From: Pseudodesulfovibrio portus
GTDB lineage: Bacteria; Desulfobacterota; Desulfovibrionia; Desulfovibrionales; Desulfovibrionaceae
Assembly (NCBI RefSeq): GCF_026000375.1
Contig: NZ_AP026708.1
Location: 2,516,001 to 2,580,000, forward strand
Direction: 5' to 3'
DNA length: 64,000 nt
A model generated the notes under the pieces. That model was not told the origin of the DNA. It searched no databases and saw only the letters and a list, made by a program, of their open reading frames with translations. The position numbers and the translations under genes are program-made. This document shows positions 1 through 64,000 of the stretch, in pieces (the first letter of the stretch is position 1; every line of letters starts with the position of its first letter).

Positions 1-527
1 CTGAGCTTTCCTTCAAGGTTCTTCTCGGTTTTATCTGCTAGAGTTTTTTGGGATAGGTAGCGCTTGTGGGTCTCTTCACTTTCCTTTGTTAGACCAGACT
101 TTTCATTTCCGATTTCATTTTCTAAAGTCTTAACCTTCTTCTCAATTTCAATGTTCTTAGAACCAACAATTGCAAACGGTTGGATGTTGCCATCTTTATC
201 TTGCAGCCACTTAAGATTGTCTTTGACGAAGTCAGAGTTGTACACTCTAACGTCAACATCGATATCTTCTAAGTCGTCCTGACAAAAGGATCCGCAGGTC
301 GAGTGCTCTATGTCGAATTTGGCATTCAGATAGTCCTCGTGAACTGATTTTTGTTTAATCGACCTGAGGATTCTAGATAGGGTGGTTTTCCCAGAGTAGT
401 TCCGTCCGTAGATGATGTTCAGTTTGTTAAACTCGATGATGTTATCATCTTGATCTTTTACTGTCGTATCCCAATTGAACTTCGAAAATGGACCAAAGTC
501 GCAAACATTAGATATCTTTGAAATCAT
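1..527 (-). CDS. AAA family ATPase, PrrC/RloC-like (AAA_13 type), 5' part only
   Basis: Open frame reading leftward from an ATG at 527 to the window edge; about 175 N-terminal codons are present and the rest lies outside. The P-loop GRNYSGKTT follows an N-terminal strand near residues 38-46, in the context typical of the wide AAA ATPases found in anticodon nucleases (PrrC, RloC) and other defence proteins. From about residue 130 the sequence is rich in Lys/Glu and looks like the start of a coiled coil. A GAGG ribosome site lies 5 bases before the ATG. The GC content is far below the rest of the window, so the gene was probably acquired. The nuclease (HEPN or HNH) part that would fix the function is not visible, so a defence role is only an inference. 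Confidence 0.75.
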   Translation of the reverse strand, partial: MISKISNVCDFGPFSKFNWDTTVKDQDDNIIEFNKLNIIYGRNYSGKTTLSRILRSIKQKSVHEDYLNAKFDIEHSTCGSFCQDDLEDIDVDVRVYNSDFVKDNLKWLQDKDGNIQPFAIVGSKNIEIEKKVKTLENEIGNEKSGLTKESEETHKRYLSQKTLADKTEKNLEGKL

Positions 528-611
528 AAGAACCTCAACTGTGAATATGTGGCTACAGCTTCAAGTGTTCGAATAATCGATACTCCTGTTTGCATCATGC
601 GTCTAGGAGAA

Positions 612-651
612 GTGGTCCCACTTTGTTGGACCACCGAGCGGCGATTTTTTT
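612..651. other. Inverted repeat followed by T-run, terminator-like
   Basis: GTGGTCC (612-618) and GGACCAC (628-634) form a perfect 7-bp stem with a 9-base loop; a run of seven T follows at 645-651 after a 10-base gap. The gap is too long for a standard intrinsic terminator. The element lies in the gene-free stretch 528-809, between the AT-rich island and the GC-rich chromosome, which otherwise shows nothing I can identify. Confidence 0.3.
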
Positions 652-809
652 AGGTAGGCAGATTAACGAGCCATCTCTTTCCAAATAACGACCGCGATGC
701 GTTGACCTGTCTATGGGTTTATAGTTCAGGGTTCCTTTTGGCTTGAGGCTGCCGCAGCACCACTTGTTGCGGATATCCGGCTGTAATCAAAGTGCAAAAG
801 GAGAATGAA

Positions 810-1340
810 TTGAATATTCGCATGACTGACGGGGCGGACAGGGAAGCCGTGTTCCGGGTCGAGGCCGAGGCGTTCGGGTATGACAAGGAGGCAAGGCTGG
901 TGGATTCCCTGTTGGATGATCCCACGGCGGAGCCCCGTGTGTCGCTCCTGGCCATGGACGGAGACCGGGCCGTGGGGCACATCCTGTTCACCGCGGGGCG
1001 GATCGAGGGCAGCGGGGTCAAGGTGTCGTTGCTGGCTCCACTCTCGGTTGTCCCGGATTCCCAGGGAAAGGGCGTCGGGGGCAAGCTCGTCGAAGCCGGG
1101 TTGGAACACCTGGCCGCAATGGGCGTTGAGTTGGTTTTCGTGCTGGGGCATCCGACGTATTATCCCCGGTTCGGCTTCGTTCCGGCCCACACCTACGGAC
1201 TGAAGGCTCCGTATTCGATCCCCGAGAAGCATGCCGGTGCCTGGATGGTCCGGGCCTTGAACGGCGCGGCGCTGGGGGACGTGCAGGGCACGTTCGCATG
1301 CGCCGACGCCCTGCACCGGCCCGAGCACTGGCGGGAGTGA
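810..1340 (+). CDS. GNAT family N-acetyltransferase
   Basis: Predicted to transfer an acetyl group from acetyl-CoA to an amine of an unknown small molecule or protein. The acetyl-CoA binding motif is visible as VPDSQGKGVGGKL (V-x-x-x-x-Q/R-G-x-G-x-G/A), followed by the helix and the GHPTYYPRFGFVPA motif typical of the YhbS-like branch. An AAAAGGAG ribosome site at 796-803 argues for the TTG at 810 as start (176 residues) rather than the in-frame GTG at 792 that overlaps it; the ATG at 822 is a second choice. Length is normal for the family. The gene stands alone and ends in a clear terminator at 1392-1415. Confidence 0.88.
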   Translation: MNIRMTDGADREAVFRVEAEAFGYDKEARLVDSLLDDPTAEPRVSLLAMDGDRAVGHILFTAGRIEGSGVKVSLLAPLSVVPDSQGKGVGGKLVEAGLEHLAAMGVELVFVLGHPTYYPRFGFVPAHTYGLKAPYSIPEKHAGAWMVRALNGAALGDVQGTFACADALHRPEHWRE

Positions 1341-1666
1341 GCGCAACCGACCGCAGGAGCGAGGTGCTTTGGACCCGCATGCACACAACAGGGACGCCGA
1401 CGATGGACGGCGTCCTCTTTGTTCGGGCGGAGGGTGTTGGCGGGCCGCAACATGGTAAACGAAATGCGAAAATTGTGATCCCGGACGGGTTTTCGCTTTC
1501 GGATGCGCCTTTATCCTTCCGAAAAAGTTGCGTTTGTGCCTGAAGCGGACTATCAGGGATGATCAAAATACGGATTGGGGGAAATCCGGGCCGAAATGTG
1601 CGTGAATTGGTTCCGGCAGCGTGCGGCTTGTGTCGATTTCCCGTCCCGAATGCCCTGGAGGATACC
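1341..1666. other. Intergenic region upstream of ABC importer operon
   Basis: Stretch of about 325 bases with no supported gene. It holds the terminator of the acetyltransferase gene (1392-1420) and, presumably, the promoter of the ABC importer. A frame is open upstream of the importer start but it has no ribosome site and no recognisable domain, so I treat it as non-coding. No clear -35/-10 pair was recognised. Confidence 0.5.
1392..1422 (+). terminator. Rho-independent terminator of the GNAT gene
   Basis: GGACGCCG at 1392-1399 pairs perfectly with CGGCGTCC at 1408-1415 around an 8-base loop, followed by TCTTTGTT. Confidence 0.85.
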
Positions 1667-2623
1667 ATGAAACGCATCATTTTGCTGGCCTGCGCACTCG
1701 TTCTCTTTGCTTCCACCGCTTTTGCGGGCACTCCCGTCAAAGTGGCCCACGCCACCTGGGTCGGGTACGGCCCACTGTATATCGCCAAGGATCTCGGCTA
1801 CTTCGCCGAAGAAGGCCTTGACGTGGATATCGTGATCATCGAGGACGAGGCTCAGTACGCCGCGGCCCTGGCCTCCGGCAACATCGACGGCCTGGGCAAC
1901 GTGCTCGACCGCGAGGTCATCCACTTTGCCAAGGGCACCCCCGAGGTCGTGGTCTTCGCCATGGACGAGTCCTCGGGCGGCGACGGCGTGATCTCCTCCG
2001 CCGAGATCAAGACGGTCGCCGACCTCAAGGGCAAGACCGTGGGCCTGGACAAGTCCTCCACTTCCTATTTCTTCTTCCTGTCCCTCCTGGCCAAGTACGG
2101 CGTGGACGAGAAGGACATCAACATCACGGAGATGGGCGCTTCCGACGCGGGTGCAGCCTTTGTTGCCGGGCGCATCGACGGTGCCGTGACCTGGGAGCCC
2201 TGGCTGACCAACGCCGGCGAGCGCGAGGGCGGCCACGTGCTGGTCTCCTCCAAGGAGATGCCCAAGACCATCGTGGACGTGTTCGTGCTCAACGCCGACT
2301 TCGTCAAGGCCCACCCCGAGGTGCCCGCCAAGATGACCAGGTGTTGGAACAAGGCCATCGCCTGGTACGAGCAGAACGCGGACGAGGGCAACGAGATCAT
2401 GGCCAAGGCCATGGGCCTGGAGACCCAGGAAATGGCCGACATGGCCTCCGGCGTGACCTTCATCGGCGGTGCGGACAACAAGGTCTTCTTTGACAAGTCC
2501 AAGGAAAACAGCATCTTCGAAGTTGCCGAACGGGCCATCACCTTCTGGAAGTCCAAGGGCATCATCACCAAGGACGTGTCGGTGGATACCCTGATCACTC
2601 CCGAGTACGTGAACGCGGACTAG
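1667..2623 (+). CDS. ABC transporter substrate-binding protein, NitT/TauT (SsuA/NMT1-like) family
   Basis: Periplasmic binding component of an importer for a nitrate/taurine/sulfonate-like or thiamine-precursor-like solute; the actual ligand cannot be told from sequence. Residues 1-19 form a signal peptide (KR, hydrophobic stretch, AFA cleavage site). The mature part opens with a typical NMT1-like strand followed by GPLYIAKDLGYFAEEGLDV, the signature of this family. The ATG at 1667 has GGAGG at 1657-1661; an upstream in-frame ATG at 1559 would bury the signal peptide and is rejected. 318 residues, normal length. First gene of a three-gene operon; the permease begins 1 base after its stop. Confidence 0.92.
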   Translation: MKRIILLACALVLFASTAFAGTPVKVAHATWVGYGPLYIAKDLGYFAEEGLDVDIVIIEDEAQYAAALASGNIDGLGNVLDREVIHFAKGTPEVVVFAMDESSGGDGVISSAEIKTVADLKGKTVGLDKSSTSYFFFLSLLAKYGVDEKDINITEMGASDAGAAFVAGRIDGAVTWEPWLTNAGEREGGHVLVSSKEMPKTIVDVFVLNADFVKAHPEVPAKMTRCWNKAIAWYEQNADEGNEIMAKAMGLETQEMADMASGVTFIGGADNKVFFDKSKENSIFEVAERAITFWKSKGIITKDVSVDTLITPEYVNAD

Positions 2624-2624
2624 C

Positions 2625-3392
2625 ATGAAACAACCGACAGTGCGGAAAGGGGCGTGGCTTGCGGCCGCGTCCCTGTCCGCTGTTTTCGCCCTGTGGGCGC
2701 TGGCCGCCTATTCCGGCTCGGTCAAGCCCCTGTTCCTGCCGCCGCCCCACGCGGTGTTCCTGTCCTTCGGGCAGATGTACGAAGAGGGCATCCTCTTCTC
2801 CTACACCTGGGACAGCGTGTACCGGGTCATGGTCGGCTGGTCCCTGGCCGCAGTCATGGCCGTGCCGCTGGGACTCTTGATCGCCACCTCCCGCCGCGCG
2901 TCGTCCCTGCTGGCCCCGCTCATGGAGTTCGCCCGCTACCTGCCCGTGGTGGCCCTGGTCCCGCTGACCCTGCTCTACTTCGGCATCGGCGACGCCCAGA
3001 AATTCGCGATCATCTTTCTGGGCACGTTTTTCCAGCTGGTCCTGATGGTGGCCGACTCCGTGGCCGCCGTGCCCGGCGACCTGAGCCGCGCCGCCGCCAC
3101 CCTGGGGGCCTCGCGCATGCAGACCTACCGGCTGGTCCTGTTCCCCGGCGCGCTGCCGTCCATCATGGACGACCTGCGCATCACCGTGGGCTGGGCCTGG
3201 ACCTATCTGGTGGTGGCCGAGCTGGTGGCCGCCAACTCCGGGCTGGGCTACATGATCCTGCGCGCCCAGCGCTTCCTGGCCATCGACCGCATTTTTGCCG
3301 GGCTCATCGTCATCGGCGTGCTCGGCCTGCTGACGGATTTCCTGTTCAAGCTGCTCACGCGCGTCATAACTCCCTGGAGCGAAAAACAATGA
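2625..3392 (+). CDS. ABC transporter permease, NitT/TauT (SsuC/TauC-like)
   Basis: Inner-membrane channel subunit of the importer, 255 residues with about six membrane segments. The cytoplasmic EAA loop that contacts the ATPase is seen at AAATLGASRMQTYRLVLFPG, followed by the typical LPSIMDDLRI. An N-terminal membrane segment follows a short basic stretch. The gene starts 1 base after the binding-protein stop and overlaps the ATPase start by 4 bases (ATGA), so the three proteins are translationally coupled and almost certainly form one complex. Confidence 0.93.
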   Translation: MKQPTVRKGAWLAAASLSAVFALWALAAYSGSVKPLFLPPPHAVFLSFGQMYEEGILFSYTWDSVYRVMVGWSLAAVMAVPLGLLIATSRRASSLLAPLMEFARYLPVVALVPLTLLYFGIGDAQKFAIIFLGTFFQLVLMVADSVAAVPGDLSRAAATLGASRMQTYRLVLFPGALPSIMDDLRITVGWAWTYLVVAELVAANSGLGYMILRAQRFLAIDRIFAGLIVIGVLGLLTDFLFKLLTRVITPWSEKQ

Positions 3393-4156
3393 GCATGCTC
3401 GCCATCAACGGACTGGAAAAGGTGTTCGATTCCCAAAAGGGGCCGGTCATCGCCCTGGAGGACATCGACCTTTCCGTGGACCGGGGGGAACTGGCCGTCA
3501 TCGTCGGTCCCAGCGGGTGCGGCAAGTCCACGCTCCTGAACATCGTGGCCGGGCTGGAAAAGGCCACGTCGGGCGAGGCCGTGCTCGAGGGTGCGCCCAT
3601 CGCCGGGCCGGGCGCGGACCGGGGCATGGTCTTCCAATCCTACACCCTGTTCCCGTGGCTGACCGTGCGCAAGAACGTGGAGTTCGGCCTGCGCCTCAAG
3701 GGCGTGCCCACGGGCGAGCGGGCGGGCATCGCCCGGAAGTATATCGACCTGGTGGGGCTGTCGGAGTTCGAGAACGCCCTGCCCAAGGAGCTTTCCGGCG
3801 GCATGAAACAGCGCGTGGCCATCGCCCGCGTGCTGGCCAACAACCCTGTCATGCTGCTCATGGACGAGCCCTTCGGCGCCCTCGACGCCCAGACCCGGCT
3901 GCTGCTCCAGGAGTTGCTTCTGGAGGTCTGGCGCAAGGAAAAGACCACCATCCTATTCATCACCCACGACATCGACGAGGCCATCCTCCTGGCCGACAAC
4001 GTCTACATCATGTCCCGTCGCCCGGGCCGCATCAAGGCCAGGGTCAAGGTGTCCATCCCGCGTCCCCGCGACCACAAGGCCTCCCTCACCCCGGAGTTCT
4101 CCGAGGTCAAGTCGCAAATCATGGAACTGCTCTGGGAAGAGATTTCGGCGGGGTAA
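3389..4156 (+). CDS. ABC transporter ATP-binding protein, NitT/TauT (SsuB/TauB-like)
   Basis: Cytoplasmic ATPase that powers the importer. Walker A is GPSGCGKST near residue 44, the Q-loop lies in MVFQSYTLFPWLTV, the ABC signature is LSGGMKQR, Walker B is LLMDEPFGALD and the switch histidine is in FITHDIDEA. 255 residues, standard for the family. The ATG at 3389 overlaps the permease stop (AATGA) and has GGAG 9 bases upstream; a longer open frame starting within the permease gene is a shadow. The window offers no regulator next to this operon, so its substrate and control remain unknown. Confidence 0.94.
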   Translation: MSMLAINGLEKVFDSQKGPVIALEDIDLSVDRGELAVIVGPSGCGKSTLLNIVAGLEKATSGEAVLEGAPIAGPGADRGMVFQSYTLFPWLTVRKNVEFGLRLKGVPTGERAGIARKYIDLVGLSEFENALPKELSGGMKQRVAIARVLANNPVMLLMDEPFGALDAQTRLLLQELLLEVWRKEKTTILFITHDIDEAILLADNVYIMSRRPGRIKARVKVSIPRPRDHKASLTPEFSEVKSQIMELLWEEISAG

Positions 4157-4199
4157 GGACGGCGCGGTCTGAGGACGGCGTTTCGAGGGGGGGGGCGAC

Positions 4200-4227
4200 G
4201 AGGGGCCGATCAGGCGATCCGCCCCTC
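4200..4227. terminator. Possible terminator between convergent genes
   Basis: GAGGGGC (4200-4206) and GCCCCTC (4221-4227) form a 7-bp stem with a 14-base loop between the ABC ATPase gene and the convergent hsp20 gene. No good T-run follows on either strand, so the call is weak. Confidence 0.35.
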
Positions 4228-4245
4228 TCGAGTCGGTTGATTGGT

Positions 4246-4710
4246 TTATCCCTTGGATTCGACCTTCACCTTGACGGTCTTGCTGGCGGCGGACTTGGGT
4301 ATATCCAGTTTCAATACGCCGTTCTTGAACGTGGCCGTGATGTGCTGGTCGTCAACATCCGATGGCAGCGCCACCGTCCTCTGGAAGCTGCCGTAGCTCC
4401 TTTCGATCCTGTGGTAGTTGTCCTTTTTCTCTTCATCCTCGAACTTCTTTTCGCCCTTGATGGTCAGACGCCCCCGGTTGACGGTGACTTCGATGTCATC
4501 CGGGGCGACTCCGGGCAGTTCGGCGGAGACCATGATCGCCTTGTCGCTTTCGCTGACGTCGATGGACGGGTAATCTCCCCCCTCGAAAGGCATGTGGCTG
4601 AAGGCGCTGAAGGGAGTGCGCCAGAAGTTCTCCATCATGTCGAAGAGATTTTCCGGGCGCTGTCGGTTCACCAACCTGTTCCGCTGTTTGGACACGATGT
4701 CTTTTGACAT
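4246..4710 (-). CDS. Small heat-shock protein, Hsp20/alpha-crystallin family
   Basis: ATP-independent holdase that binds unfolding proteins under heat or other stress and passes them to DnaK/ClpB. 154 residues. The alpha-crystallin domain spans about residues 46-145: the start PSIDVSESD, the central AELPGVAPDDIEVTV with the conserved ELPGV, and the end FKNGVLKLDIPK, which contains the A-x-x-x-n-GvL signature. The C-terminal I-x-I anchor is not obvious. AGGAGG lies just before the ATG at 4710. The leader RNA can fold over the ribosome site (4710-4738) and a sigma-70 type promoter is visible at 4756-4784, so heat control could act at translation. Single-gene unit. Confidence 0.95.
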   Translation of the reverse strand: MSKDIVSKQRNRLVNRQRPENLFDMMENFWRTPFSAFSHMPFEGGDYPSIDVSESDKAIMVSAELPGVAPDDIEVTVNRGRLTIKGEKKFEDEEKKDNYHRIERSYGSFQRTVALPSDVDDQHITATFKNGVLKLDIPKSAASKTVKVKVESKG

Positions 4711-4738
4711 TTTAACCTCCTGATTTACCAGGTTAAAA
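4710..4738 (-). promoter_or_regulatory. Candidate RNA thermometer in the hsp20 leader
   Basis: Reading the minus strand, UUUUAACCU (4738-4730) can pair with AGGUUAAAA (4718-4710), a perfect 9-bp A/U-rich stem with an 11-base loop. The 3' arm covers half of the AGGAGG ribosome site (4721-4716) and the A of the AUG. This is the arrangement of four-U or ROSE-type thermometers in small heat-shock genes. The predicted start of transcription lies only about 10 bases upstream of the stem. Confidence 0.6.
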
Positions 4739-4755
4739 ATAGATACATCAATATA

Positions 4756-4784
4756 AATATCTGCCTATCCGTATCCGGTGTCAA
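4756..4784 (-). promoter_or_regulatory. Sigma-70 type promoter of hsp20
   Basis: On the minus strand TTGACA (4784-4779) is followed after exactly 17 bases by GATATT (4761-4756). This would give a leader of roughly 40 bases. No CIRCE element or clear sigma-32 consensus was seen. Confidence 0.55.
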
Positions 4785-4849
4785 CTGGAATGCAGCAGCG
4801 TGGCATCGATATTTTTTTGCTCGGGAAGGACCGCGCTGATCGGCAAAAG

Positions 4850-4888
4850 AAGGGACCCGGGCAACAACCCGGAATCCCTTGTTTTACG
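4850..4888 (-). terminator. Terminator of the dioxygenase/ADP-ribosylglycohydrolase operon
   Basis: AAGGGA (4850-4855) pairs with TCCCTT (4875-4880), extended by an inner CCGG/CCGG stem (4857-4860, 4869-4872). T-rich sequence flanks both sides (TCTTTT on the minus strand, TTGTTTT on the plus strand), so it may work in both directions. Confidence 0.75.
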
Positions 4889-4932
4889 CTCGATATGTTT
4901 CAGGGGGCGGCCCCTCGGTGGACCGGGCCGGG

Positions 4933-5733
4933 TCACTCCCACAAAAAGGCGGTGGCCTGCTTGCCGAAGATGGTCAGCCCGTAATGGTCGTCGGCCGGGC
5001 GGCCGGTTGCGCCGCAGCAGACGTGCAGGGGGAGCAGGTGCTCCTCCCGCGGGTGGCAGTAGCGGGCGTGGGGCGCGGACTCCCAGTCGAGGAGCCGGTC
5101 CTCCCGGTCTTTGGCGCTCATGTCCGTGGCGCAGGTCTCGACGAGCCACTCCTGGAAGGCCGCGTTCTGCTGCCGCGTGTCCGGCGTGTCGGGCGCGAAA
5201 AAGGCGCGCATGTTGTGGAAGGAGAAGCCCGAGCCGATGATCAGCAGGTTGTCGTGCTCGACTCCGACCAGCCCTTTGCCCAAGGCGACGTGGGCCGCCG
5301 GGTCCAGTCCCTGGATGAGCGAGAGCTGCACGCAGGGGATGTCCGCCTCCGGGTACATGATCTTGAGCGGAATGAACACGCCGTGGTCGAGGCCGCGTTG
5401 GCCGTCGAGGCGGCACTCCACACCGCTTCGGGTCAGCGCGCCATGAAGGGCCGCAGCCAGCTTTGGTTCGCCGGGGGCCGGATATTCGATCTCATAGGAT
5501 TCCTGCGGGAAGCCGTAGTAGTCGTAGATCAGTTCGGGCCGGGCCGCGCCGGTGACGGCGGGCACGGGCTCCTCCCAATGGGCGCTTACTACCACGATGG
5601 CCGAGGGCTTGCCTATGCGGGAGGCCAGCTCCTTGAGGTTGGCCACCATTTCGGTGTGGGCCTCGTCGCCCAGGATGGGCAGGGGGCCTGCGCCGTGAGA
5701 GATGTACAACACGGTATGCCTGGTGTCGGTCAT
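4933..5733 (-). CDS. Class III extradiol ring-cleavage dioxygenase, DODA/YgiD type
   Basis: LigB-superfamily protein, non-haem iron(II) or zinc dependent, related to 4,5-DOPA dioxygenases. 266 residues. Metal ligands expected in the family are seen as the histidine of ISHGAGP (about residue 13), the histidine of VVVSAHWEEP (about 52) and the histidine in GFSFHNM. The motif GLDHGVFIPLKIMYP is highly characteristic of the YgiD group. The gene starts 27 bases after the ADP-ribosylglycohydrolase stop, so the two are probably co-transcribed. The physiological substrate is not known for most bacterial members. Confidence 0.9.
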   Translation of the reverse strand: MTDTRHTVLYISHGAGPLPILGDEAHTEMVANLKELASRIGKPSAIVVVSAHWEEPVPAVTGAARPELIYDYYGFPQESYEIEYPAPGEPKLAAALHGALTRSGVECRLDGQRGLDHGVFIPLKIMYPEADIPCVQLSLIQGLDPAAHVALGKGLVGVEHDNLLIIGSGFSFHNMRAFFAPDTPDTRQQNAAFQEWLVETCATDMSAKDREDRLLDWESAPHARYCHPREEHLLPLHVCCGATGRPADDHYGLTIFGKQATAFLWE

Positions 5734-5760
5734 GCCTGCTCCATTCGGTTGCGGTACGGC

Positions 5761-6849
5761 CTAGTCGGCTTCGCCGGTCGCCTGTCCGGCCAGCTTCTGG
5801 GCCAGCCCCTTCAATTCTTCGCCTTTTTCCAACCCGTCGATGAACCGCGCCGGGATGCCGGACAGCCCGACCTGCGCGCCGACCAGGGTTCCGGTCAGCA
5901 TGGCCCGGATCTGGTTCTGCCCGCCGCCGTTGACGGCGTGCAGGACAGCCGATTCGAAGTCGTCCGGGAACCGGGCGGCCAGGTAGTAGGCCGCCGGGAG
6001 CATGTGGTAGATGGCGCAGGGCATGCCGTACACCAGGGAGACCTTCCAGGCGGGCTCGATGCGGATGTCCGGGTCCTCGGCGGCGGTGGCCATGTAGCCG
6101 GGCGAGAGCAGGGCGTCGGGCGAGGAGAAGCGGCCCGCGCGCGGCGGGTCGGGATCGCCGGGACGCGGCGGCTTGAGGTTGTCGCGGGTCACGGCGTGGA
6201 AGGGCAGGACGCCGTCCTTGACCAGCTTCATGAGCTTGCCGGAGATGACCCGGTTGAATTTGCTGCCCTTGACCACCAGGCCGAGGGCGGCGCAGAAGGC
6301 CACGGTCATGGCCGCGACGGTTTCGTCGGACTGGGTGAGCGCGGTGTTCCGGCTCACGGCATCGGCCATGGCGCCCGGATCGAGGGCGTAGCGGATGCCG
6401 ATGGCCAGGGCCCGTTCCAGGGCTTCCGTGGTGTCGGCATGGCCTGCGGTCTCGCCCCAGGGCAGTCCCTGCTCCACGCGCCGCCGCCATGCCTCGCGGA
6501 TGGATTGGCTGGTGTATCCGCCGGGACCGTGGGGCGGTTCGCCGTTGAGTTGGGGGAACAATTCCTCATCCATGCGGCGGCAGAAATCCTCCTGGTCATA
6601 CCCGCCGCGTACGGTGAGGGAGCGGACCATGAGTTCAAGGATGATGCCCGACTGGGAGAGCTGGCCCGCCTTCATGCCGCCGTGGTAGCGGTCCGGTTTC
6701 GGGTCGGTGTAGTCGGTGATCCAGTCCCCGTAGTCGCGGCGCAGTTCCTTGAGATCGTAGTACCAGTGCGGGCCGAGGCCCAGTCCGTCGCCTATCCAGG
6801 CCCCCATGAGGGCACCGGCGGCGCGGTCCTGTATCTTGTCATGCTTCAT
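5761..6849 (-). CDS. ADP-ribosylglycohydrolase family protein (DraG/ARH-like)
   Basis: Predicted to remove ADP-ribose from a protein or small molecule, with two Mg ions. 362 residues. The N-terminal AAGALMGAWIGDGLGLGPHWYY is the family's opening motif (G-A-x-x-G-D-x-L-G). The ADP-ribose/metal segment is visible as SQSGIILELM, and near the C-terminus as HAVNGGGQNQIRAMLTGTLVGAQVGLSGIP; the canonical GGDTDT(I) appears as GGGQNQI, so key aspartates of the second metal site are replaced. Activity may therefore differ from DraG. The start at 6849 has GGAG 7 bases upstream; an open extension to 7200 lacks a ribosome site and domain content and is rejected. Confidence 0.85.
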   Translation of the reverse strand: MKHDKIQDRAAGALMGAWIGDGLGLGPHWYYDLKELRRDYGDWITDYTDPKPDRYHGGMKAGQLSQSGIILELMVRSLTVRGGYDQEDFCRRMDEELFPQLNGEPPHGPGGYTSQSIREAWRRRVEQGLPWGETAGHADTTEALERALAIGIRYALDPGAMADAVSRNTALTQSDETVAAMTVAFCAALGLVVKGSKFNRVISGKLMKLVKDGVLPFHAVTRDNLKPPRPGDPDPPRAGRFSSPDALLSPGYMATAAEDPDIRIEPAWKVSLVYGMPCAIYHMLPAAYYLAARFPDDFESAVLHAVNGGGQNQIRAMLTGTLVGAQVGLSGIPARFIDGLEKGEELKGLAQKLAGQATGEAD

Positions 6850-7177
6850 GGCTTTCTCCGGGGTTCGGCATATCGGGGGCATGCATCCGTTCTTTGATTG
6901 TAACCATATTTGTGGGGATGGGAATACCCGGTCCATGATTTTAGTCGGGTCGGCCGGGTCGATCACCATGGTCTTGTCTCTTCCGGCGGGTTGCAACTCC
7001 CCGGCATTTTTTATAACGAAGAAGCCGGTCGGCAGTTCACCGAGGCGTCGCCGCCCCGTTTGGGGAGCTAAACCTGCCTGCATACTCATTCCATTCGACA
7101 CTTGTCCTCGTGCCGGGTCGGAAGTCGGCGACCACCGGCGATCCCTTTGCGGAAGGGCGCGAATCAAAGGATAAGCC
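6850..7177. other. Divergent intergenic region
   Basis: About 330 bases between the ADP-ribosylglycohydrolase gene (minus) and the DUF2087 gene (plus). It must hold both promoters. On the minus strand a TACAAT hexamer (complement of 6897-6902) could be a -10 box but has no convincing -35. Nothing else was recognised. Confidence 0.4.
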
Positions 7178-7693
7178 ATGTCGAGAAAACCCTTCTCCAT
7201 TCACGTAGGCGACGTGTCCGCTCTGGCCCGGTCGCTCAGGCGGCGCATGGGCGAGCAGGAGCGCGTGCCGAGCCATGTCGAGATGCTCAACCTGCTGGCC
7301 AAGGCGGGCGGGTACAGGAATTTCCAGCACCTGAAGGCGGAACAGGACGCGCCCGGCGCGCCGGAACCCGCCGAGATAAACCGGAAGCGGGTCAAGAAGG
7401 CCGCCGGGTATTTCGACCTGGATGGCAGACTGTCCACCTGGCCCAAGAAACACAGCCTTCGCGAGCTGTGCCTGTGGGTGCTCTGGTCCCGGCTGCCCGC
7501 CCGGACCGCCATGTCGGAGCTCGAGCTGGACGAGCGGTTGATCCTGGGCCATGCCTTTTGCGACCATACCCTGCTGCGGCGGTGGCTGGTCGACCTGGGG
7601 CTGGTGGACAGGACGCCCGACGGCGGCGAGTATCGCCGGGTGGAAAAACAGCCGCCGGACGAGGCCGTCGCGGTCTTCGGCCGCCTGCAATAG
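7178..7693 (+). CDS. DUF2087 domain protein with N-terminal helical domain
   Basis: 171 residues. The C-terminal part (about 65-160) matches the DUF2087 pattern: a strand with FDLDGRLSTWPKKHSLRE, a helix, then a winged-helix-like unit ending HTLLRRWLVDLGLVDRTPDGGEYRRVE. Such domains sit in some transcription regulators and may bind DNA, but this is not established. The N-terminal 60 residues contain HVEMLNLLAKAGGYRNFQHLKA, a short module often found in front of DUF2087. The ATG at 7178 has AAGGA 8 bases upstream. Single gene with a strong terminator directly downstream. Function unknown. Confidence 0.75.
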   Translation: MSRKPFSIHVGDVSALARSLRRRMGEQERVPSHVEMLNLLAKAGGYRNFQHLKAEQDAPGAPEPAEINRKRVKKAAGYFDLDGRLSTWPKKHSLRELCLWVLWSRLPARTAMSELELDERLILGHAFCDHTLLRRWLVDLGLVDRTPDGGEYRRVEKQPPDEAVAVFGRLQ

Positions 7694-7741
7694 GAATCCG
7701 TCAATAGGAATGCGGGCCACAAGCTCCGCAGTCGCGACCAT

Positions 7742-7775
7742 GGGCGTCAACCGATCCGGTTGGCGCCCTTTTTTG
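7742..7775 (+). terminator. Rho-independent terminator of the DUF2087 gene
   Basis: A 12-bp stem, GGGCGTCAACCG (7742-7753) with CGGTTGGCGCCC (7757-7768, one G-U), a 3-base loop, then TTTTTT at 7769-7774. Confidence 0.95.
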
Positions 7776-7884
7776 TTCAGGGTCCCACCACTTAAATTTT
7801 ATAACCGGGTTCTCGTTTTCCTCTGTTCATGGTAGCGCGGTTAGTGGTGTGATGTATTGCGGGTTTTGCCTTGAGGAGGCGTAG

Positions 7885-10800
7885 GTGAAGCGAGAGTCCC
7901 AAGACAATTCTATTTCCGGCGGCAGCCGGGTCGCTTTCCTGGAAAGGGAGCTGCAGAAGTCGGAATCGAAATGGCACAGCATCATTGAGTATGTGCCCCT
8001 GATCGGGATCAGTCTGGACCCTGAGGGGAACATCGTGTTCGCCAACCAGTATTTTCTCGACCTCACCGGGTGGGGTTTCGAGGAGATATCCGGAAGGAGC
8101 TGGTTCGACCTGTTCCTGACCGATGACGACCGGGAAGGCGTGCGCGAGGTGTTCCTGGCGACCATGCGGCGCAATGATGTCGGCCCCCATTCCAGGCACC
8201 AGAACAAGATAGTCACCAGGGACGGCAACGTCCGGGACGTGTCCTGGTTCAACGTGCTGACCTTGAACGAGGAAGGGCATGCGCTCAACGTCACCAGCCT
8301 GGGCATCGACCTGACCGCACAGGAAGAGGCCGAGGCCGCCCTGCACACGAGCGAGGAGCGGTTGAGCCTGGCGCTGGAAGCCGCAAGGGACGCCGTGTGG
8401 GAATGGAATCCCGTGACCCATGAGGTCTTTTTCAGCCCCCAGTGGTTCATCATGCTCGGCTACGAACCCGACGAGAAACCGCCCGGATATGAGACCTGGC
8501 GGGAGTTGGTCCACAAGGGTGACATAGAGGAGACGGAGTCTCTGCTTCGGGAAGCTCTGGAGAAGAGAGGCTCCTTCAAGTACGAATTTCGCATGCTGAC
8601 CAAGGCGGGGGAGTGGCGGTGGATCCTGGCCAGGGCCAAAGTCGTTTCTTCCGACAGCGACGGCACGGTCAGGATGGTCGGGACGCATACGGATATCCAC
8701 GAGCGCAAGCTGGCGGAACTGGGACTCAAGGAGGCCAAGGACGCCGCCGAGGCGGCTATCAGCGCCCTGCGCCTGAACATGGCCCACCTGCGCACCCTGG
8801 TGGAGACCATCCCCGATCTCGTCTGGCTCAAGGACGTGAACGGGGTGTTCCTCTCCTGCAATCAACGGTTCGAAAGACTGTACGGCGCACCCGAAGCGGA
8901 AATCGTCGGCAAGACGGATTATGATTTCGTGGACAGGGAACTGGCGGATTCTTTCAGGCGGCACGACAGGGCCGCCATGGCCGCAGGGAAGCCTACGGTC
9001 AACGAAGAGACGGTGAAGTACAAGGACGACGGGCATATAGAGGAACTTGAGACGATCAAGACGCCCATGCTCGATGATCGGGGAGCGCTGATCGGCGTTC
9101 TGGGCGTGGCCCGTGACATCACCAGGAGAAACCGCATCGCGGACCAGTTGAAAGAGAGCGAGCTTCGGTTCAAGGCCCTGCACAACGCGTCCTTCGGCGG
9201 CATAGCCATTCATGACAAGGGCCTCATCCTGGACTGCAACCAGGGGCTGGCCGACATTTCCGGGTTCAGCATGGAAGAGCTGATCGGCATGGACGGGTTG
9301 CAGCTCATTGGCGAGTCCGCCCGGGAAAAGGTCATGGGGAATATCCTCGCCGGGTATGAAAAGCCCTACGAGGCCGTCGGCGTTCGGAAAAACGGCGAAG
9401 AGTACCCGCTCCGGCTGGAAGGCAGGAATATCCCGTACAAGGGGAGGATGGTCAGAACCGTCGAGTTCCGGGATATCTCCCAGCGCAAGAAGGCTGAAAA
9501 GGAACTGCGGGACAGCGAGCTCCGGCATCGGGTCATTTTCGAAAATTCGCCCTTGGGGATGGTCCGTTTCAGCGTGGATGGTCGAATCCTGGATTGCAAC
9601 AGCCTTTTCGTCGAGCTGATGGGGTCCACCCGCGAGGAGCTGATCGGGTTCCACACCCTGAAGAGGAGCAACCGGAAGATGCGGGAGGCCCTCGGCAAGG
9701 CGCTGCACGGGGAGCCGTCGTCCTATGAGGATTATTATACCTCGGTGTCGGGAAACAAGGAGACCTATCTGCACGTCCAGTTCAATCCGGTGAACCTCGG
9801 TCGGCCGCCCACCGAGGTCATCGCCACGCTGGAGGATTTCAGCGAGCGCAAGGAAACCAGGGACGGATTGCAGCGCGCCAAGGAGGAGGCCGAGGCCTTC
9901 AGCCGCTCCAAGACGGAGTTCCTGACCAACATGAGCCATGAGATACGGACGCCCTTGAACGGCATCCTGGGCATGCTCCAGCTGCTGCAGAATTCCGACC
10001 TGGACATGGAGCAGGCGGGATACGTGGTGGATGCAATTCAATCATCCAAGAGGCTGACGCGGCTGTTGACGGACATCCTGGATCTTTCCAGGGTCGAGGC
10101 GGGCAAGCTCATGGTCCAGGACATCCCCTTCAACCTGAAGGAGTCCTGCCGCCAGGTCTGCGACCTGTACCGCCTGACTGCCGACCAGAGCGGCGTTGCG
10201 TTGCGTTGCGAAATCGATCCCGCCATCCCCGACTTCCTGGCCGGGGATCCCCTCCGGGTGCAGCAGGTGATGACGAACCTGATCGGCAATGCGTTCAAGT
10301 TCACGCCCGAAGGGCACATCGCCCTTTCCGCCTCGGTTCTGCCTTCAAGCACTCCGGAAGTGTACCGAATCCTGTTTACGGTATCCGACACGGGAAAGGG
10401 CATCCCCGACGACAAGCTGGGCACGCTCTTCGACACCTTCACCCAGGTGGTCGGCGAGGGATACACGCGGCAGCATCAGGGTGCCGGACTGGGGCTGGCC
10501 ATCTGCAAGCAGCTCATTCAGCTGATGGGCGGGGGCATCTCCGTTGAAAGCGAGGTGGGCCGGGGCACGGCTGTTTACGTGGTCCTGCCTTTCGTGATCA
10601 GCAAGGCGCCCGAGCAGCCCCGCCCCGCCGTCGCCGCGAACCGCGTCTGCTGCGCCTGCGGGAAGTTCAGGGTGCTCCTGGCCGAGGACGAGCGGGTGAA
10701 CAGCCTGGTCACCCGGCGTCTCCTGGAAAAGGCCGGGCACGACGTCTGCGTGGTCGAGAATGGCGAGCAAGCGATCGCGGCCGTGCGCGAAGGCTGTTTC

Positions 10801-11034
10801 GACGTCATATTGATGGATATCCAGATGCCGGTCATGGACGGCGTGACGGCCACCAAAGCGATCCGGTCCGGCGCGGCCGGGGAAGCCGCCAAGGACATCC
10901 CCATTGCGGCGGTCACCGCTTTCGCCATGGTCGGGGACAGGGAGAAATTCCTCGAGGCGGGCATGGACGGCTATGTGGTCAAGCCCATCGAACTGGAAAA
11001 GCTCCAGCAGTTCCTCGACTCCATCCGGCGGTAG
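7885..11034 (+). CDS. Five-PAS hybrid sensor histidine kinase with receiver domain
   Basis: Large cytoplasmic signalling protein of 1049 residues without membrane segments. Five PAS/PAC units follow one another: about 25-150, 155-285, 300-420, 425-545 and 550-665. A linker leads into the HisKA domain with the phospho-acceptor H685 in [11 protein letters not shown], then the HATPase domain (N box [10 protein letters not shown] boxes DTGKGIP and GAGLGLAI). The C-terminal receiver has acidic residues in LLAEDE, the phospho-acceptor D978 in LMDIQMP and the lysine in VVKPIE. The GTG start at 7885 has GAGGAGG at 7873-7879. No cognate regulator is adjacent. The architecture resembles the second hybrid kinase at 55410-58079. 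The signal sensed is unknown. Confidence 0.95.
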
Positions 11035-11258
11035 CCGCGTGGCGCATATTCCGCCCGTACGGGGGGGCGCGCTTCATGCCCCCGCACTGTACCGCCGGCT
11101 TCCCGCAGGTCGCGCAATGCGCGAAAGGCGTGTTGTTTGCGGGATATTATTCATTTAAATCAGCATGTAATATAAATTCACGATTCCTTGAAGGATAGGC
11201 ACGCCCCCTGCATATGCAGAGGCAGGGCAAACAGAAAATCCAACAAGGAGAATGGATA
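11035..11258. other. Intergenic region, no gene found
   Basis: About 220 bases. The first part is GC-rich with a run of seven G; the second is AT-rich (around 11145-11190) and probably contains the promoter of the next gene, for example a TAATAT hexamer near 11168-11173. No convincing terminator was seen for the kinase gene. Confidence 0.35.
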
Positions 11259-11876
11259 ATGGAACTCGAATTCACCGTGCACGGCCACTCATGCGATCTT
11301 GCATTGCACCCCGTGTCCGAAAAGACGGCCAGAATCATCCAGGAACAGGGCTCCGAGGTCTACTCCATGAAGGCCCTGGAATGGTGGCGCAAGGGCAACA
11401 CCGCCACCTGGGGCATGCGCATCGACGACGTCTGCCATATACGGGTCACCCTGGACGGCGAGCCCGTGGAACTCGACCGCACCGCCATCGTGGCCGACCC
11501 CCTGAAGATACGCCGCAGACTGTATCTCGACAGCAGGGCCAAGTTCCTCTGCGTCCTCGGCTTCGACAACGAGGTCTGCAAGTTCACCTGGAAGTGGAGC
11601 AACATCGAGGAGTTCAACCCGGCGAAGTTCGACTTCATGGTGCATCAATGGGACCGCATCATGGGCGAGCGGGGGTACTTCATCCTCGACGAGGTCCGGT
11701 ACGACGACGAATTCGCCACCAACCACGACTGGTGCGACGCCTCGGGGTTCACCCTGGTGCCGCCGCGCATCATCGACCTCGAGGAGGTGCGGCGTGAACT
11801 CAACCAGGGCGCGCCCGAGCACGAGGGGCCGCCGTTCCCCTTCCGCGACAAGACCTCGCAAACCGTTTCCGAATAG
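11259..11876 (+). CDS. Protein of unknown function (205 residues)
   Basis: I do not recognise this family. The ATG at 11259 is chosen because AAGGAG (11245-11250) lies 8 bases upstream; an ATG at 11252 is in another frame. The protein is soluble-looking with no signal peptide or membrane segment, and is rich in Trp and charged residues (for example ALEWWRKGNTATWGM and FTWKWSNIEEF). There are few cysteines and no metal-binding cluster. The C-terminal 30 residues look disordered (many Pro, Glu, Gly). It forms a single-gene unit with a strong shared terminator at its end and good ribosome site, so it is likely a real, expressed gene. Confidence 0.7.
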   Translation: MELEFTVHGHSCDLALHPVSEKTARIIQEQGSEVYSMKALEWWRKGNTATWGMRIDDVCHIRVTLDGEPVELDRTAIVADPLKIRRRLYLDSRAKFLCVLGFDNEVCKFTWKWSNIEEFNPAKFDFMVHQWDRIMGERGYFILDEVRYDDEFATNHDWCDASGFTLVPPRIIDLEEVRRELNQGAPEHEGPPFPFRDKTSQTVSE

Positions 11877-11918
11877 ACCACCCCATCCCCTGTCGGGGTT
11901 ATCCGTACCCCGAAATAA

Positions 11919-11955
11919 AGCCCCCCGTACCCGATGGTGCGGGGGGCTGCCTTTG
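11919..11955. terminator. Bidirectional terminator between convergent genes
   Basis: AGCCCCCCGTACC (11919-11931) pairs with GGTGCGGGGGGCT (11936-11948), 13 bp with one G-U and a 4-base loop. The minus-strand side is followed by TTATTTC and the plus side by a short CTTT. It ends both the 11259 gene and the long minus-strand operon. Confidence 0.85.
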
Positions 11956-11977
11956 GTGCGGCGCGTTCTTGGGAGGA

Positions 11978-13534
11978 TTACGCACCGCATCCGGCTTGGG
12001 GCTGTTGTTCGTCTATGTCCAGGACGGGTTGCAGGTGGAGGGAGACGGTGGTGCCTTCACCGGGTCGGCTGGCGAGCTCCACGGTGCCGTCATATTCTTC
12101 TATGAGCTTCTTGATCATGGCCAGGCCGAGACCGCTGCCGCCGTCCTTGGTGGTGTAGAACGGGCTGAAGGCCTTGTCCTGCTCCTGTTCGGTCATGCCC
12201 ACGCCCTGGTCCGTGACCTTGAGGACCACTTCGTCCTCGACCAGGGACAGGTCCAGGGTGACGGTGCCGCCGTCCGGCATGGCCTCGAAGCTGTTCCGGA
12301 TCAGGTTGACCAGGCACTGCTTGAAGGCGTCCGGGTCGCCCAGCACGGCCGGGATGGGCGTCTCGGCCCTGATGTCCATGCGATACCCCCGCCCGCCGTA
12401 GCCTATGTCCATGAGCTCCACCACGTCGGTGCACACGGCCAGGATGTCCACGGTCCCTCCGGGCACGCGGGCCGGACGGGCGAAATCGAGCATGTCGGTC
12501 AGCAGCCGGTCCAGCCGCCGGGTCTCGTCCACGATGATCTGCGCCTTCTCCTTTTCCTTTTCCCCGAGGGACGGGGAGCGCAAAAGGGAGTTGGCGAAAC
12601 CGCCCACTGCGGACAGGGGGTTGCGGATTTCGTGGGCCAGGTAGGTGGACATCTCGCCGATGATGGTGAACTTGTCGCGGTGCTGCTGGTACTTCTCCCG
12701 GTGGGTTCGTTCGGTGATGTCCCGGTGCATGACCATGATGTGGGTCATGTTCCCGCGCATGTCGAAGATCGGGTACGCATAGAGCCGGTAGTACTGCAGC
12801 AGCCCGCTGGCGTTGATCCGGGTGACCAGGGATTCCTCCTTCCTGCCGCTCTGGAGGGTCTTGTAGAAGGGGCAGGACGGGTCGAGGGACTGGCAGAAGG
12901 ACGAGCCGTCCATCAGGCGCGCCGCGTGCCAGCACGGCTTGCCCAGCAGTTCCTTGCGGGACCGGTTCGCCCGCTGCCAGACGGTGCGGTTCAGGTCCAC
13001 CACGGTACCGGACTTGTCCAGGAGAAAGATGTCCTCCCTGATCTCGTCGATGATGGATTGGATCAGGGTTCGCTGGTTGTCCATGTGATTCATGTAGTTG
13101 CCCTTGACCACGGCCATGTCGTGCAGGCCGCACAGGAAGATCACCTCCCGATGGTCCAGAAGGGCCACGGATTCCGGGAGGGTCCGCCGGAGCGCGGCGC
13201 AAATGGCGCGGTTGCCCGTGATCTCCACCACCAGGTTGATCTCGGGGTGGGCGGCCAGCATTTCCTCATGGGTCGGGTAGACCGGGCAGGAGGTGTCGTA
13301 TTTGCCGGACACGTCTTCCGGGGTCGCGTTGGAGATGGCCGTCAGGACCATGCCCGGCAGGAATTCCCGGAACGCCTCGTTGTAGGTGATGTTGATCAGG
13401 ACCTTGAGGGCCGGGCCGGTGCCGACCACGCCCACGTTGAACGGGCCCAGTTCGCCGTTGAAGTAGCAGATGCCCATGTTTTCGTATGTGAAATCGTTCA
13501 TCCTCGTCTCCGGGGTCGGGTTGCTTGAGGCCAT
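11978..13534 (-). CDS. Sensor histidine kinase with Rossmann-like N-terminal domain and PAS domain
   Basis: 518 residues, last gene of the long minus-strand operon. Residues about 32-150 look like a nucleotide-binding Rossmann fold (FNVGVVGTGP, then HPEINLVVEITG), reminiscent of NAD-dependent dehydrogenases rather than a usual sensor domain. A PAS domain follows (about 165-290), containing a CWHAAR...CQSLDPSCPF cysteine cluster that could bind metal or haem. HisKA has the acceptor histidine in YLAHEIRNPLSAVGG, and the HATPase has NLIRNSFEA, DQGVGM and GSGLGLA. No membrane segment. The start at 13534 has GGAGG overlapping the nhaB stop, giving tight coupling; an ATG at 13591 would overlap nhaB and is less likely. 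Confidence 0.88.
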   Translation of the reverse strand: MASSNPTPETRMNDFTYENMGICYFNGELGPFNVGVVGTGPALKVLINITYNEAFREFLPGMVLTAISNATPEDVSGKYDTSCPVYPTHEEMLAAHPEINLVVEITGNRAICAALRRTLPESVALLDHREVIFLCGLHDMAVVKGNYMNHMDNQRTLIQSIIDEIREDIFLLDKSGTVVDLNRTVWQRANRSRKELLGKPCWHAARLMDGSSFCQSLDPSCPFYKTLQSGRKEESLVTRINASGLLQYYRLYAYPIFDMRGNMTHIMVMHRDITERTHREKYQQHRDKFTIIGEMSTYLAHEIRNPLSAVGGFANSLLRSPSLGEKEKEKAQIIVDETRRLDRLLTDMLDFARPARVPGGTVDILAVCTDVVELMDIGYGGRGYRMDIRAETPIPAVLGDPDAFKQCLVNLIRNSFEAMPDGGTVTLDLSLVEDEVVLKVTDQGVGMTEQEQDKAFSPFYTTKDGGSGLGLAMIKKLIEEYDGTVELASRPGEGTTVSLHLQPVLDIDEQQPQAGCGA

Positions 13535-13538
13535 GGCG

Positions 13539-15188
13539 TCATCCTCCGCAGAAGAACCGGACGATGTCCTGCATGTGCCAGGCTGCGACAAATCCGGTCA
13601 GGGACATGGTTATGGTGTAGGGCAGGGCCAGCATGACCATGCGCCCGTATGAGAGCCGGATGACCGGGGCCAGGGCCGAGGTGAGCAGGAAGAGGAACGC
13701 GGCCTGGCCGTTGGGGGTGGCCACGCTCGGGATGTTGGTCCCGGTGTTGATGGCCACGGCAAGCTTGTCGAAGTTGGCGATGATCTCCCCGGCCCTGCCT
13801 GCCGCCTCGGCGGGCAGACCGGCGAGCACGTCCGCCCGGGCCAGGTGGGGATCGGTCAGCATGTCCATGAGCGCCTGCCCGGACATGGTGATGCCCGGCA
13901 CGCCCTGGAGCATCTGGGTGAAGTGCATCTTGGTCTCGGTGATGTAGACCGTGGCCACGAACACGTTGTCCGAGATCATGGAGAGCAGCCCGGTGGCCAC
14001 GTAATAGGCGGCCATTTGCGAATTGCCCTGCATGTGCAGCACGAAGTCGATGACCGGCTTGAACAGGTGCTGGTCGTGAATGACGGCCACGATGGCGAAG
14101 AAGACCACCAGCAGCGCGGTGAAGGGGAGCGCCTCCTCGAAGGCCCGGCCCAGCTGGTGTTCCTCGGTCACGCCGTTGACCGCCGTCAGGATGACGATGA
14201 CCGACAGGCCGATGATGCCCACGGCGGCCAGGTGGAAGGCCAGGCCGATGACCAGCCAGAGGGCGCAGACCGCCTGCATGATCAGCCTGGCCCGGTCGGA
14301 CCGGGTCATTTCCGCCTCCCGTTCCATAGCCGTTTCCAGCATGTGCGCGCGGATGTTCTCCGGCAGCTTCGCCCCGTACCCGGACAGCGAGAACCGCTCC
14401 ACCAGCGCACAGGTGAGCAGGCCGACCGCGAGGACGGGCATGGAGATGGGCGCCACCTTGATGAAGAAGGTGGAGAAGTGCCAGCCCATCTCGGCCCCTA
14501 TGAGCAGGTTCTGCGGTTCGCCCACCAGGGTGCAGACCCCGCCCAATGCCGTGCCCACGGCCCCGTGCATCATCAAGTTGCGCAGGAATCGCCGGAACTG
14601 GAACAGCTCCTCCCTGACGGCTTCCCTGCACTGGTCGTCGTCGCACAGGTCGTGGTCGCAGACCCGGTCCTTGCCCGACACGTACCGGTGGTAGACGTTG
14701 TAGAACCCGTAGGCCACGGCGATGATCACCGCCGTGACGGTCAGGGCGTCGAGGAAGGCGGACAGGACCGCCCCGGCCAGGCAGAAGAGCTGGGAGATGA
14801 TCATCTTGGAGCGGATGGAGACCAGGATCCGGGTGAAGGTGTACTGGAGCAGGTCCTTCATGAAATAGATGCCCGCCACCATGAAGATCAGGAGCAGTAT
14901 GACCTCGAAGTTGGCCAGCGCCTCCTTGTAGACGCTGTCCGCCCCGGTCAGGCCGAGGACCACGGCCTGGACGGCCAGCAGCCCGCCCGCGGGCAGGGGA
15001 TAGCACTTGAGGGCCATGGCCAGGGTGAAGATGAATTCGGCTATGAGCACCCAGCCCGTGACAAAGGGCCCGGCCGTGCGGACCAGGATGGGGTTGAGCA
15101 GCAGGAACGCGAGTATGGCGCCTTTGTACCAGCGGGGCGCGTTGCCGAGGAAGTTGCGGGCAAAGGCGGTGGGGAATGGGGTATACAA
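13539..15188 (-). CDS. nhaB: Na+/H+ antiporter NhaB
   Basis: Inner-membrane exchanger that expels sodium against protons; 549 residues with about twelve membrane segments. Very close to the NhaB family along its length: [20 protein letters not shown] at the start, then the stretches [52 protein letters not shown], and near the end the diagnostic [19 protein letters not shown] and [14 protein letters not shown]. The start is a TTG at 15188 with GGAG 7 bases upstream. It lies inside an operon with an SLC13-type transporter, which in many bacteria is sodium-coupled; NhaB could restore the sodium gradient that such uptake uses. Confidence 0.96.
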
Positions 15189-15219
15189 GCTGAGTCTCCT
15201 TGAAATGGGGCGGCCGGGA

Positions 15220-15648
15220 TCAGTCCACGGCGGACCCGTCGATGAGCTGTGCCATGTCGATCTTGCCGTGGCGCAGCAGTTTTCTTTCCATGGCCCGCTT
15301 TACGGTCTGGAGGATTTCCTCCACCGAGGCGGGTTTGAGCAGGTAGTCGAAGACCCCCTTCCGGAGGAGGCGGGTCGCCTCGTCGATGGCGGCGTGCCCG
15401 GTCAGGCAGACGGTTTCCACGTCAAAGCCCTGCAACCGGATTTCGTTGAACGTCTCGGCTCCGGACAGCCCCGGCATCTTCATGTCCAGCAGGACCACGT
15501 CGAAGCTGTTGCCGGCCAGCGCGTTCAGGGCTTCCATCCCGTCGCGGGCCGTGGACACCGAGTGCCCTTCTGCCGCCAGCAGGCGGGCGATGGACTCGCG
15601 GAACCGGTCTTCGTCATCCACGACGAGAATGCGTATCTTGGTCGTCAT
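15220..15648 (-). CDS. Stand-alone response regulator receiver protein
   Basis: 142 residues: a single receiver domain with a 20-residue tail and no DNA-binding or enzymatic output. Acidic pocket in LVVDDED, phospho-acceptor in [10 protein letters not shown], conserved Thr/Ser in CLTGHA and Lys in YLLKPAS. The ATG at 15648 has GGAGG 5 bases upstream and overlaps the upstream kinase gene by 35 bases, so kinase and receiver are very likely partners. A CheY-like protein of this kind may pass phosphate onward or bind a target protein. Confidence 0.93.
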
Positions 15649-16576
15649 GCGTACCTCCGGGGTTTCTGGGGATGCAGACCGTGAACCGTGCCCCCTGCCT
15701 GTCGGGAGGGGAGTCCACTGTGATGCAGCCGCCGAGTTCGTTGACGATGCGCAGGCTCACTGACAGGCCGAGTCCCGTGCCTTCGCCGGGCTGCTTGGTG
15801 GTGTAGAAGGGGTTGAACACCCGCGCCCAGTCCTCGGGCGGGATGCCGGGCCCGGTGTCCCGGATTTCGGCGCACGCCCGGTCATTGGTGGAGTATGTGG
15901 TGACGAAGATCAGGCCGTCCTTCTTCACCGCCTGGACCGCGTTGATCAGGATGTTGAGATAGACCTGGCGCAGGAGCGGGGGGTCGGTCATGACCATGGG
16001 CATGTGTTCGTCGAAGAGGCGGACCACCCGGATGTTCTTGGGCACGGTGTCGCGCTCCACCAGGGTCAGCATGTCCTCCATGAGGCGGTTGATGTCGGCG
16101 AACTGGGCCACCGTCCTCCGGCTGCGGGCGAAGTCCAGGAGCTTGTGGGTGATGTCCGAGCAGCGGTTCACCTGGGCGAAGATGACGTCCAGGCTGGACT
16201 GGATCTCCTGCATGGCCTCGGGCGACGGGGGAGAGACGAGGGTGACCCGGATCAGTTCCGCTTCCTGCATGATGATGTTCAGGGGGTTGTTGATCTCGTG
16301 GGCGATGCCCGTGGATATTTCGCCCAGGGCCAGGGTCTTCTGGGACTGGATCAGCTGCTTGCCGATGTCCGCCTGCTCCCGGCTGGCCTCGTCCAGGCGG
16401 CGGGTCGAGATCCGGAGCAGCATCCACACGGCCGCGGCCAACCCGAGAGCCACGCCCACGGTGGCCGCGTTGCCTGCCGCGGAGCGTTCCCAGGCAATGG
16501 CCGCGATGGCCACGCAGGACGCGGGGCAGGCGTACTGCCCCAGCCGGACGATGCGCCGGGCTCGCGACAGGTTCAT
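15614..16576 (-). CDS. Membrane-bound sensor histidine kinase with minimal sensor
   Basis: 320 residues. Two membrane segments near residues 15-28 and 33-55 with hardly any periplasmic loop, then a short coiled linker, a HisKA domain (acceptor histidine in GIAHEINNPLNIIMQ) and an HATPase (NILINAVQAV, DTGPGIP, EGTGLGLSVS). The lack of a sensor domain suggests it senses within the membrane or via a partner such as one of the transporters. The ATG at 16576 overlaps the upstream receiver stop (ATGA), and its 3' end overlaps the next receiver gene by 35 bases. Confidence 0.93.
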   Translation of the reverse strand: MNLSRARRIVRLGQYACPASCVAIAAIAWERSAAGNAATVGVALGLAAAVWMLLRISTRRLDEASREQADIGKQLIQSQKTLALGEISTGIAHEINNPLNIIMQEAELIRVTLVSPPSPEAMQEIQSSLDVIFAQVNRCSDITHKLLDFARSRRTVAQFADINRLMEDMLTLVERDTVPKNIRVVRLFDEHMPMVMTDPPLLRQVYLNILINAVQAVKKDGLIFVTTYSTNDRACAEIRDTGPGIPPEDWARVFNPFYTTKQPGEGTGLGLSVSLRIVNELGGCITVDSPPDRQGARFTVCIPRNPGGTHDDQDTHSRRG

Positions 16577-16971
16577 GCCTTGTCCCCTTCCTTCCTGCGG
16601 AGCTGGGCGTGCTCGAAGGCCGCCCTGATGCGTTCGAGCAGGTCGTCGATGGAGAAGGGCTTGAGGATGTAGTCGTAGGCCCCGTGGCTGATGCCCTCGA
16701 TGCCCGACTGCATGGAGCCGTGGCCGGTGAGCATGATGACCGAGGTCTCCCGGAACCGCTTGCGTATTTCCTTCAGGGTCTCGATGCCGTCGAGCCCGGG
16801 CATGCGGACGTCGAGTATGACCACGTCCACGTTGCCGCTTCGCAGGAATTCCAGGGCTTCCTCGCCCGACGCCGCAGTGTCCACGTCCAGGTTGCGTTTG
16901 GTCAGGCGGCGCTTGATGAGCTTCAGGAAATCGGGTTCGTCGTCAACGACGAGTACGTGTATTCTGGACAT
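16573..16971 (-). CDS. Stand-alone response regulator receiver protein
   Basis: 132 residues, one receiver domain only. Acidic pocket VLVVDDEPDF, phospho-acceptor in VVILDVRMPGLDG, Thr in MLTGHGS and Lys in YILKPFS. The upstream kinase stop and this start overlap as TGATG; AAGGAGG lies 4-5 bases before the chosen ATG at 16971 (an ATG at 16974 is too close to the ribosome site). The tail (EHAQLRRKEGDKA) is charged. Most likely partner: the Cache kinase directly upstream. Confidence 0.92.
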   Translation of the reverse strand: MSRIHVLVVDDEPDFLKLIKRRLTKRNLDVDTAASGEEALEFLRSGNVDVVILDVRMPGLDGIETLKEIRKRFRETSVIMLTGHGSMQSGIEGISHGAYDYILKPFSIDDLLERIRAAFEHAQLRRKEGDKA

Positions 16972-18644
16972 CATTCCTCCTTGCAGCCGGGGAAATAGGG
17001 GCAGTTCAGCGGCAGGCTGATGGTGAAGGTGGTGCCCCGGCCCGGCTCGCTGCGCACGTCGATGGTGCCGCCGAGCTTGTTGAGGGTGGAGTAGACTATG
17101 GACAGGCCCAGGCCGGTCCCTTCCCCGGCATCCTTGGTGGTGAAGAACGGGTCGAACACCTTGGGCAGCAGTTCCTTGGCGATGCCCGCGCCCGTATCGG
17201 ATATGTCCATGACCACCCGGTCGCCCTCCCGGCGGGTGGACAGGGTGATGGAGCCGTTTTCGCCCACGGCGTCGATGGCGTTTTCCAGCAGGTTGAGGAT
17301 GACCTGCTGCAACTGGTTGGAATCGGTGGTGATCAGCGGCAGCTCCTGGTCGAGCTCGCAGGCGACGTTGATGTCCCTGTGCCGGGTCTCGTTTTCCAGG
17401 AACGAGGTGGTCTGGTTGGCCAGCATGTTCAGGTCCACGTCCTCGTGTAGGGGTTCCATGCGGCGGGCGAAGCCGAGCATGCGGTGGGTGACCGTGCGCG
17501 CCCGTTCCACGTGGCGGTCGATGTCGCCCAGGGCCTCCTGGAGGTCGTCCACGGCAGGTCCTTCCCCCAGCTCTCCGTCGTTGATGATGTCCCGTATCCA
17601 GCCCGCGCTCTCGCGGATGATGGACAGGGGGTTGTTGACCTCGTGGGCCACCCCGGCGGCCAGCTTGCCCAGCGAGGCCATCTTGCTCGACTGGAGCACG
17701 GCGGCGTCCATGGCCGCCCGCTCCCGGTCCGAGAGCCTGAGCTTGTTGACCATGGAATTGACCGTGGCGTAGGCGCCCACGAAGATCATCAGGCCGCAGG
17801 CTGCGAGCAGGATGTAGACCAGGGTCCGGGAGCGGAGCAGGGGCGAGAGCTCCTCGTCCGGGTTCTCCATGATCACGAGCCGCCAGCCCGTGTGGGCCAG
17901 GACCGTGGTCCCGGCCACGAACTTCGTGCCCCTGCTCGCCCACCGCCGGATCTCGATGCCCTGGCCGCCCGCGTCGGCGGGCAGGGCCGCCTTGGACAGC
18001 ACCTTGCCGCCGAACCGGGAGGGCGTCTGCAGCTCGTTGGCCGCGTTGACCAGGTAGGCGTCGCCCAGCCGCCCGGTGCGGACGTTGCGCACCAGGGAGG
18101 TGAACACGTCGGAGTCAATGGTGGCCCGCAGAATCCAGGTCCTGCCCGCCTCCTGCCGTTTCACGGCGATGATGAAGTGGGGGAAATTGCGGAAGCCCAT
18201 GAACACGTCGCTGATGTACAGCCCCTTGAGCATGACCTGGTGGAACCACGGCTCGTCCTTGTAGTTGACCTCCTTCAGGTCGAAGGGGCCGCAGTACGCC
18301 TCGTGGCGGCCGTTGTGGCCGACGACCCCGATGTCCACGAAGGAACGGGACCGCTCGTGGATGGCCTTGAACATCGTGTTCAGGTGGTGCTGGTCCTTCA
18401 TCTGTTCGAAGGTGTGCATGTCGGCCAGCATCTGGAGCTGGGTGACCCGCTCGTTGAGGAACATGTCGATGGCGTCGCGCTTGTTGGCCACCGTGAGCAC
18501 CAGGTTGCCGGTCAGCTTTTCCTCGTAGGCCTGCTTGAACTCGGAATGGATGACGTAGCCCAGGGCGAACAGGGGGACCAGGGACAGGCCGAGGGTGGTC
18601 AGGACTAGGTTCCACTTGAGCCGGACGTAGGATGGGGCGGTCAT
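16971..18644 (-). CDS. Cache-domain membrane sensor histidine kinase
   Basis: 557 residues. Membrane segment at about 10-30, an extracytoplasmic double-Cache sensor (about 31-280, with DEPWFHQVMLKGLYISDVFMG and the typical RTWILRATID strand), a second membrane segment (about 283-303), HisKA with the acceptor histidine in GVAHEVNNPLSIIRE, and an HATPase (NLLENAIDAV, DTGAGIA, GEGTGLGLSI). Cache domains of this kind often bind small organic acids or amino acids. The C-terminus ends with a short Cys-containing tail (NCPYFPGCKEE). The start at 18644 overlaps the upstream stop as ATGA with GAGG 8 bases before it. Similar in layout to the kinase at 29159-30850. Confidence 0.94.
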   Translation of the reverse strand: MTAPSYVRLKWNLVLTTLGLSLVPLFALGYVIHSEFKQAYEEKLTGNLVLTVANKRDAIDMFLNERVTQLQMLADMHTFEQMKDQHHLNTMFKAIHERSRSFVDIGVVGHNGRHEAYCGPFDLKEVNYKDEPWFHQVMLKGLYISDVFMGFRNFPHFIIAVKRQEAGRTWILRATIDSDVFTSLVRNVRTGRLGDAYLVNAANELQTPSRFGGKVLSKAALPADAGGQGIEIRRWASRGTKFVAGTTVLAHTGWRLVIMENPDEELSPLLRSRTLVYILLAACGLMIFVGAYATVNSMVNKLRLSDRERAAMDAAVLQSSKMASLGKLAAGVAHEVNNPLSIIRESAGWIRDIINDGELGEGPAVDDLQEALGDIDRHVERARTVTHRMLGFARRMEPLHEDVDLNMLANQTTSFLENETRHRDINVACELDQELPLITTDSNQLQQVILNLLENAIDAVGENGSITLSTRREGDRVVMDISDTGAGIAKELLPKVFDPFFTTKDAGEGTGLGLSIVYSTLNKLGGTIDVRSEPGRGTTFTISLPLNCPYFPGCKEE

Positions 18645-21229
18645 GACGCGCACCTCGCCGTGCCGGGCTCGTGTCCCATTTCCGCCATGAGGGTTTCGAT
18701 GTCCGTCTCGAACCGCTTCCGGTAGCGGAGGATGGCCTCGGGGTCGGCCATGACCATGTCGATCTGCCGGGTGTGCATGAGCAGGTAGCCCAGCATGGCC
18801 ATGGCCTGCTCGGCTGCCTGGCGCGACACGCCCTCCAGTCGGGCGAACAGGGCGTCGTCCCGGACTTCGACGATGAACCCGTGCAGCTCCAGGATGTCGG
18901 CCACCAGGCGGGCCCGGGCGTTGCGCCGCAGCATGTCCGCGCCGCCCCCCTGGAACTGGAACAGGGCGTAGTTCTCATTGGGGTCGTCCCCGGCGAATCC
19001 CTCGATGGTGCAGAAGTGGAAGCCGAAGCGGGACTGCAGGTTGCAGTAGTTCCGGCCCACGATGAAGTAGCTGCGCTCGCCCATGGCGTTGGCGGCGCCC
19101 GGCGACAGGGCCGGGTTCTGGGCCGCACTGGTGAGCACGGAGATGAATCCCTTGACGCAGACCGGGGGCGGGCCTTCCCACTGCACGGCGGTCATGCCCT
19201 TCCACAGGGCCTGCATGACGTTGGAGCGGACGTCTTCCAGGCTGATGGTCTTGTCGTCGTCGGAGCCCGACGTGCCGCCGCCGATGTCCACCAGCCAGTA
19301 CTGCATGGTGCGCCCGGCCTTGAGCCGGCGGGCGCTGCCCTCGGGCCGCCTGCCTCCTGCAAACATCTCGGCCACGCCCTTTTCGTGGCAGAACCGGGCG
19401 ATGTCGTGCAGGGTCCGGCACCGGTCCGGCCTGAAGTCCGGGGACTCCGGGTCGGTCAGGTTCAGGGGGGAGATGAACGTGAGCACGCTTTCAAGGGCCT
19501 GGGTCACGTTGGTCGGCTTGCGCGGCTCGTTCCGTTCGGCTGCGTCGTGAATCTGCTGCTGCCGGTGGCCGAGGTAGATGGTGCCGGTGGAGCCGTTGAC
19601 GGTGACGATGGACACGCCGGACAGCCGCTCCATGGCGCCCGGCGCACCGATCAGGGCCGGGATGCCGAATTCGCGGGACACGTTGGCCAGGTGCCCGGCG
19701 GCGCTGCCGTATTCCGTGACCAGGGCCGAGGCCCTCGGGAGCAGGGCGGATAGCTGGGGCCGGGCGTTGCGGGCCAGCAGGACCGCGCCGTCCGGGAAGC
19801 GGAGCATGTCGTCGTCGGTCCCGACCTTGAACACGTAGCCCGAGGCCGCGCCGGGACTGGCCGGGATGCACCCGCTGAGCAGGGTGAACGGCCTGTCCGC
19901 GTCGTTGTCCGGGGGCGGCGAGACCGGGAATCGGCAGACCGCCAGGGGGCGGCATTGCAGGATGGTGATCCGGCCGTCGCGCGAAAGCGCCCACTCGATG
20001 TCCTGCGGGTGCTTGAAATGTTCCTCTATGCGGGCGGCGGTGCGGGCCAGGCGCAGGGCGTCGGTTTCGGAGATGGCCGGGGCCATGCACGCCTCGCCGT
20101 AGACCTTTTCCTTGCCCACGCTGCCGTCGGAGCGGAGCACGTAGCGCACGCTCTTTTCCGCGATCTCCCGGTCCAGGACCTCCATGGTCTTGCGGTCGAT
20201 GACCCATGAATCCGCCTGGGAGCTGCCGTCCACCACGGCGCAGGGCAGGCCCGGAACGGCGTTGATGACGATCCGGCGGCCGTTGTTGCCCATGGGGAAG
20301 CGGGTGTAGGCCACCCCGCCCGCTGCGGCACGCACCATCTCCATGCAGCCCACGGGCATGACCATCTCGTCTTCCCTGAGCCCCCGGTTGAGGGTGTAGG
20401 TCATGGCCGTGGCCGAATACAGGCTGGCCAGGACCGCGCGGTAGGCGTCGGGCAGCCGGCGCGGCCTGACGCCGAGCTTCGACAGGAACTGGCCCGCGTA
20501 GCTGGCCCGTTCCGAGTCCTCGCCCAGGGCGCTGCTGCGCACGGCCAGCAGGGGGTCGCCCATGCGCTCGCAGGCCGTGCGCATGGCGGTCTCCAGCTCG
20601 GGCGGCAGGGGGGCCAGGTCGATGGCACGGCGGATGGACTCCTCCAGTGCGCGGAGTTCCTCCAGGTCCCGGCATCCGTGAATCTGGATGAGGCGGTTGA
20701 TTTCGTCGGCGAGCCGGGTCCGCTCCATGAACAGGTGGAAGGCGGAGGCCGTGACGGCGAATCCGTCGGGCACGTTGACGCCCAGGGCAGAACGGACCTC
20801 GCCGAGCAGGGCCATCTTGGACCCGGTCTCGGGCATGGACCCGGCCCGGATATCGGCCATGTACAGGATGAGCGGGCCGGTGGGTCTGGCCGCCTGGGCG
20901 TTCAGGGTCTGGTCCATGGACTGGACGATGTCGTTGAACACGCCCCGCAGCTCTTCGTATTTGCCGGGGGCCATGCGGCAGAGGCGTTCGATCATCTGGC
21001 GCACGCCCGCCGCCACCTTGAGGCTCTGGGCCCGGACGTGGGCGATGCCGAGAACGGACCCGGAGCGGGTCGCTTCCTGCATCTCGGCCATGGTCTCGAG
21101 GGCCTTGTTGTTGGCCGCCAGCAGCAGCCGGAAATTTTCGGACTTGGCCAGGAACGTGCCCCTGGTTTCCGCGTCCCGGTCCTGCTGCCTGTGGATGAAG
21201 TTGAAAAAGGTCTTGATGGCTGTCTTCAT
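18641..21229 (-). CDS. PEP/pyruvate-binding (PpsA-like) protein without the PEP-utilising barrel
   Basis: 862 residues. About 1-125 is an all-helical extension. About 130-430 resembles the ATP-grasp domain of PEP synthase/PPDK (GSKMALLGEV, GDPLLAVRSSALGEDSERASYAGQ, DIEWALSRDGRITILQCRP). About 445-565 is the swivelling phosphohistidine domain with the canonical TEYGSAAGHLANVSREFGIP, including the phospho-acceptor H513. The remaining ~290 residues do not resemble the PEP-binding TIM barrel and are unknown to me. The protein could thus make phosphohistidine from ATP and pass it to an unknown acceptor, or act as a PEP-synthase-derived regulator. It starts 12 bases before the next operon boundary with kinase overlap ATGA, in the middle of a signalling operon. 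Confidence 0.85.
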   Translation of the reverse strand: MKTAIKTFFNFIHRQQDRDAETRGTFLAKSENFRLLLAANNKALETMAEMQEATRSGSVLGIAHVRAQSLKVAAGVRQMIERLCRMAPGKYEELRGVFNDIVQSMDQTLNAQAARPTGPLILYMADIRAGSMPETGSKMALLGEVRSALGVNVPDGFAVTASAFHLFMERTRLADEINRLIQIHGCRDLEELRALEESIRRAIDLAPLPPELETAMRTACERMGDPLLAVRSSALGEDSERASYAGQFLSKLGVRPRRLPDAYRAVLASLYSATAMTYTLNRGLREDEMVMPVGCMEMVRAAAGGVAYTRFPMGNNGRRIVINAVPGLPCAVVDGSSQADSWVIDRKTMEVLDREIAEKSVRYVLRSDGSVGKEKVYGEACMAPAISETDALRLARTAARIEEHFKHPQDIEWALSRDGRITILQCRPLAVCRFPVSPPPDNDADRPFTLLSGCIPASPGAASGYVFKVGTDDDMLRFPDGAVLLARNARPQLSALLPRASALVTEYGSAAGHLANVSREFGIPALIGAPGAMERLSGVSIVTVNGSTGTIYLGHRQQQIHDAAERNEPRKPTNVTQALESVLTFISPLNLTDPESPDFRPDRCRTLHDIARFCHEKGVAEMFAGGRRPEGSARRLKAGRTMQYWLVDIGGGTSGSDDDKTISLEDVRSNVMQALWKGMTAVQWEGPPPVCVKGFISVLTSAAQNPALSPGAANAMGERSYFIVGRNYCNLQSRFGFHFCTIEGFAGDDPNENYALFQFQGGGADMLRRNARARLVADILELHGFIVEVRDDALFARLEGVSRQAAEQAMAMLGYLLMHTRQIDMVMADPEAILRYRKRFETDIETLMAEMGHEPGTARCAS

Positions 21230-21244
21230 GTCATGCCTCCGGGG

Positions 21245-21628
21245 TTAGGACCGCGTCCGCGACCGGGATTTGACCGCGTCCATGACCTTGAAGAACAGCT
21301 CGTCGGTTCCCACCGGCTTGAGCAGGAAGTCGAAGGCCCCCATGTCCATGCCCTGGATGAGGGTCTTGTGGTCGGCATGGCCCGTCAGGATGATCACCGG
21401 CAGGTCCGGGGCCGCAGCCTTGATGCGGCGCAGGGTCTCTATGCCGTTCATTTCCGGCATCATGACGTCGAGAATGACCACGTCGAAGTCGGTTTCCCCG
21501 ATCCTGTCCAGGGCCTCCGGGCCGCTTGAGGCGATGGTCACCTCGGCGTTTCTGCGGATGAACCGGCGCGAATAGGCGGTCAGGAAGTCCTTTTCATCGT
21601 CAACGAGCAGCAGGCGTATCTTTTTCAT
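21245..21628 (-). CDS. Stand-alone response regulator receiver protein
   Basis: 127 residues, a single receiver domain: LLLVDDEKDF, phospho-acceptor in VVILDVMMPEMNG, Thr in ILTGHAD and Lys in FLLKPVG. The start at 21628 has GGAG 8 bases upstream; an open upstream extension is GC-rich shadow. It precedes the PEP-synthase-like gene by 15 bases and follows a strong hairpin (21658-21684) that separates it from the Yip1-like gene. Confidence 0.92.
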   Translation of the reverse strand: MKKIRLLLVDDEKDFLTAYSRRFIRRNAEVTIASSGPEALDRIGETDFDVVILDVMMPEMNGIETLRRIKAAAPDLPVIILTGHADHKTLIQGMDMGAFDFLLKPVGTDELFFKVMDAVKSRSRTRS

Positions 21629-21657
21629 GTCGGTTCTCCCGGGCGTTGCCCTTCCTG

Positions 21658-21684
21658 GGTCGGGGGCAGGGGGCGCCCCCGACC
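21658..21684 (-). other. Intercistronic hairpin
   Basis: GGTCGGGGGC (21658-21667) pairs with GCCCCCGACC (21675-21684), a perfect 10-bp stem. No T-run follows on the transcribed strand, so it is more likely an mRNA stability or processing element than a terminator. It divides the operon between the membrane-protein part and the signalling part. Confidence 0.6.
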
Positions 21685-21738
21685 GGAGGGGAGGGGAATG
21701 CACCGTAGTGTTTGCGCTGGAAGGAGTATGGTGCATCC

Positions 21739-22290
21739 TCACTGAACAATCGATTTGAGCTCCAAGACGAGCGGGGCCGCGCTCCAGAAGAAAAGCAGCA
21801 GCAGGACACCGGTCAGGATCACCATCAGCCCTGCCTTGACCTTGCCGATGCCGAGCATCTTGACCAGGCCGATGCCCACCAGTACGGCGCGGACCGGCTC
21901 CATGATGATGGCCAGCCCCGGTATCCAGGACACGACCATGACCGCGCCGCTGGCGTATGCGTAGATGTTGAAGACCCGGCCAAAGGGCACGCGCCCCTGC
22001 CCGGTCATGCCGAGCAGGATGAAGGTGATCACGGCCGCGAACGCGGGCATGAGCACGGCGTTGGCCATCATGACCACGCCCATGACCAGGGAGTTCTCGA
22101 AAAAATACGTCATGGAAACCGAGCAGTAGAAGATGCCGGAGATCATGAGGAAAAGCAGCGCCCTCCGCGAGCCGGTCTCGGCTGCGGCCCGTTCGAAGTG
22201 GCGGGCCGGGGAGCGCATGACGTCGAAGATGATTTCGAAGTATTCCTTGATGCCGAGCTTGGTGGAGGTCCGGGCGGTGGTGGCTTCCAT
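21739..22290 (-). CDS. Yip1-family-like integral membrane protein
   Basis: 183 residues with about five membrane segments. The N-terminal cytoplasmic helix EYFEIIFDVMRSPARHFE and the layout (short tail, then a five-helix bundle) match bacterial Yip1 domain proteins. The motif GRVFNIYAYASGAVMVVSWIPG with a buried Tyr/Ser pair is typical. Biochemical role unknown in bacteria; often next to transporters or envelope genes. It begins 12 bases after the stop of the 49-residue membrane protein, so the two are co-translated. Confidence 0.82.
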   Translation of the reverse strand: MEATTARTSTKLGIKEYFEIIFDVMRSPARHFERAAAETGSRRALLFLMISGIFYCSVSMTYFFENSLVMGVVMMANAVLMPAFAAVITFILLGMTGQGRVPFGRVFNIYAYASGAVMVVSWIPGLAIIMEPVRAVLVGIGLVKMLGIGKVKAGLMVILTGVLLLLFFWSAAPLVLELKSIVQ

Positions 22291-22302
22291 GGTGAGGTCT
22301 CC

Positions 22303-22452
22303 CTAGAAATGGGTCATGGCGTAGTCGATGACGCCCCAGGTGAGCATGGCCAGGGTGAGCAGGAAGAGAACCCGCCGCTCCGTCCGCTTGGTGTAGTAGG
22401 TGACGCCGGCCTTGTGGAAGAAGGATCGTTGTTCGTCGTTGTTGCGTTCCAT
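22303..22452 (-). CDS. Small membrane protein (49 residues) next to SLC13 transporter
   Basis: Too short for most gene finders. ATG at 22452 with AAGGAG about 7 bases upstream, stop TAG at 22303-22305. Residues 1-26 are polar and basic (ERNNDEQRSFFHKAG...TKRTERR), and residues 27-46 form a single membrane helix (VLFLLTLAMLTWGVIDYAM), giving an N-in topology. It sits between the SLC13 transporter and the Yip1-like gene and could be a transporter-associated subunit or regulator. I do not recognise the family. Confidence 0.75.
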   Translation of the reverse strand: MERNNDEQRSFFHKAGVTYYTKRTERRVLFLLTLAMLTWGVIDYAMTHF

Positions 22453-22470
22453 GTCTGTTCTCCTTGTTGG

Positions 22471-22496
22471 CCCGGCGGCCCCGTGGGGCCGCCGGG
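22471..22496 (-). other. Intercistronic GC hairpin downstream of the SLC13 gene
   Basis: CCCGGCGGCCC (22471-22481) pairs perfectly with GGGCCGCCGGG (22486-22496) around a 4-base loop. No T-run follows, so partial termination or protection of the upstream transporter message is more likely than full termination. It lies between the SLC13 gene and the small membrane protein gene. Confidence 0.6.
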
Positions 22497-22519
22497 ATAT
22501 ATGTCCCGCCTCAGCTTCG

Positions 22520-24370
22520 TCAGAAGCCGGGCAGGTTGTTGAATCCGATGCCGCTCCAGTAGACCGCCGTCAGGACGACGATCATGATGTTGGCGACAAA
22601 CCACATGGGAATGCCGACCCTGATGTAGTCCTTGGGCTCCAGGTAACCGGAGGCGTAGACGATGGCGTTGGGCGGCGTGCCGATGATCAGGCAGTAGGCG
22701 AACGAGGAAGCGACCGCCGTTGCCATGGCCATGAACGGCAGGAAGGTGGTGCCGGGGTGCACGATGCTGGCCATGTTCAGGGTGATGGGACCGACCGCGG
22801 CGGCAGCCGGGCCGTCGGCCATCAGGTTGGTCAGCACGGCGGTCAGCCCGTTGGAGGTCAGCATCAGCGGGATGCCCTGGTCCATGCCCAGCGGGGCCAG
22901 CATGTCGATGACGGACTGGGCCAGCCAGTAGGCTGCGCCGGTCTGGTCAAGGGTGCGGCCGAAGATGATCGCGCCCGCGTACAGCCAGACAACGCCCCAG
23001 TCGACCTTTTCCTGGTAGTCGCGCCAGTTGACCACGCCCGCCAGGAGGTAGGCCACCGCACCGGCAACCGCGATGACGCCGATGCCCAGCCGGATGGGGT
23101 AGATGCCCATGTTGTAGAATTCCTTTTCCGTGAACCAGCCGAAGACCATGACCGCGAAGATGATCATCGCCCAGATCTGATGCTTGTTCCACTTGCCCAT
23201 CTTGCTGATCTCGCCTTCGAGGTGGCGCATTGCCGGGGCCAGGGAGGTGATGCGGGGCTTGAAGATCACGTTGGTCACGATCCAGGTGATGGGGATCATG
23301 ATGATGACGAACGGCATGCAGTAGAGAATCCACTGGGCGTATCCGATGTCCATGCCGAACATGTCGGTCAGGTAGGTCATCATGATGACGTTTCGGGCGC
23401 CGCCCGAAGGTGCGCCGGGGCCGCCGATGTTGCAGGCCATGGCGATGGTGATCATCAGCATCTTGGCCAGCTCCTTGTCCTCGGGGACTTCATCGGACAG
23501 GCTGTTCTGGTAGAGCAGCATGCCGATGGGCAGGAACATGGCCGCCAGGGCGTGGTCCGAGATGAACGCGGCCAGCGGGCTGATGACGATGAAGAAGATG
23601 AGCGTGATCCAGCGAACGTTGGGCACGGCCAGCTTCTTGAACATCATGAGGCACATGCGTTTGTCCACGCCCGTCTTGACGAACGCGGCGGCGAACATGA
23701 GCGAACCCATGATGAACCAGCAGGCGTCGGACCAGTAGAGTCCGGCCACCTGGCTGCGGGACACGACCCCGGTGAAGACCAGGATCAGGCCGATGCAGAA
23801 GGCCACGCCGGGCAGGGGGATGCACTCGGTCATGAAGCAGAAGACCACGAACACCACCAGGGCGATGGCCACCTTGATGTCCCAGGCGCCCTTGTCGGCA
23901 CTCTTCTGGTCCGGCTTGGACAGGGTGTCGTACTTGAGCCCCTTCATGCGCAGGTCGAACGCGCTCTTCATGGTTTTGAGGTACGCCTCGGCCGAGACCG
24001 AGTCCTTGATGAAGTCCGACGCCCGCTTGAAGTTGGTCGAATCAACTGGAATCTTGTACTTTTTCGCCCACTTGAGGTCCCGCTTCATGAGACGATCCTT
24101 GGACAGTGCGCCCATGCGCATGTTCTGTTCCATCATCCGGGCGGTGAGGAGCTCCCATTGCTCGCAGTCCGCGCTTTCCTTGTTGAAGAGCTCGGTGCAC
24201 AGGAAATCGACTACCTTGTCGGGGCCGATCGAATACTGCATGCCCACGTCCTTCATCCCCTTGGGCGTGGGGAGGACGAGGACCGCAGCGAAAAGGACAA
24301 CCGGGAATATGAAGAGCTTCCAGTTGACATACTTGTCGTAACCGGTCGCTTTTTTCTTATCTTGAGCCAT
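22520..24370 (-). CDS. SLC13 (DASS) family anion transporter
   Basis: Inner-membrane uptake protein for di/tricarboxylates or inorganic anions such as sulfate, usually sodium- or proton-coupled; 616 residues. After a first membrane helix (about 18-38) there is an unusual periplasmic insert of ~120 residues, then the DASS core (about 160-616). Key signatures: CNIGGPGAPSGGARN (first SNT-like anion/sodium motif, here with Pro and Gly in place of SNT) and the second in FAYCLIIGTPPNAIVYASG. The start at 24370 has AGAGG 6 bases upstream. The ligand is not deducible; the altered first motif hints at an atypical substrate. Operon neighbours include REC-CBS protein, a small membrane protein and NhaB. 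Confidence 0.9.
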   Translation of the reverse strand: MAQDKKKATGYDKYVNWKLFIFPVVLFAAVLVLPTPKGMKDVGMQYSIGPDKVVDFLCTELFNKESADCEQWELLTARMMEQNMRMGALSKDRLMKRDLKWAKKYKIPVDSTNFKRASDFIKDSVSAEAYLKTMKSAFDLRMKGLKYDTLSKPDQKSADKGAWDIKVAIALVVFVVFCFMTECIPLPGVAFCIGLILVFTGVVSRSQVAGLYWSDACWFIMGSLMFAAAFVKTGVDKRMCLMMFKKLAVPNVRWITLIFFIVISPLAAFISDHALAAMFLPIGMLLYQNSLSDEVPEDKELAKMLMITIAMACNIGGPGAPSGGARNVIMMTYLTDMFGMDIGYAQWILYCMPFVIIMIPITWIVTNVIFKPRITSLAPAMRHLEGEISKMGKWNKHQIWAMIIFAVMVFGWFTEKEFYNMGIYPIRLGIGVIAVAGAVAYLLAGVVNWRDYQEKVDWGVVWLYAGAIIFGRTLDQTGAAYWLAQSVIDMLAPLGMDQGIPLMLTSNGLTAVLTNLMADGPAAAAVGPITLNMASIVHPGTTFLPFMAMATAVASSFAYCLIIGTPPNAIVYASGYLEPKDYIRVGIPMWFVANIMIVVLTAVYWSGIGFNNLPGF

Positions 24371-24402
24371 GTCTAACCTCTGTGTTTTGAACTTCAATTA
24401 AA

Positions 24403-25302
24403 TCAGCTCGATGAGATGATTTTGGCGATTTCATAGAACAGCTCCTGCTCACGCACCACGCCGACATCGGCGTTGTCCGCCTGCACCAGCATGCGCCGGG
24501 CCGGGAGGGACACCATGGTGTTGGCCACCTCCATGAGGTTGGCCTGGGCGTCGATGACCGGAATGTGCGCGGTCATGAAATCGCGGACCGGTTTGTCCAT
24601 GATTTCCTTCACCCTGGAGGTGAACAGCCCCTGCCAGAACATGGCGGAGTATTGCAGGCTGTCGGCCATGGCCGGTTTGGGCGCGGACAGGTATTCGGGC
24701 CTGACCGCGTCGATGAGGTCCTGGGGGCTGAGGAGCCCGGCCACGCTGCCGTCGAGGTTGGTGACCACCACCGAGCGGTGCCCGGTGTCCATGAGCCTGT
24801 CCGTGGCCATCAGATGGCGCATGGCTTTTTCCAGTGCCTTGATGGCGTCCCGTACGGTGGATTCCAGGGGAATCTGGGTGTACCGTTCCAGGGGGATCAT
24901 GATGTCGCCCGCCAGTTTTTCGATGTAGGCGACCTTGGTGGCGTAGTCGTGGGCGTCCTTGATCTTGGCGCTCAGCAGATCCACGTCACACGGTTTGGCC
25001 AGGTAGTCGTATGCCCCGGTGTCATAGGCTTTCTGGGCGCTGGGAACGCCGCCGTGCCCGGTCAGCATGATGACCGGCGTGTCCGGTGTCCTGGCCTTGA
25101 TGAGTTTCAGAGTTTCGTGGCCGTCGAGTCCCCCCATCTTGACGTCGAGGATGACGACATTCGGGTTCTCGGCCATTTTTTCCAACGCCTCTTCACCGCT
25201 GGCCGCCAGGATCGTGTCGAATCCCTTGCGGTCCAGGATTTTCGCCGTGGTGACGCGGAATCGTTCCTCATCGTCGACCATGAGGACCTTGATTTTTACC
25301 AT
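24403..25302 (-). CDS. Response regulator: receiver plus paired CBS domains
   Basis: 299 residues. Receiver at about 1-120 (VLMVDDEERF, phospho-acceptor in VVILDVKMGGLDG, MLTGHGG, YLAKPCD). Two CBS motifs follow (about 135-205, MIPLERYTQIPLESTVRDAI and HRSVVVTNLDGSVAGLLSPQDL; about 240-299, VRDFMTAHIPVIDAQANLMEV). CBS pairs bind adenosine nucleotides and often gate transporters or enzymes, so phosphorylation may set a nucleotide-responsive regulator of the SLC13 transporter encoded 32 bases downstream. GGAGG lies 5 bases before the ATG at 25302. Confidence 0.92.
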   Translation of the reverse strand: MVKIKVLMVDDEERFRVTTAKILDRKGFDTILAASGEEALEKMAENPNVVILDVKMGGLDGHETLKLIKARTPDTPVIMLTGHGGVPSAQKAYDTGAYDYLAKPCDVDLLSAKIKDAHDYATKVAYIEKLAGDIMIPLERYTQIPLESTVRDAIKALEKAMRHLMATDRLMDTGHRSVVVTNLDGSVAGLLSPQDLIDAVRPEYLSAPKPAMADSLQYSAMFWQGLFTSRVKEIMDKPVRDFMTAHIPVIDAQANLMEVANTMVSLPARRMLVQADNADVGVVREQELFYEIAKIISSS

Positions 25303-25321
25303 TACAACCTCCTTGATTTTG

Positions 25322-25759
25322 CTATCGCAGTTCGTCCTGTCCGCCATCGGCTTCGGCCATGCGGGCAGAACGGATTTTCTGTTTCTGGAGCGTGACTTTC
25401 TCGAAGGCCTCTTCCGCCTTCTTGAGGAAATCCTTCATGCTCACAGGCTTGATCAGGTAGTCCTGGGCACCGAGCTTCAGTCCTTCCACGGCGGTTTCCA
25501 TGGTCGCGTGCCCGGTGAGGATGATGACTTCGGTGAGGGGATGGCTCTTCTTGATGCGCTGCAGGGTTTCGATGCCGTCCATCCCGGGCATTTTGATATC
25601 GAGGAAAATGACGTCCACTTCACGCGACTGGAGCAGCTCCAGCGCTTCCCTGCCCGAGTTGGCCGTCAGGGCCTCAATGCCGATTTTATCGAAGAGTTTT
25701 TTTGTGGTGCTGAGCAGCCGCTCTTCATCGTCCACCAGCAGGATTGTCATTTGTTCCAT
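25322..25759 (-). CDS. Stand-alone response regulator receiver protein, operon leader
   Basis: 145 residues, a single receiver domain: ILLVDDEERL, phospho-acceptor in VIFLDIKMPGMDG, ILTGHAT, YLIKPVS, then a charged helical tail. First gene behind the sigma-54 promoter at 25812-25828. The start at 25759 is chosen over an upstream in-frame ATG at 25834, which lies upstream of the predicted transcription start. The ribosome site is weak (GGTGG). 19 bases separate it from the REC-CBS gene. Confidence 0.9.
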   Translation of the reverse strand: MEQMTILLVDDEERLLSTTKKLFDKIGIEALTANSGREALELLQSREVDVIFLDIKMPGMDGIETLQRIKKSHPLTEVIILTGHATMETAVEGLKLGAQDYLIKPVSMKDFLKKAEEAFEKVTLQKQKIRSARMAEADGGQDELR

Positions 25760-25811
25760 GTTGCCACCATGCGTTTTGAACGTCGTTGTTGAACGAATAT
25801 GAATTTCGTTT

Positions 25812-25828
25812 AGCAACCGGTGTGCCAA
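25812..25828 (-). promoter_or_regulatory. Sigma-54 (RpoN) promoter of the minus-strand operon
   Basis: On the minus strand: TTGGCACACCGGTTGCT, an exact match to TGGCAC-N5-TTGC with GG-N10-GC spacing. Transcription should begin near 25801, about 42 bases upstream of the first receiver gene. An activator ATPase is required for such promoters; one is encoded at 31074-33605. Confidence 0.85.
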
Positions 25829-25870
25829 ACACAAAAGTCTAATATAATTGATCTAAATTAAGAAAAATTG

Positions 25871-25887
25871 CGCAAAACAACTTTGCG
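25871..25887. repeat. Inverted repeat CGCAAA-N5-TTTGCG, possible activator site
   Basis: Perfect 6-bp arms (25871-25876 and 25882-25887) about 75 bases upstream of the predicted sigma-54 transcription start. The same arms with a 9-base spacer occur at 30920-30940 near the second sigma-54 promoter. Candidate upstream activator site; assignment is inferred. Confidence 0.4.
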
Positions 25888-26074
25888 TGATAGATCGCCG
25901 GGGCCTGGACGCGGGAGTGGAGAGAGGGTGGGGAGGAAATGGGGCGGGGGGCTGAAGCCCGCTTCCGGGCTTGGAAGGGTTGTGATTTCCGGGGCGGGGA
26001 TATGGGAGAGGGGTCTAGCAAGGCATGGTTGGTGCATGTTACGGTTGCGTGACAACCAACCTTGGAGAGACATT

Positions 26075-29000
26075 TTGCCCTTTCGTTCGCTGTACTACGA
26101 CGCCAATGACTACAAGCTGCTTGAAATCCTGAATGATTTGATGCAGCGGGGGGTGGACCGGTCGCATTTCAAGACCATCCTGGAACCGTACCTCCGGCCC
26201 CACGGCATCAAGGAGCTGGCCGCCGATCCCGGCCTGCGCATCGGCTACGCCATCATGCACCTGCTGCAGTCGCTCAAGTCCGATCAGGCCGCCGACCGCA
26301 TCAAGGCGCTCAACGCCCTGCGCGACGAGACCCTGGCTGCGTCCAGGGGGAGCATGCGCAACAACCGGGCGCGGGTCCTGGTGCAGATAGGCAAGGAGCT
26401 GATCCGGGCCGAAGGCATGGAGGACAGGCAACTCGAACTTGCCCACGACTTCAGGCGGGCGGCCATCGGCAAGGTCGGCTTCCTGCGCAAGCAGCTGCGC
26501 AAGTACCACCTTCTGGAAATGCCCGAGGAGTGGAACCAGATCACCTTTGACGACCGGGTCCACGACGCCAACAGCAAGGGGCGCAAATCCGCAACCCACC
26601 TGATCATGGACGCCTGGGTCAAGGGCATCCGCAACCTGACCGTGGTCTATTACAACTTCATGGACCCTGCCGTGGCCAGGGAGCTGTTCGCCTCGGCCCG
26701 CATACTCGGCGTGAACGCCAGCATCGGCATCGAGTTCCGGGCGCGCTTCCGGGACCGGTACGTCAAGATCGTCTGGGGGCCCAACGGGCTGCGGGACGAC
26801 GGCGACATCGAGGAGTTCTTCCGCCAGGAGCCGGTCCGGGAACTGATGCGCCTGGGCCAGGAGGTGCAGGCGCGGCGGACCCGCTACGTGCGCGACGTGA
26901 CCACGGCCTTCAACGAAGTGCACCGCGAGTCCATCCGCCAGGAATTCGGCATTTCCCTGCCGCCCGTGGACTACCGCGCCGTGGAGCGGGTCATCGGGAC
27001 GGGCCAGCCGTCGGTCTACCACCTGGGCAACCATATCCACGAGGAGGCCCTGCCCCTGTTCGCCGAGCGGGTCGAAGCCCTGCGCCGGGAGTACGTGGAT
27101 GCGGACTACGACGCCAAGGCCGCCATCGCCATGCAGGTCGAGTCCCTCGACGCCCTGGATGCGGACACGCTCATCGCGCGCTACCTGCTCCCGGCGGAAA
27201 ACCCGGCCATACCCGATCCGGACGTGGTGTCCGGCGAGGACGGCCCGGAGCTGCTCAGTCTGACGCCCGCCGAGTTGACGGCCCGGTTGCGCAGGGCGTG
27301 CCCGTCCAGCAGCCTGACCCTCATCCTGGCCGACCTCGACCTGTCCGACGTCATCGAGATACTCTACGACTGCCAGGGGCGCATCACCCATTTCGAGGTC
27401 TTCAACACCAAGTTCCTGACCGATCTCCAGGTCCGGCAGCGCAGGCCGTTCAGCCAGTTGCAGCAGGCCATCAACGAGCAGAACGCCGTGGTCCTGAAGC
27501 GGATGATCCGCAACCGAATCGAGCGGTTCCGTGATGAGCCGGACAACCACGACAGGGCAGCACGGCTGGAGGCCATTCTTCCGGATTTCAACCGGCTGCT
27601 CGACCGCTATCGGCGCACGCCCCTTCAGTCCGCCGTGGGCAGCGGGTCCACGGGCCGGTCGTCCCGCACCCACGGCATGGGCTTTGCCGTGGCGGAAACC
27701 CTGCCGTTCAAGGCGCAACGGGAGCTGCGGCGCAGGCCGCCTTCCAGCTGCATCCCCGTGGCCGGGTCGGCCTTCGCCTCCGTGGAATTCATTCCGCCCC
27801 GAGGCGGCGGGTTGTCCGGCCGGATAGCCCGTTTCGCCTCCCGGTTGCCGGGCCTGCGCGGGCTCTTCTGTCAAACCCGCCACTGGTGGCACGTCGACGA
27901 GCTGCGCATAGACGCCACGGCCTGCGGCGACGTGGTCACCCTGGGCGGCATCAGCCAGGAGGGCAACGGGCTGACCCTGTTCGAGGAGCAGGAAGCAAAG
28001 GAAGGGGGGCCGCCCCTCGGACGGCTCAACACCGCGCTGATGAACGCGCTCAAGGTCGTGGCCGGTTTCGTCCCCGCCTTCCTGACCTTCTGGCTGACCA
28101 AGGACTGGTGGGTGCTCGCCTACCTGGGCGGGGTGATCTGGTTTTTCATCACCGGCTTCCGCAACGTCATCCAGTCCGTGCTCGGCGGGGGCGGGTTCCG
28201 CCGATCCCCCCACCTGGCCTGGAACGACTACATCAACTGGGAGCGCATCGCCGACTCCCTGCTCTACACCGGCTTCTCCGTCCCCCTGCTGGACTGGTTG
28301 TGCAAGTCCATGCTCCTGGACCGGGGGCTCAACATCACCACGGCCACCAGCCCGCTCCTGCTCTACACCATCATGGCCGTGACCAACGGCGTCTACATCT
28401 CCGGCCACAACATCGTCCGGGGGCTGCCGCGCAAGGCGGCCATGGCCAACTTCTTCCGCTCCATCCTGTCCATCCCGGTGGCCATAGCGCTCAACGGCGG
28501 GATAGGCTCGCTCCTCTCCATTGTCGGCGTGGCCGACGTTGCGGCGGTCCTGCAACTCTGGGCTGCGGTCATTTCCAAGCTGGCCTCGGACTTCGTGGCC
28601 GGGATCATCGAGGGACTGGCCGACCGGGCGTACAACATCTCCATGCGCAAATGGGACTACACGGAAAAGATCCGCCAGGTGTTCGAGCTGTTCACCCGTC
28701 TGGAGATTCTTTTCCCCACTCGGAACATGCTCGACGCGTTGCGCTCGCCCGCCGAGTTCATGGAGCTGTCCCGGGCCGGGGAGGTGGACCACGTATCCGC
28801 CCTCATGGCCAATGCTTTGGATCTACTCTATATCCGGGCCTACAAGCCCCGGGCGGGCGATGCCCTGCGCCAGGCCATGGAGCGGATGACCCGCGACGAG
28901 CGCGCCGTGTTCGTTGCCTCGCAGCAGATACTCAGGGAAGAGAAGGAGGTGGCCACCCTGTTCGTGAACGGCCTCGTGGGCCGCAACTTCTCCAAGGCGC

Positions 29001-29098
29001 TTTCCTTCTACCTGCTTCGGTACGCCCCGTACCTGGACGAGCTGGAGGGACTGGCCCGGTCGCTCGACCGGACCGGCGAGATCGATGGGTGTCTGTAG
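26075..29098 (+). CDS. Large membrane protein of unknown function (about 1007 residues)
   Basis: I do not recognise this family. About residues 1-560 are soluble and mixed helix/strand with many Arg/Asp (for example VYYNFMDPAVARELFASARILGVNASIGIEFRARF), and a region near 360-470 with LTLILADLDLSDVIEILYD. From about 650 there are roughly six membrane helices (KVVAGFVPAFLTFWLTKDWW onward), and the last ~200 residues are again soluble and helical. I use the TTG at 26075 because GGAGAG lies 7 bases upstream; an ATG at 26036 in the same frame has a poor ribosome site. It is divergent from the sigma-54 operon and convergent with a Cache kinase gene. It could be a membrane-linked enzyme or signalling protein. 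Confidence 0.72.
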   Translation: MPFRSLYYDANDYKLLEILNDLMQRGVDRSHFKTILEPYLRPHGIKELAADPGLRIGYAIMHLLQSLKSDQAADRIKALNALRDETLAASRGSMRNNRARVLVQIGKELIRAEGMEDRQLELAHDFRRAAIGKVGFLRKQLRKYHLLEMPEEWNQITFDDRVHDANSKGRKSATHLIMDAWVKGIRNLTVVYYNFMDPAVARELFASARILGVNASIGIEFRARFRDRYVKIVWGPNGLRDDGDIEEFFRQEPVRELMRLGQEVQARRTRYVRDVTTAFNEVHRESIRQEFGISLPPVDYRAVERVIGTGQPSVYHLGNHIHEEALPLFAERVEALRREYVDADYDAKAAIAMQVESLDALDADTLIARYLLPAENPAIPDPDVVSGEDGPELLSLTPAELTARLRRACPSSSLTLILADLDLSDVIEILYDCQGRITHFEVFNTKFLTDLQVRQRRPFSQLQQAINEQNAVVLKRMIRNRIERFRDEPDNHDRAARLEAILPDFNRLLDRYRRTPLQSAVGSGSTGRSSRTHGMGFAVAETLPFKAQRELRRRPPSSCIPVAGSAFASVEFIPPRGGGLSGRIARFASRLPGLRGLFCQTRHWWHVDELRIDATACGDVVTLGGISQEGNGLTLFEEQEAKEGGPPLGRLNTALMNALKVVAGFVPAFLTFWLTKDWWVLAYLGGVIWFFITGFRNVIQSVLGGGGFRRSPHLAWNDYINWERIADSLLYTGFSVPLLDWLCKSMLLDRGLNITTATSPLLLYTIMAVTNGVYISGHNIVRGLPRKAAMANFFRSILSIPVAIALNGGIGSLLSIVGVADVAAVLQLWAAVISKLASDFVAGIIEGLADRAYNISMRKWDYTEKIRQVFELFTRLEILFPTRNMLDALRSPAEFMELSRAGEVDHVSALMANALDLLYIRAYKPRAGDALRQAMERMTRDERAVFVASQQILREEKEVATLFVNGLVGRNFSKALSFYLLRYAPYLDELEGLARSLDRTGEIDGCL

Positions 29099-29123
29099 CG
29101 CCTGACATCAACCGGGCGCAGTG

Positions 29124-29144
29124 GGAAGCGGTTTGGCCGCTTCC
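29124..29144. terminator. Hairpin between convergent genes
   Basis: GGAAGCGG (29124-29131) and CCGCTTCC (29137-29144) form a perfect 8-bp stem with a 5-base loop between the ends of two convergent genes. No strong T-run on either side. Confidence 0.5.
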
Positions 29145-29158
29145 GGGAAAACGCCGCG

Positions 29159-30850
29159 TCAGGAGGCCTTCATGCCCGGGATGGTCACCGTGAATGTGGT
29201 GCCTTCGCCCTTGCGGCTCGCGACCGACAGTTCGCCGCCCATGGAGTCGATGATGGAGTGGCAGACGGACAGTCCCAGCCCGGTGCCCTGGCCCGGTGCC
29301 TTGGTGGTGAAGAAGGGCATGAAAATCTTGCCCAGGTGATCACGGCTCATGCCCGTGCCGTTGTCGGACACCGTGATGACGGCGTTCCCCCTGTCGTCCT
29401 TCTGGGCACTGACCTCTATTTCGCCGCCCTCGCTCCCGTGGCGTTCCACCACGGCGTGGATGGCGTTGTTGACCAGGTTGATCATGACCTGCTGCAACTG
29501 GCCCGGGTCCGCCTGGATGGTGGGGATGTGCGGAGCCACGTCGCAATGCAGCTTGATGCCGTGCACCTGGGCCTTGTTCTCGACCATGGACCATAGCCTG
29601 GGCAGGTAGACGGCCATCTCGAGCGGTTGGGTGCAGGGGGCGTCCTGCCTGCCGAAGCGCAGGATTTCCCGGGTGATGGCCGCGCACCGGTCTATCTGGA
29701 TATTGAGCTGGTTGGCGATGGAGGTCAGTTCGGCCTTCGCTTCATTGTTCTCCCCGTTGTCCGCTTCGCGCTCGGTGATGTCCTTGAGGGTCAGGTCGAA
29801 CAGGGCCAGGTCCGCTTTCATGATCTGGAGCGGGTTGTTGATCTCGTGGGCGAACCCGGCGGCCATCTCGCCCAGTTCGGCCAGCCGGGCGGCCTGGAGC
29901 AGCTGTCCTTCCAGCTTGCGCACGGCCTCGGTCTTTTCCTCCATGGCGTCGGACAGCCGCCGACTGACCACGATGGCCAGCACCACGACCACGGCGCCGC
30001 CGCACAGCAGGCAGAGCAGCACGGTGTACCCGGCCATGACCGTGTCGTTGAAGGCCTCGGCCGTCTTCTGGCGGACGATGAGCCGCCATTTCCCGTCGTT
30101 GAGCGGGGCCGACGCGGACAGATAGCCCTCGCCGTCCTTCTCGTCGGTGAAGGTCATGAGATCGCCCTGCTGGGGCGGGTAGACGGAGTCGTCCTCTTCC
30201 AGCAGCGCGCCGCCCGACCGCCGCCCGGTCTGGAACCGGTTCTCACGGTTCAGGACGTACGCCTCGCCGGAGTCGCCGATGTTGACCGCGTTGACGATGT
30301 CCTCGAACACGGCGGAGTTGATGGTCGCCCGCAGGACCCACGGGCGGCCGTCGATGCGCCTGACCACGGCGGCCACGAAGTGCGGCACGTTGCGATAACC
30401 CAGAAAGACGTCGCTGACGTAATAGCCCATTCTGAGGGTCTCCACGTACCACGGGGCCTGCCGGTAGTCCTTGTTCAGCAGGTCATAGGGACCGGCGTAG
30501 GCGGTGTGGGTCCCGTCCGGGCCGATGATGCCCATGTCCTGGAAGGCGCCGCCGCCGGTCTTGAGCATGGCCGCGACCTCCTGCCGGGCGAACTCCCCGG
30601 TCAGGGCTTCGGGCGGCAGCAGGGACAGGAACGACTCCAGGTCGCCCCGCCGTTCCTTCAGGAAGTCGTCGATCATCCTCCGGTGGTCCACCACGGCCTG
30701 GCTCAGGGAGGAGACGGCGTATCCTCTGGTGGTTTCGGAAAAGGCGTAGAAACCGATAGCCGCAGTCAACAGAAGCGGGATGGCGGGTACCAGGATCATG
30801 GATATGAGGAGCAGGCGGCGAATCTCGCAAGGTTTCGATGGGGTGTTCAT
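29159..30850 (-). CDS. Cache-domain membrane sensor histidine kinase
   Basis: 563 residues. Membrane helix at about 13-33, extracytoplasmic double-Cache domain (about 35-285, with QAPWYVETLRMGYYVSDVFLG and RPWVLRATINS), second membrane helix (about 290-310), coiled linker, HisKA (acceptor histidine in GFAHEINNPLQIMKA) and HATPase (NLVNNAIHAV, DNGTGMS, GQGTGLGLSV). Its sensor resembles that of the kinase at 16971-18644 (shared YVSDVF/YISDVF and W-[IV]-L-R-A-T-I). It has its own consensus sigma-54 promoter (30962-30978) and is divergent from the sigma-54 activator gene, suggesting both belong to one circuit. Confidence 0.94.
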   Translation of the reverse strand: MNTPSKPCEIRRLLLISMILVPAIPLLLTAAIGFYAFSETTRGYAVSSLSQAVVDHRRMIDDFLKERRGDLESFLSLLPPEALTGEFARQEVAAMLKTGGGAFQDMGIIGPDGTHTAYAGPYDLLNKDYRQAPWYVETLRMGYYVSDVFLGYRNVPHFVAAVVRRIDGRPWVLRATINSAVFEDIVNAVNIGDSGEAYVLNRENRFQTGRRSGGALLEEDDSVYPPQQGDLMTFTDEKDGEGYLSASAPLNDGKWRLIVRQKTAEAFNDTVMAGYTVLLCLLCGGAVVVVLAIVVSRRLSDAMEEKTEAVRKLEGQLLQAARLAELGEMAAGFAHEINNPLQIMKADLALFDLTLKDITEREADNGENNEAKAELTSIANQLNIQIDRCAAITREILRFGRQDAPCTQPLEMAVYLPRLWSMVENKAQVHGIKLHCDVAPHIPTIQADPGQLQQVMINLVNNAIHAVVERHGSEGGEIEVSAQKDDRGNAVITVSDNGTGMSRDHLGKIFMPFFTTKAPGQGTGLGLSVCHSIIDSMGGELSVASRKGEGTTFTVTIPGMKAS

Positions 30851-30917
30851 GGTGAATGCTCGATTTTTTTGCGCGTGAAGATCAAAAATACCATTGTATT
30901 TTAAATAGTTAAAAAAT

Positions 30918-30942
30918 CTCGCAAAAATAAGCCCTTTGCGAG
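30918..30942. repeat. Inverted repeat CTCGCAAA-N9-TTTGCGAG
   Basis: Perfect 8-bp arms (30918-30925 and 30935-30942) just downstream of the predicted sigma-54 start of the Cache kinase gene, in its leader. It shares the CGCAAA/TTTGCG arms with the repeat at 25871-25887. Could be a protein-binding site or an mRNA hairpin. Confidence 0.45.
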
Positions 30943-30961
30943 TCGTTGTCCCGTGTAATTA

Positions 30962-30978
30962 AGCAATCGTCGTGCCAG
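30962..30978 (-). promoter_or_regulatory. Sigma-54 (RpoN) promoter of the Cache kinase gene
   Basis: On the minus strand: CTGGCACGACGATTGCT, matching TGGCACG-N4-TTGC with exact GG-N10-GC spacing. Predicted start near 30951, about 100 bases before the kinase start codon. Confidence 0.85.
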
Positions 30979-30985
30979 AATTGGT

Positions 30986-31014
30986 TTGACAAACGGTTTG
31001 CGCGGGAATAACGG
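30986..31014 (+). promoter_or_regulatory. Possible sigma-70 promoter of the sigma-54 activator gene
   Basis: TTGACA at 30986-30991 is followed after 17 bases by TAACGG (31009-31014), a weak -10. The -35 is embedded in overlapping GTTTG/CAAAC half-sites (30984-31000), directly next to the divergent sigma-54 promoter, so one bound protein could affect both. Confidence 0.4.
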
Positions 31015-31073
31015 CAAAGTGTGACCAGGTATTGCGCGCATTGCGCTGCCGCGACTTGCAACAGGAGGTGTTC

Positions 31074-33605
31074 ATGCCCACCGCGCCCGCCACATCTGAT
31101 AGGCCCAAGCCGGACAAACGGTTTTTTGTCGGGCGGTTTCCGGTTTTCGGCCGGGTCGTCCGCCGGTTCGGCCTGCGTGGAAAGCTGCTCCTGGCCCTGC
31201 TGCCGCCCATCGTGGCGGTCCTGCTGGCCACGGGGTATGCCTCGTACACGGTGACCGAGGAGTTCATCGACATCGCCCTGGAGCGGACGGTGAAGCTGCA
31301 CACCCTGGCAGTGGCCCACGAGGTGGAGCAGTACCTGGACGAATGCCGCAGGGACCTGCTCTTCCTTGCCCGCGGCGACCTGTCGGCTGACGGGCTGCAG
31401 ACCGTGTTCGAGCGGCGCATGGGCGTGGGCGGCAAGGCATACTTCGAGTTGTGCTTTGTCCCGGCCACGGGCGGCGATCCGGTGGCCATGGTCCGGCAGG
31501 GGGACATCGTCCGCCGCATGGGCGCGGACGGCCTGGCCAAGGTGCGGCCCAACCCCTTTGCCCAGCTGGACATGCTGGCCTCCCTGGCCGACGGGCAGGT
31601 GGAGGTCTCGGACGTCGTGGAGGTGACCTATCCCATGCCCACCGCCGCCGCAGCCAACCGGTACGAGACGCGACAGGTCATCCGGCTGGTCACCAGGGTG
31701 CCGGGCAGCGACACCACCCCGCCGGGGCTGCTCTTCATCTCCCTTGAAGCCGCCAAGCTGCGCAACATCCTTTCCTGGTACAACTCGGACAAATCGCCGT
31801 TGTGGGCCTTTCCGCGCAGCGACGAGTTGCGCTTCAGCTATTTCCTCAACCGGGACGGGTGGATGCTTTTTCAGTCCGAGGACTACGCGCAGGGGGACAA
31901 GCCCCTGACCACCTATCTGGCCCGCGAGAACTTCTCCGGCACCCTGGGCAAGGCCGGGCAGGAAGCGGCCTTCCGGCCGAACGAGAAGTACCTCCGCTAC
32001 TGGACGGTGGTGGAGGACATCCGCAAGGGCGAGAGCGGTCTGAGGAAGGTTGCCCAGGAGCGGGGGGGCAGGTCCGCAGTGGACTCCTATTACTTCGGCT
32101 ACGCTCCCGTGGTATTCCTGTCCGTGCCGGGCCGGGAGCCCGAGGTGCTGGGCGGGGTTGTCTTCGTGGACCGGAGCCAGCTTCCCGTGGTGGCCGGCTA
32201 CAAGAACCTCGACGTGATGCTGTTCGTGACCATTGGCGCCATCATACTGATTTCGTTTTTCATCTTCTGGTTCGGTCGGATTCTGACCAAGCCCATCCGT
32301 GAGCTGGCCGCCGAGGTCAACTCCATCAGTTCCCTGGAGGACATGGAGGAAATCCGTCTGCCGTATTCAGGGTTCGACATCACCACCCTGCAGGAGTCCA
32401 TCAACAACATCATCCGGCGGGTCCGCCACCAGGTGGAGGAGATTCAGGCCAGGGATGAGGTCATCCTCAACGTCAACAAGCGCGAGCGTGCCTCCCTTGA
32501 CCGGGAGAAGGGAGTCCTGGCCGAGGCGGAACTGAGCCGCATCCCGGAGATCGTGGGCACCGGGCCGGCCATCGCCAACCTCAAGGTCAACATTCTCAAG
32601 GCCGCCCAGGTGGACGTGGACGTGCTCATCACCGGCGAGACCGGAACCGGAAAGCAGCTGGTGGCCGAGGCCGTGCACAACCACGGCAGCCGCAGCGAGA
32701 AACCGTTCGTTTCCATCAACTGCGGGGCGCTGGACGAGAACCTGCTCCTGGACGCCCTGTTCGGCCACGTCAAGGGGGCCTTTTCCGAGGCCAAGGACGA
32801 CCGCAACGGCGCCTTCGTGGAGGCGGACGGCGGCACCCTGTTCCTGGACGAGATCCAGTCCGCGTCGCCCAAGGTCCAGCAGTCCCTGCTCCGGGCCCTG
32901 GCCTCCCGGCGGATCAAGCCCCTGGGCAGCGACCGGGAACTGGTCGTGGACGTGCGCATCGTGGCCGCCACCAACGTGGACATCCCCTCGCTGATCGAGA
33001 ACAGGACCTTCCGCGAGGACCTGTACTATCGGCTGAAGGTGGTCTCCATCACCACACCGGCCCTGCGCGAGCACCGGGAGAACATCCCGCTGCTCAGCGT
33101 CTACTACCTCAGGCAGGCGGAGCAACTGGCCGGTCGGGAGACCCTGGACCTGAGCAAGGGGGCGCTGGCCAAGCTGGTGGCTTACGACTGGCCCGGCAAC
33201 GTCCGCGAGCTGGTGAACTGCATCACCAGGGCTGCGGTGATGGCCGAGACGGACATCATCCAGGTCGAGGAGATTCGTCTGGAGAACGAGGCGTATGCGC
33301 TGTATCCGGTGCCCGATGCGCAGGAGAAGGATTCGCCGGAACCGGAGGACGCGCCCCGAAGCGTTCCGGACCGCCCGGCGATCGTGAAGCCGTCGCCCGC
33401 CGAGCCGGAGCTGAACCCGCGCCAGAAGGAGGCGTGGCCGCAGATCCGCAAGCGGGAACGGGTCACGCGCAAGGAGTACCAGGATATGGTCGGGGGGGAC
33501 TTGTCTTCCCGGACCGCCATCTATGATTTGCAGGACTTCGTCAAACGCGGGCTGCTGATCAAGCGGGGCCGGGGACCGTCCACCACCTACGAGGTGGTCG
33601 GCTGA
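31074..33605 (+). CDS. Membrane-anchored sigma-54 activator (bEBP) with GAFSEA loop
   Basis: 843 residues. Membrane helices at about 38-58 and 380-400 enclose a large extracytoplasmic sensor, followed by a HAMP-like linker and coiled coil. The AAA+ domain (about 490-735) has Walker A GETGTGKQ (521-528), Walker [10 protein letters not shown], sensor I RIVAATN and arginine fingers in FREDLYYRL. The sigma-54 contact loop, normally GAFTGA, reads GAFSEA (568-573). The usual Fis-type DNA-binding helix-turn-helix is missing; instead the last ~65 residues (about 778-843) look like a winged helix ([20 protein letters not shown]). AGGAGG lies 5 bases before the ATG at 31074. Probable activator of the two sigma-54 promoters in this window. 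Confidence 0.9.
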
Positions 33606-33617
33606 TCCGGGCCTGCA

Positions 33618-35441
33618 TCAAGCGCCGACGGCCGAGCGGAACGCCCCGGCGATGCGTTCTGCGTTCCGGCCGATGATGACCACGAAGCAGTCCCCGGCGT
33701 CCTCGGCGGGCGTCAGGTCGTGGTGTCCCGGCACGTACTGGAACACCTCGGGCGCGGCGGCGTCCGTGAACCGGACCACGCCCTTGGCCCGGAGCACGTC
33801 GTCCGGAAGCCCGGCCACGCCGTCCCGGAAGGATTGCCGGTCCAGGGGCGATTCGAAATCGATGAGCGCGCTCTGGATGGAGTCGTCCTCGTGGGTGGCA
33901 TGATGGCCGCCCATGGGCGGCAGGAACGGGGCGGGCCGGTTGAGCCGTTTGCGGAAGTTGACGCCGTAGAGCGCCGTGGACGGGACGTTGCCGTGGGTGG
34001 TGCGGTGGATGTCCGCCGTGGGGTTGAGGTCGCGGATTCGCGTCTCCAGCTCGCCCAGGGCGTCGCCGTCCGCCAGGTCGGTCTTGTTCAGGAGCAGGAT
34101 GTCGGCCAGCCTGACCTGGCTGCGGGCCACCTCATGGTCCGTGAGGGCGCGCAGGCCGCAGGCCGCGTCGAGCACCGTGGTCACGGAAGCGAATTCGAGC
34201 ATGTCGTCCAGGTCGGCGATCTCCGACAGCAGGTTGGCCGGGTTGGCCAGCCCCGTGGTCTCCAAGACCACGAAATCCGGTTGAAATTCAGACAGGATGC
34301 CCGTCAGGGCCGCGCGCAGGCTGCCTGCCAGCGTGCAGCAGACGCACCCCTCGTCCACCTCGGTCACGGCGTAGTGCTGGCCGAGCAGCTTGCCGTCCAG
34401 CCCCTTCTGGCCGATCTCGTTCTGGACCACGGCCACGAACCCGTTGCGTCCGGCCTGTTCCTCGATGAACCGGGCCAGGAACGTGGTCTTGCCCGACCCG
34501 AGGAACCCGGTCAGCAGGATGAGCCTCGGCTTTTCCGTGATGCCCATGGTCCGCTTGTCCAGGGAGTTGGCCGCGCCGGGGATGTCGCCGGTCAGCCAGG
34601 GTGCGCCGTCGAATTCGGCGGGCAGCGGGTCGGGCGCGTTCCAGGCGAGGTCGGGGACGGACATGTCCGGGTTGTCCGGCACGGCCATGTTCCAGCCGAG
34701 GCCGAAGCGGACGTCCCTGCCGTCGGGCGCGGGTTCGGACTTCATCCCGGCGTCGCCGCCGTAGACCCTGCGCATGCCGGGCCGGGAGGAGCGGCTGAGG
34801 GATTGCGGCCCATGGCCCATGCAGTATGAGGCCGAGGCGGCCAGGGATTCGAAAAAGGGCAGGGCCGTGTCCAGGGCGGGCAGGTCCTGGTCCGTGCCGC
34901 CGGGAGCGACGGCCTGCACCGGGCCGTTCTGCGTGGTCACGGTGACGCCGTCCAGGGCGGTGACCGTGTCCCTTTCCGGCGCGGTCAGGGCCAGCGACAC
35001 GCCCGGGCCTTCCGGGCTGAAGTGGATCTCCACCACGGCCACGGTGAACAGGGAGCGCAGGTCGTCGTACAGGGTGAATTCGCGCACCCGGTCGAGGTAG
35101 TCCGGGGCCTGGGCGGCGATGCCCGCCTCGATGGAAAAGGATTCCACCAATTCTTCTTCAGGGTCCGGGAAATAGACGATGCCCATGGTGGCCAGGCCCG
35201 CGCCCCCCTGGTCCATGGCGTTCAAAAGATAGAGCCCGAACACGCCGGTCATGCCCGTGACCTTGGCGGTCAGCCCGCCCTTGCCCTTGGCGCAGTCGCG
35301 CACTCCGCGCCATCCCAACCGGTGGCGCACGCCGGGGATGAAGTTGGCCCTGGTGATCAGGGCGCGGGGCAGTTCCACGGCGGCCTGCACCGGGTTGTCC
35401 AGCAGGGCGGGGGGGAGCAGGGTGTTCAGTCGTCCGTGCAT
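33618..35441 (-). CDS. CobW/COG0523-type GTPase fused to an N-terminal domain of unknown function
   Basis: 607 residues. The C-terminal half is a G3E GTPase, probably a metal-delivery protein: Walker A TGFLGSGKTTFL (about 315), the metal-binding CxCC motif in DEGCVCCTLAG, LLNKTDLAD (NKxD) and the CobW C-terminal domain with RAKGVVRFTD. The first ~300 residues are unlike any domain I know; the segment KGGLTAKVTGMTGVFGLYLLNAMDQGG is conserved-looking, and a low-complexity proline-rich linker (about 250-300) joins the two. The cognate metal (Zn, Co or Fe) is not determinable. Downstream of the MBL-fold gene on the same strand, separated by a GC hairpin. Confidence 0.85.
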   Translation of the reverse strand: MHGRLNTLLPPALLDNPVQAAVELPRALITRANFIPGVRHRLGWRGVRDCAKGKGGLTAKVTGMTGVFGLYLLNAMDQGGAGLATMGIVYFPDPEEELVESFSIEAGIAAQAPDYLDRVREFTLYDDLRSLFTVAVVEIHFSPEGPGVSLALTAPERDTVTALDGVTVTTQNGPVQAVAPGGTDQDLPALDTALPFFESLAASASYCMGHGPQSLSRSSRPGMRRVYGGDAGMKSEPAPDGRDVRFGLGWNMAVPDNPDMSVPDLAWNAPDPLPAEFDGAPWLTGDIPGAANSLDKRTMGITEKPRLILLTGFLGSGKTTFLARFIEEQAGRNGFVAVVQNEIGQKGLDGKLLGQHYAVTEVDEGCVCCTLAGSLRAALTGILSEFQPDFVVLETTGLANPANLLSEIADLDDMLEFASVTTVLDAACGLRALTDHEVARSQVRLADILLLNKTDLADGDALGELETRIRDLNPTADIHRTTHGNVPSTALYGVNFRKRLNRPAPFLPPMGGHHATHEDDSIQSALIDFESPLDRQSFRDGVAGLPDDVLRAKGVVRFTDAAAPEVFQYVPGHHDLTPAEDAGDCFVVIIGRNAERIAGAFRSAVGA

Positions 35442-35462
35442 GTCGGCTCCGAAATAGGGGCG

Positions 35463-35485
35463 GCCGCCCCCCGAAGGGGGACGGC
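35463..35485 (-). other. GC-rich hairpin between MBL-fold and CobW genes
   Basis: GCCGCCCCC (35463-35471) pairs with GGGGG-A-CGGC (35476-35485, one bulged A) with a small C-G-A-A loop. Possible terminator or processing element of the upstream operon; no T-run on the transcribed strand. Confidence 0.45.
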
Positions 35486-35503
35486 CTGGTTGATGGGGGC
35501 TGG

Positions 35504-36661
35504 TTAGCCGAAGGTTATGGTGTCTCCGTTTCCGAGGTAGGCCTTGTCCTTGGAGCGGAACCGGGCGGTTCCCTCGACCACCGGATACCCGGCGGTGATG
35601 AACTTCTTGGCGCAGAGCACGCCGGTGCAGTGGTTGCAGCCGATGCGCTCGAAGCCGTAGTCGCCCAGGGAGATGACCAGGTCGTCGTACTTGGGGTCCC
35701 AGTCATCGAACGGCGAGATGTGCAGCCCGCCGTAGATGCCGTAGCATTTGTCGTTCTCGTACTTGATCTCGGTGTAGGCGGTCTCGGCGAAGCGGATGAT
35801 GCCCTGGTGGCAGCAGCCGGTGACGGAGACCAGTCCCTTTTCGGCCACGTTGAAGTAGAGCGACTGCTCCCCGTACACGCGGCAGATGATGGGGATGGCG
35901 AACACGTAGCTCGCCATGCCCGGGATGACCGGGTTGAGGCCGGTCTTGACCGTGATCAGCTTGCCCTTGTGGCCGCAGTCCTTGATGTACTGCAGCCCCT
36001 CGGGGTAGAAGCCTTCCGGGATGTAGATGGTGATCTCGGGGTCGTACTTCAGCGCCACCGGGAGGCCCCAGAAGTGGTCGAAGTGCTCGTGGGAGAAGAA
36101 CAGGGCTTCGATCTCCTTGTTCTCGAGCATCTTGTCGATGCCTTCCCGCTTGAAGCACTCGTCGCACCACTTGTAGGACCAGCCCACGTCCAGGAGGAAC
36201 TTGCGCTTGTTGCCGCTCATTTCCTCCACCTCGACCAGGGCCGCGTAGCCGCCCGCGTTGTCGGGGTTGACCGAGTTGGCGTGGATGATCTCCCACGCTT
36301 CGTCGAGCTTGTTGGGCAGCAGGTGCTTGATCTGGGCGATGCCCTCGTCGTAGGAGCCCTTGCCGAGGCCCTTGCCGTTGCCGAAGGGCGGCCAGTTGTA
36401 GTCGTACTGGTTGACGAGCAGCCCGCCGGCGCCCTTGATGTCGCCCATGAGCGTGCCGTTGTCGAACCAGCTGGTCTCCGAGATGTTGGTGACCTTGACG
36501 GACCGGCACATGCCGATATCGGTCATCTTGCGCTCGGCCTGTGTAAAGTGCTGTTTGCGTGCGGGCGAGTATGAATACAGCCCCATGGCGCCCAGCAGGC
36601 CGACGCCCACGCCGGTTGCGGCTCCCTTCAGGAAGTCGCGTCGATTCATGTTGTCTGACAT
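35504..36661 (-). CDS. Tat-exported metallo-beta-lactamase fold hydrolase
   Basis: 385 residues. A Tat signal is clear at the N-terminus: RRDFLKG at residues 7-13 followed by a glycine-rich hydrophobic stretch (GAATGVGVGLLGAMGLYSYS). The MBL metal motif is HEHFDHFWG (H-x-H-x-D-H) near 190-198, with further candidate ligands in TGCCHQG and GGLHISPF. It resembles the MBL branch that includes 7,8-dihydropterin-6-methyl-4-(beta-D-ribofuranosyl)aminobenzene-5'-phosphate synthase-like proteins (VTGCCHQGI, IYGGLHI). Cysteines near the end (GCNHCTGVLCAKKF) are also found there. Exported cofactor-dependent function likely; substrate unknown. 19 bases downstream of the membrane-protein gene. Confidence 0.85.
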   Translation of the reverse strand: MSDNMNRRDFLKGAATGVGVGLLGAMGLYSYSPARKQHFTQAERKMTDIGMCRSVKVTNISETSWFDNGTLMGDIKGAGGLLVNQYDYNWPPFGNGKGLGKGSYDEGIAQIKHLLPNKLDEAWEIIHANSVNPDNAGGYAALVEVEEMSGNKRKFLLDVGWSYKWCDECFKREGIDKMLENKEIEALFFSHEHFDHFWGLPVALKYDPEITIYIPEGFYPEGLQYIKDCGHKGKLITVKTGLNPVIPGMASYVFAIPIICRVYGEQSLYFNVAEKGLVSVTGCCHQGIIRFAETAYTEIKYENDKCYGIYGGLHISPFDDWDPKYDDLVISLGDYGFERIGCNHCTGVLCAKKFITAGYPVVEGTARFRSKDKAYLGNGDTITFG

Positions 36662-36680
36662 GCGATTCTCCTGTTCCGGG

Positions 36681-38099
36681 CTATTTGCCGGGGATGATGT
36701 TGACGGCCGCGTACACTGCGGGCAGGGCCCAGACGGTGACGAAGTAGAAGACCACGCCCATGACGATGCCTGCGGTCAGGCCCACGCCGAACCGGGGGGT
36801 CCAGCGGACGTCCCTGACGGCTTCCGCGCGCGCTTCGTGATCGGATTCGATCTCTTCCGCGGTCTTCGGGACCATCTTCCATGCGGGCCAGTTGTCCATG
36901 AACCAGTGGTGGACCAGCCAGATGTTGACCAGCCAGATCATGGGGATCATGGGGAACTGTTGCGGATGGGAGAAGCCCTTCTGGGTGCCCAGGAACAGGT
37001 GCGAGGTCTTGTAGTACACGATGTACAGGGCGATTGCGCCGACCGTGGTCGCGACGGTGCGGATCAGCACGTTGACGGGCATGGAGTACTTCTTGGGCCA
37101 GTTGTCGCAGTAGAAGGTGATGAACAGGGCCGGGACCAGGAAGAAGATGGCCATTTCACCCACGTGCAGCCAGCGCCAGTCGGGCGCGAATGCGCGGCGG
37201 GTTCCCCTGATGGCTTCGCCCCAGGTCAGTTCCTGCGCGAAGTAGAGGAAGAAGTGCATGGCCAGGGCGATGGCGATGATGCCGAAGAAGCATGCGAACC
37301 GCCGTGCCCAGTCGTTCTTGATCAGGTTGAAGGGATAGCGTTCCCAGATGGTTTCCACCAGCCAGACCACCACGGTGCAGCACATGATCCACGACACGTG
37401 GAAGTTGCCGGACACGGTGTCCGCGAACTGTTCCCAGTACGGCGGCGCGATGGAGGTGAAGTACTGCCACGGGTGATACAGGATGCCCATATGCGGGTGC
37501 ATGGTCACGAAGTAGACCACCGTGGACAGGAAGAAGGTCATCACCAGGATGGAGAAGCCCTTGGCGGGCTGGGTGAGCTTCTGCCACGGCGCTTCTTCCA
37601 TGGCGACCACCCATGCCGGCGAGAGCCAACTGGCGATGGCCGCGAACATGAGAATGGCGAGGGCCGAGTACTCGATGGCGAAGAAGCTGGTCACGCCGGG
37701 CAGCTTCTCAAGCTGTTCCGGGTTGAAGTAGGCCAGGCCGTAGTTGCCGAGCAGGCCTTCGAAGAAGCCCTTGATCAGGGCCACCAGGATGACTGCGGAA
37801 ATGATCGTCAGGATCGCTCCCTTGATCACCGGATGCGTTGTCTCAAGCCATTTGCGCTTGAACGGCCAGAAGTTGAAGATGTAGACCATCCAGATCATCA
37901 TGATCAGCCACCAGCGGCAGTACATGTAGCCCACGTACGGCGTGTACATGCGCATGATGCCGCGCGGGTCCTGGAAGATCCACCAGGTCGCGTAGAATAC
38001 GGCGAGCGTCAACACCAAGCTGACCAGTGCGGGAATGGGTCCCGACCAGCGCTTGACGAGTTTGCGCTCCTCCAAGTAGCCTTCGCCAAACCGTTCCAT
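36681..38099 (-). CDS. Tryptophan-rich polytopic membrane protein of unknown function
   Basis: 472 residues with about ten to twelve membrane helices and many Trp, Tyr, Phe and His in the helices (for example YCRWWLIMMIWMVYIFNFWPF and WLVNIWLVHHWFMDNWPAW). Histidines within helices (MHPHMG, MHFFLYF, HHWFMDNW) could bind haem or metal, but I see no standard haem or Fe-S motif. It is encoded just upstream of the Tat-exported MBL protein and downstream of a GntR gene, so it may be its membrane partner or a transporter for its substrate. I do not recognise the family. Confidence 0.75.
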   Translation of the reverse strand: MERFGEGYLEERKLVKRWSGPIPALVSLVLTLAVFYATWWIFQDPRGIMRMYTPYVGYMYCRWWLIMMIWMVYIFNFWPFKRKWLETTHPVIKGAILTIISAVILVALIKGFFEGLLGNYGLAYFNPEQLEKLPGVTSFFAIEYSALAILMFAAIASWLSPAWVVAMEEAPWQKLTQPAKGFSILVMTFFLSTVVYFVTMHPHMGILYHPWQYFTSIAPPYWEQFADTVSGNFHVSWIMCCTVVVWLVETIWERYPFNLIKNDWARRFACFFGIIAIALAMHFFLYFAQELTWGEAIRGTRRAFAPDWRWLHVGEMAIFFLVPALFITFYCDNWPKKYSMPVNVLIRTVATTVGAIALYIVYYKTSHLFLGTQKGFSHPQQFPMIPMIWLVNIWLVHHWFMDNWPAWKMVPKTAEEIESDHEARAEAVRDVRWTPRFGVGLTAGIVMGVVFYFVTVWALPAVYAAVNIIPGK

Positions 38100-38168
38100 A
38101 AGTAACCTCCTCGTTGCAGGGGTTGCCGGGTTGCGGGCCCCACCCCGTCTCCCGGTCGTGTTCGGTTG

Positions 38169-38444
38169 TCATTGCCCGGCGCTTCGCGGGCCGCTCCCTG
38201 CCATGGCTTCGTATACGGCCTTGAGCAGGGTTTCGCGGTCCGTGGAGTCCGGGTCCAGCCCCAGTCGTTGTGCTTCCATAGAAAGCATTTCCGGGGGGAA
38301 GTCCCCGGCGATGGCCCCCAACCCGTCCGCCATGCGCGATGCGCTCCGCGGCACGGGTTGATCATCGCCGACGGCCTCGGCGGCACCGTGCCGCCCGGCC
38401 TTGAGACCTCCCCTGAAAAGTTGTCTGCGCGTCATGCTTGCCAT
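38169..38444 (-). CDS. Small protein with twin-arginine-like N-terminus
   Basis: 91 residues, overlapping the end of the GntR gene by 13 bases. The N-terminus MASMTRRQLFRGG resembles a Tat motif (R-R-x-[LF]-[FL]), yet the next 25 residues are polar and no hydrophobic stretch follows, so export is doubtful. The rest is a helical stretch rich in Leu and acidic residues (about 48-91, EMLSMEAQRLGLDP). Start at 38444 with GAGG about 9-10 bases upstream. It could be a small partner of the MBL/membrane-protein pair. Function unknown. Confidence 0.65.
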   Translation of the reverse strand: MASMTRRQLFRGGLKAGRHGAAEAVGDDQPVPRSASRMADGLGAIAGDFPPEMLSMEAQRLGLDPDSTDRETLLKAVYEAMAGSGPRSAGQ

Positions 38445-39187
38445 GTCTGAATTCCCTCGTCCTGTTCCGCTTTCTCCCTCAGGGAGCGGAAGATCAGATC
38501 GTTCATGGGCACCTGCTCGCGTTCTTCCAGAACTCGGCACATGCGCAAGAAGTAGTTGGCCGTTATGGACCGGGCCCACTCCGCGTCCCGGGCGCGGAAT
38601 GCGTGCAGGAGCTTGATATGGTCCGCGAAGATCGCCTCGCGCTCGTCGCGGCGCATGGAGAAGAAGAAGTCGTAGGCGGGCATGTCCGCCGAACATATCT
38701 GCTCCACGGTCCGCACCAGGAAGTCGTTGCCCGTGCCCACGGCGATGAGCCGGAAAAAGGTCAGGCTCTCGGACCAGACCCGCTCGGTGGACTCCTGGAA
38801 AATGGAGCGCGAGATGTTCACGCTGCACCGCTTCAACTCGTCCAGGTGGCGTTCGCCGATGCGCTCTGCCGCGTGCTCGGCCACCATGGGCATGATCATG
38901 TAGGCCGCTTCCAGCTGGTCGGCGATGGCCTTTTCAGGGCTCAGGTTCAGGTCCAGGGGGTTGTCGTGGGCGCTGGAGATGCCCACCCGGAGGTAGCAGC
39001 CGCTGCCCCGCCTGATGGAGACCAGCCCCCGCGCCTCCAGGGAATGGAGGATGGATCGCAGGGTGTTGCGGCTGACGTCGAGCAGCTCCACGAGCCTGCG
39101 TTCCGGCGGCAGCCTGTCGCCGGCCTTGAGTTCCAGGTCCTGGATGACCTGCCCGAGTTTTTCAAGCGCCTTGTCTTTCTTTCCCAT
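38432..39187 (-). CDS. GntR (FadR subfamily) transcriptional regulator
   Basis: 251 residues. The winged helix occupies about 5-75 (GDRLPPERRLVELLDVSRNTLRSILHSLEARGLVSIRRGSGCYL, the GntR hallmark), and the C-terminal FCD-type all-helical ligand domain (about 95-235) is rich in His/Glu (EAAYMIMPMVAEHAAERIG, ADHIKLLHAFRARDAEWAR), suitable for metal-assisted carboxylate binding. The chosen ATG (39187) follows an AAGGAC; alternative starts at 39223 and 39235 lie within the operator. Palindromes TTGG-N5-CCAA upstream (39223-39235, 39326-39338) suggest autoregulation. It likely controls the downstream small protein, membrane protein and MBL genes. Confidence 0.9.
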   Translation of the reverse strand: MGKKDKALEKLGQVIQDLELKAGDRLPPERRLVELLDVSRNTLRSILHSLEARGLVSIRRGSGCYLRVGISSAHDNPLDLNLSPEKAIADQLEAAYMIMPMVAEHAAERIGERHLDELKRCSVNISRSIFQESTERVWSESLTFFRLIAVGTGNDFLVRTVEQICSADMPAYDFFFSMRRDEREAIFADHIKLLHAFRARDAEWARSITANYFLRMCRVLEEREQVPMNDLIFRSLREKAEQDEGIQTWQA

Positions 39188-39222
39188 GGGAGACACGCCG
39201 TCCTTGCACTGTTGTTGTGCCA

Positions 39223-39235
39223 TTGGAGTTACCAA
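39223..39235. promoter_or_regulatory. Candidate GntR operator 1 (TTGG-N5-CCAA)
   Basis: TTGGAGTTACCAA, a 13-base near-palindrome directly upstream of the GntR coding region. FadR-like repressors typically bind TGGT-Nx-ACCA sites. Confidence 0.5.
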
Positions 39236-39325
39236 TTACCGGTCCGCAACATCGACAGACAAATATATTTTGCCGATGGTGTTATATTGGACCAGAAATT
39301 AGCATTTTTTGACCCAATAAGACAA

Positions 39326-39338
39326 TTGGTAGAACCAA
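39326..39338. promoter_or_regulatory. Candidate GntR operator 2 (TTGGTAGAACCAA)
   Basis: A perfect 5-bp-arm palindrome, TTGGT-AGA-ACCAA, upstream of the GntR gene; fits the TGGT-N3-ACCA type. Confidence 0.6.
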
Positions 39339-39361
39339 CTGTATTTCCGACTACAAAAGTG

Positions 39362-39372
39362 TGGTTGAACCA
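39362..39372. promoter_or_regulatory. Candidate GntR operator 3 (TGGTTGAACCA)
   Basis: TGGTTGAACCA, same TGGT-N3-ACCA pattern as operator 2, centred 35 bases from it. A partial copy, TGGACCA, lies at 39288-39294. Confidence 0.55.
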
Positions 39373-39455
39373 GTTGGGAATCGGTCCTGAAAAAAGGAGC
39401 CGCGCCCGGCGATGCGGACGCGGCGGAATGACGGGGCGAGGAGCCGGGCGACCGG

Positions 39456-39980
39456 CTACAGGTTGTACTGGTACTTGACGGCCACGGACAGGTTGAAACG
39501 TTGCCCCTTGAGGATGTCCGGGCGCTTGACCCGGCCGCTGGCGGCGAGGATGGCGTTTCCGGCCGCACGGTCCAGGGCCGGATCGCCCGAGGACCTCCGG
39601 ATGCGGACGTCCGCAAAGGTGTCGTCGTCCCGGATGCTGAAGGAGTACAGGACGTTGCCGATGAGGCCGGACAGGTCTCCGCCCGCCTGGAACTTGCGCC
39701 GCTCGACGGCCTCCCTGACCTGCTGGAAGTAGCGGCGGCGGGCCTGCCTGAGCAGCCGCCTGGCCGCGCTATCCGCCGAGTGTTCGCTGCCCGTGTCCAC
39801 GGCCTGCTCCAGGGCCATGCCGTCCCCGGCAGGGACGTCGGCGGCGATGGCGAAGTCAGCCGGGATGATCATCTCGTCGCCGCCCGCCGGGTCGTCCATC
39901 CGCCAGTCCAGGTCAAGCCCCCACATGTGCAGGAAAAACGAGGCCGCGATGCAGAGGCCGAGAATCTGGTTCCGCGTCAT
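39456..39980 (-). CDS. TonB-like energy transducer (C-terminal TonB domain)
   Basis: 174 residues. A single N-terminal membrane helix (about 5-22, ILGLCIAASFFLHMWGL) followed by a short linker (about 25-75, acidic rather than proline-rich) and a TonB C-terminal domain (about 85-174: GLIGNVLYSFSIRDDDTFADVRIRRSSGDPALDRAA). In the Ton system it transmits proton-motive energy from ExbB/ExbD to an outer membrane receptor. It starts 4 bases before the end of the exbD gene (overlap), so the three form one operon. No receptor gene is near. Confidence 0.85.
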   Translation of the reverse strand: MTRNQILGLCIAASFFLHMWGLDLDWRMDDPAGGDEMIIPADFAIAADVPAGDGMALEQAVDTGSEHSADSAARRLLRQARRRYFQQVREAVERRKFQAGGDLSGLIGNVLYSFSIRDDDTFADVRIRRSSGDPALDRAAGNAILAASGRVKRPDILKGQRFNLSVAVKYQYNL

Positions 39981-40414
39981 GGCCGTCCCCCTGCCCCGGC
40001 GTGCCCGTCGGTGGACCGGGTGACGATGACCAGGTTGCTGAACCCGTGCGTCCGGACGAGGTCCACGATGCGCACGAAGTCCTCCACCCGGGCCTCGGGG
40101 TCGGCCTTGAACAGGATGTTCTGCGGCTGTTTGCCGAAGGGCAGCCCGGCGATGACCCGCAGCCGGTTGTCCAGGGCGTCCCGGGTGATGGGCATGGCGT
40201 CCCAGGAAAGCCCGCCGTCCGCGCGCAGCTCGATCTCCATGGAGGTGCCGTACACGGGCGTGGAGGACTCCGCCGGGGGCAGGTCCATGTCCATGCCCCT
40301 GGCCGCGAACACCGTGGAGACCACGAAGAAGATCAGCAGGATGAAGACCACGTCCAACAGCGGGGTGATGTCCGGCGCGGCCGGGCGCGGCCTGGCGCGT
40401 GTCCAGGAGATCAT
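39977..40414 (-). CDS. Biopolymer transport protein, ExbD/TolR family
   Basis: 145 residues: cytoplasmic N-terminus, one membrane helix (about 16-38, ITPLLDVVFILLIFFVVSTVFA) containing the essential aspartate in PLLDVVFILL, and a periplasmic domain with ILFKADPEARVEDFVRIVDLVRTHG, the family's C-terminal signature. Works with the ExbB/MotA-type channel encoded upstream to use the proton gradient. The start overlaps the exbB stop by 4 bases. Confidence 0.93.
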   Translation of the reverse strand: MISWTRARPRPAAPDITPLLDVVFILLIFFVVSTVFAARGMDMDLPPAESSTPVYGTSMEIELRADGGLSWDAMPITRDALDNRLRVIAGLPFGKQPQNILFKADPEARVEDFVRIVDLVRTHGFSNLVIVTRSTDGHAGAGGRP

Positions 40415-41016
40415 GCCCGGTCCCCCGGAGTTTTCAGCTGGTCGAGAAAGACGTTGGCCGCATGCTGCATGGCGTAGGCGGTCTTTTCGTACTGGTTGCA
40501 GAACCAGCGGTGGGCCAGCAGGGCCGGGAGGGCCACGGCCAGCCCGGCGGCGGTGGTCAGCAGGGCCTGCCAGATGCCGTTGGCCAGGAGGGTGATGTCC
40601 ACGTTGCCCGAAGCGGACAGGTTGGAGAAGGTCGAGATCATGCCGATCACGGTGCCCAGCAGCCCCATGAGCGGGGCGGCGGTGGCCACGGTGGCCAGGA
40701 ATTCCAGCCGCCTGTTCAGGGCGAAGAGCAGCCCTTCCCCGGCGTGCAGGATGTCCTTTTCCTTGCGCTCAACGGGCTGGGCGCTGAAAAAGGCGGCAAA
40801 GAGGGGCGCGTAGAACGGGGCCGCGTCCTCCATGTGTTTCAGGGCCGATTCGGCCTGGTTGTCCCGGAACAGGGCCAGGGCCGGGTCGAGCTTGTCGGGC
40901 GAGGGGAAACGTCGGGTGGTGTAGGCGAGAAACCGTTCGGCGATGACCGCCAGGGAGAGGATCGAGAGGGCGAGAATGGGCCACATCATGAGGCCGCCCT
41001 GTTCCAGGATATTCAT
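40411..41016 (-). CDS. Proton channel subunit, MotA/TolQ/ExbB family
   Basis: 201 residues with three membrane helices: about 8-26 (GGLMMWPILALSILSLAVI), about 108-128 and about 150-172. The motif ATAAPLMGLLGTVIGMISTF is the ExbB/TolQ signature, and TTAAGLAVALPALLAHRWF marks the third helix. The start at 41016 is chosen because GGAG lies 7 bases upstream; an upstream ATG (41031) is less supported. First gene of an exbB-exbD-tonB operon. Confidence 0.93.
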   Translation of the reverse strand: MNILEQGGLMMWPILALSILSLAVIAERFLAYTTRRFPSPDKLDPALALFRDNQAESALKHMEDAAPFYAPLFAAFFSAQPVERKEKDILHAGEGLLFALNRRLEFLATVATAAPLMGLLGTVIGMISTFSNLSASGNVDITLLANGIWQALLTTAAGLAVALPALLAHRWFCNQYEKTAYAMQHAANVFLDQLKTPGDRA

Positions 41017-41186
41017 GTTTGACTCCGTCAACGAGTTTGAACGTCAATGCGAAACGCTCTGTCGATGTCGGCTGGTGTGGGGAGCGGCCGTCTGCTCGGC
41101 AGGTGAGAAACCTCGTCCGTCCGGGGGCTTGGACGGGCACGGGAAGAATCGTATACCGTCTCCGGCCGGAATTCAAGGGGGGCGGA

Positions 41187-42458
41187 TCAGCTCCCGCCGT
41201 TTCGGATGCGGAGGGTGTTGACGGCCTCGTTGAGGGAGACCAGGACCGTGTCGAAGGCGTCGGGTTTCATGCCCACGAACCGTTCCGGCTCCGTGGAGCA
41301 GAGGATGAGCACCGTGCGCAGCACGTCGTTCTGATAGAAGGGCTTGGCATAGTAGGAACGGATGCCGCGCGGGATGAACAGGGCCCAGTCGATGGGCTTG
41401 ATGGAGTCCATGGTGTCGTCCACCACCAGGTGGTCCAGGCCGAAGCGGTCGATGTCTTCGGCGATGGTCCCCCGGTAGGAGAACTTCTCGCCCGGCTCCA
41501 TGTCCGCCAGGGGCGTTCCCGCTCCAAAGACCTGGACGGTGTCGTTCTTGGCCCGGATGTCCGAGAGCATGACCGCGTTGCACCGCTTGCTGATGTCAGG
41601 GTGTTCCAGGGCCTGGCTGAGCATGGCGGCCAGGTTGGGCGCGTCGCTGAACGCGGCCTGGACGTTGCGTCTGAGCCTGCCCGCGTCCTTCCGGTCGTTC
41701 TGCACGGGCGTGACCGACATGCGGACCAGGGCGGTCTGCTTCCACGGCACCCAGCGCAATTCGGCCTCGGCCTTGAGGGGCTCGCCCTGGTAGGTGTTGA
41801 ATGCGAGCTTCCCGCTCCACGGCTGGTAGGGCAGGTCGTTGAGGATGGCCCCGAGGTGTTCGAGGGAATGGGACGAGATTTCGGTGAAATGGGGCAGTCT
41901 GCCGGTGGTCGGGCTGGGCAGGCCGAACAGGTTGCGGGCCGCGGCATTGGCCTGGCGGAGCCTGAGCGACTGGTGGTTGATGAGCAGGATCGGGGTGGGC
42001 ACGTTGTCGATGCGCATGCGCGAGGCCGCCTCGCTGCGCTGGATGTCCCGGATCACGTCCACGGTGTCGCCCACGTCGAGGAGATAGCCGTAATAGTAGC
42101 GGGGGTCCGATGAATTCACCGCCCCGGTGAGCTTGAGCCACATGATGGAGTCCGCCGGGGTGTGCACCCTGAAGACCGTGGCCATGGTCTTGCCCTGGCT
42201 GACGGCGTCCAGGAATCTGTCCAGCAGGTGGGCGTCTTCGGGCAGGAGCATCTGCTTGCGGAAGGCCCGGTTCTTGAGGAACAGCCGGGCCGAGTCGCCC
42301 AGCGGATACAGCGGGTAGTCGTTGAGAAACTCGATGCGCGAGCGGGCGATCTCGATGCGCCAGAGCAGTGCCGGGAAATCGTCGACAAAGCTCCTGAGAT
42401 CCTGAATCGGTATGTCGTGGCCGACCTTCTGGCCTTCCGGTGTGGTGTCATGCGTCAT
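41187..42458 (-). CDS. PAS-domain protein without kinase or output domain
   Basis: 423 residues, soluble. Two PAS-like regions: about 20-145 (DDFPALLWRIEIARSRIEFLNDYPLY, then FRVHTPADSIMWLKLTGAV) and about 150-265 (RIDNVPTPILLINHQSLRLRQANAAARNLFGLP). The C-terminal ~150 residues resemble a GAF-like sensor (AAMLSQALEHPDISKRCNAVMLSDI). No HisKA, HATPase, receiver or enzyme domain is visible, so the protein may act as a sensory accessory to another signalling protein. It lies 86 bases downstream of a REC-kinase gene on the same strand. AGAGG lies before the ATG at 42458. Confidence 0.8.
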   Translation of the reverse strand: MTHDTTPEGQKVGHDIPIQDLRSFVDDFPALLWRIEIARSRIEFLNDYPLYPLGDSARLFLKNRAFRKQMLLPEDAHLLDRFLDAVSQGKTMATVFRVHTPADSIMWLKLTGAVNSSDPRYYYGYLLDVGDTVDVIRDIQRSEAASRMRIDNVPTPILLINHQSLRLRQANAAARNLFGLPSPTTGRLPHFTEISSHSLEHLGAILNDLPYQPWSGKLAFNTYQGEPLKAEAELRWVPWKQTALVRMSVTPVQNDRKDAGRLRRNVQAAFSDAPNLAAMLSQALEHPDISKRCNAVMLSDIRAKNDTVQVFGAGTPLADMEPGEKFSYRGTIAEDIDRFGLDHLVVDDTMDSIKPIDWALFIPRGIRSYYAKPFYQNDVLRTVLILCSTEPERFVGMKPDAFDTVLVSLNEAVNTLRIRNGGS

Positions 42459-42544
42459 GGTGGTTCCTCTTGACGCTATGGTGGTACTGCAATTGATTTC
42501 GGCGGTCAACGGGGTGTCGCCGGGAAAGCAGCCGTCTTTGGGGA

Positions 42545-43723
42545 TCACTCCCCGACCTTGGTGAAGGGGAGGGAGATGAAAAAGGTGCTGCCTTTGAACT
42601 GTTCGGTCTCGAACCAGATCTTCCCGCCCAGTTTCTCCACCAGATATTTGGAGATGGTCAGGCCGACGCCCGATCCGCTGAGTCGTTTGGTCATGACCTT
42701 TTCGCCGATTTCGAAGCTGTCGAAGATGGTATCCAGCTTGTCCTCGGGGATGCCGACACCCGTGTCCTTGACCGTGAAAAGGATCATGACCTTGTCCGTG
42801 TCCGTCCCAGCGAAATTGTCGGGGTCGATGCGGACGTCCAGGCTGACGTAGCCCTTTTCCGTGTAGCGGAAGGCATTGAGAAGGAGGATGTTCAGGGCCT
42901 GCATGGTCTCGGCGGGGGCTCCGTGCACCGACTGCGGCAGGTCGCCGCTGGCGTTGAATCTGAATTCGATGCCCTTTTTCTCTGCGTAGGCCTTGTAGAT
43001 GGCCGCCTTCTGGGAAACGGCCTTCATGAAGTCGAAGGCCTTGAAATCGATGACCAGGGCATCGGATTCGAGCATGGTCAGGTCGAGCAGCTGGTCGAAA
43101 AGATTGGCGAGATGGCCGGCCCCCTGGTTGATGGGGCGGATGAGCTCGAGGCGTTGCGGGTCGGTGTCCATCTCAAGCAACAGGCTGGAAAGCCCCATGA
43201 TGTGGTTGAGCGGGGTGCGCAGTTCGTGGCTGATGTTGGCCAGGAAGGCGGACTTGGCGCGGCTCGCGTCTTTCGCCTTTTCCCTGCTTTTCTCCAGTTC
43301 CTCGGTCCGCTGGCTGACCTTGGCCTCCAGCTCCTGGTTCTGGTTGTACAGGGCCAGATGGGTCTTGATCCGGGCCAGGACAATGGCCGGGTTGACGGGC
43401 TTGGTGAGATAGTCCACGGCACCGATGGCCAGCCCGAGGGCCTCGTCCTCGATCTGGGTCTTGGCCGTGATGAAGATGACGGGAATCTTTTGCGTGCGGG
43501 GATCGCTTTTGAGGCGGCGGCATACGTCGTACCCGTTCATTTCAGGCATCATGATGTCGAGCAGGATGATGTCCGGCAGGGAATCCTGGACGATTTCCAG
43601 CGCGGTCATGCCGTTCAGGGCGACCTGCAACTCATAGTCATTCCTGAGGATTTCTACAAGCAGGTCGATGTTCAAGCGGTTGTCGTCAACAACGAGGACG
43701 GTTGGGCGGTCGGGTGATTCCAT
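42545..43723 (-). CDS. Receiver-histidine kinase (REC-HisKA-HATPase)
   Basis: 392 residues, soluble. Receiver at about 1-120 (TVLVVDDNRLN, phospho-acceptor in IILLDIMMPEMNG, FITAKTQ, YLTKPVN), short coiled coil (about 125-160), HisKA (acceptor histidine in NISHELRTPLNHIMG) and HATPase (ILLLNAFRYTEKG, DTGVGIP, GSGVGLTISKYL). A front receiver means the kinase is itself controlled by a phosphorelay. GGGAG lies a few bases before the ATG at 43723. Probably co-transcribed with the PAS-only gene downstream. Confidence 0.93.
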   Translation of the reverse strand: MESPDRPTVLVVDDNRLNIDLLVEILRNDYELQVALNGMTALEIVQDSLPDIILLDIMMPEMNGYDVCRRLKSDPRTQKIPVIFITAKTQIEDEALGLAIGAVDYLTKPVNPAIVLARIKTHLALYNQNQELEAKVSQRTEELEKSREKAKDASRAKSAFLANISHELRTPLNHIMGLSSLLLEMDTDPQRLELIRPINQGAGHLANLFDQLLDLTMLESDALVIDFKAFDFMKAVSQKAAIYKAYAEKKGIEFRFNASGDLPQSVHGAPAETMQALNILLLNAFRYTEKGYVSLDVRIDPDNFAGTDTDKVMILFTVKDTGVGIPEDKLDTIFDSFEIGEKVMTKRLSGSGVGLTISKYLVEKLGGKIWFETEQFKGSTFFISLPFTKVGE

Positions 43724-43804
43724 GGTGCTCCCGCTCGGGTTTACGTTCTGATTTTCTGGGAGAGTATGTCTCCCTGATCAGCGGAGTCAATTATAGACCG
43801 ACGA

Positions 43805-44788
43805 TTACAATCCTTTTTTGGGGTCGAAATCCTGGCCGAGGGCGGCGGGGGCCTCTATGGGCCAGGCTCCCGAACATTTTTTGAACAGCGGGTGGCGGCG
43901 GACGATGTCCTGTACCCAGCCCATGCGGCCCATGTTCACGGCGAGCAGCGTCAGGATCATCATGGGGAAGGGGGCCACCTGGAAGACCGGGGCCGGGATG
44001 GAGGGGAAGATTTCCTGAAGGTGGATGCCCGCCACCTGGAGTGCGGCGAAGAAGAACGCGCCCAGCGCGCCGCGTACCGGATGCCAGCCGCCGAAGATGA
44101 CGATGGCCAGGGCGATCCAGCCCGCGCCCTCGCACCCCTGGGGGCGGCCCCAGCCCGGCTTCACGGCCAGGGAATAGGCCGCACCGGCCAGGCCCACCAG
44201 CGCGCCCCCGGCCAGGCAGTAATACAGGCGGACCAGGCGCACCCGGATGCCGCGCCCGAAGGCCGCGCGCGGGGATTCGCCCACGGCCCGGAGCCGCATG
44301 CCGCCCTCGGTGCGGTACATCCACCACCAGCAGAATCCGATGGCGAAAAGGCTGAGGTAGACCACCGGGGATTGGGAGCCGAAGATCGGCCCGGCCAGCG
44401 GGACGTCGCCCAGTCCGGGGATGGTCCACAGGCCGAGGTCCGGTCCGGGCTGGCGGGAAAAGGTGTGGCCCAGGAAGTAGGCCAGGTCGCGGCAGAGCAG
44501 GGTGAGGATGAAGCCGACGGCCAGTTGGGACTGGCCCAGAAAGATGCCGATCAGGCCGAGTGCCCCGGCGATGGCCGCGCCCACGCCCGCGCCCGCCAGC
44601 ACGCCGAGCCACGGGGAGTCGAAGGTGGCGGCGCAGGCAAAGGCGGCCATGGCCGACAGCAGGATGGACCCGTCCAGGGAAAGGTTGATGATGCCCGCCT
44701 TCTCGGTGAGCGTTTCACCCAGCGTCGCCAGGACCAGGGGCGCGCCCGCCATGAGAACCGCGGCCACGGTGAATGCGAATGTTTCCAT
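43805..44788 (-). CDS. ABC transporter permease 2, BMP/nucleoside (RbsC-like) type
   Basis: Second inner-membrane subunit of the importer encoded by four genes; 327 residues, eight or more membrane helices. Recognised by the family opening GETLTEKAGIINLSLDGSILL and by LRAVGESPRAAFGRGIRV, the EAA-like ATPase contact. ATG at 44788 overlaps the stop of the first permease as TGATG; a much longer open frame to 45349 overlaps that gene and is rejected. The C-terminal ~35 residues extend beyond the usual length. BMP-type systems usually import nucleosides or purine-like compounds. Confidence 0.92.
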   Translation of the reverse strand: METFAFTVAAVLMAGAPLVLATLGETLTEKAGIINLSLDGSILLSAMAAFACAATFDSPWLGVLAGAGVGAAIAGALGLIGIFLGQSQLAVGFILTLLCRDLAYFLGHTFSRQPGPDLGLWTIPGLGDVPLAGPIFGSQSPVVYLSLFAIGFCWWWMYRTEGGMRLRAVGESPRAAFGRGIRVRLVRLYYCLAGGALVGLAGAAYSLAVKPGWGRPQGCEGAGWIALAIVIFGGWHPVRGALGAFFFAALQVAGIHLQEIFPSIPAPVFQVAPFPMMILTLLAVNMGRMGWVQDIVRRHPLFKKCSGAWPIEAPAALGQDFDPKKGL

Positions 44789-45828
44789 CAGTCGGCCCCC
44801 TTTCTCTGTTTGAGCCACAGCCGCAACCCCTGGATGATGAACAGGGACAGGACCATGACGCCCTGGATGACGCCGGACAGGGAGGAGTCGAGTCCCATCT
44901 GGAGGGGCAGCTGGATGGAGCCCACGTTGAGCACGGCGAAGAACAGGCAGATGAAGGGCACCAGGGGGAGCCGGAACGAGGCCATCATGCCGACCATCAG
45001 GGCGGTGTACCCGTAACTGGAGGAGATGGACGGGAGCAGCCGGTGGTAGACGCCCAGCACCTGGGTGGCGCCGGCCAGCCCGGCCAGTGCGCCGCAGAGC
45101 ATGAAGGCCTGGAGCAACCGGCGGCGCGGCCCCAGGGCGAACAGGGTGGCGGCCTTGGGGTTTTCGCCCACGGCGCGCATCTTGAGCCCCCACCGGGAGC
45201 GGTGGAGCAGGACGTAGACCGCCAGGATGGCGGCGAATGCCAGGACCAGGCCGACCCAGCTCACGGACAGGGCGCCCAGCCGGGGCAGCCACAGGGAGAT
45301 GTCCAGGGGCTCGGTGCCGGACATGGAGGCCACGCCGGGCCGTTTCCACGGGCCGAAGATGAGCCAGAGGGTCACGCCCAGGGCCACGAAGTTGAGCCCC
45401 AGGCCGGAAAAGATTTCATGCACCCGGCCGAACACGCGCAGCAGCCCGGACAACAGCGCCCAGAACGCGCCGCCGACCATGGCGGCGCAAAGGGCCAGCC
45501 CGATGTGCAGGGCCCCGCCGTCGTCAAAGGGGCGCAGGGCGGCGGTGCAGAAGATGGCCCCCATGATGACCTGGCCTTCCACGCCGATGTTCCACAGCCG
45601 GGCCGTGAACGGGATGAGCAGCCCCACGGCGCACAGGGTCAGCGGCACCCAGCCCGCCAGCACCCGGCCGAACTTGGACAGGGAGCCCAGGCCGCCCTTG
45701 AAGAGCACGTAGATGGTCTCCAGCGGCGGCGCGCCCAGGGGCAGGCAGACGATGACGGTCAGCAGCAGGGCCAGTGCCAGGGCGGCCAGGAACCAGCCGG
45801 TCTGCGCCAGGAGGGATTCGCGGTTCAT
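44788..45828 (-). CDS. ABC transporter permease 1, BMP/nucleoside type
   Basis: 346 residues, about eight to nine membrane helices. The segments FTARLWNIGVEGQVIMGAIF, NFVALGVTLWL and MRAVGENPKAATLFALGPRR (ATPase contact loop) are typical for the first permease of BMP-type importers. Overlaps the ATPase stop by 4 bases (ATGA) and its stop overlaps the second permease start, so the subunits are made together. Confidence 0.93.
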   Translation of the reverse strand: MNRESLLAQTGWFLAALALALLLTVIVCLPLGAPPLETIYVLFKGGLGSLSKFGRVLAGWVPLTLCAVGLLIPFTARLWNIGVEGQVIMGAIFCTAALRPFDDGGALHIGLALCAAMVGGAFWALLSGLLRVFGRVHEIFSGLGLNFVALGVTLWLIFGPWKRPGVASMSGTEPLDISLWLPRLGALSVSWVGLVLAFAAILAVYVLLHRSRWGLKMRAVGENPKAATLFALGPRRRLLQAFMLCGALAGLAGATQVLGVYHRLLPSISSSYGYTALMVGMMASFRLPLVPFICLFFAVLNVGSIQLPLQMGLDSSLSGVIQGVMVLSLFIIQGLRLWLKQRKGAD

Positions 45829-47300
45829 GAGCGCGCCTCCCGGATGTCTTCCCAGGTCTTGCCGGCCATGAGCGCGCCCACGGTTTCCATGTTGATGTCG
45901 TCGCCCTCGACCACTGCGGCCAGGGCCCGGTCATAGAAGACCACGACCCGGTGGCTGTGCTCCAGGACCTCGTCCAGGTCCGGGGAAAAGAAGATCAGGG
46001 TGGCCCCGTCCGCACACCGCCCCTTGAGGTGGTTCCAGACCTGCTTGGCCGAGCCCGCGTCCAGGCCGCGCGTAGGGTGCTCCATGAGCAGGAGCCTGAC
46101 CGCGTCGGGCATGAGCGAGAGCAGGAGCCGCTGCTGGTTGCCGCCGGACAGCTCGACGGCCTGGGTGTCGGGGTGGGCCTGGAGGTTGAACTTGTCCACG
46201 CACTGGTCGCGGTAGAATTCGTCCAGGCCGTCCTTGCGGTCCGGGAAGGCCAGGGTGATGTGCTCCATGAGGTTCAGCGCCGGGAACAGGGCCATCTGCA
46301 GCCGGTCCGCCGGCACGAATTGGACGCCCGCCCTGCGCAGGGTGGGGAAGTCGTTGGAGCGGTAGGTGACGCCGTCGAGAGTCAGGGACCCGCCGGGCAT
46401 GCGGTCCAGGCCGCACAGCCCGCGCAGGAACAGCTCCTGGCCCGAGCCGTCCAGCCCGGCCAGGCCGATGCATTCGCCGGGCCCGGCTTCGAAATTCAGT
46501 CCGCCCATGGAGTACTTCGGTCCCGCGAACAGGGTGTCGCGCATGATCAGGCGCGGGGGTGCGTCGGCGACCAGGTCGGGCAACCCGTCCTCGACCCCGT
46601 CGGCGGCGTCGCCGAACATCAGGTGGACCAGCTTCTTCTCGTCGTAGGGGGGCTCGAGGGTGCCCACCAGCGCGCCCTGGCGCATGACGAAGATGGAGTC
46701 CGCCATCTCGAAAGCCTCGGACAGCTTGTGCGTGACCAGGATGATGGTGTGCCCCTCTTCGCGGGCCAGCTTCATGAGCAGGTCGAAGAGGTCCCGCTTC
46801 TGTTCCGGGGTGATGCCCGTGGTGGGCTCGTCCAGGATCAGGGTGGTGGCCCCCAGGTCGAGGAGCCGGAGCAGTTCCAGGAGCTGGCGCTCGCCCACGG
46901 TCAGGGAGGACACGGGCTCGTCGGGCAGGAAGCAGGCGTCCAGCCGGAAGGACAGCTCGCCGATGATGTCCACCACCTCGGACTTGGACCGTTTGGGCGC
47001 GCCGAGCTGGAAGTTCTCCCAGACCGGCATGGCCGGAAAGTCCAGGGGGTCCTGGTAGAGCATGCCCACGCCCTTTTCACGGGCCAGGGTGGGCGTGAGA
47101 AAGGTCAGGGGTTCGCCCTTGAAGGTCAGGGTGCCGGACGTGGGCCGGGTGTGCCCGGCCAGCACGCGCATGAGCGTGGACTTGCCTGCGCCGTTTTCCC
47201 CGACAAGGGCATAGATGCGGCCGGGCTCGAGTGTCAGGCTGATGCCGTCGTTGGCCCGAACCCGGCCGTAATGCTTATGTATGTCGTCTAATACGATCAT
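45825..47300 (-). CDS. ABC transporter ATPase with two nucleotide-binding domains, BMP/nucleoside type
   Basis: 491 residues. First domain: Walker A GENGAGKST (about 36), Q-loop in MLYQDP, signature LTVGERQ, Walker B LILDEPTTGI, switch His in VTHKLSE. Second domain: weaker Walker A (GLDGSGQELFLRGL, lysine missing), signature LSGGNQQR, degenerate Walker B LLLMEHPTRGLD. This split of one active and one degenerate site is typical for YufO/RbsA-like proteins. 18 bases follow the binding-protein gene. Confidence 0.93.
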   Translation of the reverse strand: MIVLDDIHKHYGRVRANDGISLTLEPGRIYALVGENGAGKSTLMRVLAGHTRPTSGTLTFKGEPLTFLTPTLAREKGVGMLYQDPLDFPAMPVWENFQLGAPKRSKSEVVDIIGELSFRLDACFLPDEPVSSLTVGERQLLELLRLLDLGATTLILDEPTTGITPEQKRDLFDLLMKLAREEGHTIILVTHKLSEAFEMADSIFVMRQGALVGTLEPPYDEKKLVHLMFGDAADGVEDGLPDLVADAPPRLIMRDTLFAGPKYSMGGLNFEAGPGECIGLAGLDGSGQELFLRGLCGLDRMPGGSLTLDGVTYRSNDFPTLRRAGVQFVPADRLQMALFPALNLMEHITLAFPDRKDGLDEFYRDQCVDKFNLQAHPDTQAVELSGGNQQRLLLSLMPDAVRLLLMEHPTRGLDAGSAKQVWNHLKGRCADGATLIFFSPDLDEVLEHSHRVVVFYDRALAAVVEGDDINMETVGALMAGKTWEDIREARS

Positions 47301-47318
47301 GTGTATCCGATACGGAGG

Positions 47319-48560
47319 CTATTCGGCGCTGGAGAGTCCTTCCATGCCCTGCAGCAACTGGTGCATGTACCAGATCTGCTTGTCCGTGGCGGTCTCGCCT
47401 TCATTCAGGAACGGGGTGCCGTCCTGGTAGTTCAGCGGGCCGGTGAACAGGTTGACCTCGCCGGAGCCGAGCTTGGCGATGAACGTGTCCAGGGCGTCCC
47501 TGGTCCCCTCGGTCATGCCTTCGCCGCGGGCGAAGCCCACCGGGGACAGGTCGGGGTCGTTGTAGTTGGCCCAGTAGGGACCATCCCACTCGAAGCCGGG
47601 CTTGTAGGAGCCGTCGGCCACCTGCTTGGCGATGCGCAGGAAGCCCGGGCCCCAGTTGAAGTAGGGCACGCCGAGGCAGACATTGCCCTGGCCCTCGCAG
47701 GCCTTCTCGAAGTCGTAGGGCAGGGCCCAGACGTTCTTGCCGGCAGCGGCGCGCTGCTTGGCCACGGTCACGGCCTCGGGGGTGTCGATGCCGGAGATGA
47801 GCACGTCGTAACCCGCGTCGATCAGGGAACCGGCCACCTGGGTCGGGTCGGAGGTCACGCCGGGGATGTTGAACCAGAAGCCGATCCACTTGACGTTGAA
47901 GGACAGGTCCTTGAGGTCCTTGCCCCGGACTTCGGTCCAGGCGTAGGCGGCGCCGAGGTAGGCGGCGGACATGAGGCGGCGGGTCTCTTCATTGACCAGG
48001 GGGCCGACCACGCCGATCTTGCCGGTCTGGGTGGTCATGGCGGCGGTGAAACCGGCCATCATCTTGGAGTATTCCATCTTGGCGAACAGGTTGCCGAGGT
48101 TGGCCGGGGCCTTGCCGGTCCAGACGGCGTCGCCGGAGACGTGGACAAAGGTCTTGTCGGGGTGCTGGGCAGCGGCTTCCAGGATGCCGTCCTTCATGTC
48201 GTCGGAACCGGCGATGATCAGGTCGGCGCCCTTCTCGATCAGGTCGTCGGCCACCTGGGGGATGGTCAGGCCGGGGCGATCAGCCGGGTTGACCTTGTCC
48301 AGGTAGACGAGCTTGGCGCCCATCTTGGCTTCCACGTATTTGCAGCCTTCATACTGGGCCTGGCTGTAGCCCTTGTCGTTGTATGGGCCGACAAGGATCA
48401 GGCCGATGGTCAGGGGCTTGGCCTCATCCTTTTTCACTTCGGCGGCGGGCGCCGGGGCTTCGGTCTTGGCCTCTTCCTTTTTGGGCTCGGACGAACAGCC
48501 CAGAGCCGCGAGCAGGCAGATGCTCAGCGCAAACGCTGCCAGGGTACGAATCTTAAACAT
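47319..48560 (-). CDS. BMP family lipoprotein, substrate-binding protein of ABC importer
   Basis: 413 residues. A lipoprotein signal peptide (FKIRTLAAFALSICLLAALGC, lipobox ALGC near residue 22) is followed by an acidic/lysine-rich linker and the BMP domain (GLILVGPYNDKGYSQAQYEGC..., then AGSDDMKDGI and VGVVGP-like GKIGVVGPLVNE). Binds purine nucleosides or a related solute at the outer face of the inner membrane. GGAGG lies 6 bases before the ATG at 48560; an ATG at 48566 directly abuts the ribosome site. First gene of the four-gene importer operon, divergent from greA. Confidence 0.93.
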   Translation of the reverse strand: MFKIRTLAAFALSICLLAALGCSSEPKKEEAKTEAPAPAAEVKKDEAKPLTIGLILVGPYNDKGYSQAQYEGCKYVEAKMGAKLVYLDKVNPADRPGLTIPQVADDLIEKGADLIIAGSDDMKDGILEAAAQHPDKTFVHVSGDAVWTGKAPANLGNLFAKMEYSKMMAGFTAAMTTQTGKIGVVGPLVNEETRRLMSAAYLGAAYAWTEVRGKDLKDLSFNVKWIGFWFNIPGVTSDPTQVAGSLIDAGYDVLISGIDTPEAVTVAKQRAAAGKNVWALPYDFEKACEGQGNVCLGVPYFNWGPGFLRIAKQVADGSYKPGFEWDGPYWANYNDPDLSPVGFARGEGMTEGTRDALDTFIAKLGSGEVNLFTGPLNYQDGTPFLNEGETATDKQIWYMHQLLQGMEGLSSAE

Positions 48561-48895
48561 CCTCATCCTCCGAAATGGTTTCCTCGGGAACGGGGTTCCC
48601 TCCGGGTTTTTTTCAATACCGACAACGGCAGAAACACCTGCCGAAAAGTCTATTTTTGGACCGTAATCCGGGGTCGTGTCAACCGATTCCTGGCTTTTCC
48701 CGCCTGCGGGATTCCTCCCCGCCCGCAGGGGGCCGATCCGGGTGGACTTGACCAGCGGAGCCGGATGGGCTAACCAAGGGCTTGTCAAGAGTGAATGACG
48801 TGAGTGCAGCCGCGCAGCTTTTCAAACGGGAGCAGCGCGGCATGCATCTTTTTTTTACTTTTTTCGCCAGAAATCAGTCAGTGAGGTTTTGAAAC
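48561..48895. other. Divergent intergenic region between BMP importer and greA
   Basis: About 335 bases. A TTGACA on the minus strand (complement of 48677-48682) may be the -35 of the importer promoter, without a convincing -10. A hairpin, CCTGCGGG (48703-48710) with CCCGCAGG (48722-48729), lies in the middle. An AT-rich stretch (48845-48870) precedes greA. No gene was found here. Confidence 0.45.
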
Positions 48896-49390
48896 ATGGA
48901 TCGCATCCCTATTTCCAAGCAGGGCTTTGAGAAGATATCCCAGGAATTGACCGACCTCAAGGCGCAGCGCCCGGCCATCATCCAGGCCATCAAGGAAGCG
49001 CGCGAAGAGGGCGATCTGTCCGAGAACGCGGGCTACGACGCCGCCCGCGAACGCCAGGGCATGCTTGAAGCCCGCATAACCTACATCAATTCCCGCATGC
49101 CCCTGTTCGACGTGTTGGACCTGGACTCCCTGTCCAGCGACAGGGCCATTTTCGGCTCCACCGTGGAGGTCGAGGACATTGATACCGAGGAAGTGAAGAC
49201 GTTCACCCTGCTCGGCCCCGACGACGCGGACCACAAGAACGGCTCCATCTCCGTCCTCTCGCCCATGGGCCAGGCCCTTATCGGCAAGGAAGAGGGCGAC
49301 GAGATCATCGTCGACGCCCCCCGCGGCCGGATCGAGTACGAGATCCTGTCCGTCAAGTTCCTGGGTTCCGACGGCCTCAAGATCAAATAG
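48896..49390 (+). CDS. greA: Transcription elongation factor GreA
   Basis: Rescues backtracked RNA polymerase by stimulating transcript cleavage. 164 residues: N-terminal coiled coil (about 1-75) with the acidic tip EGDLSENAGYDAARERQG, the GreA signature, and the C-terminal FKBP-like domain (about 80-160, ISVLSPMGQALIGKEEGDEIIVDAP). The ATG at 48896 has GAGG 9 bases upstream. It ends in a strong terminator, so it is transcribed alone. Confidence 0.96.
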   Translation: MDRIPISKQGFEKISQELTDLKAQRPAIIQAIKEAREEGDLSENAGYDAARERQGMLEARITYINSRMPLFDVLDLDSLSSDRAIFGSTVEVEDIDTEEVKTFTLLGPDDADHKNGSISVLSPMGQALIGKEEGDEIIVDAPRGRIEYEILSVKFLGSDGLKIK

Positions 49391-49418
49391 CGCATCGCGG
49401 CCGGACCGTGTACACTCG

Positions 49419-49455
49419 CCCCGTCGCGCGCAACCCGCGACGGGGTTTCTTATTA
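49419..49455 (+). terminator. Rho-independent terminator of greA
   Basis: CCCCGTCGCG (49419-49428) pairs perfectly with CGCGACGGGG (49436-49445), 7-base loop, then TTTCTTATTAT. The next gene's ATG lies directly behind it. Confidence 0.93.
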
Positions 49456-50228
49456 TGATGATGGAATTGATCGATCTTCCCGGGGAACACGACCCGACCA
49501 TAGCCTGCCGGGGGGCGTGCGCCCGGTGCGGGGGGGAGCACGTCCTGCCCGTGGGGCCGGCGCGGGAACCCGCCCTGGCCCTGTTTGCGCGCATGGAGCG
49601 GGAAGGGCGCATCGATTTCGACAGTGGAGAGCCTGACCCGCGCTTCTCCACCGGCTACCTGTTCGGCGAGGCCCGCGGACAGATGTTCGGCGTGCTCGCG
49701 GTGCGGGACGGAAAGGGGCGCACCGGCGTGCTCAAGGCCTTTTCCGGCCAGTACAATTCCGTCTGGGAGGTGGACGGCTGGGTCCCCCCGCTCCTCGATG
49801 TGAAGCGGTTCCGGGCGGACACCTTCGAGGGCGAGCAGCGCATCAAGGCCATGGGCCGGGAGATCGCCGGGCTGCCCTCGGACTCCCCGGTGCGGCGGGT
49901 GCTGATCTACAAGCGCAAGAAAGCGTCCCAGGTGCTCATGGGGGCGATCCACGCCATGTTCCGGCTGCCCAATTTTCGCGGGGAGCAACTCCCGCTGCCC
50001 CTGGCCGTGCACGGCGAGACCGGCGTGCCCACGGGCACCGGCGACTGCTGCGCGCCCAAGCTGCTCGGCTACGCCGCCCTGCACGGGCTGACCCCCCTGG
50101 GAATGGCCGAATTCTACTTCGGCCGCACCAACCGGTCCGGCTCCAGGGAGCACGGGAAGTTCTATCCCTCCTGCCTGGACAAGTGCGGCCGCATCCTCGG
50201 GTTCATGCTCTGCGGGATGGAGGCGTGA
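49455..50228 (+). CDS. RluA-associated domain protein (stand-alone N-terminal domain of pseudouridine synthases)
   Basis: 257 residues. The C-terminal part (about 180-257) has TGVPTGTGDCCAPKLLGYAALHGLTPLGMAEFYFG and KFYPSCLDKCGRILGFMLCGM, which match the extra N-terminal domain fused to RluA-type synthases in some bacteria and plants; here it is a separate gene whose stop overlaps the rluA-type start (TGATG). The N-terminus has a CxxC pair (GACARCG), and several cysteines suggest a metal site. No ribosome site precedes the ATG at 49455, which sits in the greA terminator tail; the MMM start could also be read at 49458 or 49461. Presumed partner of the synthase. Confidence 0.82.
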   Translation: MMMELIDLPGEHDPTIACRGACARCGGEHVLPVGPAREPALALFARMEREGRIDFDSGEPDPRFSTGYLFGEARGQMFGVLAVRDGKGRTGVLKAFSGQYNSVWEVDGWVPPLLDVKRFRADTFEGEQRIKAMGREIAGLPSDSPVRRVLIYKRKKASQVLMGAIHAMFRLPNFRGEQLPLPLAVHGETGVPTGTGDCCAPKLLGYAALHGLTPLGMAEFYFGRTNRSGSREHGKFYPSCLDKCGRILGFMLCGMEA

Positions 50229-50872
50229 TGCATATTCCCCCCGGACTCGACGTCGTCTTTGAAGACAAGCACATCGTGGTGGTGAACAAGCCGAGCGGGC
50301 TGCTGTCCGTGCCGGGCAAGGGCGAGGCCAACCAGGACTGCGCGGCCGCGCGGGTCAAGGAATTGTACCCGGGCTGCATCGACCAGCCGTCCGTGCACCG
50401 CCTCGACCAGGACACCTCCGGGCTGCTCCTCCTGGCCCTGACCGAATCGGCCCACCGCACCCTGTCCATCCAGTTCATGGAAAAGCTGGTGGGCAAGCGG
50501 TACATCGCGTTGCTCGACGGCCTCGTGGACGGGGAGTCCGGCGTCATCGACCTCAAGTTCCGCCTGGACCCGGACAACCGTCCCTACCAGGTTTACGATC
50601 CGGACAAGGGCAAGCAGGGCGTGACCCGGTGGCGCAGGCTCGGTGTGGAAAACGGCCGCACGCGCGTGGAGTTCATGCCCCTTACCGGGCGCACCCACCA
50701 GCTCCGGCTGCACTCGGCCCACGAGAAGGGGCTCGGCGTGCCCATCGTGGGCGATCGGCTCTACGGAACCGGCACCGGGCCGGGTCAGCTCAAGCTCCAC
50801 GCATGCACCCTCAGGTTCCGCCACCCCGCCACACGGCAGCCCATGGAATTTCATGCTCCCGCCCCCTTTTAG
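50228..50872 (+). CDS. RluA family pseudouridine synthase
   Basis: 214 residues. Isomerises uridine in rRNA or tRNA. Motif I is VHRLDQDTSGLLLLA with the catalytic Asp, motif II is near KRYIALLDG, motif III is RTHQLRLHSAH and YGTGTGPGQLKLHA. Length corresponds to the minimal catalytic domain without the S4 domain. ATG at 50228 overlaps the upstream stop (TGATG), so the two proteins are translated together. Target site not determinable. Confidence 0.93.
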   Translation: MHIPPGLDVVFEDKHIVVVNKPSGLLSVPGKGEANQDCAAARVKELYPGCIDQPSVHRLDQDTSGLLLLALTESAHRTLSIQFMEKLVGKRYIALLDGLVDGESGVIDLKFRLDPDNRPYQVYDPDKGKQGVTRWRRLGVENGRTRVEFMPLTGRTHQLRLHSAHEKGLGVPIVGDRLYGTGTGPGQLKLHACTLRFRHPATRQPMEFHAPAPF

Positions 50873-51108
50873 GGCGTTTTGCGCGGCTCTATCCGGTACG
50901 CCTTTTTTGTGAACTGCGGATATTCGCATTTATGTCATCTAAAAAACCAAGTAAAACAAGGTGTTTTAAACTGGTCGATTTTGTTTTTGATAAAAATGTA
51001 AAAAAATAACCGCAAAAAACCGCCTGAAAATACATTTTCGTAGCTTTGTCGATTTTCGGTGACGGCCGTCAATTTTTATCTATCTGCTATTATTGACTTT
51101 ATAATGTT

Positions 51109-51123
51109 TGGCACGGACCTTGG
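51109..51123 (+). promoter_or_regulatory. Sigma-54-like promoter of glnN with altered -12 box
   Basis: TGGCACGGACCTTGG: the -24 box is perfect, but the -12 reads TTGG instead of TTGC (GG-N10-GG). Possibly a weak or decayed sigma-54 promoter, or one working with an activator; overlaps a TATAAT just upstream. Confidence 0.45.
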
Positions 51124-51166
51124 TAAGAGGAACGCCTAGACCATAAAGGGTCAGGCGCCCTTGCCA

Positions 51167-51183
51167 TTCCGGGAGAACCGGAA
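51167..51183 (+). other. Leader hairpin upstream of glnN
   Basis: TTCCGG (51167-51172) and CCGGAA (51178-51183) with a GAGAA loop. A weaker upstream arm pair AAGGG/CCCTT lies around 51146-51162. Could be a leader structure in control of glnN; no known riboswitch was recognised. Confidence 0.4.
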
Positions 51184-51216
51184 AATACATTTCAATAGCC
51201 TGGAAGGAGCATTTAC

Positions 51217-53397
51217 ATGAGCGGATACCAGACTCGTCAGAACGCGATCAACGCGGTCACCAACTACACTCCGAAAGTGGAGACCCTGAACTTTGCCGAG
51301 ACCACTCCCACGGAGATCTTCGGGTCCAACGTCTTCAATGACAGCGTCATGAAGAACATGCTTCCCAAGGAAGTGTACAAATCCCTGATGGCCACCAAGA
51401 AGGCCGCCCAGAAACTGGATCCCTCCATCGCCGGTCCGGTTGCGGCCGCCATGAAGGAATGGGCCATTTCCAAGGGTGCCACCCATTACACCCACGTTTT
51501 CTACCCGCTGACCGGCCTGACCGCTGAGAAGCATGACGGTTTCCTGTCCCCCGACGGCGACGGCGGCGCCATCGCCGAGTTCGACGGCAAGCTCCTGATC
51601 CAGGGCGAGCCCGACGCTTCCTCCTTCCCGTCCGGCGGCCTGCGCGCCACCTTCGAAGCCCGCGGCTACACCGCCTGGGACGTGACCAACCCGGCCTACA
51701 TCCTGGAAAATCCCAACGGCACATTCCTGTGCATCCCCACCGCCTTCGTCTCCTGGAAAGGCCACGCACTGGACAAGAAGACCCCGCTGCTGCGCGCCAA
51801 CCAGGCCCTGAACAAGGCCGGTCGCCGCTTCCTGGCCCTCTTCGGTCACGATGACGGCGAAATGATCGTTTCCAACGCCGGCCCCGAGCAGGAATACTTC
51901 CTCCTGGACCGCAACTTCTATTTTGCCCGCCCGGACCTGATGGTCTGCGGGCGCACCCTGTTCGGCGCCAAGCCCGCCAAGGGCCAGGAGCTGGACGACC
52001 ACTACTTCGGCGCCATCCCGCGCCGCGTGCTCTCCTTCATGATGGAAGTGGAGCGTGAACTCTACAAGCTGGGCGTGCCGGTCAAGACCCGCCACAACGA
52101 AGTGGCCCCCGGCCAGTTCGAGATCGCCCCGGTCTACGAGCAGTCCAACCTGGCCACCGACCACAACCAGATGGTCATGACCACGCTGAAATCCGTGGCC
52201 AAGAAACACGGCATGGCCTGCCTGCTGCACGAGAAGCCCTTCGCGGGAATCAACGGCTCCGGCAAGCACCTGAACTACTCCATCTCCACCGCCTCCCAGG
52301 GTTCCCTGTACTCCCCGGGCGACACCCCGCACGAGAACATGCAGTTCCTGGCCGTGACCGCCGCCACCATCCGCGCCGTGGAAAAATATTCCAAGCTGCT
52401 GCGCGCCGTTGTCGCCACCGCAGGCAACGACCATCGCCTGGGCGCCAACGAAGCGCCCCCGGCCATCATCTCCATCTTCCTCGGTGAAGAGCTGGCCGAG
52501 ATCTTCAACCAGATCGAACTGGGCGACCTCAAGGGCTGCAAGTCCAAGGGCTGCCTGCAGGTCGGCGTGGACACCCTGCCCGCCCTGCCCATGGATTCCG
52601 GCGACCGCAACCGCACCTCCCCGTTCGCCTTCACCGGCAACCGCTTCGAGTTCCGCGCCGTGGGCTCCAACCAGTCCATCGCCGGTGCCCAGGTTGCCCT
52701 GAACACCATCCTCTCCGAGTCCCTGGACTACATCTCCGACGAGATCGAGAAGCTGCTCAAGAAGAAGACCTCCCTGAACGAGGCCTGCCAGAAGGTCATC
52801 CAGGGCATCATGAAAAAGCACGGCCACGTCATCTTCAACGGCGACGGCTATGCCGATGCATGGCAGAAGGAAGCCAAGAAGCGCGGACTGCCCAACCTCA
52901 AGACCACGCCCGACGCCCTGCCCGCCATTGTGGACAAGGAAGTCGTCAAGGTCTTCGAGAAGTACGAGGTCCTGTCCAAGGACGAACTGCACTCCCGCTG
53001 CGAAGTCTACCACGAGCAGTACAACCAGCATATCCTGACCGAGTCCCTGATGACCGTGAAGGTCGCCAAGACCATCATCCTGCCCGCCGCCATCCGCTAC
53101 CAGGGCGAGCTGGCCGAAACCGCCGCCGCCATCAAGGCCGCAGGCATCAAGCCGCGCACCACCCTGTTGCAGGAAGTCACCGACCTGCTGCGTGATCTGC
53201 AGGCAAGCATCGTTGCCCTGGAAAAGCTGGTGGCCAAGGACTCCTTCAAGTCCGTGGAAGAGGAAGCCAAGTACAAGTGCACCAAGGTCCTGCCCGCCAT
53301 GCTCGCCATCCGCGAAGTGGCCGACGCGCTGGAAGGCGTGGTCGCCGACGACCTCTGGCCCCTGCCCAGCTATCAGGAAATGCTCTTCATCAAGTAG
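51217..53397 (+). CDS. glnN: Glutamine synthetase type III
   Basis: ATP-dependent synthesis of glutamine from glutamate and ammonia; 726 residues, which fits the long GSIII family rather than the ~470-residue GlnA. Signatures: [21 protein letters not shown], the catalytic DHNQMVMTT, the [14 protein letters not shown] segment and [16 protein letters not shown]. The N-terminus has the GSIII start (ALYPLTG-like [18 protein letters not shown]). Ribosome site AAGGAG lies 8 bases before the ATG at 51217. Single-gene unit with a strong terminator. Confidence 0.96.
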
Positions 53398-53424
53398 TTC
53401 CGGCAGACACGACACACAATCGAG

Positions 53425-53455
53425 GGGCCCGCATTTGCGGGCCCTTTTCTTTTGC
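53425..53455 (+). terminator. Rho-independent terminator of glnN
   Basis: GGGCCCGC (53425-53432), ATTT loop, GCGGGCCC (53437-53444), then TTTTCTTTT. Confidence 0.95.
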
Positions 53456-53502
53456 CTTTCCGGCTGCGCGCGGCTCGTGATGGCGGGCCGTCCGCCCGGG
53501 GA

Positions 53503-54663
53503 TCAACTCAGGGAGAGGAGGGCTTCGGCCAGGAGCCGGGGGTCGGCCAGCGGGGCGCTCTCCGGGCTGACCAGGGGGCGGTCCACGACTTCGAGGCCCT
53601 GGTCGACAAGGGCGGCTTGATCGACGGCGTTGGGGTAGGGCCCGTTTTTCGAGTCGATGAGCACGGCGGTGAGGACGGCCCGGTCGGCGGGCGCGCCGCT
53701 TCGGCGCAGCGTCTCGGCGAGAACGCGGGCCTGGGCGGCCACGCCGAGGTCGAGATTTTCCGGATCAGCGGCGGTGTTGGGAACGAACACCTTGGGGCAG
53801 GGGGCGGCGGCCACGGCCCTGCCCACGCCCCGGGGGAGCAGGTTGGCGACGATGCTCGTGTAGAAGCTGCCCGGCGGGAAGCAGATGAGGTCCGCCCCGG
53901 CGATCAGCTTTTCGGTCTCGGCGCTGATGGACGGCGTCACCGGCTCCGGGCTGTCCTGTGATGCGGTCAGCCAGACGTCTTGGACGGGCGAGGCGAGCGG
54001 GTCGGCCTCCTTGCCGGTCAGCAGGTGCTGGCCCACCACCACCCGGCCGTCCTCGAGCCTGGCCGCCAGGTGCAGGTCCTGGCCCAGGATGGGCCGAACC
54101 ACGCCGCGGACCCGGGCCAGCCTTGAAAAGATCTCGATGGCCGGGTCGATCCGCCGTCGGTTGGAGAGATATCCGGCGGTCAGCACCAGGTTGCCGAGGC
54201 TCGCTCCCTTGAGATCGAAGTCCGGCGGCATGGCGGCGAGAAAGCGATGGAAATGGACGAGGATGATGGTGCGCATGGGGTCGGGGATGTGCCGGATCAG
54301 CGGATGTTCGCCCTCGGCCATGCTTTCGAGTTCGCGGAGCAGCTCGGCCTGGTCCCGGTCCTTTGCGAGGCGGTGGGTGAAGAGGGCGAAGATTTCCGGC
54401 CCGCCCGGGGCCGTCTGGTCGGCCAGGGCCATGAGGCGGTTGCGGATGTCGCCCACGGCGGGCATGTGGAAGGCCCGCCTGATCACGGCGGAACTGCCGC
54501 CCGAGTCGAACGGGGTGACCAGGTGGATGGAGTTGTGCGTCGAGCGGATCAACTCCCCGGACGTGTCGCGCAGGGCGGTCCCGCCGCTGAAGAACAGGAT
54601 GCGCGGCCCCCGTTCGGGCCCGCTTTGGTTTTGTCCCTGCCGTCTTTGGTCCGTGTGTTCCAT
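53503..54663 (-). CDS. GAK-system CofD-like protein
   Basis: 386 residues. CofD/YvcK-like fold: the opening ILFFSGGTALRDTSGELI and ...HLVTPFDSGGSSAVIRRAF carry the GGT and DSGGSS nucleotide/substrate motifs; ICFPPGSFYTSIVANLLPRGVG and PKVFVPNTAADPEN complete it. The GAK system (ATP-grasp enzyme, CofD-like protein, XXXCH-domain protein) is described only from gene context, mainly in Desulfovibrio-type genomes, with no known product. Start chosen at 54663 because its ATG matches that of the partner gene (both follow ATGGA[CG]ATACGC); an ATG at 54675 is also possible. Downstream of the XXXCH gene with 50 bases between. Confidence 0.87.
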   Translation of the reverse strand: MEHTDQRRQGQNQSGPERGPRILFFSGGTALRDTSGELIRSTHNSIHLVTPFDSGGSSAVIRRAFHMPAVGDIRNRLMALADQTAPGGPEIFALFTHRLAKDRDQAELLRELESMAEGEHPLIRHIPDPMRTIILVHFHRFLAAMPPDFDLKGASLGNLVLTAGYLSNRRRIDPAIEIFSRLARVRGVVRPILGQDLHLAARLEDGRVVVGQHLLTGKEADPLASPVQDVWLTASQDSPEPVTPSISAETEKLIAGADLICFPPGSFYTSIVANLLPRGVGRAVAAAPCPKVFVPNTAADPENLDLGVAAQARVLAETLRRSGAPADRAVLTAVLIDSKNGPYPNAVDQAALVDQGLEVVDRPLVSPESAPLADPRLLAEALLSLS

Positions 54664-54713
54664 GCGTATGTCCATACGTTCGAAAGCCCGCCGAAATCAA
54701 TGGTTTCCACAGA

Positions 54714-55217
54714 TCATGCGTATTTGGCGTGGCAGCGGCCCTTCTCGTGGACCAGATTGTCGACGGCCTCGTGCATCCTGGCCACGTCGCCGGATTCGAA
54801 GGCCTCCTTGAACGCCGCGCAGCATCGGGAGTAGCTCTCGTAAAACTCGTCGCCATATCCCGGATAGGTGACCATGAGGCCGGAGTCGGCCAGGAAGGAT
54901 TCCACGGCCTCGGCCGGTGGGGTCTGCCCGTCGTGGATCATGGACACCAGCATCCTGAAGCTGGACTTCATCCGTTTCTTGAGTGTCTCGTAGTCGGGCC
55001 GGGCTTCGGTCCCTTCGTATCCGGGCGTGCAGGTGGCCGGGGTCTCGACCCTGACCTTGAGGCGCAGGCGGCCGTACTCGTTGCGTACGCCGATCTTCAT
55101 CTTGCTGAAGGCGTCGACGCATTCGAATTCGCCTGTGCCGCCGTTTTCCACGGCCTCGGCCAACTCCCTGAGAAAGGCGGCCAGCTCCGCCTGAGTAGTA
55201 TATTTTTTGAATCGCAT
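54714..55217 (-). CDS. GAK-system XXXCH-domain protein
   Basis: 167 residues. The N-terminal ~60 residues (RFKKYTTQAELAAFLRELAEAV...) resemble the amphi-Trp-like module seen in GAK proteins. The C-terminal half (about 80-167) is helical with FYESYSRCCAAFKEAFESGD and ends in GRCHAKYA, the conserved CH pair that names the domain (XXXCH). GGAG 6 bases before the ATG at 55217. Upstream partner of the CofD-like gene; the third GAK member, an ATP-grasp enzyme, is not seen nearby. Confidence 0.85.
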   Translation of the reverse strand: MRFKKYTTQAELAAFLRELAEAVENGGTGEFECVDAFSKMKIGVRNEYGRLRLKVRVETPATCTPGYEGTEARPDYETLKKRMKSSFRMLVSMIHDGQTPPAEAVESFLADSGLMVTYPGYGDEFYESYSRCCAAFKEAFESGDVARMHEAVDNLVHEKGRCHAKYA

Positions 55218-55409
55218 GCGTATCTCCATGTCTTATCGGTCGAAAGTGGATTGCCCGACCGGATCAGTCCAGTTTACCCGTTCCGGCACCGCTCGTCGAG
55301 ATGCCGATCGGAAAAATGAAGTGAGGTTTTGCTTTTGCCGAAAAAATCAATCAGTATAACATGTAAATTCAACTCTCCGGTACAAGTCCGTCAATCGGGG
55401 TGAGCGATT

Positions 55410-58079
55410 ATGAATATACGTGAGCTTCAGGAATTTTTCGATCAGTCCCAGGATATCGTTGCCCTGGTGGACAGGGATTTGCGCTATGAAGCAGCCAATC
55501 TTCAATATTGCCGTTACTGGGGCGAGCGGCGCGACCGGCTGCTTGCGACCGATCTGCCGACCGTGGTCGGCGGGTCCATGGACGCGGGTGTCCGCAGGTA
55601 TCTGGCCCGGTGCCTGGAGGGCCACGATGTGGTGTTCGAGCGGTGGCAGGATTTCCCGGGGGCGGGGCTGCGGCACATGGACGTCAGGTACACGCCGCGC
55701 CGGGATGATTCCGGCGAGGTGACCGGGGTCTTTCTCATCGCCAGGGACACCACGGAGCGCATGAAGCTGCAGGCTGCAGTCCTGGCCGAGCGGGACAAGC
55801 TGGACCAGATACTGTCTGCGCTCAAGGTCGGGCTGATGCTTTTGGCCCGCGACCTGTCCATCGAGTGGGTCAACGACCATCTGCGCAGCATGTTCCCGGA
55901 CCGGGAACCGATCGGCGCTTCCTGCTACCGGTTTCTGATGAACAGCTCCCGCCGGTGCCCGGGCTGCCCGGCCCTGGAAACCATGAGCTCGGGCGAAGTC
56001 TGCACCACGGAAACATATCTCGAGGACAGCGACCGGACCTTTGTCCTGACCACGGTGCCGCTGCCCGGCCCCGACGGCGAGGTGGACCGGGTTCTCTGCC
56101 ACGTCATGGACGTGACCGGACAGCGCAAATCCATGCAGGCCCTCAGAAAGAGGGAGGCCGAGCTGAACAGCATCTTCCGGGCCACCCGGGTGGGCATCGG
56201 CGTGGTCAAGGATCGCGTCATCACCCAGGCCAACGATCATTTCTTCGACATGCTCGGCTATTCCAAGGAGGAACTGCTCGGAAGCGGGAGCCGGAAGGTA
56301 TACGCCACGGAGGAGGCCTATCAAAAGGCCGGGCAGGAAGCCTACGGAGCCATGAGCGGCGACAAGACGGTGGCCTTGGAAACGCAGTGGCGGCGCAAGG
56401 ACGGCACGGTTCTGGATGTTCTGGTCACCATCACCTTCCTGAACCCCGATAACCCGTTCGATGGGGCTACCTTCGTGGCCATGGACATCACGGACCGCAA
56501 GCGGGTCGAGGAGGCCATCCGGGAGAGCGAGCAGCGGTTCAGGAACATCTTCGAGGATGTGACCATGATCGCGGTGCAGGGATACGATCGGGACCGCCGC
56601 GTGGTCTACTGGAACCCGGCCAGCGAGGAGCTCTACGGCTATACGCGCGACGAGGCCATGGGAAAGCTGCTGGAGGAACTGATCATCCCCGAACCCATGC
56701 GCGACATGGTCAAGGCCATGCATCGGGAGTGGGTCAGGGGCGGTCCGCCCATCCCGCCCGGCGAACTGGAGCTGGTGCACAAGGACGGCAGCCCGGTCCC
56801 GGTGTACTCGTCCCACGTCATGCAGGACACTTCCCGGGGCGAAAAGTTCATGTATTGCGTGGACGTGGGCCTGGCCGAGATCAAGCGCATCCACAACCGG
56901 CTGGTCAGGGCCAAGGAAGAGGCCGAGGCGGCCAACAGGGCCAAGTCCGAGTTTCTGGCCAACATGAGCCACGAAATCCGCACCCCCCTCAACGGCATCA
57001 AGGGCATGCTCTCCCTGATGAAGATGACGCCGCTCGACGACGTCCAGGCGGAGTACGCGCAGGCCGGGATCGATTCCGCGACCCGGCTGAACCGGCTCCT
57101 GTCGGATATCCTCGACCTGTCCCGCGTGGAGGCGGGCAAGTTGACCCTGGAAATGGAGATGTTCAACCTGCCGACCCTTCTTCGCCAACTGGAAGGCCTC
57201 TTCCGCCCGCTGTTCGACGAGAAGGGGCTGACCCTTGCCTGCTCCGTGGCGTCCGACGTGCCGGAGTACGTCATCGGCGACAGCGCCCGGCTCCATCAGG
57301 TCCTCACCAACCTCGTGGGCAACGGGCTCAAATACACCGACAAGGGAGGTGTCAGGCTGGATGCTGTCCGGGTGGAGGCCCATCGTCCCGGCGTGCACCG
57401 CGTTCTTTTCAGCGTGTCCGACACCGGCATAGGCATCGAAGAGGATGTCCTGCAATCCCTGTTCGAGCCCTTCATCCAGGGCAGCCGGGGGTATACGCGG
57501 AAGTATCAGGGAGCGGGCCTGGGGCTCTCCATCTGCAGGCGGCTGGTGACGTTGATGGGCGGGACCCTGGCCGTGGAGAGCGAGCCGGGCAGGGGGAGCA
57601 CCTTTTATGCGTCCATCCCGTTCGATCAGGACCTGGCCGCGGCGGATATCCGGGCGGAGGAGGCGAGCGACTCCGCCGGCGTGGCCGTGCAGCTCCGGGT
57701 GCTTCTTGCCGAGGACGACCGGGTGAATTCCATGGTCGGGCAGCGGATGCTGGAAAGGGCGGGGTGCTCGGTCGAGGCCGTGGGCAACGGCGCCCTTGCC
57801 CTGGACGCGTTGCGCCGGGAAAAATTCGCAGCGGTGTTCATGGACGTGCAGATGCCGGACATGGACGGCGTGGAGGCCACCCGGCACATCCGCGCAGGCC
57901 TGGCCGGCGAGGAGAACAGGGACATCCCCATCTTCGCCCTGACGGCCTATACCATGGCCGGGGACCGGGAACGGTTTCTGGAATGCGGCATGGACGGATA
58001 CGTTCCCAAGCCGGTGGAGGGCGACGACATCCTGCGAGCCCTGCGCGTCGCAGTGAAGAAGCGGCGCAGCGGGCGGTGA
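55410..58079 (+). CDS. Four-PAS hybrid sensor histidine kinase with receiver domain
   Basis: 889 residues, soluble. PAS units at about 5-120, 130-240, 250-370 and 375-495; the second contains CYRFLMNSSRRCPGCPALETMSSGEVC, a Cys-rich loop that may bind metal or respond to redox. HisKA with acceptor H521 in [11 protein letters not shown], HATPase (NLVGNGLKYT, DTGIGIE, GAGLGLSI), C-terminal receiver with D812 in VFMDVQMPDMDG. Related in layout to the hybrid kinase at 7885-11034. Output partner unknown; no adjacent regulator. Confidence 0.94.
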   Translation: MNIRELQEFFDQSQDIVALVDRDLRYEAANLQYCRYWGERRDRLLATDLPTVVGGSMDAGVRRYLARCLEGHDVVFERWQDFPGAGLRHMDVRYTPRRDDSGEVTGVFLIARDTTERMKLQAAVLAERDKLDQILSALKVGLMLLARDLSIEWVNDHLRSMFPDREPIGASCYRFLMNSSRRCPGCPALETMSSGEVCTTETYLEDSDRTFVLTTVPLPGPDGEVDRVLCHVMDVTGQRKSMQALRKREAELNSIFRATRVGIGVVKDRVITQANDHFFDMLGYSKEELLGSGSRKVYATEEAYQKAGQEAYGAMSGDKTVALETQWRRKDGTVLDVLVTITFLNPDNPFDGATFVAMDITDRKRVEEAIRESEQRFRNIFEDVTMIAVQGYDRDRRVVYWNPASEELYGYTRDEAMGKLLEELIIPEPMRDMVKAMHREWVRGGPPIPPGELELVHKDGSPVPVYSSHVMQDTSRGEKFMYCVDVGLAEIKRIHNRLVRAKEEAEAANRAKSEFLANMSHEIRTPLNGIKGMLSLMKMTPLDDVQAEYAQAGIDSATRLNRLLSDILDLSRVEAGKLTLEMEMFNLPTLLRQLEGLFRPLFDEKGLTLACSVASDVPEYVIGDSARLHQVLTNLVGNGLKYTDKGGVRLDAVRVEAHRPGVHRVLFSVSDTGIGIEEDVLQSLFEPFIQGSRGYTRKYQGAGLGLSICRRLVTLMGGTLAVESEPGRGSTFYASIPFDQDLAAADIRAEEASDSAGVAVQLRVLLAEDDRVNSMVGQRMLERAGCSVEAVGNGALALDALRREKFAAVFMDVQMPDMDGVEATRHIRAGLAGEENRDIPIFALTAYTMAGDRERFLECGMDGYVPKPVEGDDILRALRVAVKKRRSGR

Positions 58080-58143
58080 CGGCCGGTTTTTCCCGTCGCC
58101 CTGCTGCCGATCCGAACAAAATGCGCCCGAAGTGAATTCACGG

Positions 58144-58171
58144 GCCTGATCGCGCGAGTGCGCGTTCAGGC
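58144..58171 (+). repeat. Hairpin element A upstream of the desaturase
   Basis: GCCTGATCGCGC (58144-58155), loop GAGT, GCGCGTTCAGGC (58160-58171); 12-bp stem with one T/T mismatch. Resembles the element 18 bases further on. Confidence 0.55.
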
Positions 58172-58189
58172 TGAAGAGAACAGGAATAT

Positions 58190-58221
58190 CAGGCCTCTGG
58201 CGCGAATGCGCCGGGGGCCTG
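58190..58221 (+). repeat. Hairpin element B upstream of the desaturase
   Basis: CAGGCCTCTGGCGC (58190-58203), loop GAAT, GCGCCGGGGGCCTG (58208-58221); 14 paired positions when G-U pairs are counted. No T-run follows, so it may be an mRNA leader element, part of a REP-like repeat, or a terminator of the upstream kinase gene. Confidence 0.5.
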
Positions 58222-58367
58222 GTCCGTTGCGGGATCGTTTCCCCGGACCCGGCGCACCGAACAAACAGCGCCCCCCCCTCTTGATGCAGGTGTTCAATTT
58301 GTCTATGTTTGGTTTATGGACAGGGCTTCCCCCTGCTTCGTCAGGGGGGCAACTTGGGAGTATGGAT

Positions 58368-59372
58368 ATGAATGATACCGGCAAACTCTCGATACAGGCT
58401 TTGCGGACCTCGTTGAAACCGTTCGCAAAGCCGGAACTTGGCCCGGCCGTATGGCAGATCGCGAACACCTTCCTGCCCTATTTCGGACTTTGGGGACTGC
58501 TCATATATCTGTTGAAGAGCGCAGTGCCCTATTACCTGGTCTTTCCGCTGTTCATCCCGGCAGCCCTGCTGCTGGTACGCATCTTCATCATCTTTCACGA
58601 TTGCGCGCACAGTTCATTCTTCGCCTCGCATCGGGCCAACACGATCCTGGGCTATGTCTCGGGCTTCTTGACGTTCACCCCGTTCGCCTACTGGCAGCGG
58701 ACCCACCTCGTTCATCACGGCTCCTACGCCAATCTGGACAAACGGGGAGTGGGCGACCTGTGGACGCTGACGGTGAACGAGTACCGGGCGCTCTCTCCGG
58801 CCAAGCGCCTGGCCTATCGGCTCTACCGCAACCCGTTCGTGTTCCTGGGGGTCGGCCCGGGGTACTCGTTTCTGGTCACCCAGCGCTTCTCGCACAAGGG
58901 GGACGGGAAACGCGAACGCTTCAGCATCATGCTCACCAACGTGGCCATCGTGCTGCTGATCGCCCTGGCCGGTCTGACCATGGGCTTCAGGATCTACCTG
59001 ATGATCCAGGTCCCGATCATGCTCATCGCCGGGGCGGTGGGCGTGTGGCTGTTCTACGTGCAGCACCAGTTCGAGGGGGTGTACTGGGCGCACCAGGACG
59101 ACTGGGACCCCGTGAAGGCAGCCCTGGACGGCAGTTCCTATTACAAGCTCCCCAAGGTCCTGCAGTGGTTCACGGGCAACATCGGTCAGCATCACGTGCA
59201 TCATGTGCTGCCGAGAATCCCGAATTACCGGCTCCAGGAGAGCTATGACGCCACCCCGGCGATGCAGACGGTCCCGCCGCTGACCCTGCTGAAAAGCATG
59301 GGATCGCTGAAGCTGAACCTGTGGGACGAGGAACGGCACAAGCTCGTCAGTTTCGCTTCACTGAGCGGATAG
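58368..59372 (+). CDS. Fatty acid desaturase
   Basis: Membrane di-iron enzyme that introduces a double bond into acyl chains of lipids; 334 residues. The three histidine boxes are HDCAHSSFF (about 80), HLVHHG (about 117) and HHVHH (about 275), with membrane helices before and between them. GGGAG lies 7 bases before the ATG at 58368; a longer open frame starts at 58158 in the hairpin region without a ribosome site and is rejected. Requires oxygen in all known members, which is notable for a presumed anaerobe and suggests oxygen tolerance. Confidence 0.92.
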   Translation: MNDTGKLSIQALRTSLKPFAKPELGPAVWQIANTFLPYFGLWGLLIYLLKSAVPYYLVFPLFIPAALLLVRIFIIFHDCAHSSFFASHRANTILGYVSGFLTFTPFAYWQRTHLVHHGSYANLDKRGVGDLWTLTVNEYRALSPAKRLAYRLYRNPFVFLGVGPGYSFLVTQRFSHKGDGKRERFSIMLTNVAIVLLIALAGLTMGFRIYLMIQVPIMLIAGAVGVWLFYVQHQFEGVYWAHQDDWDPVKAALDGSSYYKLPKVLQWFTGNIGQHHVHHVLPRIPNYRLQESYDATPAMQTVPPLTLLKSMGSLKLNLWDEERHKLVSFASLSG

Positions 59373-59411
59373 GCCGCCTCTCGGCGCTGTCCTTTTCTTT
59401 CCGCCCTGTCC

Positions 59412-60416
59412 CTAGCAGCGCACCCAGGTCCCGTCCTCGGCGCTCTTCATGAGCCGCTCGAGGGTCTGCATGTTGGCGTAGGCGTCGTTCAGGGTGACGG
59501 GCACGCGCGTGTCGTCGAGGATCGCCCTGGCGAACACGTCGGCCTGGATGGAGTACTGGTCGCAGATGTCGAAGGTGATGGTCCTGAGCTGTTCGTCCTC
59601 CGGGACGTTGTCCCGCTGCAGGATCAGGGCGCACGGCCTGTCCGGGGGCGCGTTGAAGGGGATCAGTATCTCGATGCGCCCGGTGGTGCCGAAGATGTTC
59701 ACCCGCTGGTAGTCGGCCAGCTGGGTGGAGCAGGTGAACGAGGACACCCTGCCCTTGAAGTCGAGCATGCCGGAGAAGAGACGGTCCGTGCCGAATTCCG
59801 GGTCGCGCTCCATGAAGCCGATGCCCCGGCTGGGTTCGGCGTCGAAGATGAAGCGGGACAGGGAGATGTTGTAGCAGCCGATGTCCATCATGGCCCCGCC
59901 GCCGATGTCCGCCTTGTTGCGGATGTTGTCCGGGTCGGCGTTGTAATAGGAGAAGAAGGACTGGATGGTCTTGAGTTCTCCGATCTCCCCAACGTCCACC
60001 AGCCGCTTGGCCTCGACCCACTGCGGGTGATGCCGGTACATGAACGCCTCCATGATCTTGAGGTCGGGGTGCCTTCCCTCCGCGTTGATCAGCTCGTTGG
60101 CCTCGCTGGTGTTCAGGCCGATGGGCTTTTCGCAGAGCACGTGCTTTCCCGCCTCCAGCCCCTTGATGGCCCAGGCCACGTGCAGGTGGTTGGGCAGGGG
60201 AATGTACACGGCGTCGATGTCCGGGTCGGCCAAAAGCGCCTCGTAGGAATCATACGCCTTGGGGATGGACAGCGCGTCCGCCGCAGCCCGGGCGGATTCC
60301 ATGGTCCGGGAGCTGATGGCGTCCACCCGGCACAGCTCGGAGTGCTGGATGGCGGGGACGACCTTGGTCCTGCCTATCTTGGCAGTGGACAGGATGCCGA
60401 AGCGTATCTTTTTCAT
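59412..60416 (-). CDS. Gfo/Idh/MocA family oxidoreductase
   Basis: 334 residues. NAD(P)-binding N-terminal domain (FGILSTAKIGRTKVVPAI, near residue 5, with a GxxxxG-like loop), the catalytic EKPIGLN segment (about 95, canonical EKP), YNISLSRFIF and the C-terminal beta domain. Acts on a sugar, inositol or related compound, not determinable. GAGG about 9 bases before the ATG at 60416. Convergent with the desaturase gene and divergent from ppnP. Confidence 0.92.
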   Translation of the reverse strand: MKKIRFGILSTAKIGRTKVVPAIQHSELCRVDAISSRTMESARAAADALSIPKAYDSYEALLADPDIDAVYIPLPNHLHVAWAIKGLEAGKHVLCEKPIGLNTSEANELINAEGRHPDLKIMEAFMYRHHPQWVEAKRLVDVGEIGELKTIQSFFSYYNADPDNIRNKADIGGGAMMDIGCYNISLSRFIFDAEPSRGIGFMERDPEFGTDRLFSGMLDFKGRVSSFTCSTQLADYQRVNIFGTTGRIEILIPFNAPPDRPCALILQRDNVPEDEQLRTITFDICDQYSIQADVFARAILDDTRVPVTLNDAYANMQTLERLMKSAEDGTWVRC

Positions 60417-60531
60417 GTGTTGTTCCCTCATAGGTTGACGGTGGCTGGTACGACTCAGTATATCTGTTATTCGCGCCCGCGCAAGTGGGAGACATCCTGT
60501 CTGCAAATAACGTCCAAGCGGAGAAAACGTC

Positions 60532-60846
60532 ATGTCCGAATTCACCAATGTCACGGTCACCAAGGCCGCCAACGTCTATTTTGACGGCAAAGTCACCAGC
60601 CGGGCCGTCACTTTTGCGGACGGAAGCGTGAAGACGCTCGGCATCATGCTGCCCGGCGAGTACGAGTTCGGCACCGCCAAGCCCGAAGTAATGGAGATTC
60701 TGTCCGGGGAGTTGAGCGTGCTCCTGCCCGGTTCCGAAGAATGGGTTTCCTTTTCCGGCGGCCAGACCTTCGAGGTGAAGGGCGATTCGAAATTCAAGCT
60801 CAGGGTCGCGTCCGTCACCGACTACTGCTGTTCCTACGTGGACTAG
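60532..60846 (+). CDS. ppnP: Pyrimidine/purine nucleoside phosphorylase PpnP
   Basis: 104 residues, cupin fold. Cleaves nucleosides with phosphate to base and ribose 1-phosphate. Matches the former UPF0345/YaiE family along its whole length: [49 protein letters not shown] and DYCCSYVD at the end. GGAG 8 bases before the ATG at 60532. Followed after 10 bases by an unknown gene, probably co-transcribed. Confidence 0.95.
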
Positions 60847-60856
60847 GGGGCCGTTC

Positions 60857-61270
60857 ATGAGCGATCAAGGCCGGAGAATCGAGTTCGGCGACAAGGGCCC
60901 CTATCTTTTCCAGACGCTTGACGTGGATCCGCAGGCCACGCTCCTGGATGAGCACGACGTCTGCCTCTTCCAATTCGACCGGCTCTACCTGCCGGTGGCC
61001 GTCCCCGCGTGCAACCCCCTGGCGGACGCGTTGTCCAACCTGTCCACGGCGGACATGGGCCCGGAGCGGGAGGGCATGATCCCCCTGGATTTCGACCTGT
61101 CCGAGACCACGGAACTGCCGCTGGTGACCGCAGCCGCAGGGGAAAGCTTTCAGCACGGCGAGACCGTGTTCATGGACGTGTTCTTCGGCGAAACCTCGGC
61201 CCGGCTGTGTTTTTCCGTGCCCACGGCGGCAGTGGTGGGCCAGGTCCTGTCCCAGGTGCCGAGCGGCTAG
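60857..61270 (+). CDS. Protein of unknown function (137 residues) downstream of ppnP
   Basis: Unrecognised. Soluble, acidic, no signal peptide. The middle has VDPQATLLDEHDVCLFQFDRLYLPVAVPACNPLADALS, and the end AAAGESFQHGETVFMDVFFGETSARLCFSV looks like a beta-rich fold. Two or three cysteines. ATG at 60857 with AGGGG a few bases upstream, 10 bases after ppnP. Codon composition is like its neighbours. Confidence 0.65.
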   Translation: MSDQGRRIEFGDKGPYLFQTLDVDPQATLLDEHDVCLFQFDRLYLPVAVPACNPLADALSNLSTADMGPEREGMIPLDFDLSETTELPLVTAAAGESFQHGETVFMDVFFGETSARLCFSVPTAAVVGQVLSQVPSG

Positions 61271-61337
61271 AATGTTCATAGGGTAATGCATTGTCGGGAC
61301 GGAGGTCGGTCCGACCGTTCGCACGGAGGTGAAAAGG

Positions 61338-62099
61338 GTGTCGAAAATCAACATGGGCTTCCTGTTCGGACTGCTTCTGTTGATCACGCTCCCGGTCGTC
61401 CCGGCCCGGGCAGGGGATTCCGTTCTCCTGACGAGCGGGGAATGGCCTCCCTTTTTTTCCGAGTCCCTGCCCGGCGGGGGGATGGGCAATCGGGTCGTGG
61501 CCGAGAGTTTCAAGCTGGTCGGCCTGTCCGTTGAATTCCTATACCAGCCCTGGATTCGCGCCATGCAGACGGCCCGCTACGGCCCGGCCATCGGGTCCTC
61601 GGGATGGCTCAGGACGCCGGAACGGGAGCAGTTCTTCCTGTTCAGCGACCCGATCTTCACCTCAAGGCGGGTCTTCTTTCACCGCCGCGACCACGCGTTC
61701 GACTGGCAGACGCTGGCCGACATCAAGGACATGCGCGTGGCCGTGACGCTGGGCAGCGCCGACGAATTCCCCTTTGACGACATACTGTCCTCGGGCGGAG
61801 GCAAGGTGGACATCGCCCAGTCCTACGCCTCGGGCATGCGCAAGCTGGCGGCCGGGCGGGTGGACATCTACGCCTGCAATCTGGACGTGGGCCTGCACGT
61901 GCTCAAACACCAGCTCCGCACCGGTGAGGCGGCGCTGATCACCTACCATCCCCGTTCCATCTTCGAGGAGACGAATCACCTGATCATTTCCCGGCGGCTG
62001 CGCGACGCCGAGGCCGTAATGGCCCGGTTCAACGCGGGATTGCGCCGGTTGAAGGAGAGCGGGCGGTACGGCGTCGTACTGGGCGGCGAAGGGAACTGA
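61338..62099 (+). CDS. Periplasmic substrate-binding protein, SBP_bac_3-like
   Basis: 253 residues. A signal peptide (MSKINMGFLFGLLLLITLPVVPARAG) precedes a type 3 binding domain: LTSGEWPPFFSESLPGGGMGNRVVAESF (typical start of amino-acid-type binding proteins) and ...TSRRVFFHRRDHAFDWQTLADIKDMRVAVTLGS. No permease or ATPase gene is adjacent, so it may be a free sensor or part of a system encoded elsewhere. The GTG at 61338 is chosen because GGAGG (61325-61329) lies 8 bases before it; an earlier GTG at 61329 overlaps the ribosome site. Confidence 0.85.
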   Translation: MSKINMGFLFGLLLLITLPVVPARAGDSVLLTSGEWPPFFSESLPGGGMGNRVVAESFKLVGLSVEFLYQPWIRAMQTARYGPAIGSSGWLRTPEREQFFLFSDPIFTSRRVFFHRRDHAFDWQTLADIKDMRVAVTLGSADEFPFDDILSSGGGKVDIAQSYASGMRKLAAGRVDIYACNLDVGLHVLKHQLRTGEAALITYHPRSIFEETNHLIISRRLRDAEAVMARFNAGLRRLKESGRYGVVLGGEGN

Positions 62100-62177
62100 A
62101 TACCGGTTCATTGAACGGCTTTTTCCGCGTCCCCTCATTGACAGGGTGACCTGAATGTGCTTTTTTTGTGCCGTTAC

Positions 62178-62201
62178 GCAAACGTTTGCGGTAACGTTTG
62201 C
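62178..62201. promoter_or_regulatory. LacI/GalR-type operator upstream of galT
   Basis: A perfect palindrome GCAAACGTTTGC (62178-62189) followed directly by a second half-perfect copy GGTAACGTTTGC (62190-62201). Together with TTGACA at 62138-62143 this is a likely repressor site over the gal promoter. The repressor gene is not in the window. Confidence 0.65.
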
Positions 62202-62274
62202 GGCAACGGCCTGAAAGGGCGTGGCTGGGTGTGTTTTGCACAGTGCATCGGGAGATTCCGTGGACGGGGAAGCC

Positions 62275-63318
62275 ATGAATTTCGACGACCATCCGTACAG
62301 GCGGCTGAACCAACTGACCGGCGAGTGGGTGCTGGTCTCCCCGCACAGAACCAAGCGGCCCTGGCAGGGACAGGAGGAGGCGCCGGACACGGCGACCCTG
62401 CCCCCCCATGACGCCCGATGCTATCTGTGCCCCGGCAACGTGCGCGCGGGCGGCGCGGTCAACCCCGACTACACCGACACCTTTGTCTTCACCAACGATT
62501 TCGCGGCCCTGTTGCCGGATACGCCCGCCGGGCCCATCGAGACCGGCGAGGACCTGCTGGTGGCCGAGCCGGAATCGGGCATCTGCCGGGTCATCTGCTA
62601 TTCCCCGCGCCACGACCTGACCATGGCCCGCCTGGGCGTGGACCGGGCGGCCGCAGTGGTGGCCCTGTGGTGCGACGAGTTCGCCTCCCTCGGCGGGCGC
62701 GAGGACATCGGCTACGTCCAGATTTTCGAGAACCGGGGAGCCGTCATGGGCTGTTCCAATCCCCACCCTCACGGCCAGATATGGGCGACAAGGTCCGTGC
62801 CCATGTACCCCGCCGCCGAGGACCGTCGCCAGGCCGGTCACCTGCGGGAAAAGGGCGGCTGCCTGCTGTGCGGCTACCTCGACGTCGAGCTGCGGCTCGG
62901 CGAGCGCGTCCTGTTCGAGAACGACACCTTCGTCGCCCTGGTGCCCTACTGGGCGCTGTGGCCCTTCGAGGCCATGATCCTGCCCAAGGTCCACATGGGG
63001 ACCATCCTCGACATGACGGACGCCCAGCAGCGTGACCTGGCCGACGCCATGGTCCGCCTGAACGTTCGCTACGACAACATCTTCCAGACCTCGTTCCCCT
63101 ATTCCATGGGCATTCACCAGGCCCCCACCGACGGCGGCGACCATCCCCACTGGCATTTCCATCTTCACTACTATCCGCCGCTGCTGCGCTCCCGGTCGGT
63201 CAAGAAATTCATGGTCGGCTACGAGATGATGGCCATGCCCCAGCGCGACCTGACGGCCGAGGCCGCCGCCGCCCGCATCCGCGAGCAGTCCGAGGTCCAC
63301 TACATGGAGGGCCTGTGA
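62275..63318 (+). CDS. galT: Galactose-1-phosphate uridylyltransferase
   Basis: 347 residues. Exchanges UMP between UDP-glucose and galactose 1-phosphate in the Leloir pathway. Signature SNPHPHGQIW with the catalytic His-Pro-His, zinc-binding CYLCPGN (about 50) and CLLCGYLD cysteines, and the C-terminal HWHFHLHYYPP. The ATG at 62275 follows GGGGAAGCC; an in-frame start at 62221 lies beyond the plausible N-terminus. Overlaps galK as TGATG. Confidence 0.95.
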   Translation: MNFDDHPYRRLNQLTGEWVLVSPHRTKRPWQGQEEAPDTATLPPHDARCYLCPGNVRAGGAVNPDYTDTFVFTNDFAALLPDTPAGPIETGEDLLVAEPESGICRVICYSPRHDLTMARLGVDRAAAVVALWCDEFASLGGREDIGYVQIFENRGAVMGCSNPHPHGQIWATRSVPMYPAAEDRRQAGHLREKGGCLLCGYLDVELRLGERVLFENDTFVALVPYWALWPFEAMILPKVHMGTILDMTDAQQRDLADAMVRLNVRYDNIFQTSFPYSMGIHQAPTDGGDHPHWHFHLHYYPPLLRSRSVKKFMVGYEMMAMPQRDLTAEAAAARIREQSEVHYMEGL

Positions 63319-64000
63319 TGGATTCCGTGTCCGCCATCCTGCGCGCCGTGACGAGCGGGCAGCTGGACGCGACCCTGGCCGCGCTCTACGGCGGGGACCG
63401 GATTACGGCCCAGCAGGAGCGGTATCGTTCCCTGCTCGCGCGCATGGAGGAGTGGGGCGGCGACCGCGACTGCCTGCTGGTGACCACGCCGGGCCGCACC
63501 GAACTGGGCGGCAACCACACCGACCACAACCACGGCGTGGTCCTGGCCGCCGGCGTGGATTTCGACATCCTGGCCGCAGCCGCGCCTACCGGCTCCGGGG
63601 TCATCCGGGTCCGTTCGCGCGGTTTTTCCGAGATCGTGGAGGTGGCCGTGGGCGATCTCGAATACCGGGCGGAAGAGGAGAACACCACCACCGCCCTGGT
63701 GCGCGGCGTGGCCGCCGGGTTCAAGGCCCGCGGCTGGGACGTGGGCGGCTTCGACGCCTGGGTGGACGGCGAGGTGCCGCTGGGTGTCGGGCTTTCCTCC
63801 TCGGCGGCCTTCGAGGTCTGCATGGGCCAGGTCCTGAACCGGCTGTACAACGACGGGCGGCGCACGCCCGTGGAACTGGCCGTTGTCGGGCGCGAGGCGG
63901 AGAACACCTATTTCGGCAAGCCGTGCGGGCTCATGGATCAGCTCGCCTGCGCGGCCCAGGGCATCCTGTCCATCGACTTCGGCAGCCCGGACGCGCCCCT
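63318..64000 (+). CDS. galK: Galactokinase, 3' end outside the window
   Basis: About 227 codons present. GHMP kinase: GRTELGGNHTDHNHGVVLA (galactokinase signature with the substrate-binding GNHTDH) and the ATP loop PLGVGLSSSAAFEVCM. Starts at 63318 with TGATG overlap of the galT stop, so both belong to one operon. Phosphorylates galactose at C1. Truncated only by the window edge. Confidence 0.94.
   Translation, partial: MDSVSAILRAVTSGQLDATLAALYGGDRITAQQERYRSLLARMEEWGGDRDCLLVTTPGRTELGGNHTDHNHGVVLAAGVDFDILAAAAPTGSGVIRVRSRGFSEIVEVAVGDLEYRAEEENTTTALVRGVAAGFKARGWDVGGFDAWVDGEVPLGVGLSSSAAFEVCMGQVLNRLYNDGRRTPVELAVVGREAENTYFGKPCGLMDQLACAAQGILSIDFGSPDAP

Follow-up and report, generated by a model that had tools for sequence, protein, structure and literature searches.

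The window analysed here, a stretch of 64 kb from the sulfate reducer Pseudodesulfovibrio portus, contains a cluster of sensing and ion-transport genes beside the gene of a sigma-54 activator. The following genes were assigned:

31074 to 33605, plus strand: activator (bEBP), predicted to comprise a transmembrane helix (residues 38-56), a dCache domain (57-374), a second transmembrane helix (381-399), an AAA+ domain (493-736) and a winged helix (782-841)
29159 to 30850, minus strand: HK1, dCache histidine kinase, target of P2 (PF02743, PF02518)
26075 to 29098, plus strand: 1,007-aa protein, target of the candidate promoter P3; TTG start with GGAGAG before it, start taken from ortholog comparison
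25322 to 25759, minus strand: RR1, stand-alone receiver, first gene after P1 (PF00072)
24403 to 25302, minus strand: receiver-CBS protein (PF00072 and PF00571)
22520 to 24373, minus strand: DASS/SLC13-type sodium-coupled anion symporter (TIGR00785 over cut-off; relatives of VcINDY)
21739 to 22290, minus strand: small multi-pass membrane protein with several hydrophobic segments
21245 to 21742, minus strand: receiver protein, start approximate, by homology to the other receivers of the cluster
18641 to 21229, minus strand: PEP-synthase-like protein (PF01326 and PF00391; ATP-binding and phosphohistidine domains)
16971 to 18653, minus strand: HK2, dCache histidine kinase
16573 to 17000, minus strand: receiver protein, start approximate; receiver sequence at the end of the open reading frame 16573-17943
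15614 to 16576, minus strand: HK3, histidine kinase with one transmembrane segment
15220 to 15648, minus strand: receiver protein
13539 to 15188, minus strand: NhaB sodium/proton antiporter, last gene of the run (NF007093 over cut-off)

For comparison we used 14 orthologous loci, namely the window and 13 others in which the kinase and the RR operon are located beside the activator gene. They were drawn from genome contigs and from a search of 149 genomes of the family.

The run which starts at P1 and leads from RR1 to NhaB is apparently continuous. It includes a gap of about 230 bp (22291-22519), and a separate internal promoter is therefore possible within it. The occurrence of both a sodium-coupled importer and a sodium/proton antiporter in one run points to uptake of an anion, organic or inorganic, driven by sodium. 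The receiver-CBS gene (24403-25302) lies directly before the gene of the DASS symporter, a pairing found in 14 of 14 loci. Pfam revealed no DNA-binding or AAA+ domain in the two receivers that were scanned, and the remaining three have about 140-165 aa each. Since the receivers are single-domain or CBS-fused proteins without a DNA-binding domain, the output of the phosphorelay is likely a protein-protein interaction. Perhaps, and with low confidence, it acts on the transporter or on the PEP-synthase-like protein; the receiver-CBS protein could be a transporter regulator.

Structures of PEP synthase match the PEP-synthase-like protein at residues 121-577 only. An unrelated C-terminus replaces the PEP-binding barrel, and two paralogs are present in the genome. 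The protein may phosphorylate an acceptor. In relatives, PEP-synthase-like genes are often found beside this activator family. At one further locus (L066), a similar activator lies beside a set of a Usp-like protein, a TSUP-like permease, a receiver and a PEP-synthase-like protein, in which the Usp-like and TSUP-like members were named by eye; this arrangement makes the activator and the PEP-synthase-like protein resemble one module that is combined with varying transporters. The reading frame at 33621-35441, convergent to that of the activator, encodes a protein with a long N-terminal region and, from residue ~308 on, a CobW-like GTPase domain.

The promoter elements assigned to these genes are the following:

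25812 to 25827, minus strand: P1, sigma-54 promoter (-24/-12) of the RR/transporter operon; exact consensus, TGGCACACCGGTTGCT, predicted start ~25801
30962 to 30977, minus strand: P2, sigma-54 promoter of HK1; exact consensus, TGGCACGACGATTGCT, predicted start ~30951
26021 to 26036, plus strand: P3, candidate third sigma-54 promoter, of the gene for the 1,007-aa protein; AGGCATGGTTGGTGCA, a weaker match than P1 and P2
30986 to 31014, plus strand: putative housekeeping promoter for the activator; TTGACA-N17-TAACGG, separated by 8 nt from the -24 element of P2

P1 and P2 had been described in a preliminary description as minus-strand sites of the form TGGCAC-N5-TTGC with GG-N10-GC spacing, and this is exact for both. 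They had also been said to flank one divergent control region; instead, they are located in two separate intergenic regions 5 kb apart, of which that of P1 is common to the plus-strand gene starting near 26075 and that of P2 to the activator gene. In the whole 64 kb, P1 and P2 are the only exact matches to TGGCAC-N5-TTGCW. The genome contains 13 such matches, versus 4 for the reversed control pattern, so that a pattern match by itself is moderately informative, enriched but no proof. When one mismatch is allowed, 4 sites were found, where 1.8 are expected per 64 kb, and such numbers would leave room for both matches being accidental and the genes being transcribed by sigma-70. At the level of comparison this is refuted, and we regard it as extremely improbable: both exact matches are correctly oriented and at the right distance, and a GG-N10-GC element is present at both places in 14 of 14 orthologous loci, the window included. 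The best sigma-54 element lies 102-156 bp from the kinase start and 65-136 bp from the first receiver gene of the RR operon, and only 0-3% of dinucleotide shuffles match its score on the right strand (14 loci in each case). Gene order is conserved together with both promoters, each of the 14 loci has its activator gene diverging from P2, and rpoN is encoded in the genome (PF04552 at G000:C1:304602-305081). It is this placement and conservation, rather than the pattern match, which decides that the P1 and P2 sites are real.

The preliminary promoter set was right in both of its members and overlooked a conserved third element. A GG-N10-GC element shortly before the gene of the 1,007-aa protein was found in all 8 loci that have the gene and in none of the 6 without it (Fisher p 3e-4, relatedness ignored), and P3 is probably a third sigma-54 promoter. 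An ATG at 26036 lies inside P3; translation therefore probably starts at the TTG at 26075. The encoded protein has hydrophobic stretches near residues 654-833 and no match in Pfam, NCBIfam or PDB. Judged from its occurrence in 8 of 14 orthologous loci, it seems to be an optional member of the system.

In 11 of 14 loci, a TTGACA box is located on the opposite strand 7-8 nt from the -24 element of P2, with a TAACGG-like box 16-17 nt further on. The consensus scan reported no sigma-70 promoter for the activator, and the -10 box is weak; the assignment of the TTGACA box is thus based on its conservation, and on this basis TTGACA-N17-TAACGG probably serves the activator gene as housekeeping promoter. 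Given the tight and fixed spacing to P2, two polymerases would compete here.

The activator frame at 31074-33602, previously noted as adjacent, was confirmed by Pfam (PF00158, E 2.8e-60, plus the AAA+ lid). The Pfam scan revealed no receiver (PF00072) and no sensor or HTH domain. As an N-terminal receiver domain is missing, the protein is not an EBP of the NtrC response regulator type. Two strongly hydrophobic helices (38-56 and 381-399) bracket the sensor domain. Its model, unscored by Pfam dCache_1, aligns with dCache ligand-binding domains (TlpQ LBD: Z 18.4, 235 residues, rmsd 3.5 A). The model of the whole activator has a mean pLDDT of 61.7 (six sequences), with mostly 75-90 for the sensor and low confidence for the AAA+ part; a Foldseek search with it mostly retrieved AAA+ structures, and the sensor emerged from the VIA-align rows. 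Modelled alone, the last 69 residues form a winged helix (pLDDT 91.5) which matches many winged helices, all weakly (E > 0.001). The C-terminus is therewith predicted to be a winged helix instead of a Fis domain, and a putative DNA-binding domain. As modelled, the activator is a membrane-spanning one-component sensor and not a response regulator. Such a build, membrane-spanning and with an own sensor for the outside, is uncommon among sigma-54 activators; to our knowledge, nearly all of those studied are soluble and Fis-type. A literature search for membrane-spanning EBPs with a Cache domain returned nothing on point, which is weak evidence, as subscription papers were mostly outside the search.

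The sigma-54 loop of the activator reads GAFSEA and is non-canonical with respect to GAFTGA. Every relative read has GA[FY][ST][DE][ASG] in this position, and Walker A and Walker B are kept in the activator and across the family. Kazakov et al. list GAFSEA as a loop variant that would retain activity and give GAFTDA as the loop of DVU2106 (PMC4641369). DVU2106 activates the orp operons (PMC3897727). In NorR, the exchange G266D, which turns the second glycine into an acidic residue, still allows activation of sigma-54 and escapes repression by the GAF domain (PMC2941729). Since NorR G266D and the GAFTDA-bearing DVU2106 both activate, GAFSEA is compatible with activity, and by this analogy the change need not abolish sigma-54 activation.

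The changed loop is also one reason to consider that P1 and P2 are real sigma-54 promoters driven by another EBP, e.g. of the response-regulator type, and that the neighbouring protein modulates them or is inactive with sigma-54. The genome encodes about 22 full-length EBP domains (about 20 besides the activator), and three kinases with five receivers could feed such a regulator. Against this stand the domain content and size of the receivers given above and the divergent position of the activator gene at P2 in every locus. Moreover, the arrangement of activator, sigma-54 element and motif (see below) is retained in relatives beyond this subfamily, as are Walker A, Walker B and the acidic loop variant across the activator family. 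We consider control by another EBP rather improbable, and the neighbouring activator remains the preferred regulator.

An unbiased EM motif search over 28 control regions, in which the sigma-54 sites were masked, revealed the motif TTTTGCGYGATTTT, common to the control regions of P1 and P2. Its log-likelihood was 115 at width 12 and 128 at width 14, versus 29-37 for mononucleotide-shuffled sets (width 12); these values are inflated by related sequences, and the held-out tests are more telling. Among 9 held-out activator loci of other subfamilies, the best site beats at least 95% of shuffles in 7, while L063 is borderline (0.055) and L065 fails. With each locus left out in turn, strong scores are obtained for the window and for most P1 regions, and weak ones for several P2 regions (weak scores: P2 of L012, L055, L056 and L057; P1 of L050 and L056). 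Each of the two control regions contains one copy with at least 13 bits, at 25864 and at 30913, and no other copy in the 64 kb reaches this score. The sites in the window are:

25864 to 25877, minus strand: candidate activator site at P1, TTTTGCGCAATTTT, found with the EM motif
25868 to 25890: palindrome at P1, composed of the half-site and a left arm, TCACGCAAAGTTGTTTTGCGCAA, 23 bp
30913 to 30926, minus strand: candidate activator site at P2, TTTTGCGAGATTTT, the highest-scoring copy of the motif in the window, contributing to an inverted repeat at 30918-30942

The half-site at P1 begins 50 nt upstream of the TGG in the window and in L011. Its exact core CGCAAA-N-TTTGCG occurs twice in the window, versus 0.03 expected, and the 23-bp palindrome was found at one place in the genome with up to three mismatches allowed. 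As a conserved unit, the exact palindrome was rejected, for the orthologs retain the half-site but not CGCAAA-N-TTTGCG. CGCAA/TTGCG did not stand out in a generic dyad count and emerged only from the half-site EM search. Taken from its sequence distribution, TTTTGCGYGATTTT is the likely candidate for the site of the activator.

At P2, the motif copy lies 50-52 nt downstream of the TGG, past the start site (window, L011, L050 and L051), and no good upstream TTTTGCGYGATTTT site was found there. The spacing of the inverted repeat (21 bp) differs from that of the palindrome at P1 (17 bp). FleQ of Pseudomonas aeruginosa can activate sigma-54 promoters from downstream sites; it is a soluble protein with a Fis-type DNA-binding domain and binds c-di-GMP, in which the window activator differs. 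The repeat might instead be a hairpin of the kinase mRNA, acting as leader terminator or attenuator, or a repressor site rather than an enhancer. CTCGCAAA and TTTGCGAG (30918-30942), followed by ATTTTTT, are terminator-like and form the main stem of the leader. This reading, which applies to P2 only and is compatible with the preferred explanation at P1, has a modest chance of being correct and is in our view unlikely. L050 and L051 keep the right half-site and not the complementary left arm, so that the DNA motif and not the stem is conserved; for this reason, a conserved RNA leader hairpin was rejected as first choice. In addition, the fold of the leader is not unusual (z -1.07), and the half-site is also present upstream of P1, outside any P1 transcript. 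Between motif and promoter, IHF sites are perfect in L050 and L051, but matches in the window are no better than in shuffles, and involvement of IHF is therefore not claimed.

Elsewhere in the same genome (L072, C1:2719300-2728300), a paralogous set consists of a Cache kinase, three receivers and a TSUP-like permease. It has an exact sigma-54 site (556-571) and, 147 bp upstream, a copy of the motif, TTTTGCGTGATTC (409-422). By its sequence, this set is a possible second target of the activator.

A similar system is DVU0151 of Desulfovibrio vulgaris Hildenborough. Kazakov et al. describe it as having GAFSEA, a long N-terminus, no annotated Fis domain and a winged-helix match in orthologs, and it is predicted to drive a divergent sigma-54 operon (regulon DVU0150-DVU0146; PMC4641369). 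Judged by this description, the window activator fits the DVU0151 family on all listed traits: both are one-component EBPs with GAFSEA, a long N-terminus, a predicted winged helix in place of Fis (for DVU0151 by the match in orthologs) and a divergent sigma-54 promoter of a transport operon. Compared with the DVU0151 system as described there, the window operon adds DASS, NhaB, kinases, five receivers and the PEP-synthase-like protein, and the window a second and probably a third sigma-54 promoter. The transmembrane and dCache N-terminus is a predicted feature of the window activator, whereas the passages on DVU0151 consulted leave the sensing type of its N-terminus unspecified. The orp1-orp2 system of DVU2106, also of D. 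vulgaris (PMC3897727), is alike in its acidic GAFTGA variant, two sigma-54 operons, palindromic sites and a sigma-70 promoter for the EBP gene. In contrast to the window activator, DVU2106 is grouped among EBPs of the Fis type and acts on genes of cell division, and IHF sites were shown in the orp system (PMC3897727), whereas the window has no IHF match above chance.

Taken together, it is quite likely that the whole sensing and ion-transport cluster is controlled by the neighbouring membrane activator via sigma-54 at P1, P2 and probably P3. The dedicated RpoN circuit that had been proposed earlier thus appears well supported by the comparison, with conserved promoters and gene order, rpoN present, a divergent activator gene and the motif in both regions. 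The activator gene would be transcribed at a low level from its housekeeping promoter. Inserted in the inner membrane, the activator would sense a solute outside with its periplasmic dCache domain, a fold known from modelling, and the signal would cross the membrane to the AAA+ ring. The C-terminal winged helix would bind the TTTTGCGYGATTTT sites, as their co-occurrence suggests, upstream at P1 and just downstream of the start at P2, and the ring would open sigma-54 RNA polymerase at P1, P2 and probably P3. In this way, three histidine kinases, five receivers, the anion symporter, NhaB, the PEP-synthase-like protein and the 1,007-aa membrane protein would be produced together. As the activator promoter abuts P2, the polymerase at P2 may compete with activator transcription. 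The non-canonical GAFSEA and the unusual short-range downstream site at P2 count against this circuit, as do the weak motif scores in several loci, the differing spacing of the two repeats and the roughly 20 further EBPs that could act on the promoters. More tentatively, and with somewhat less than an even chance, the membrane-anchored activator with its dCache domain and winged helix might assemble its ring while membrane-bound and act on three promoters spread over 5 kb, in one case from a site downstream of the promoter; its acidic loop would be naturally unlocked and the signal would control it by other means than loop covering.

Naturally occurring acidic variants of GAFTGA are similar to the constitutive mutant NorR G266D, which makes this known mechanistic question addressable in a native protein. 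If the proposed control is true, sigma-54 activators that are membrane-borne, sense the outside and are widespread in this bacterial family would widen the rules of AAA+ control. The circuit would also offer a context for the many uncharacterised Cache kinases, lone receivers and PEP-synthase-like proteins of sulfate reducers.
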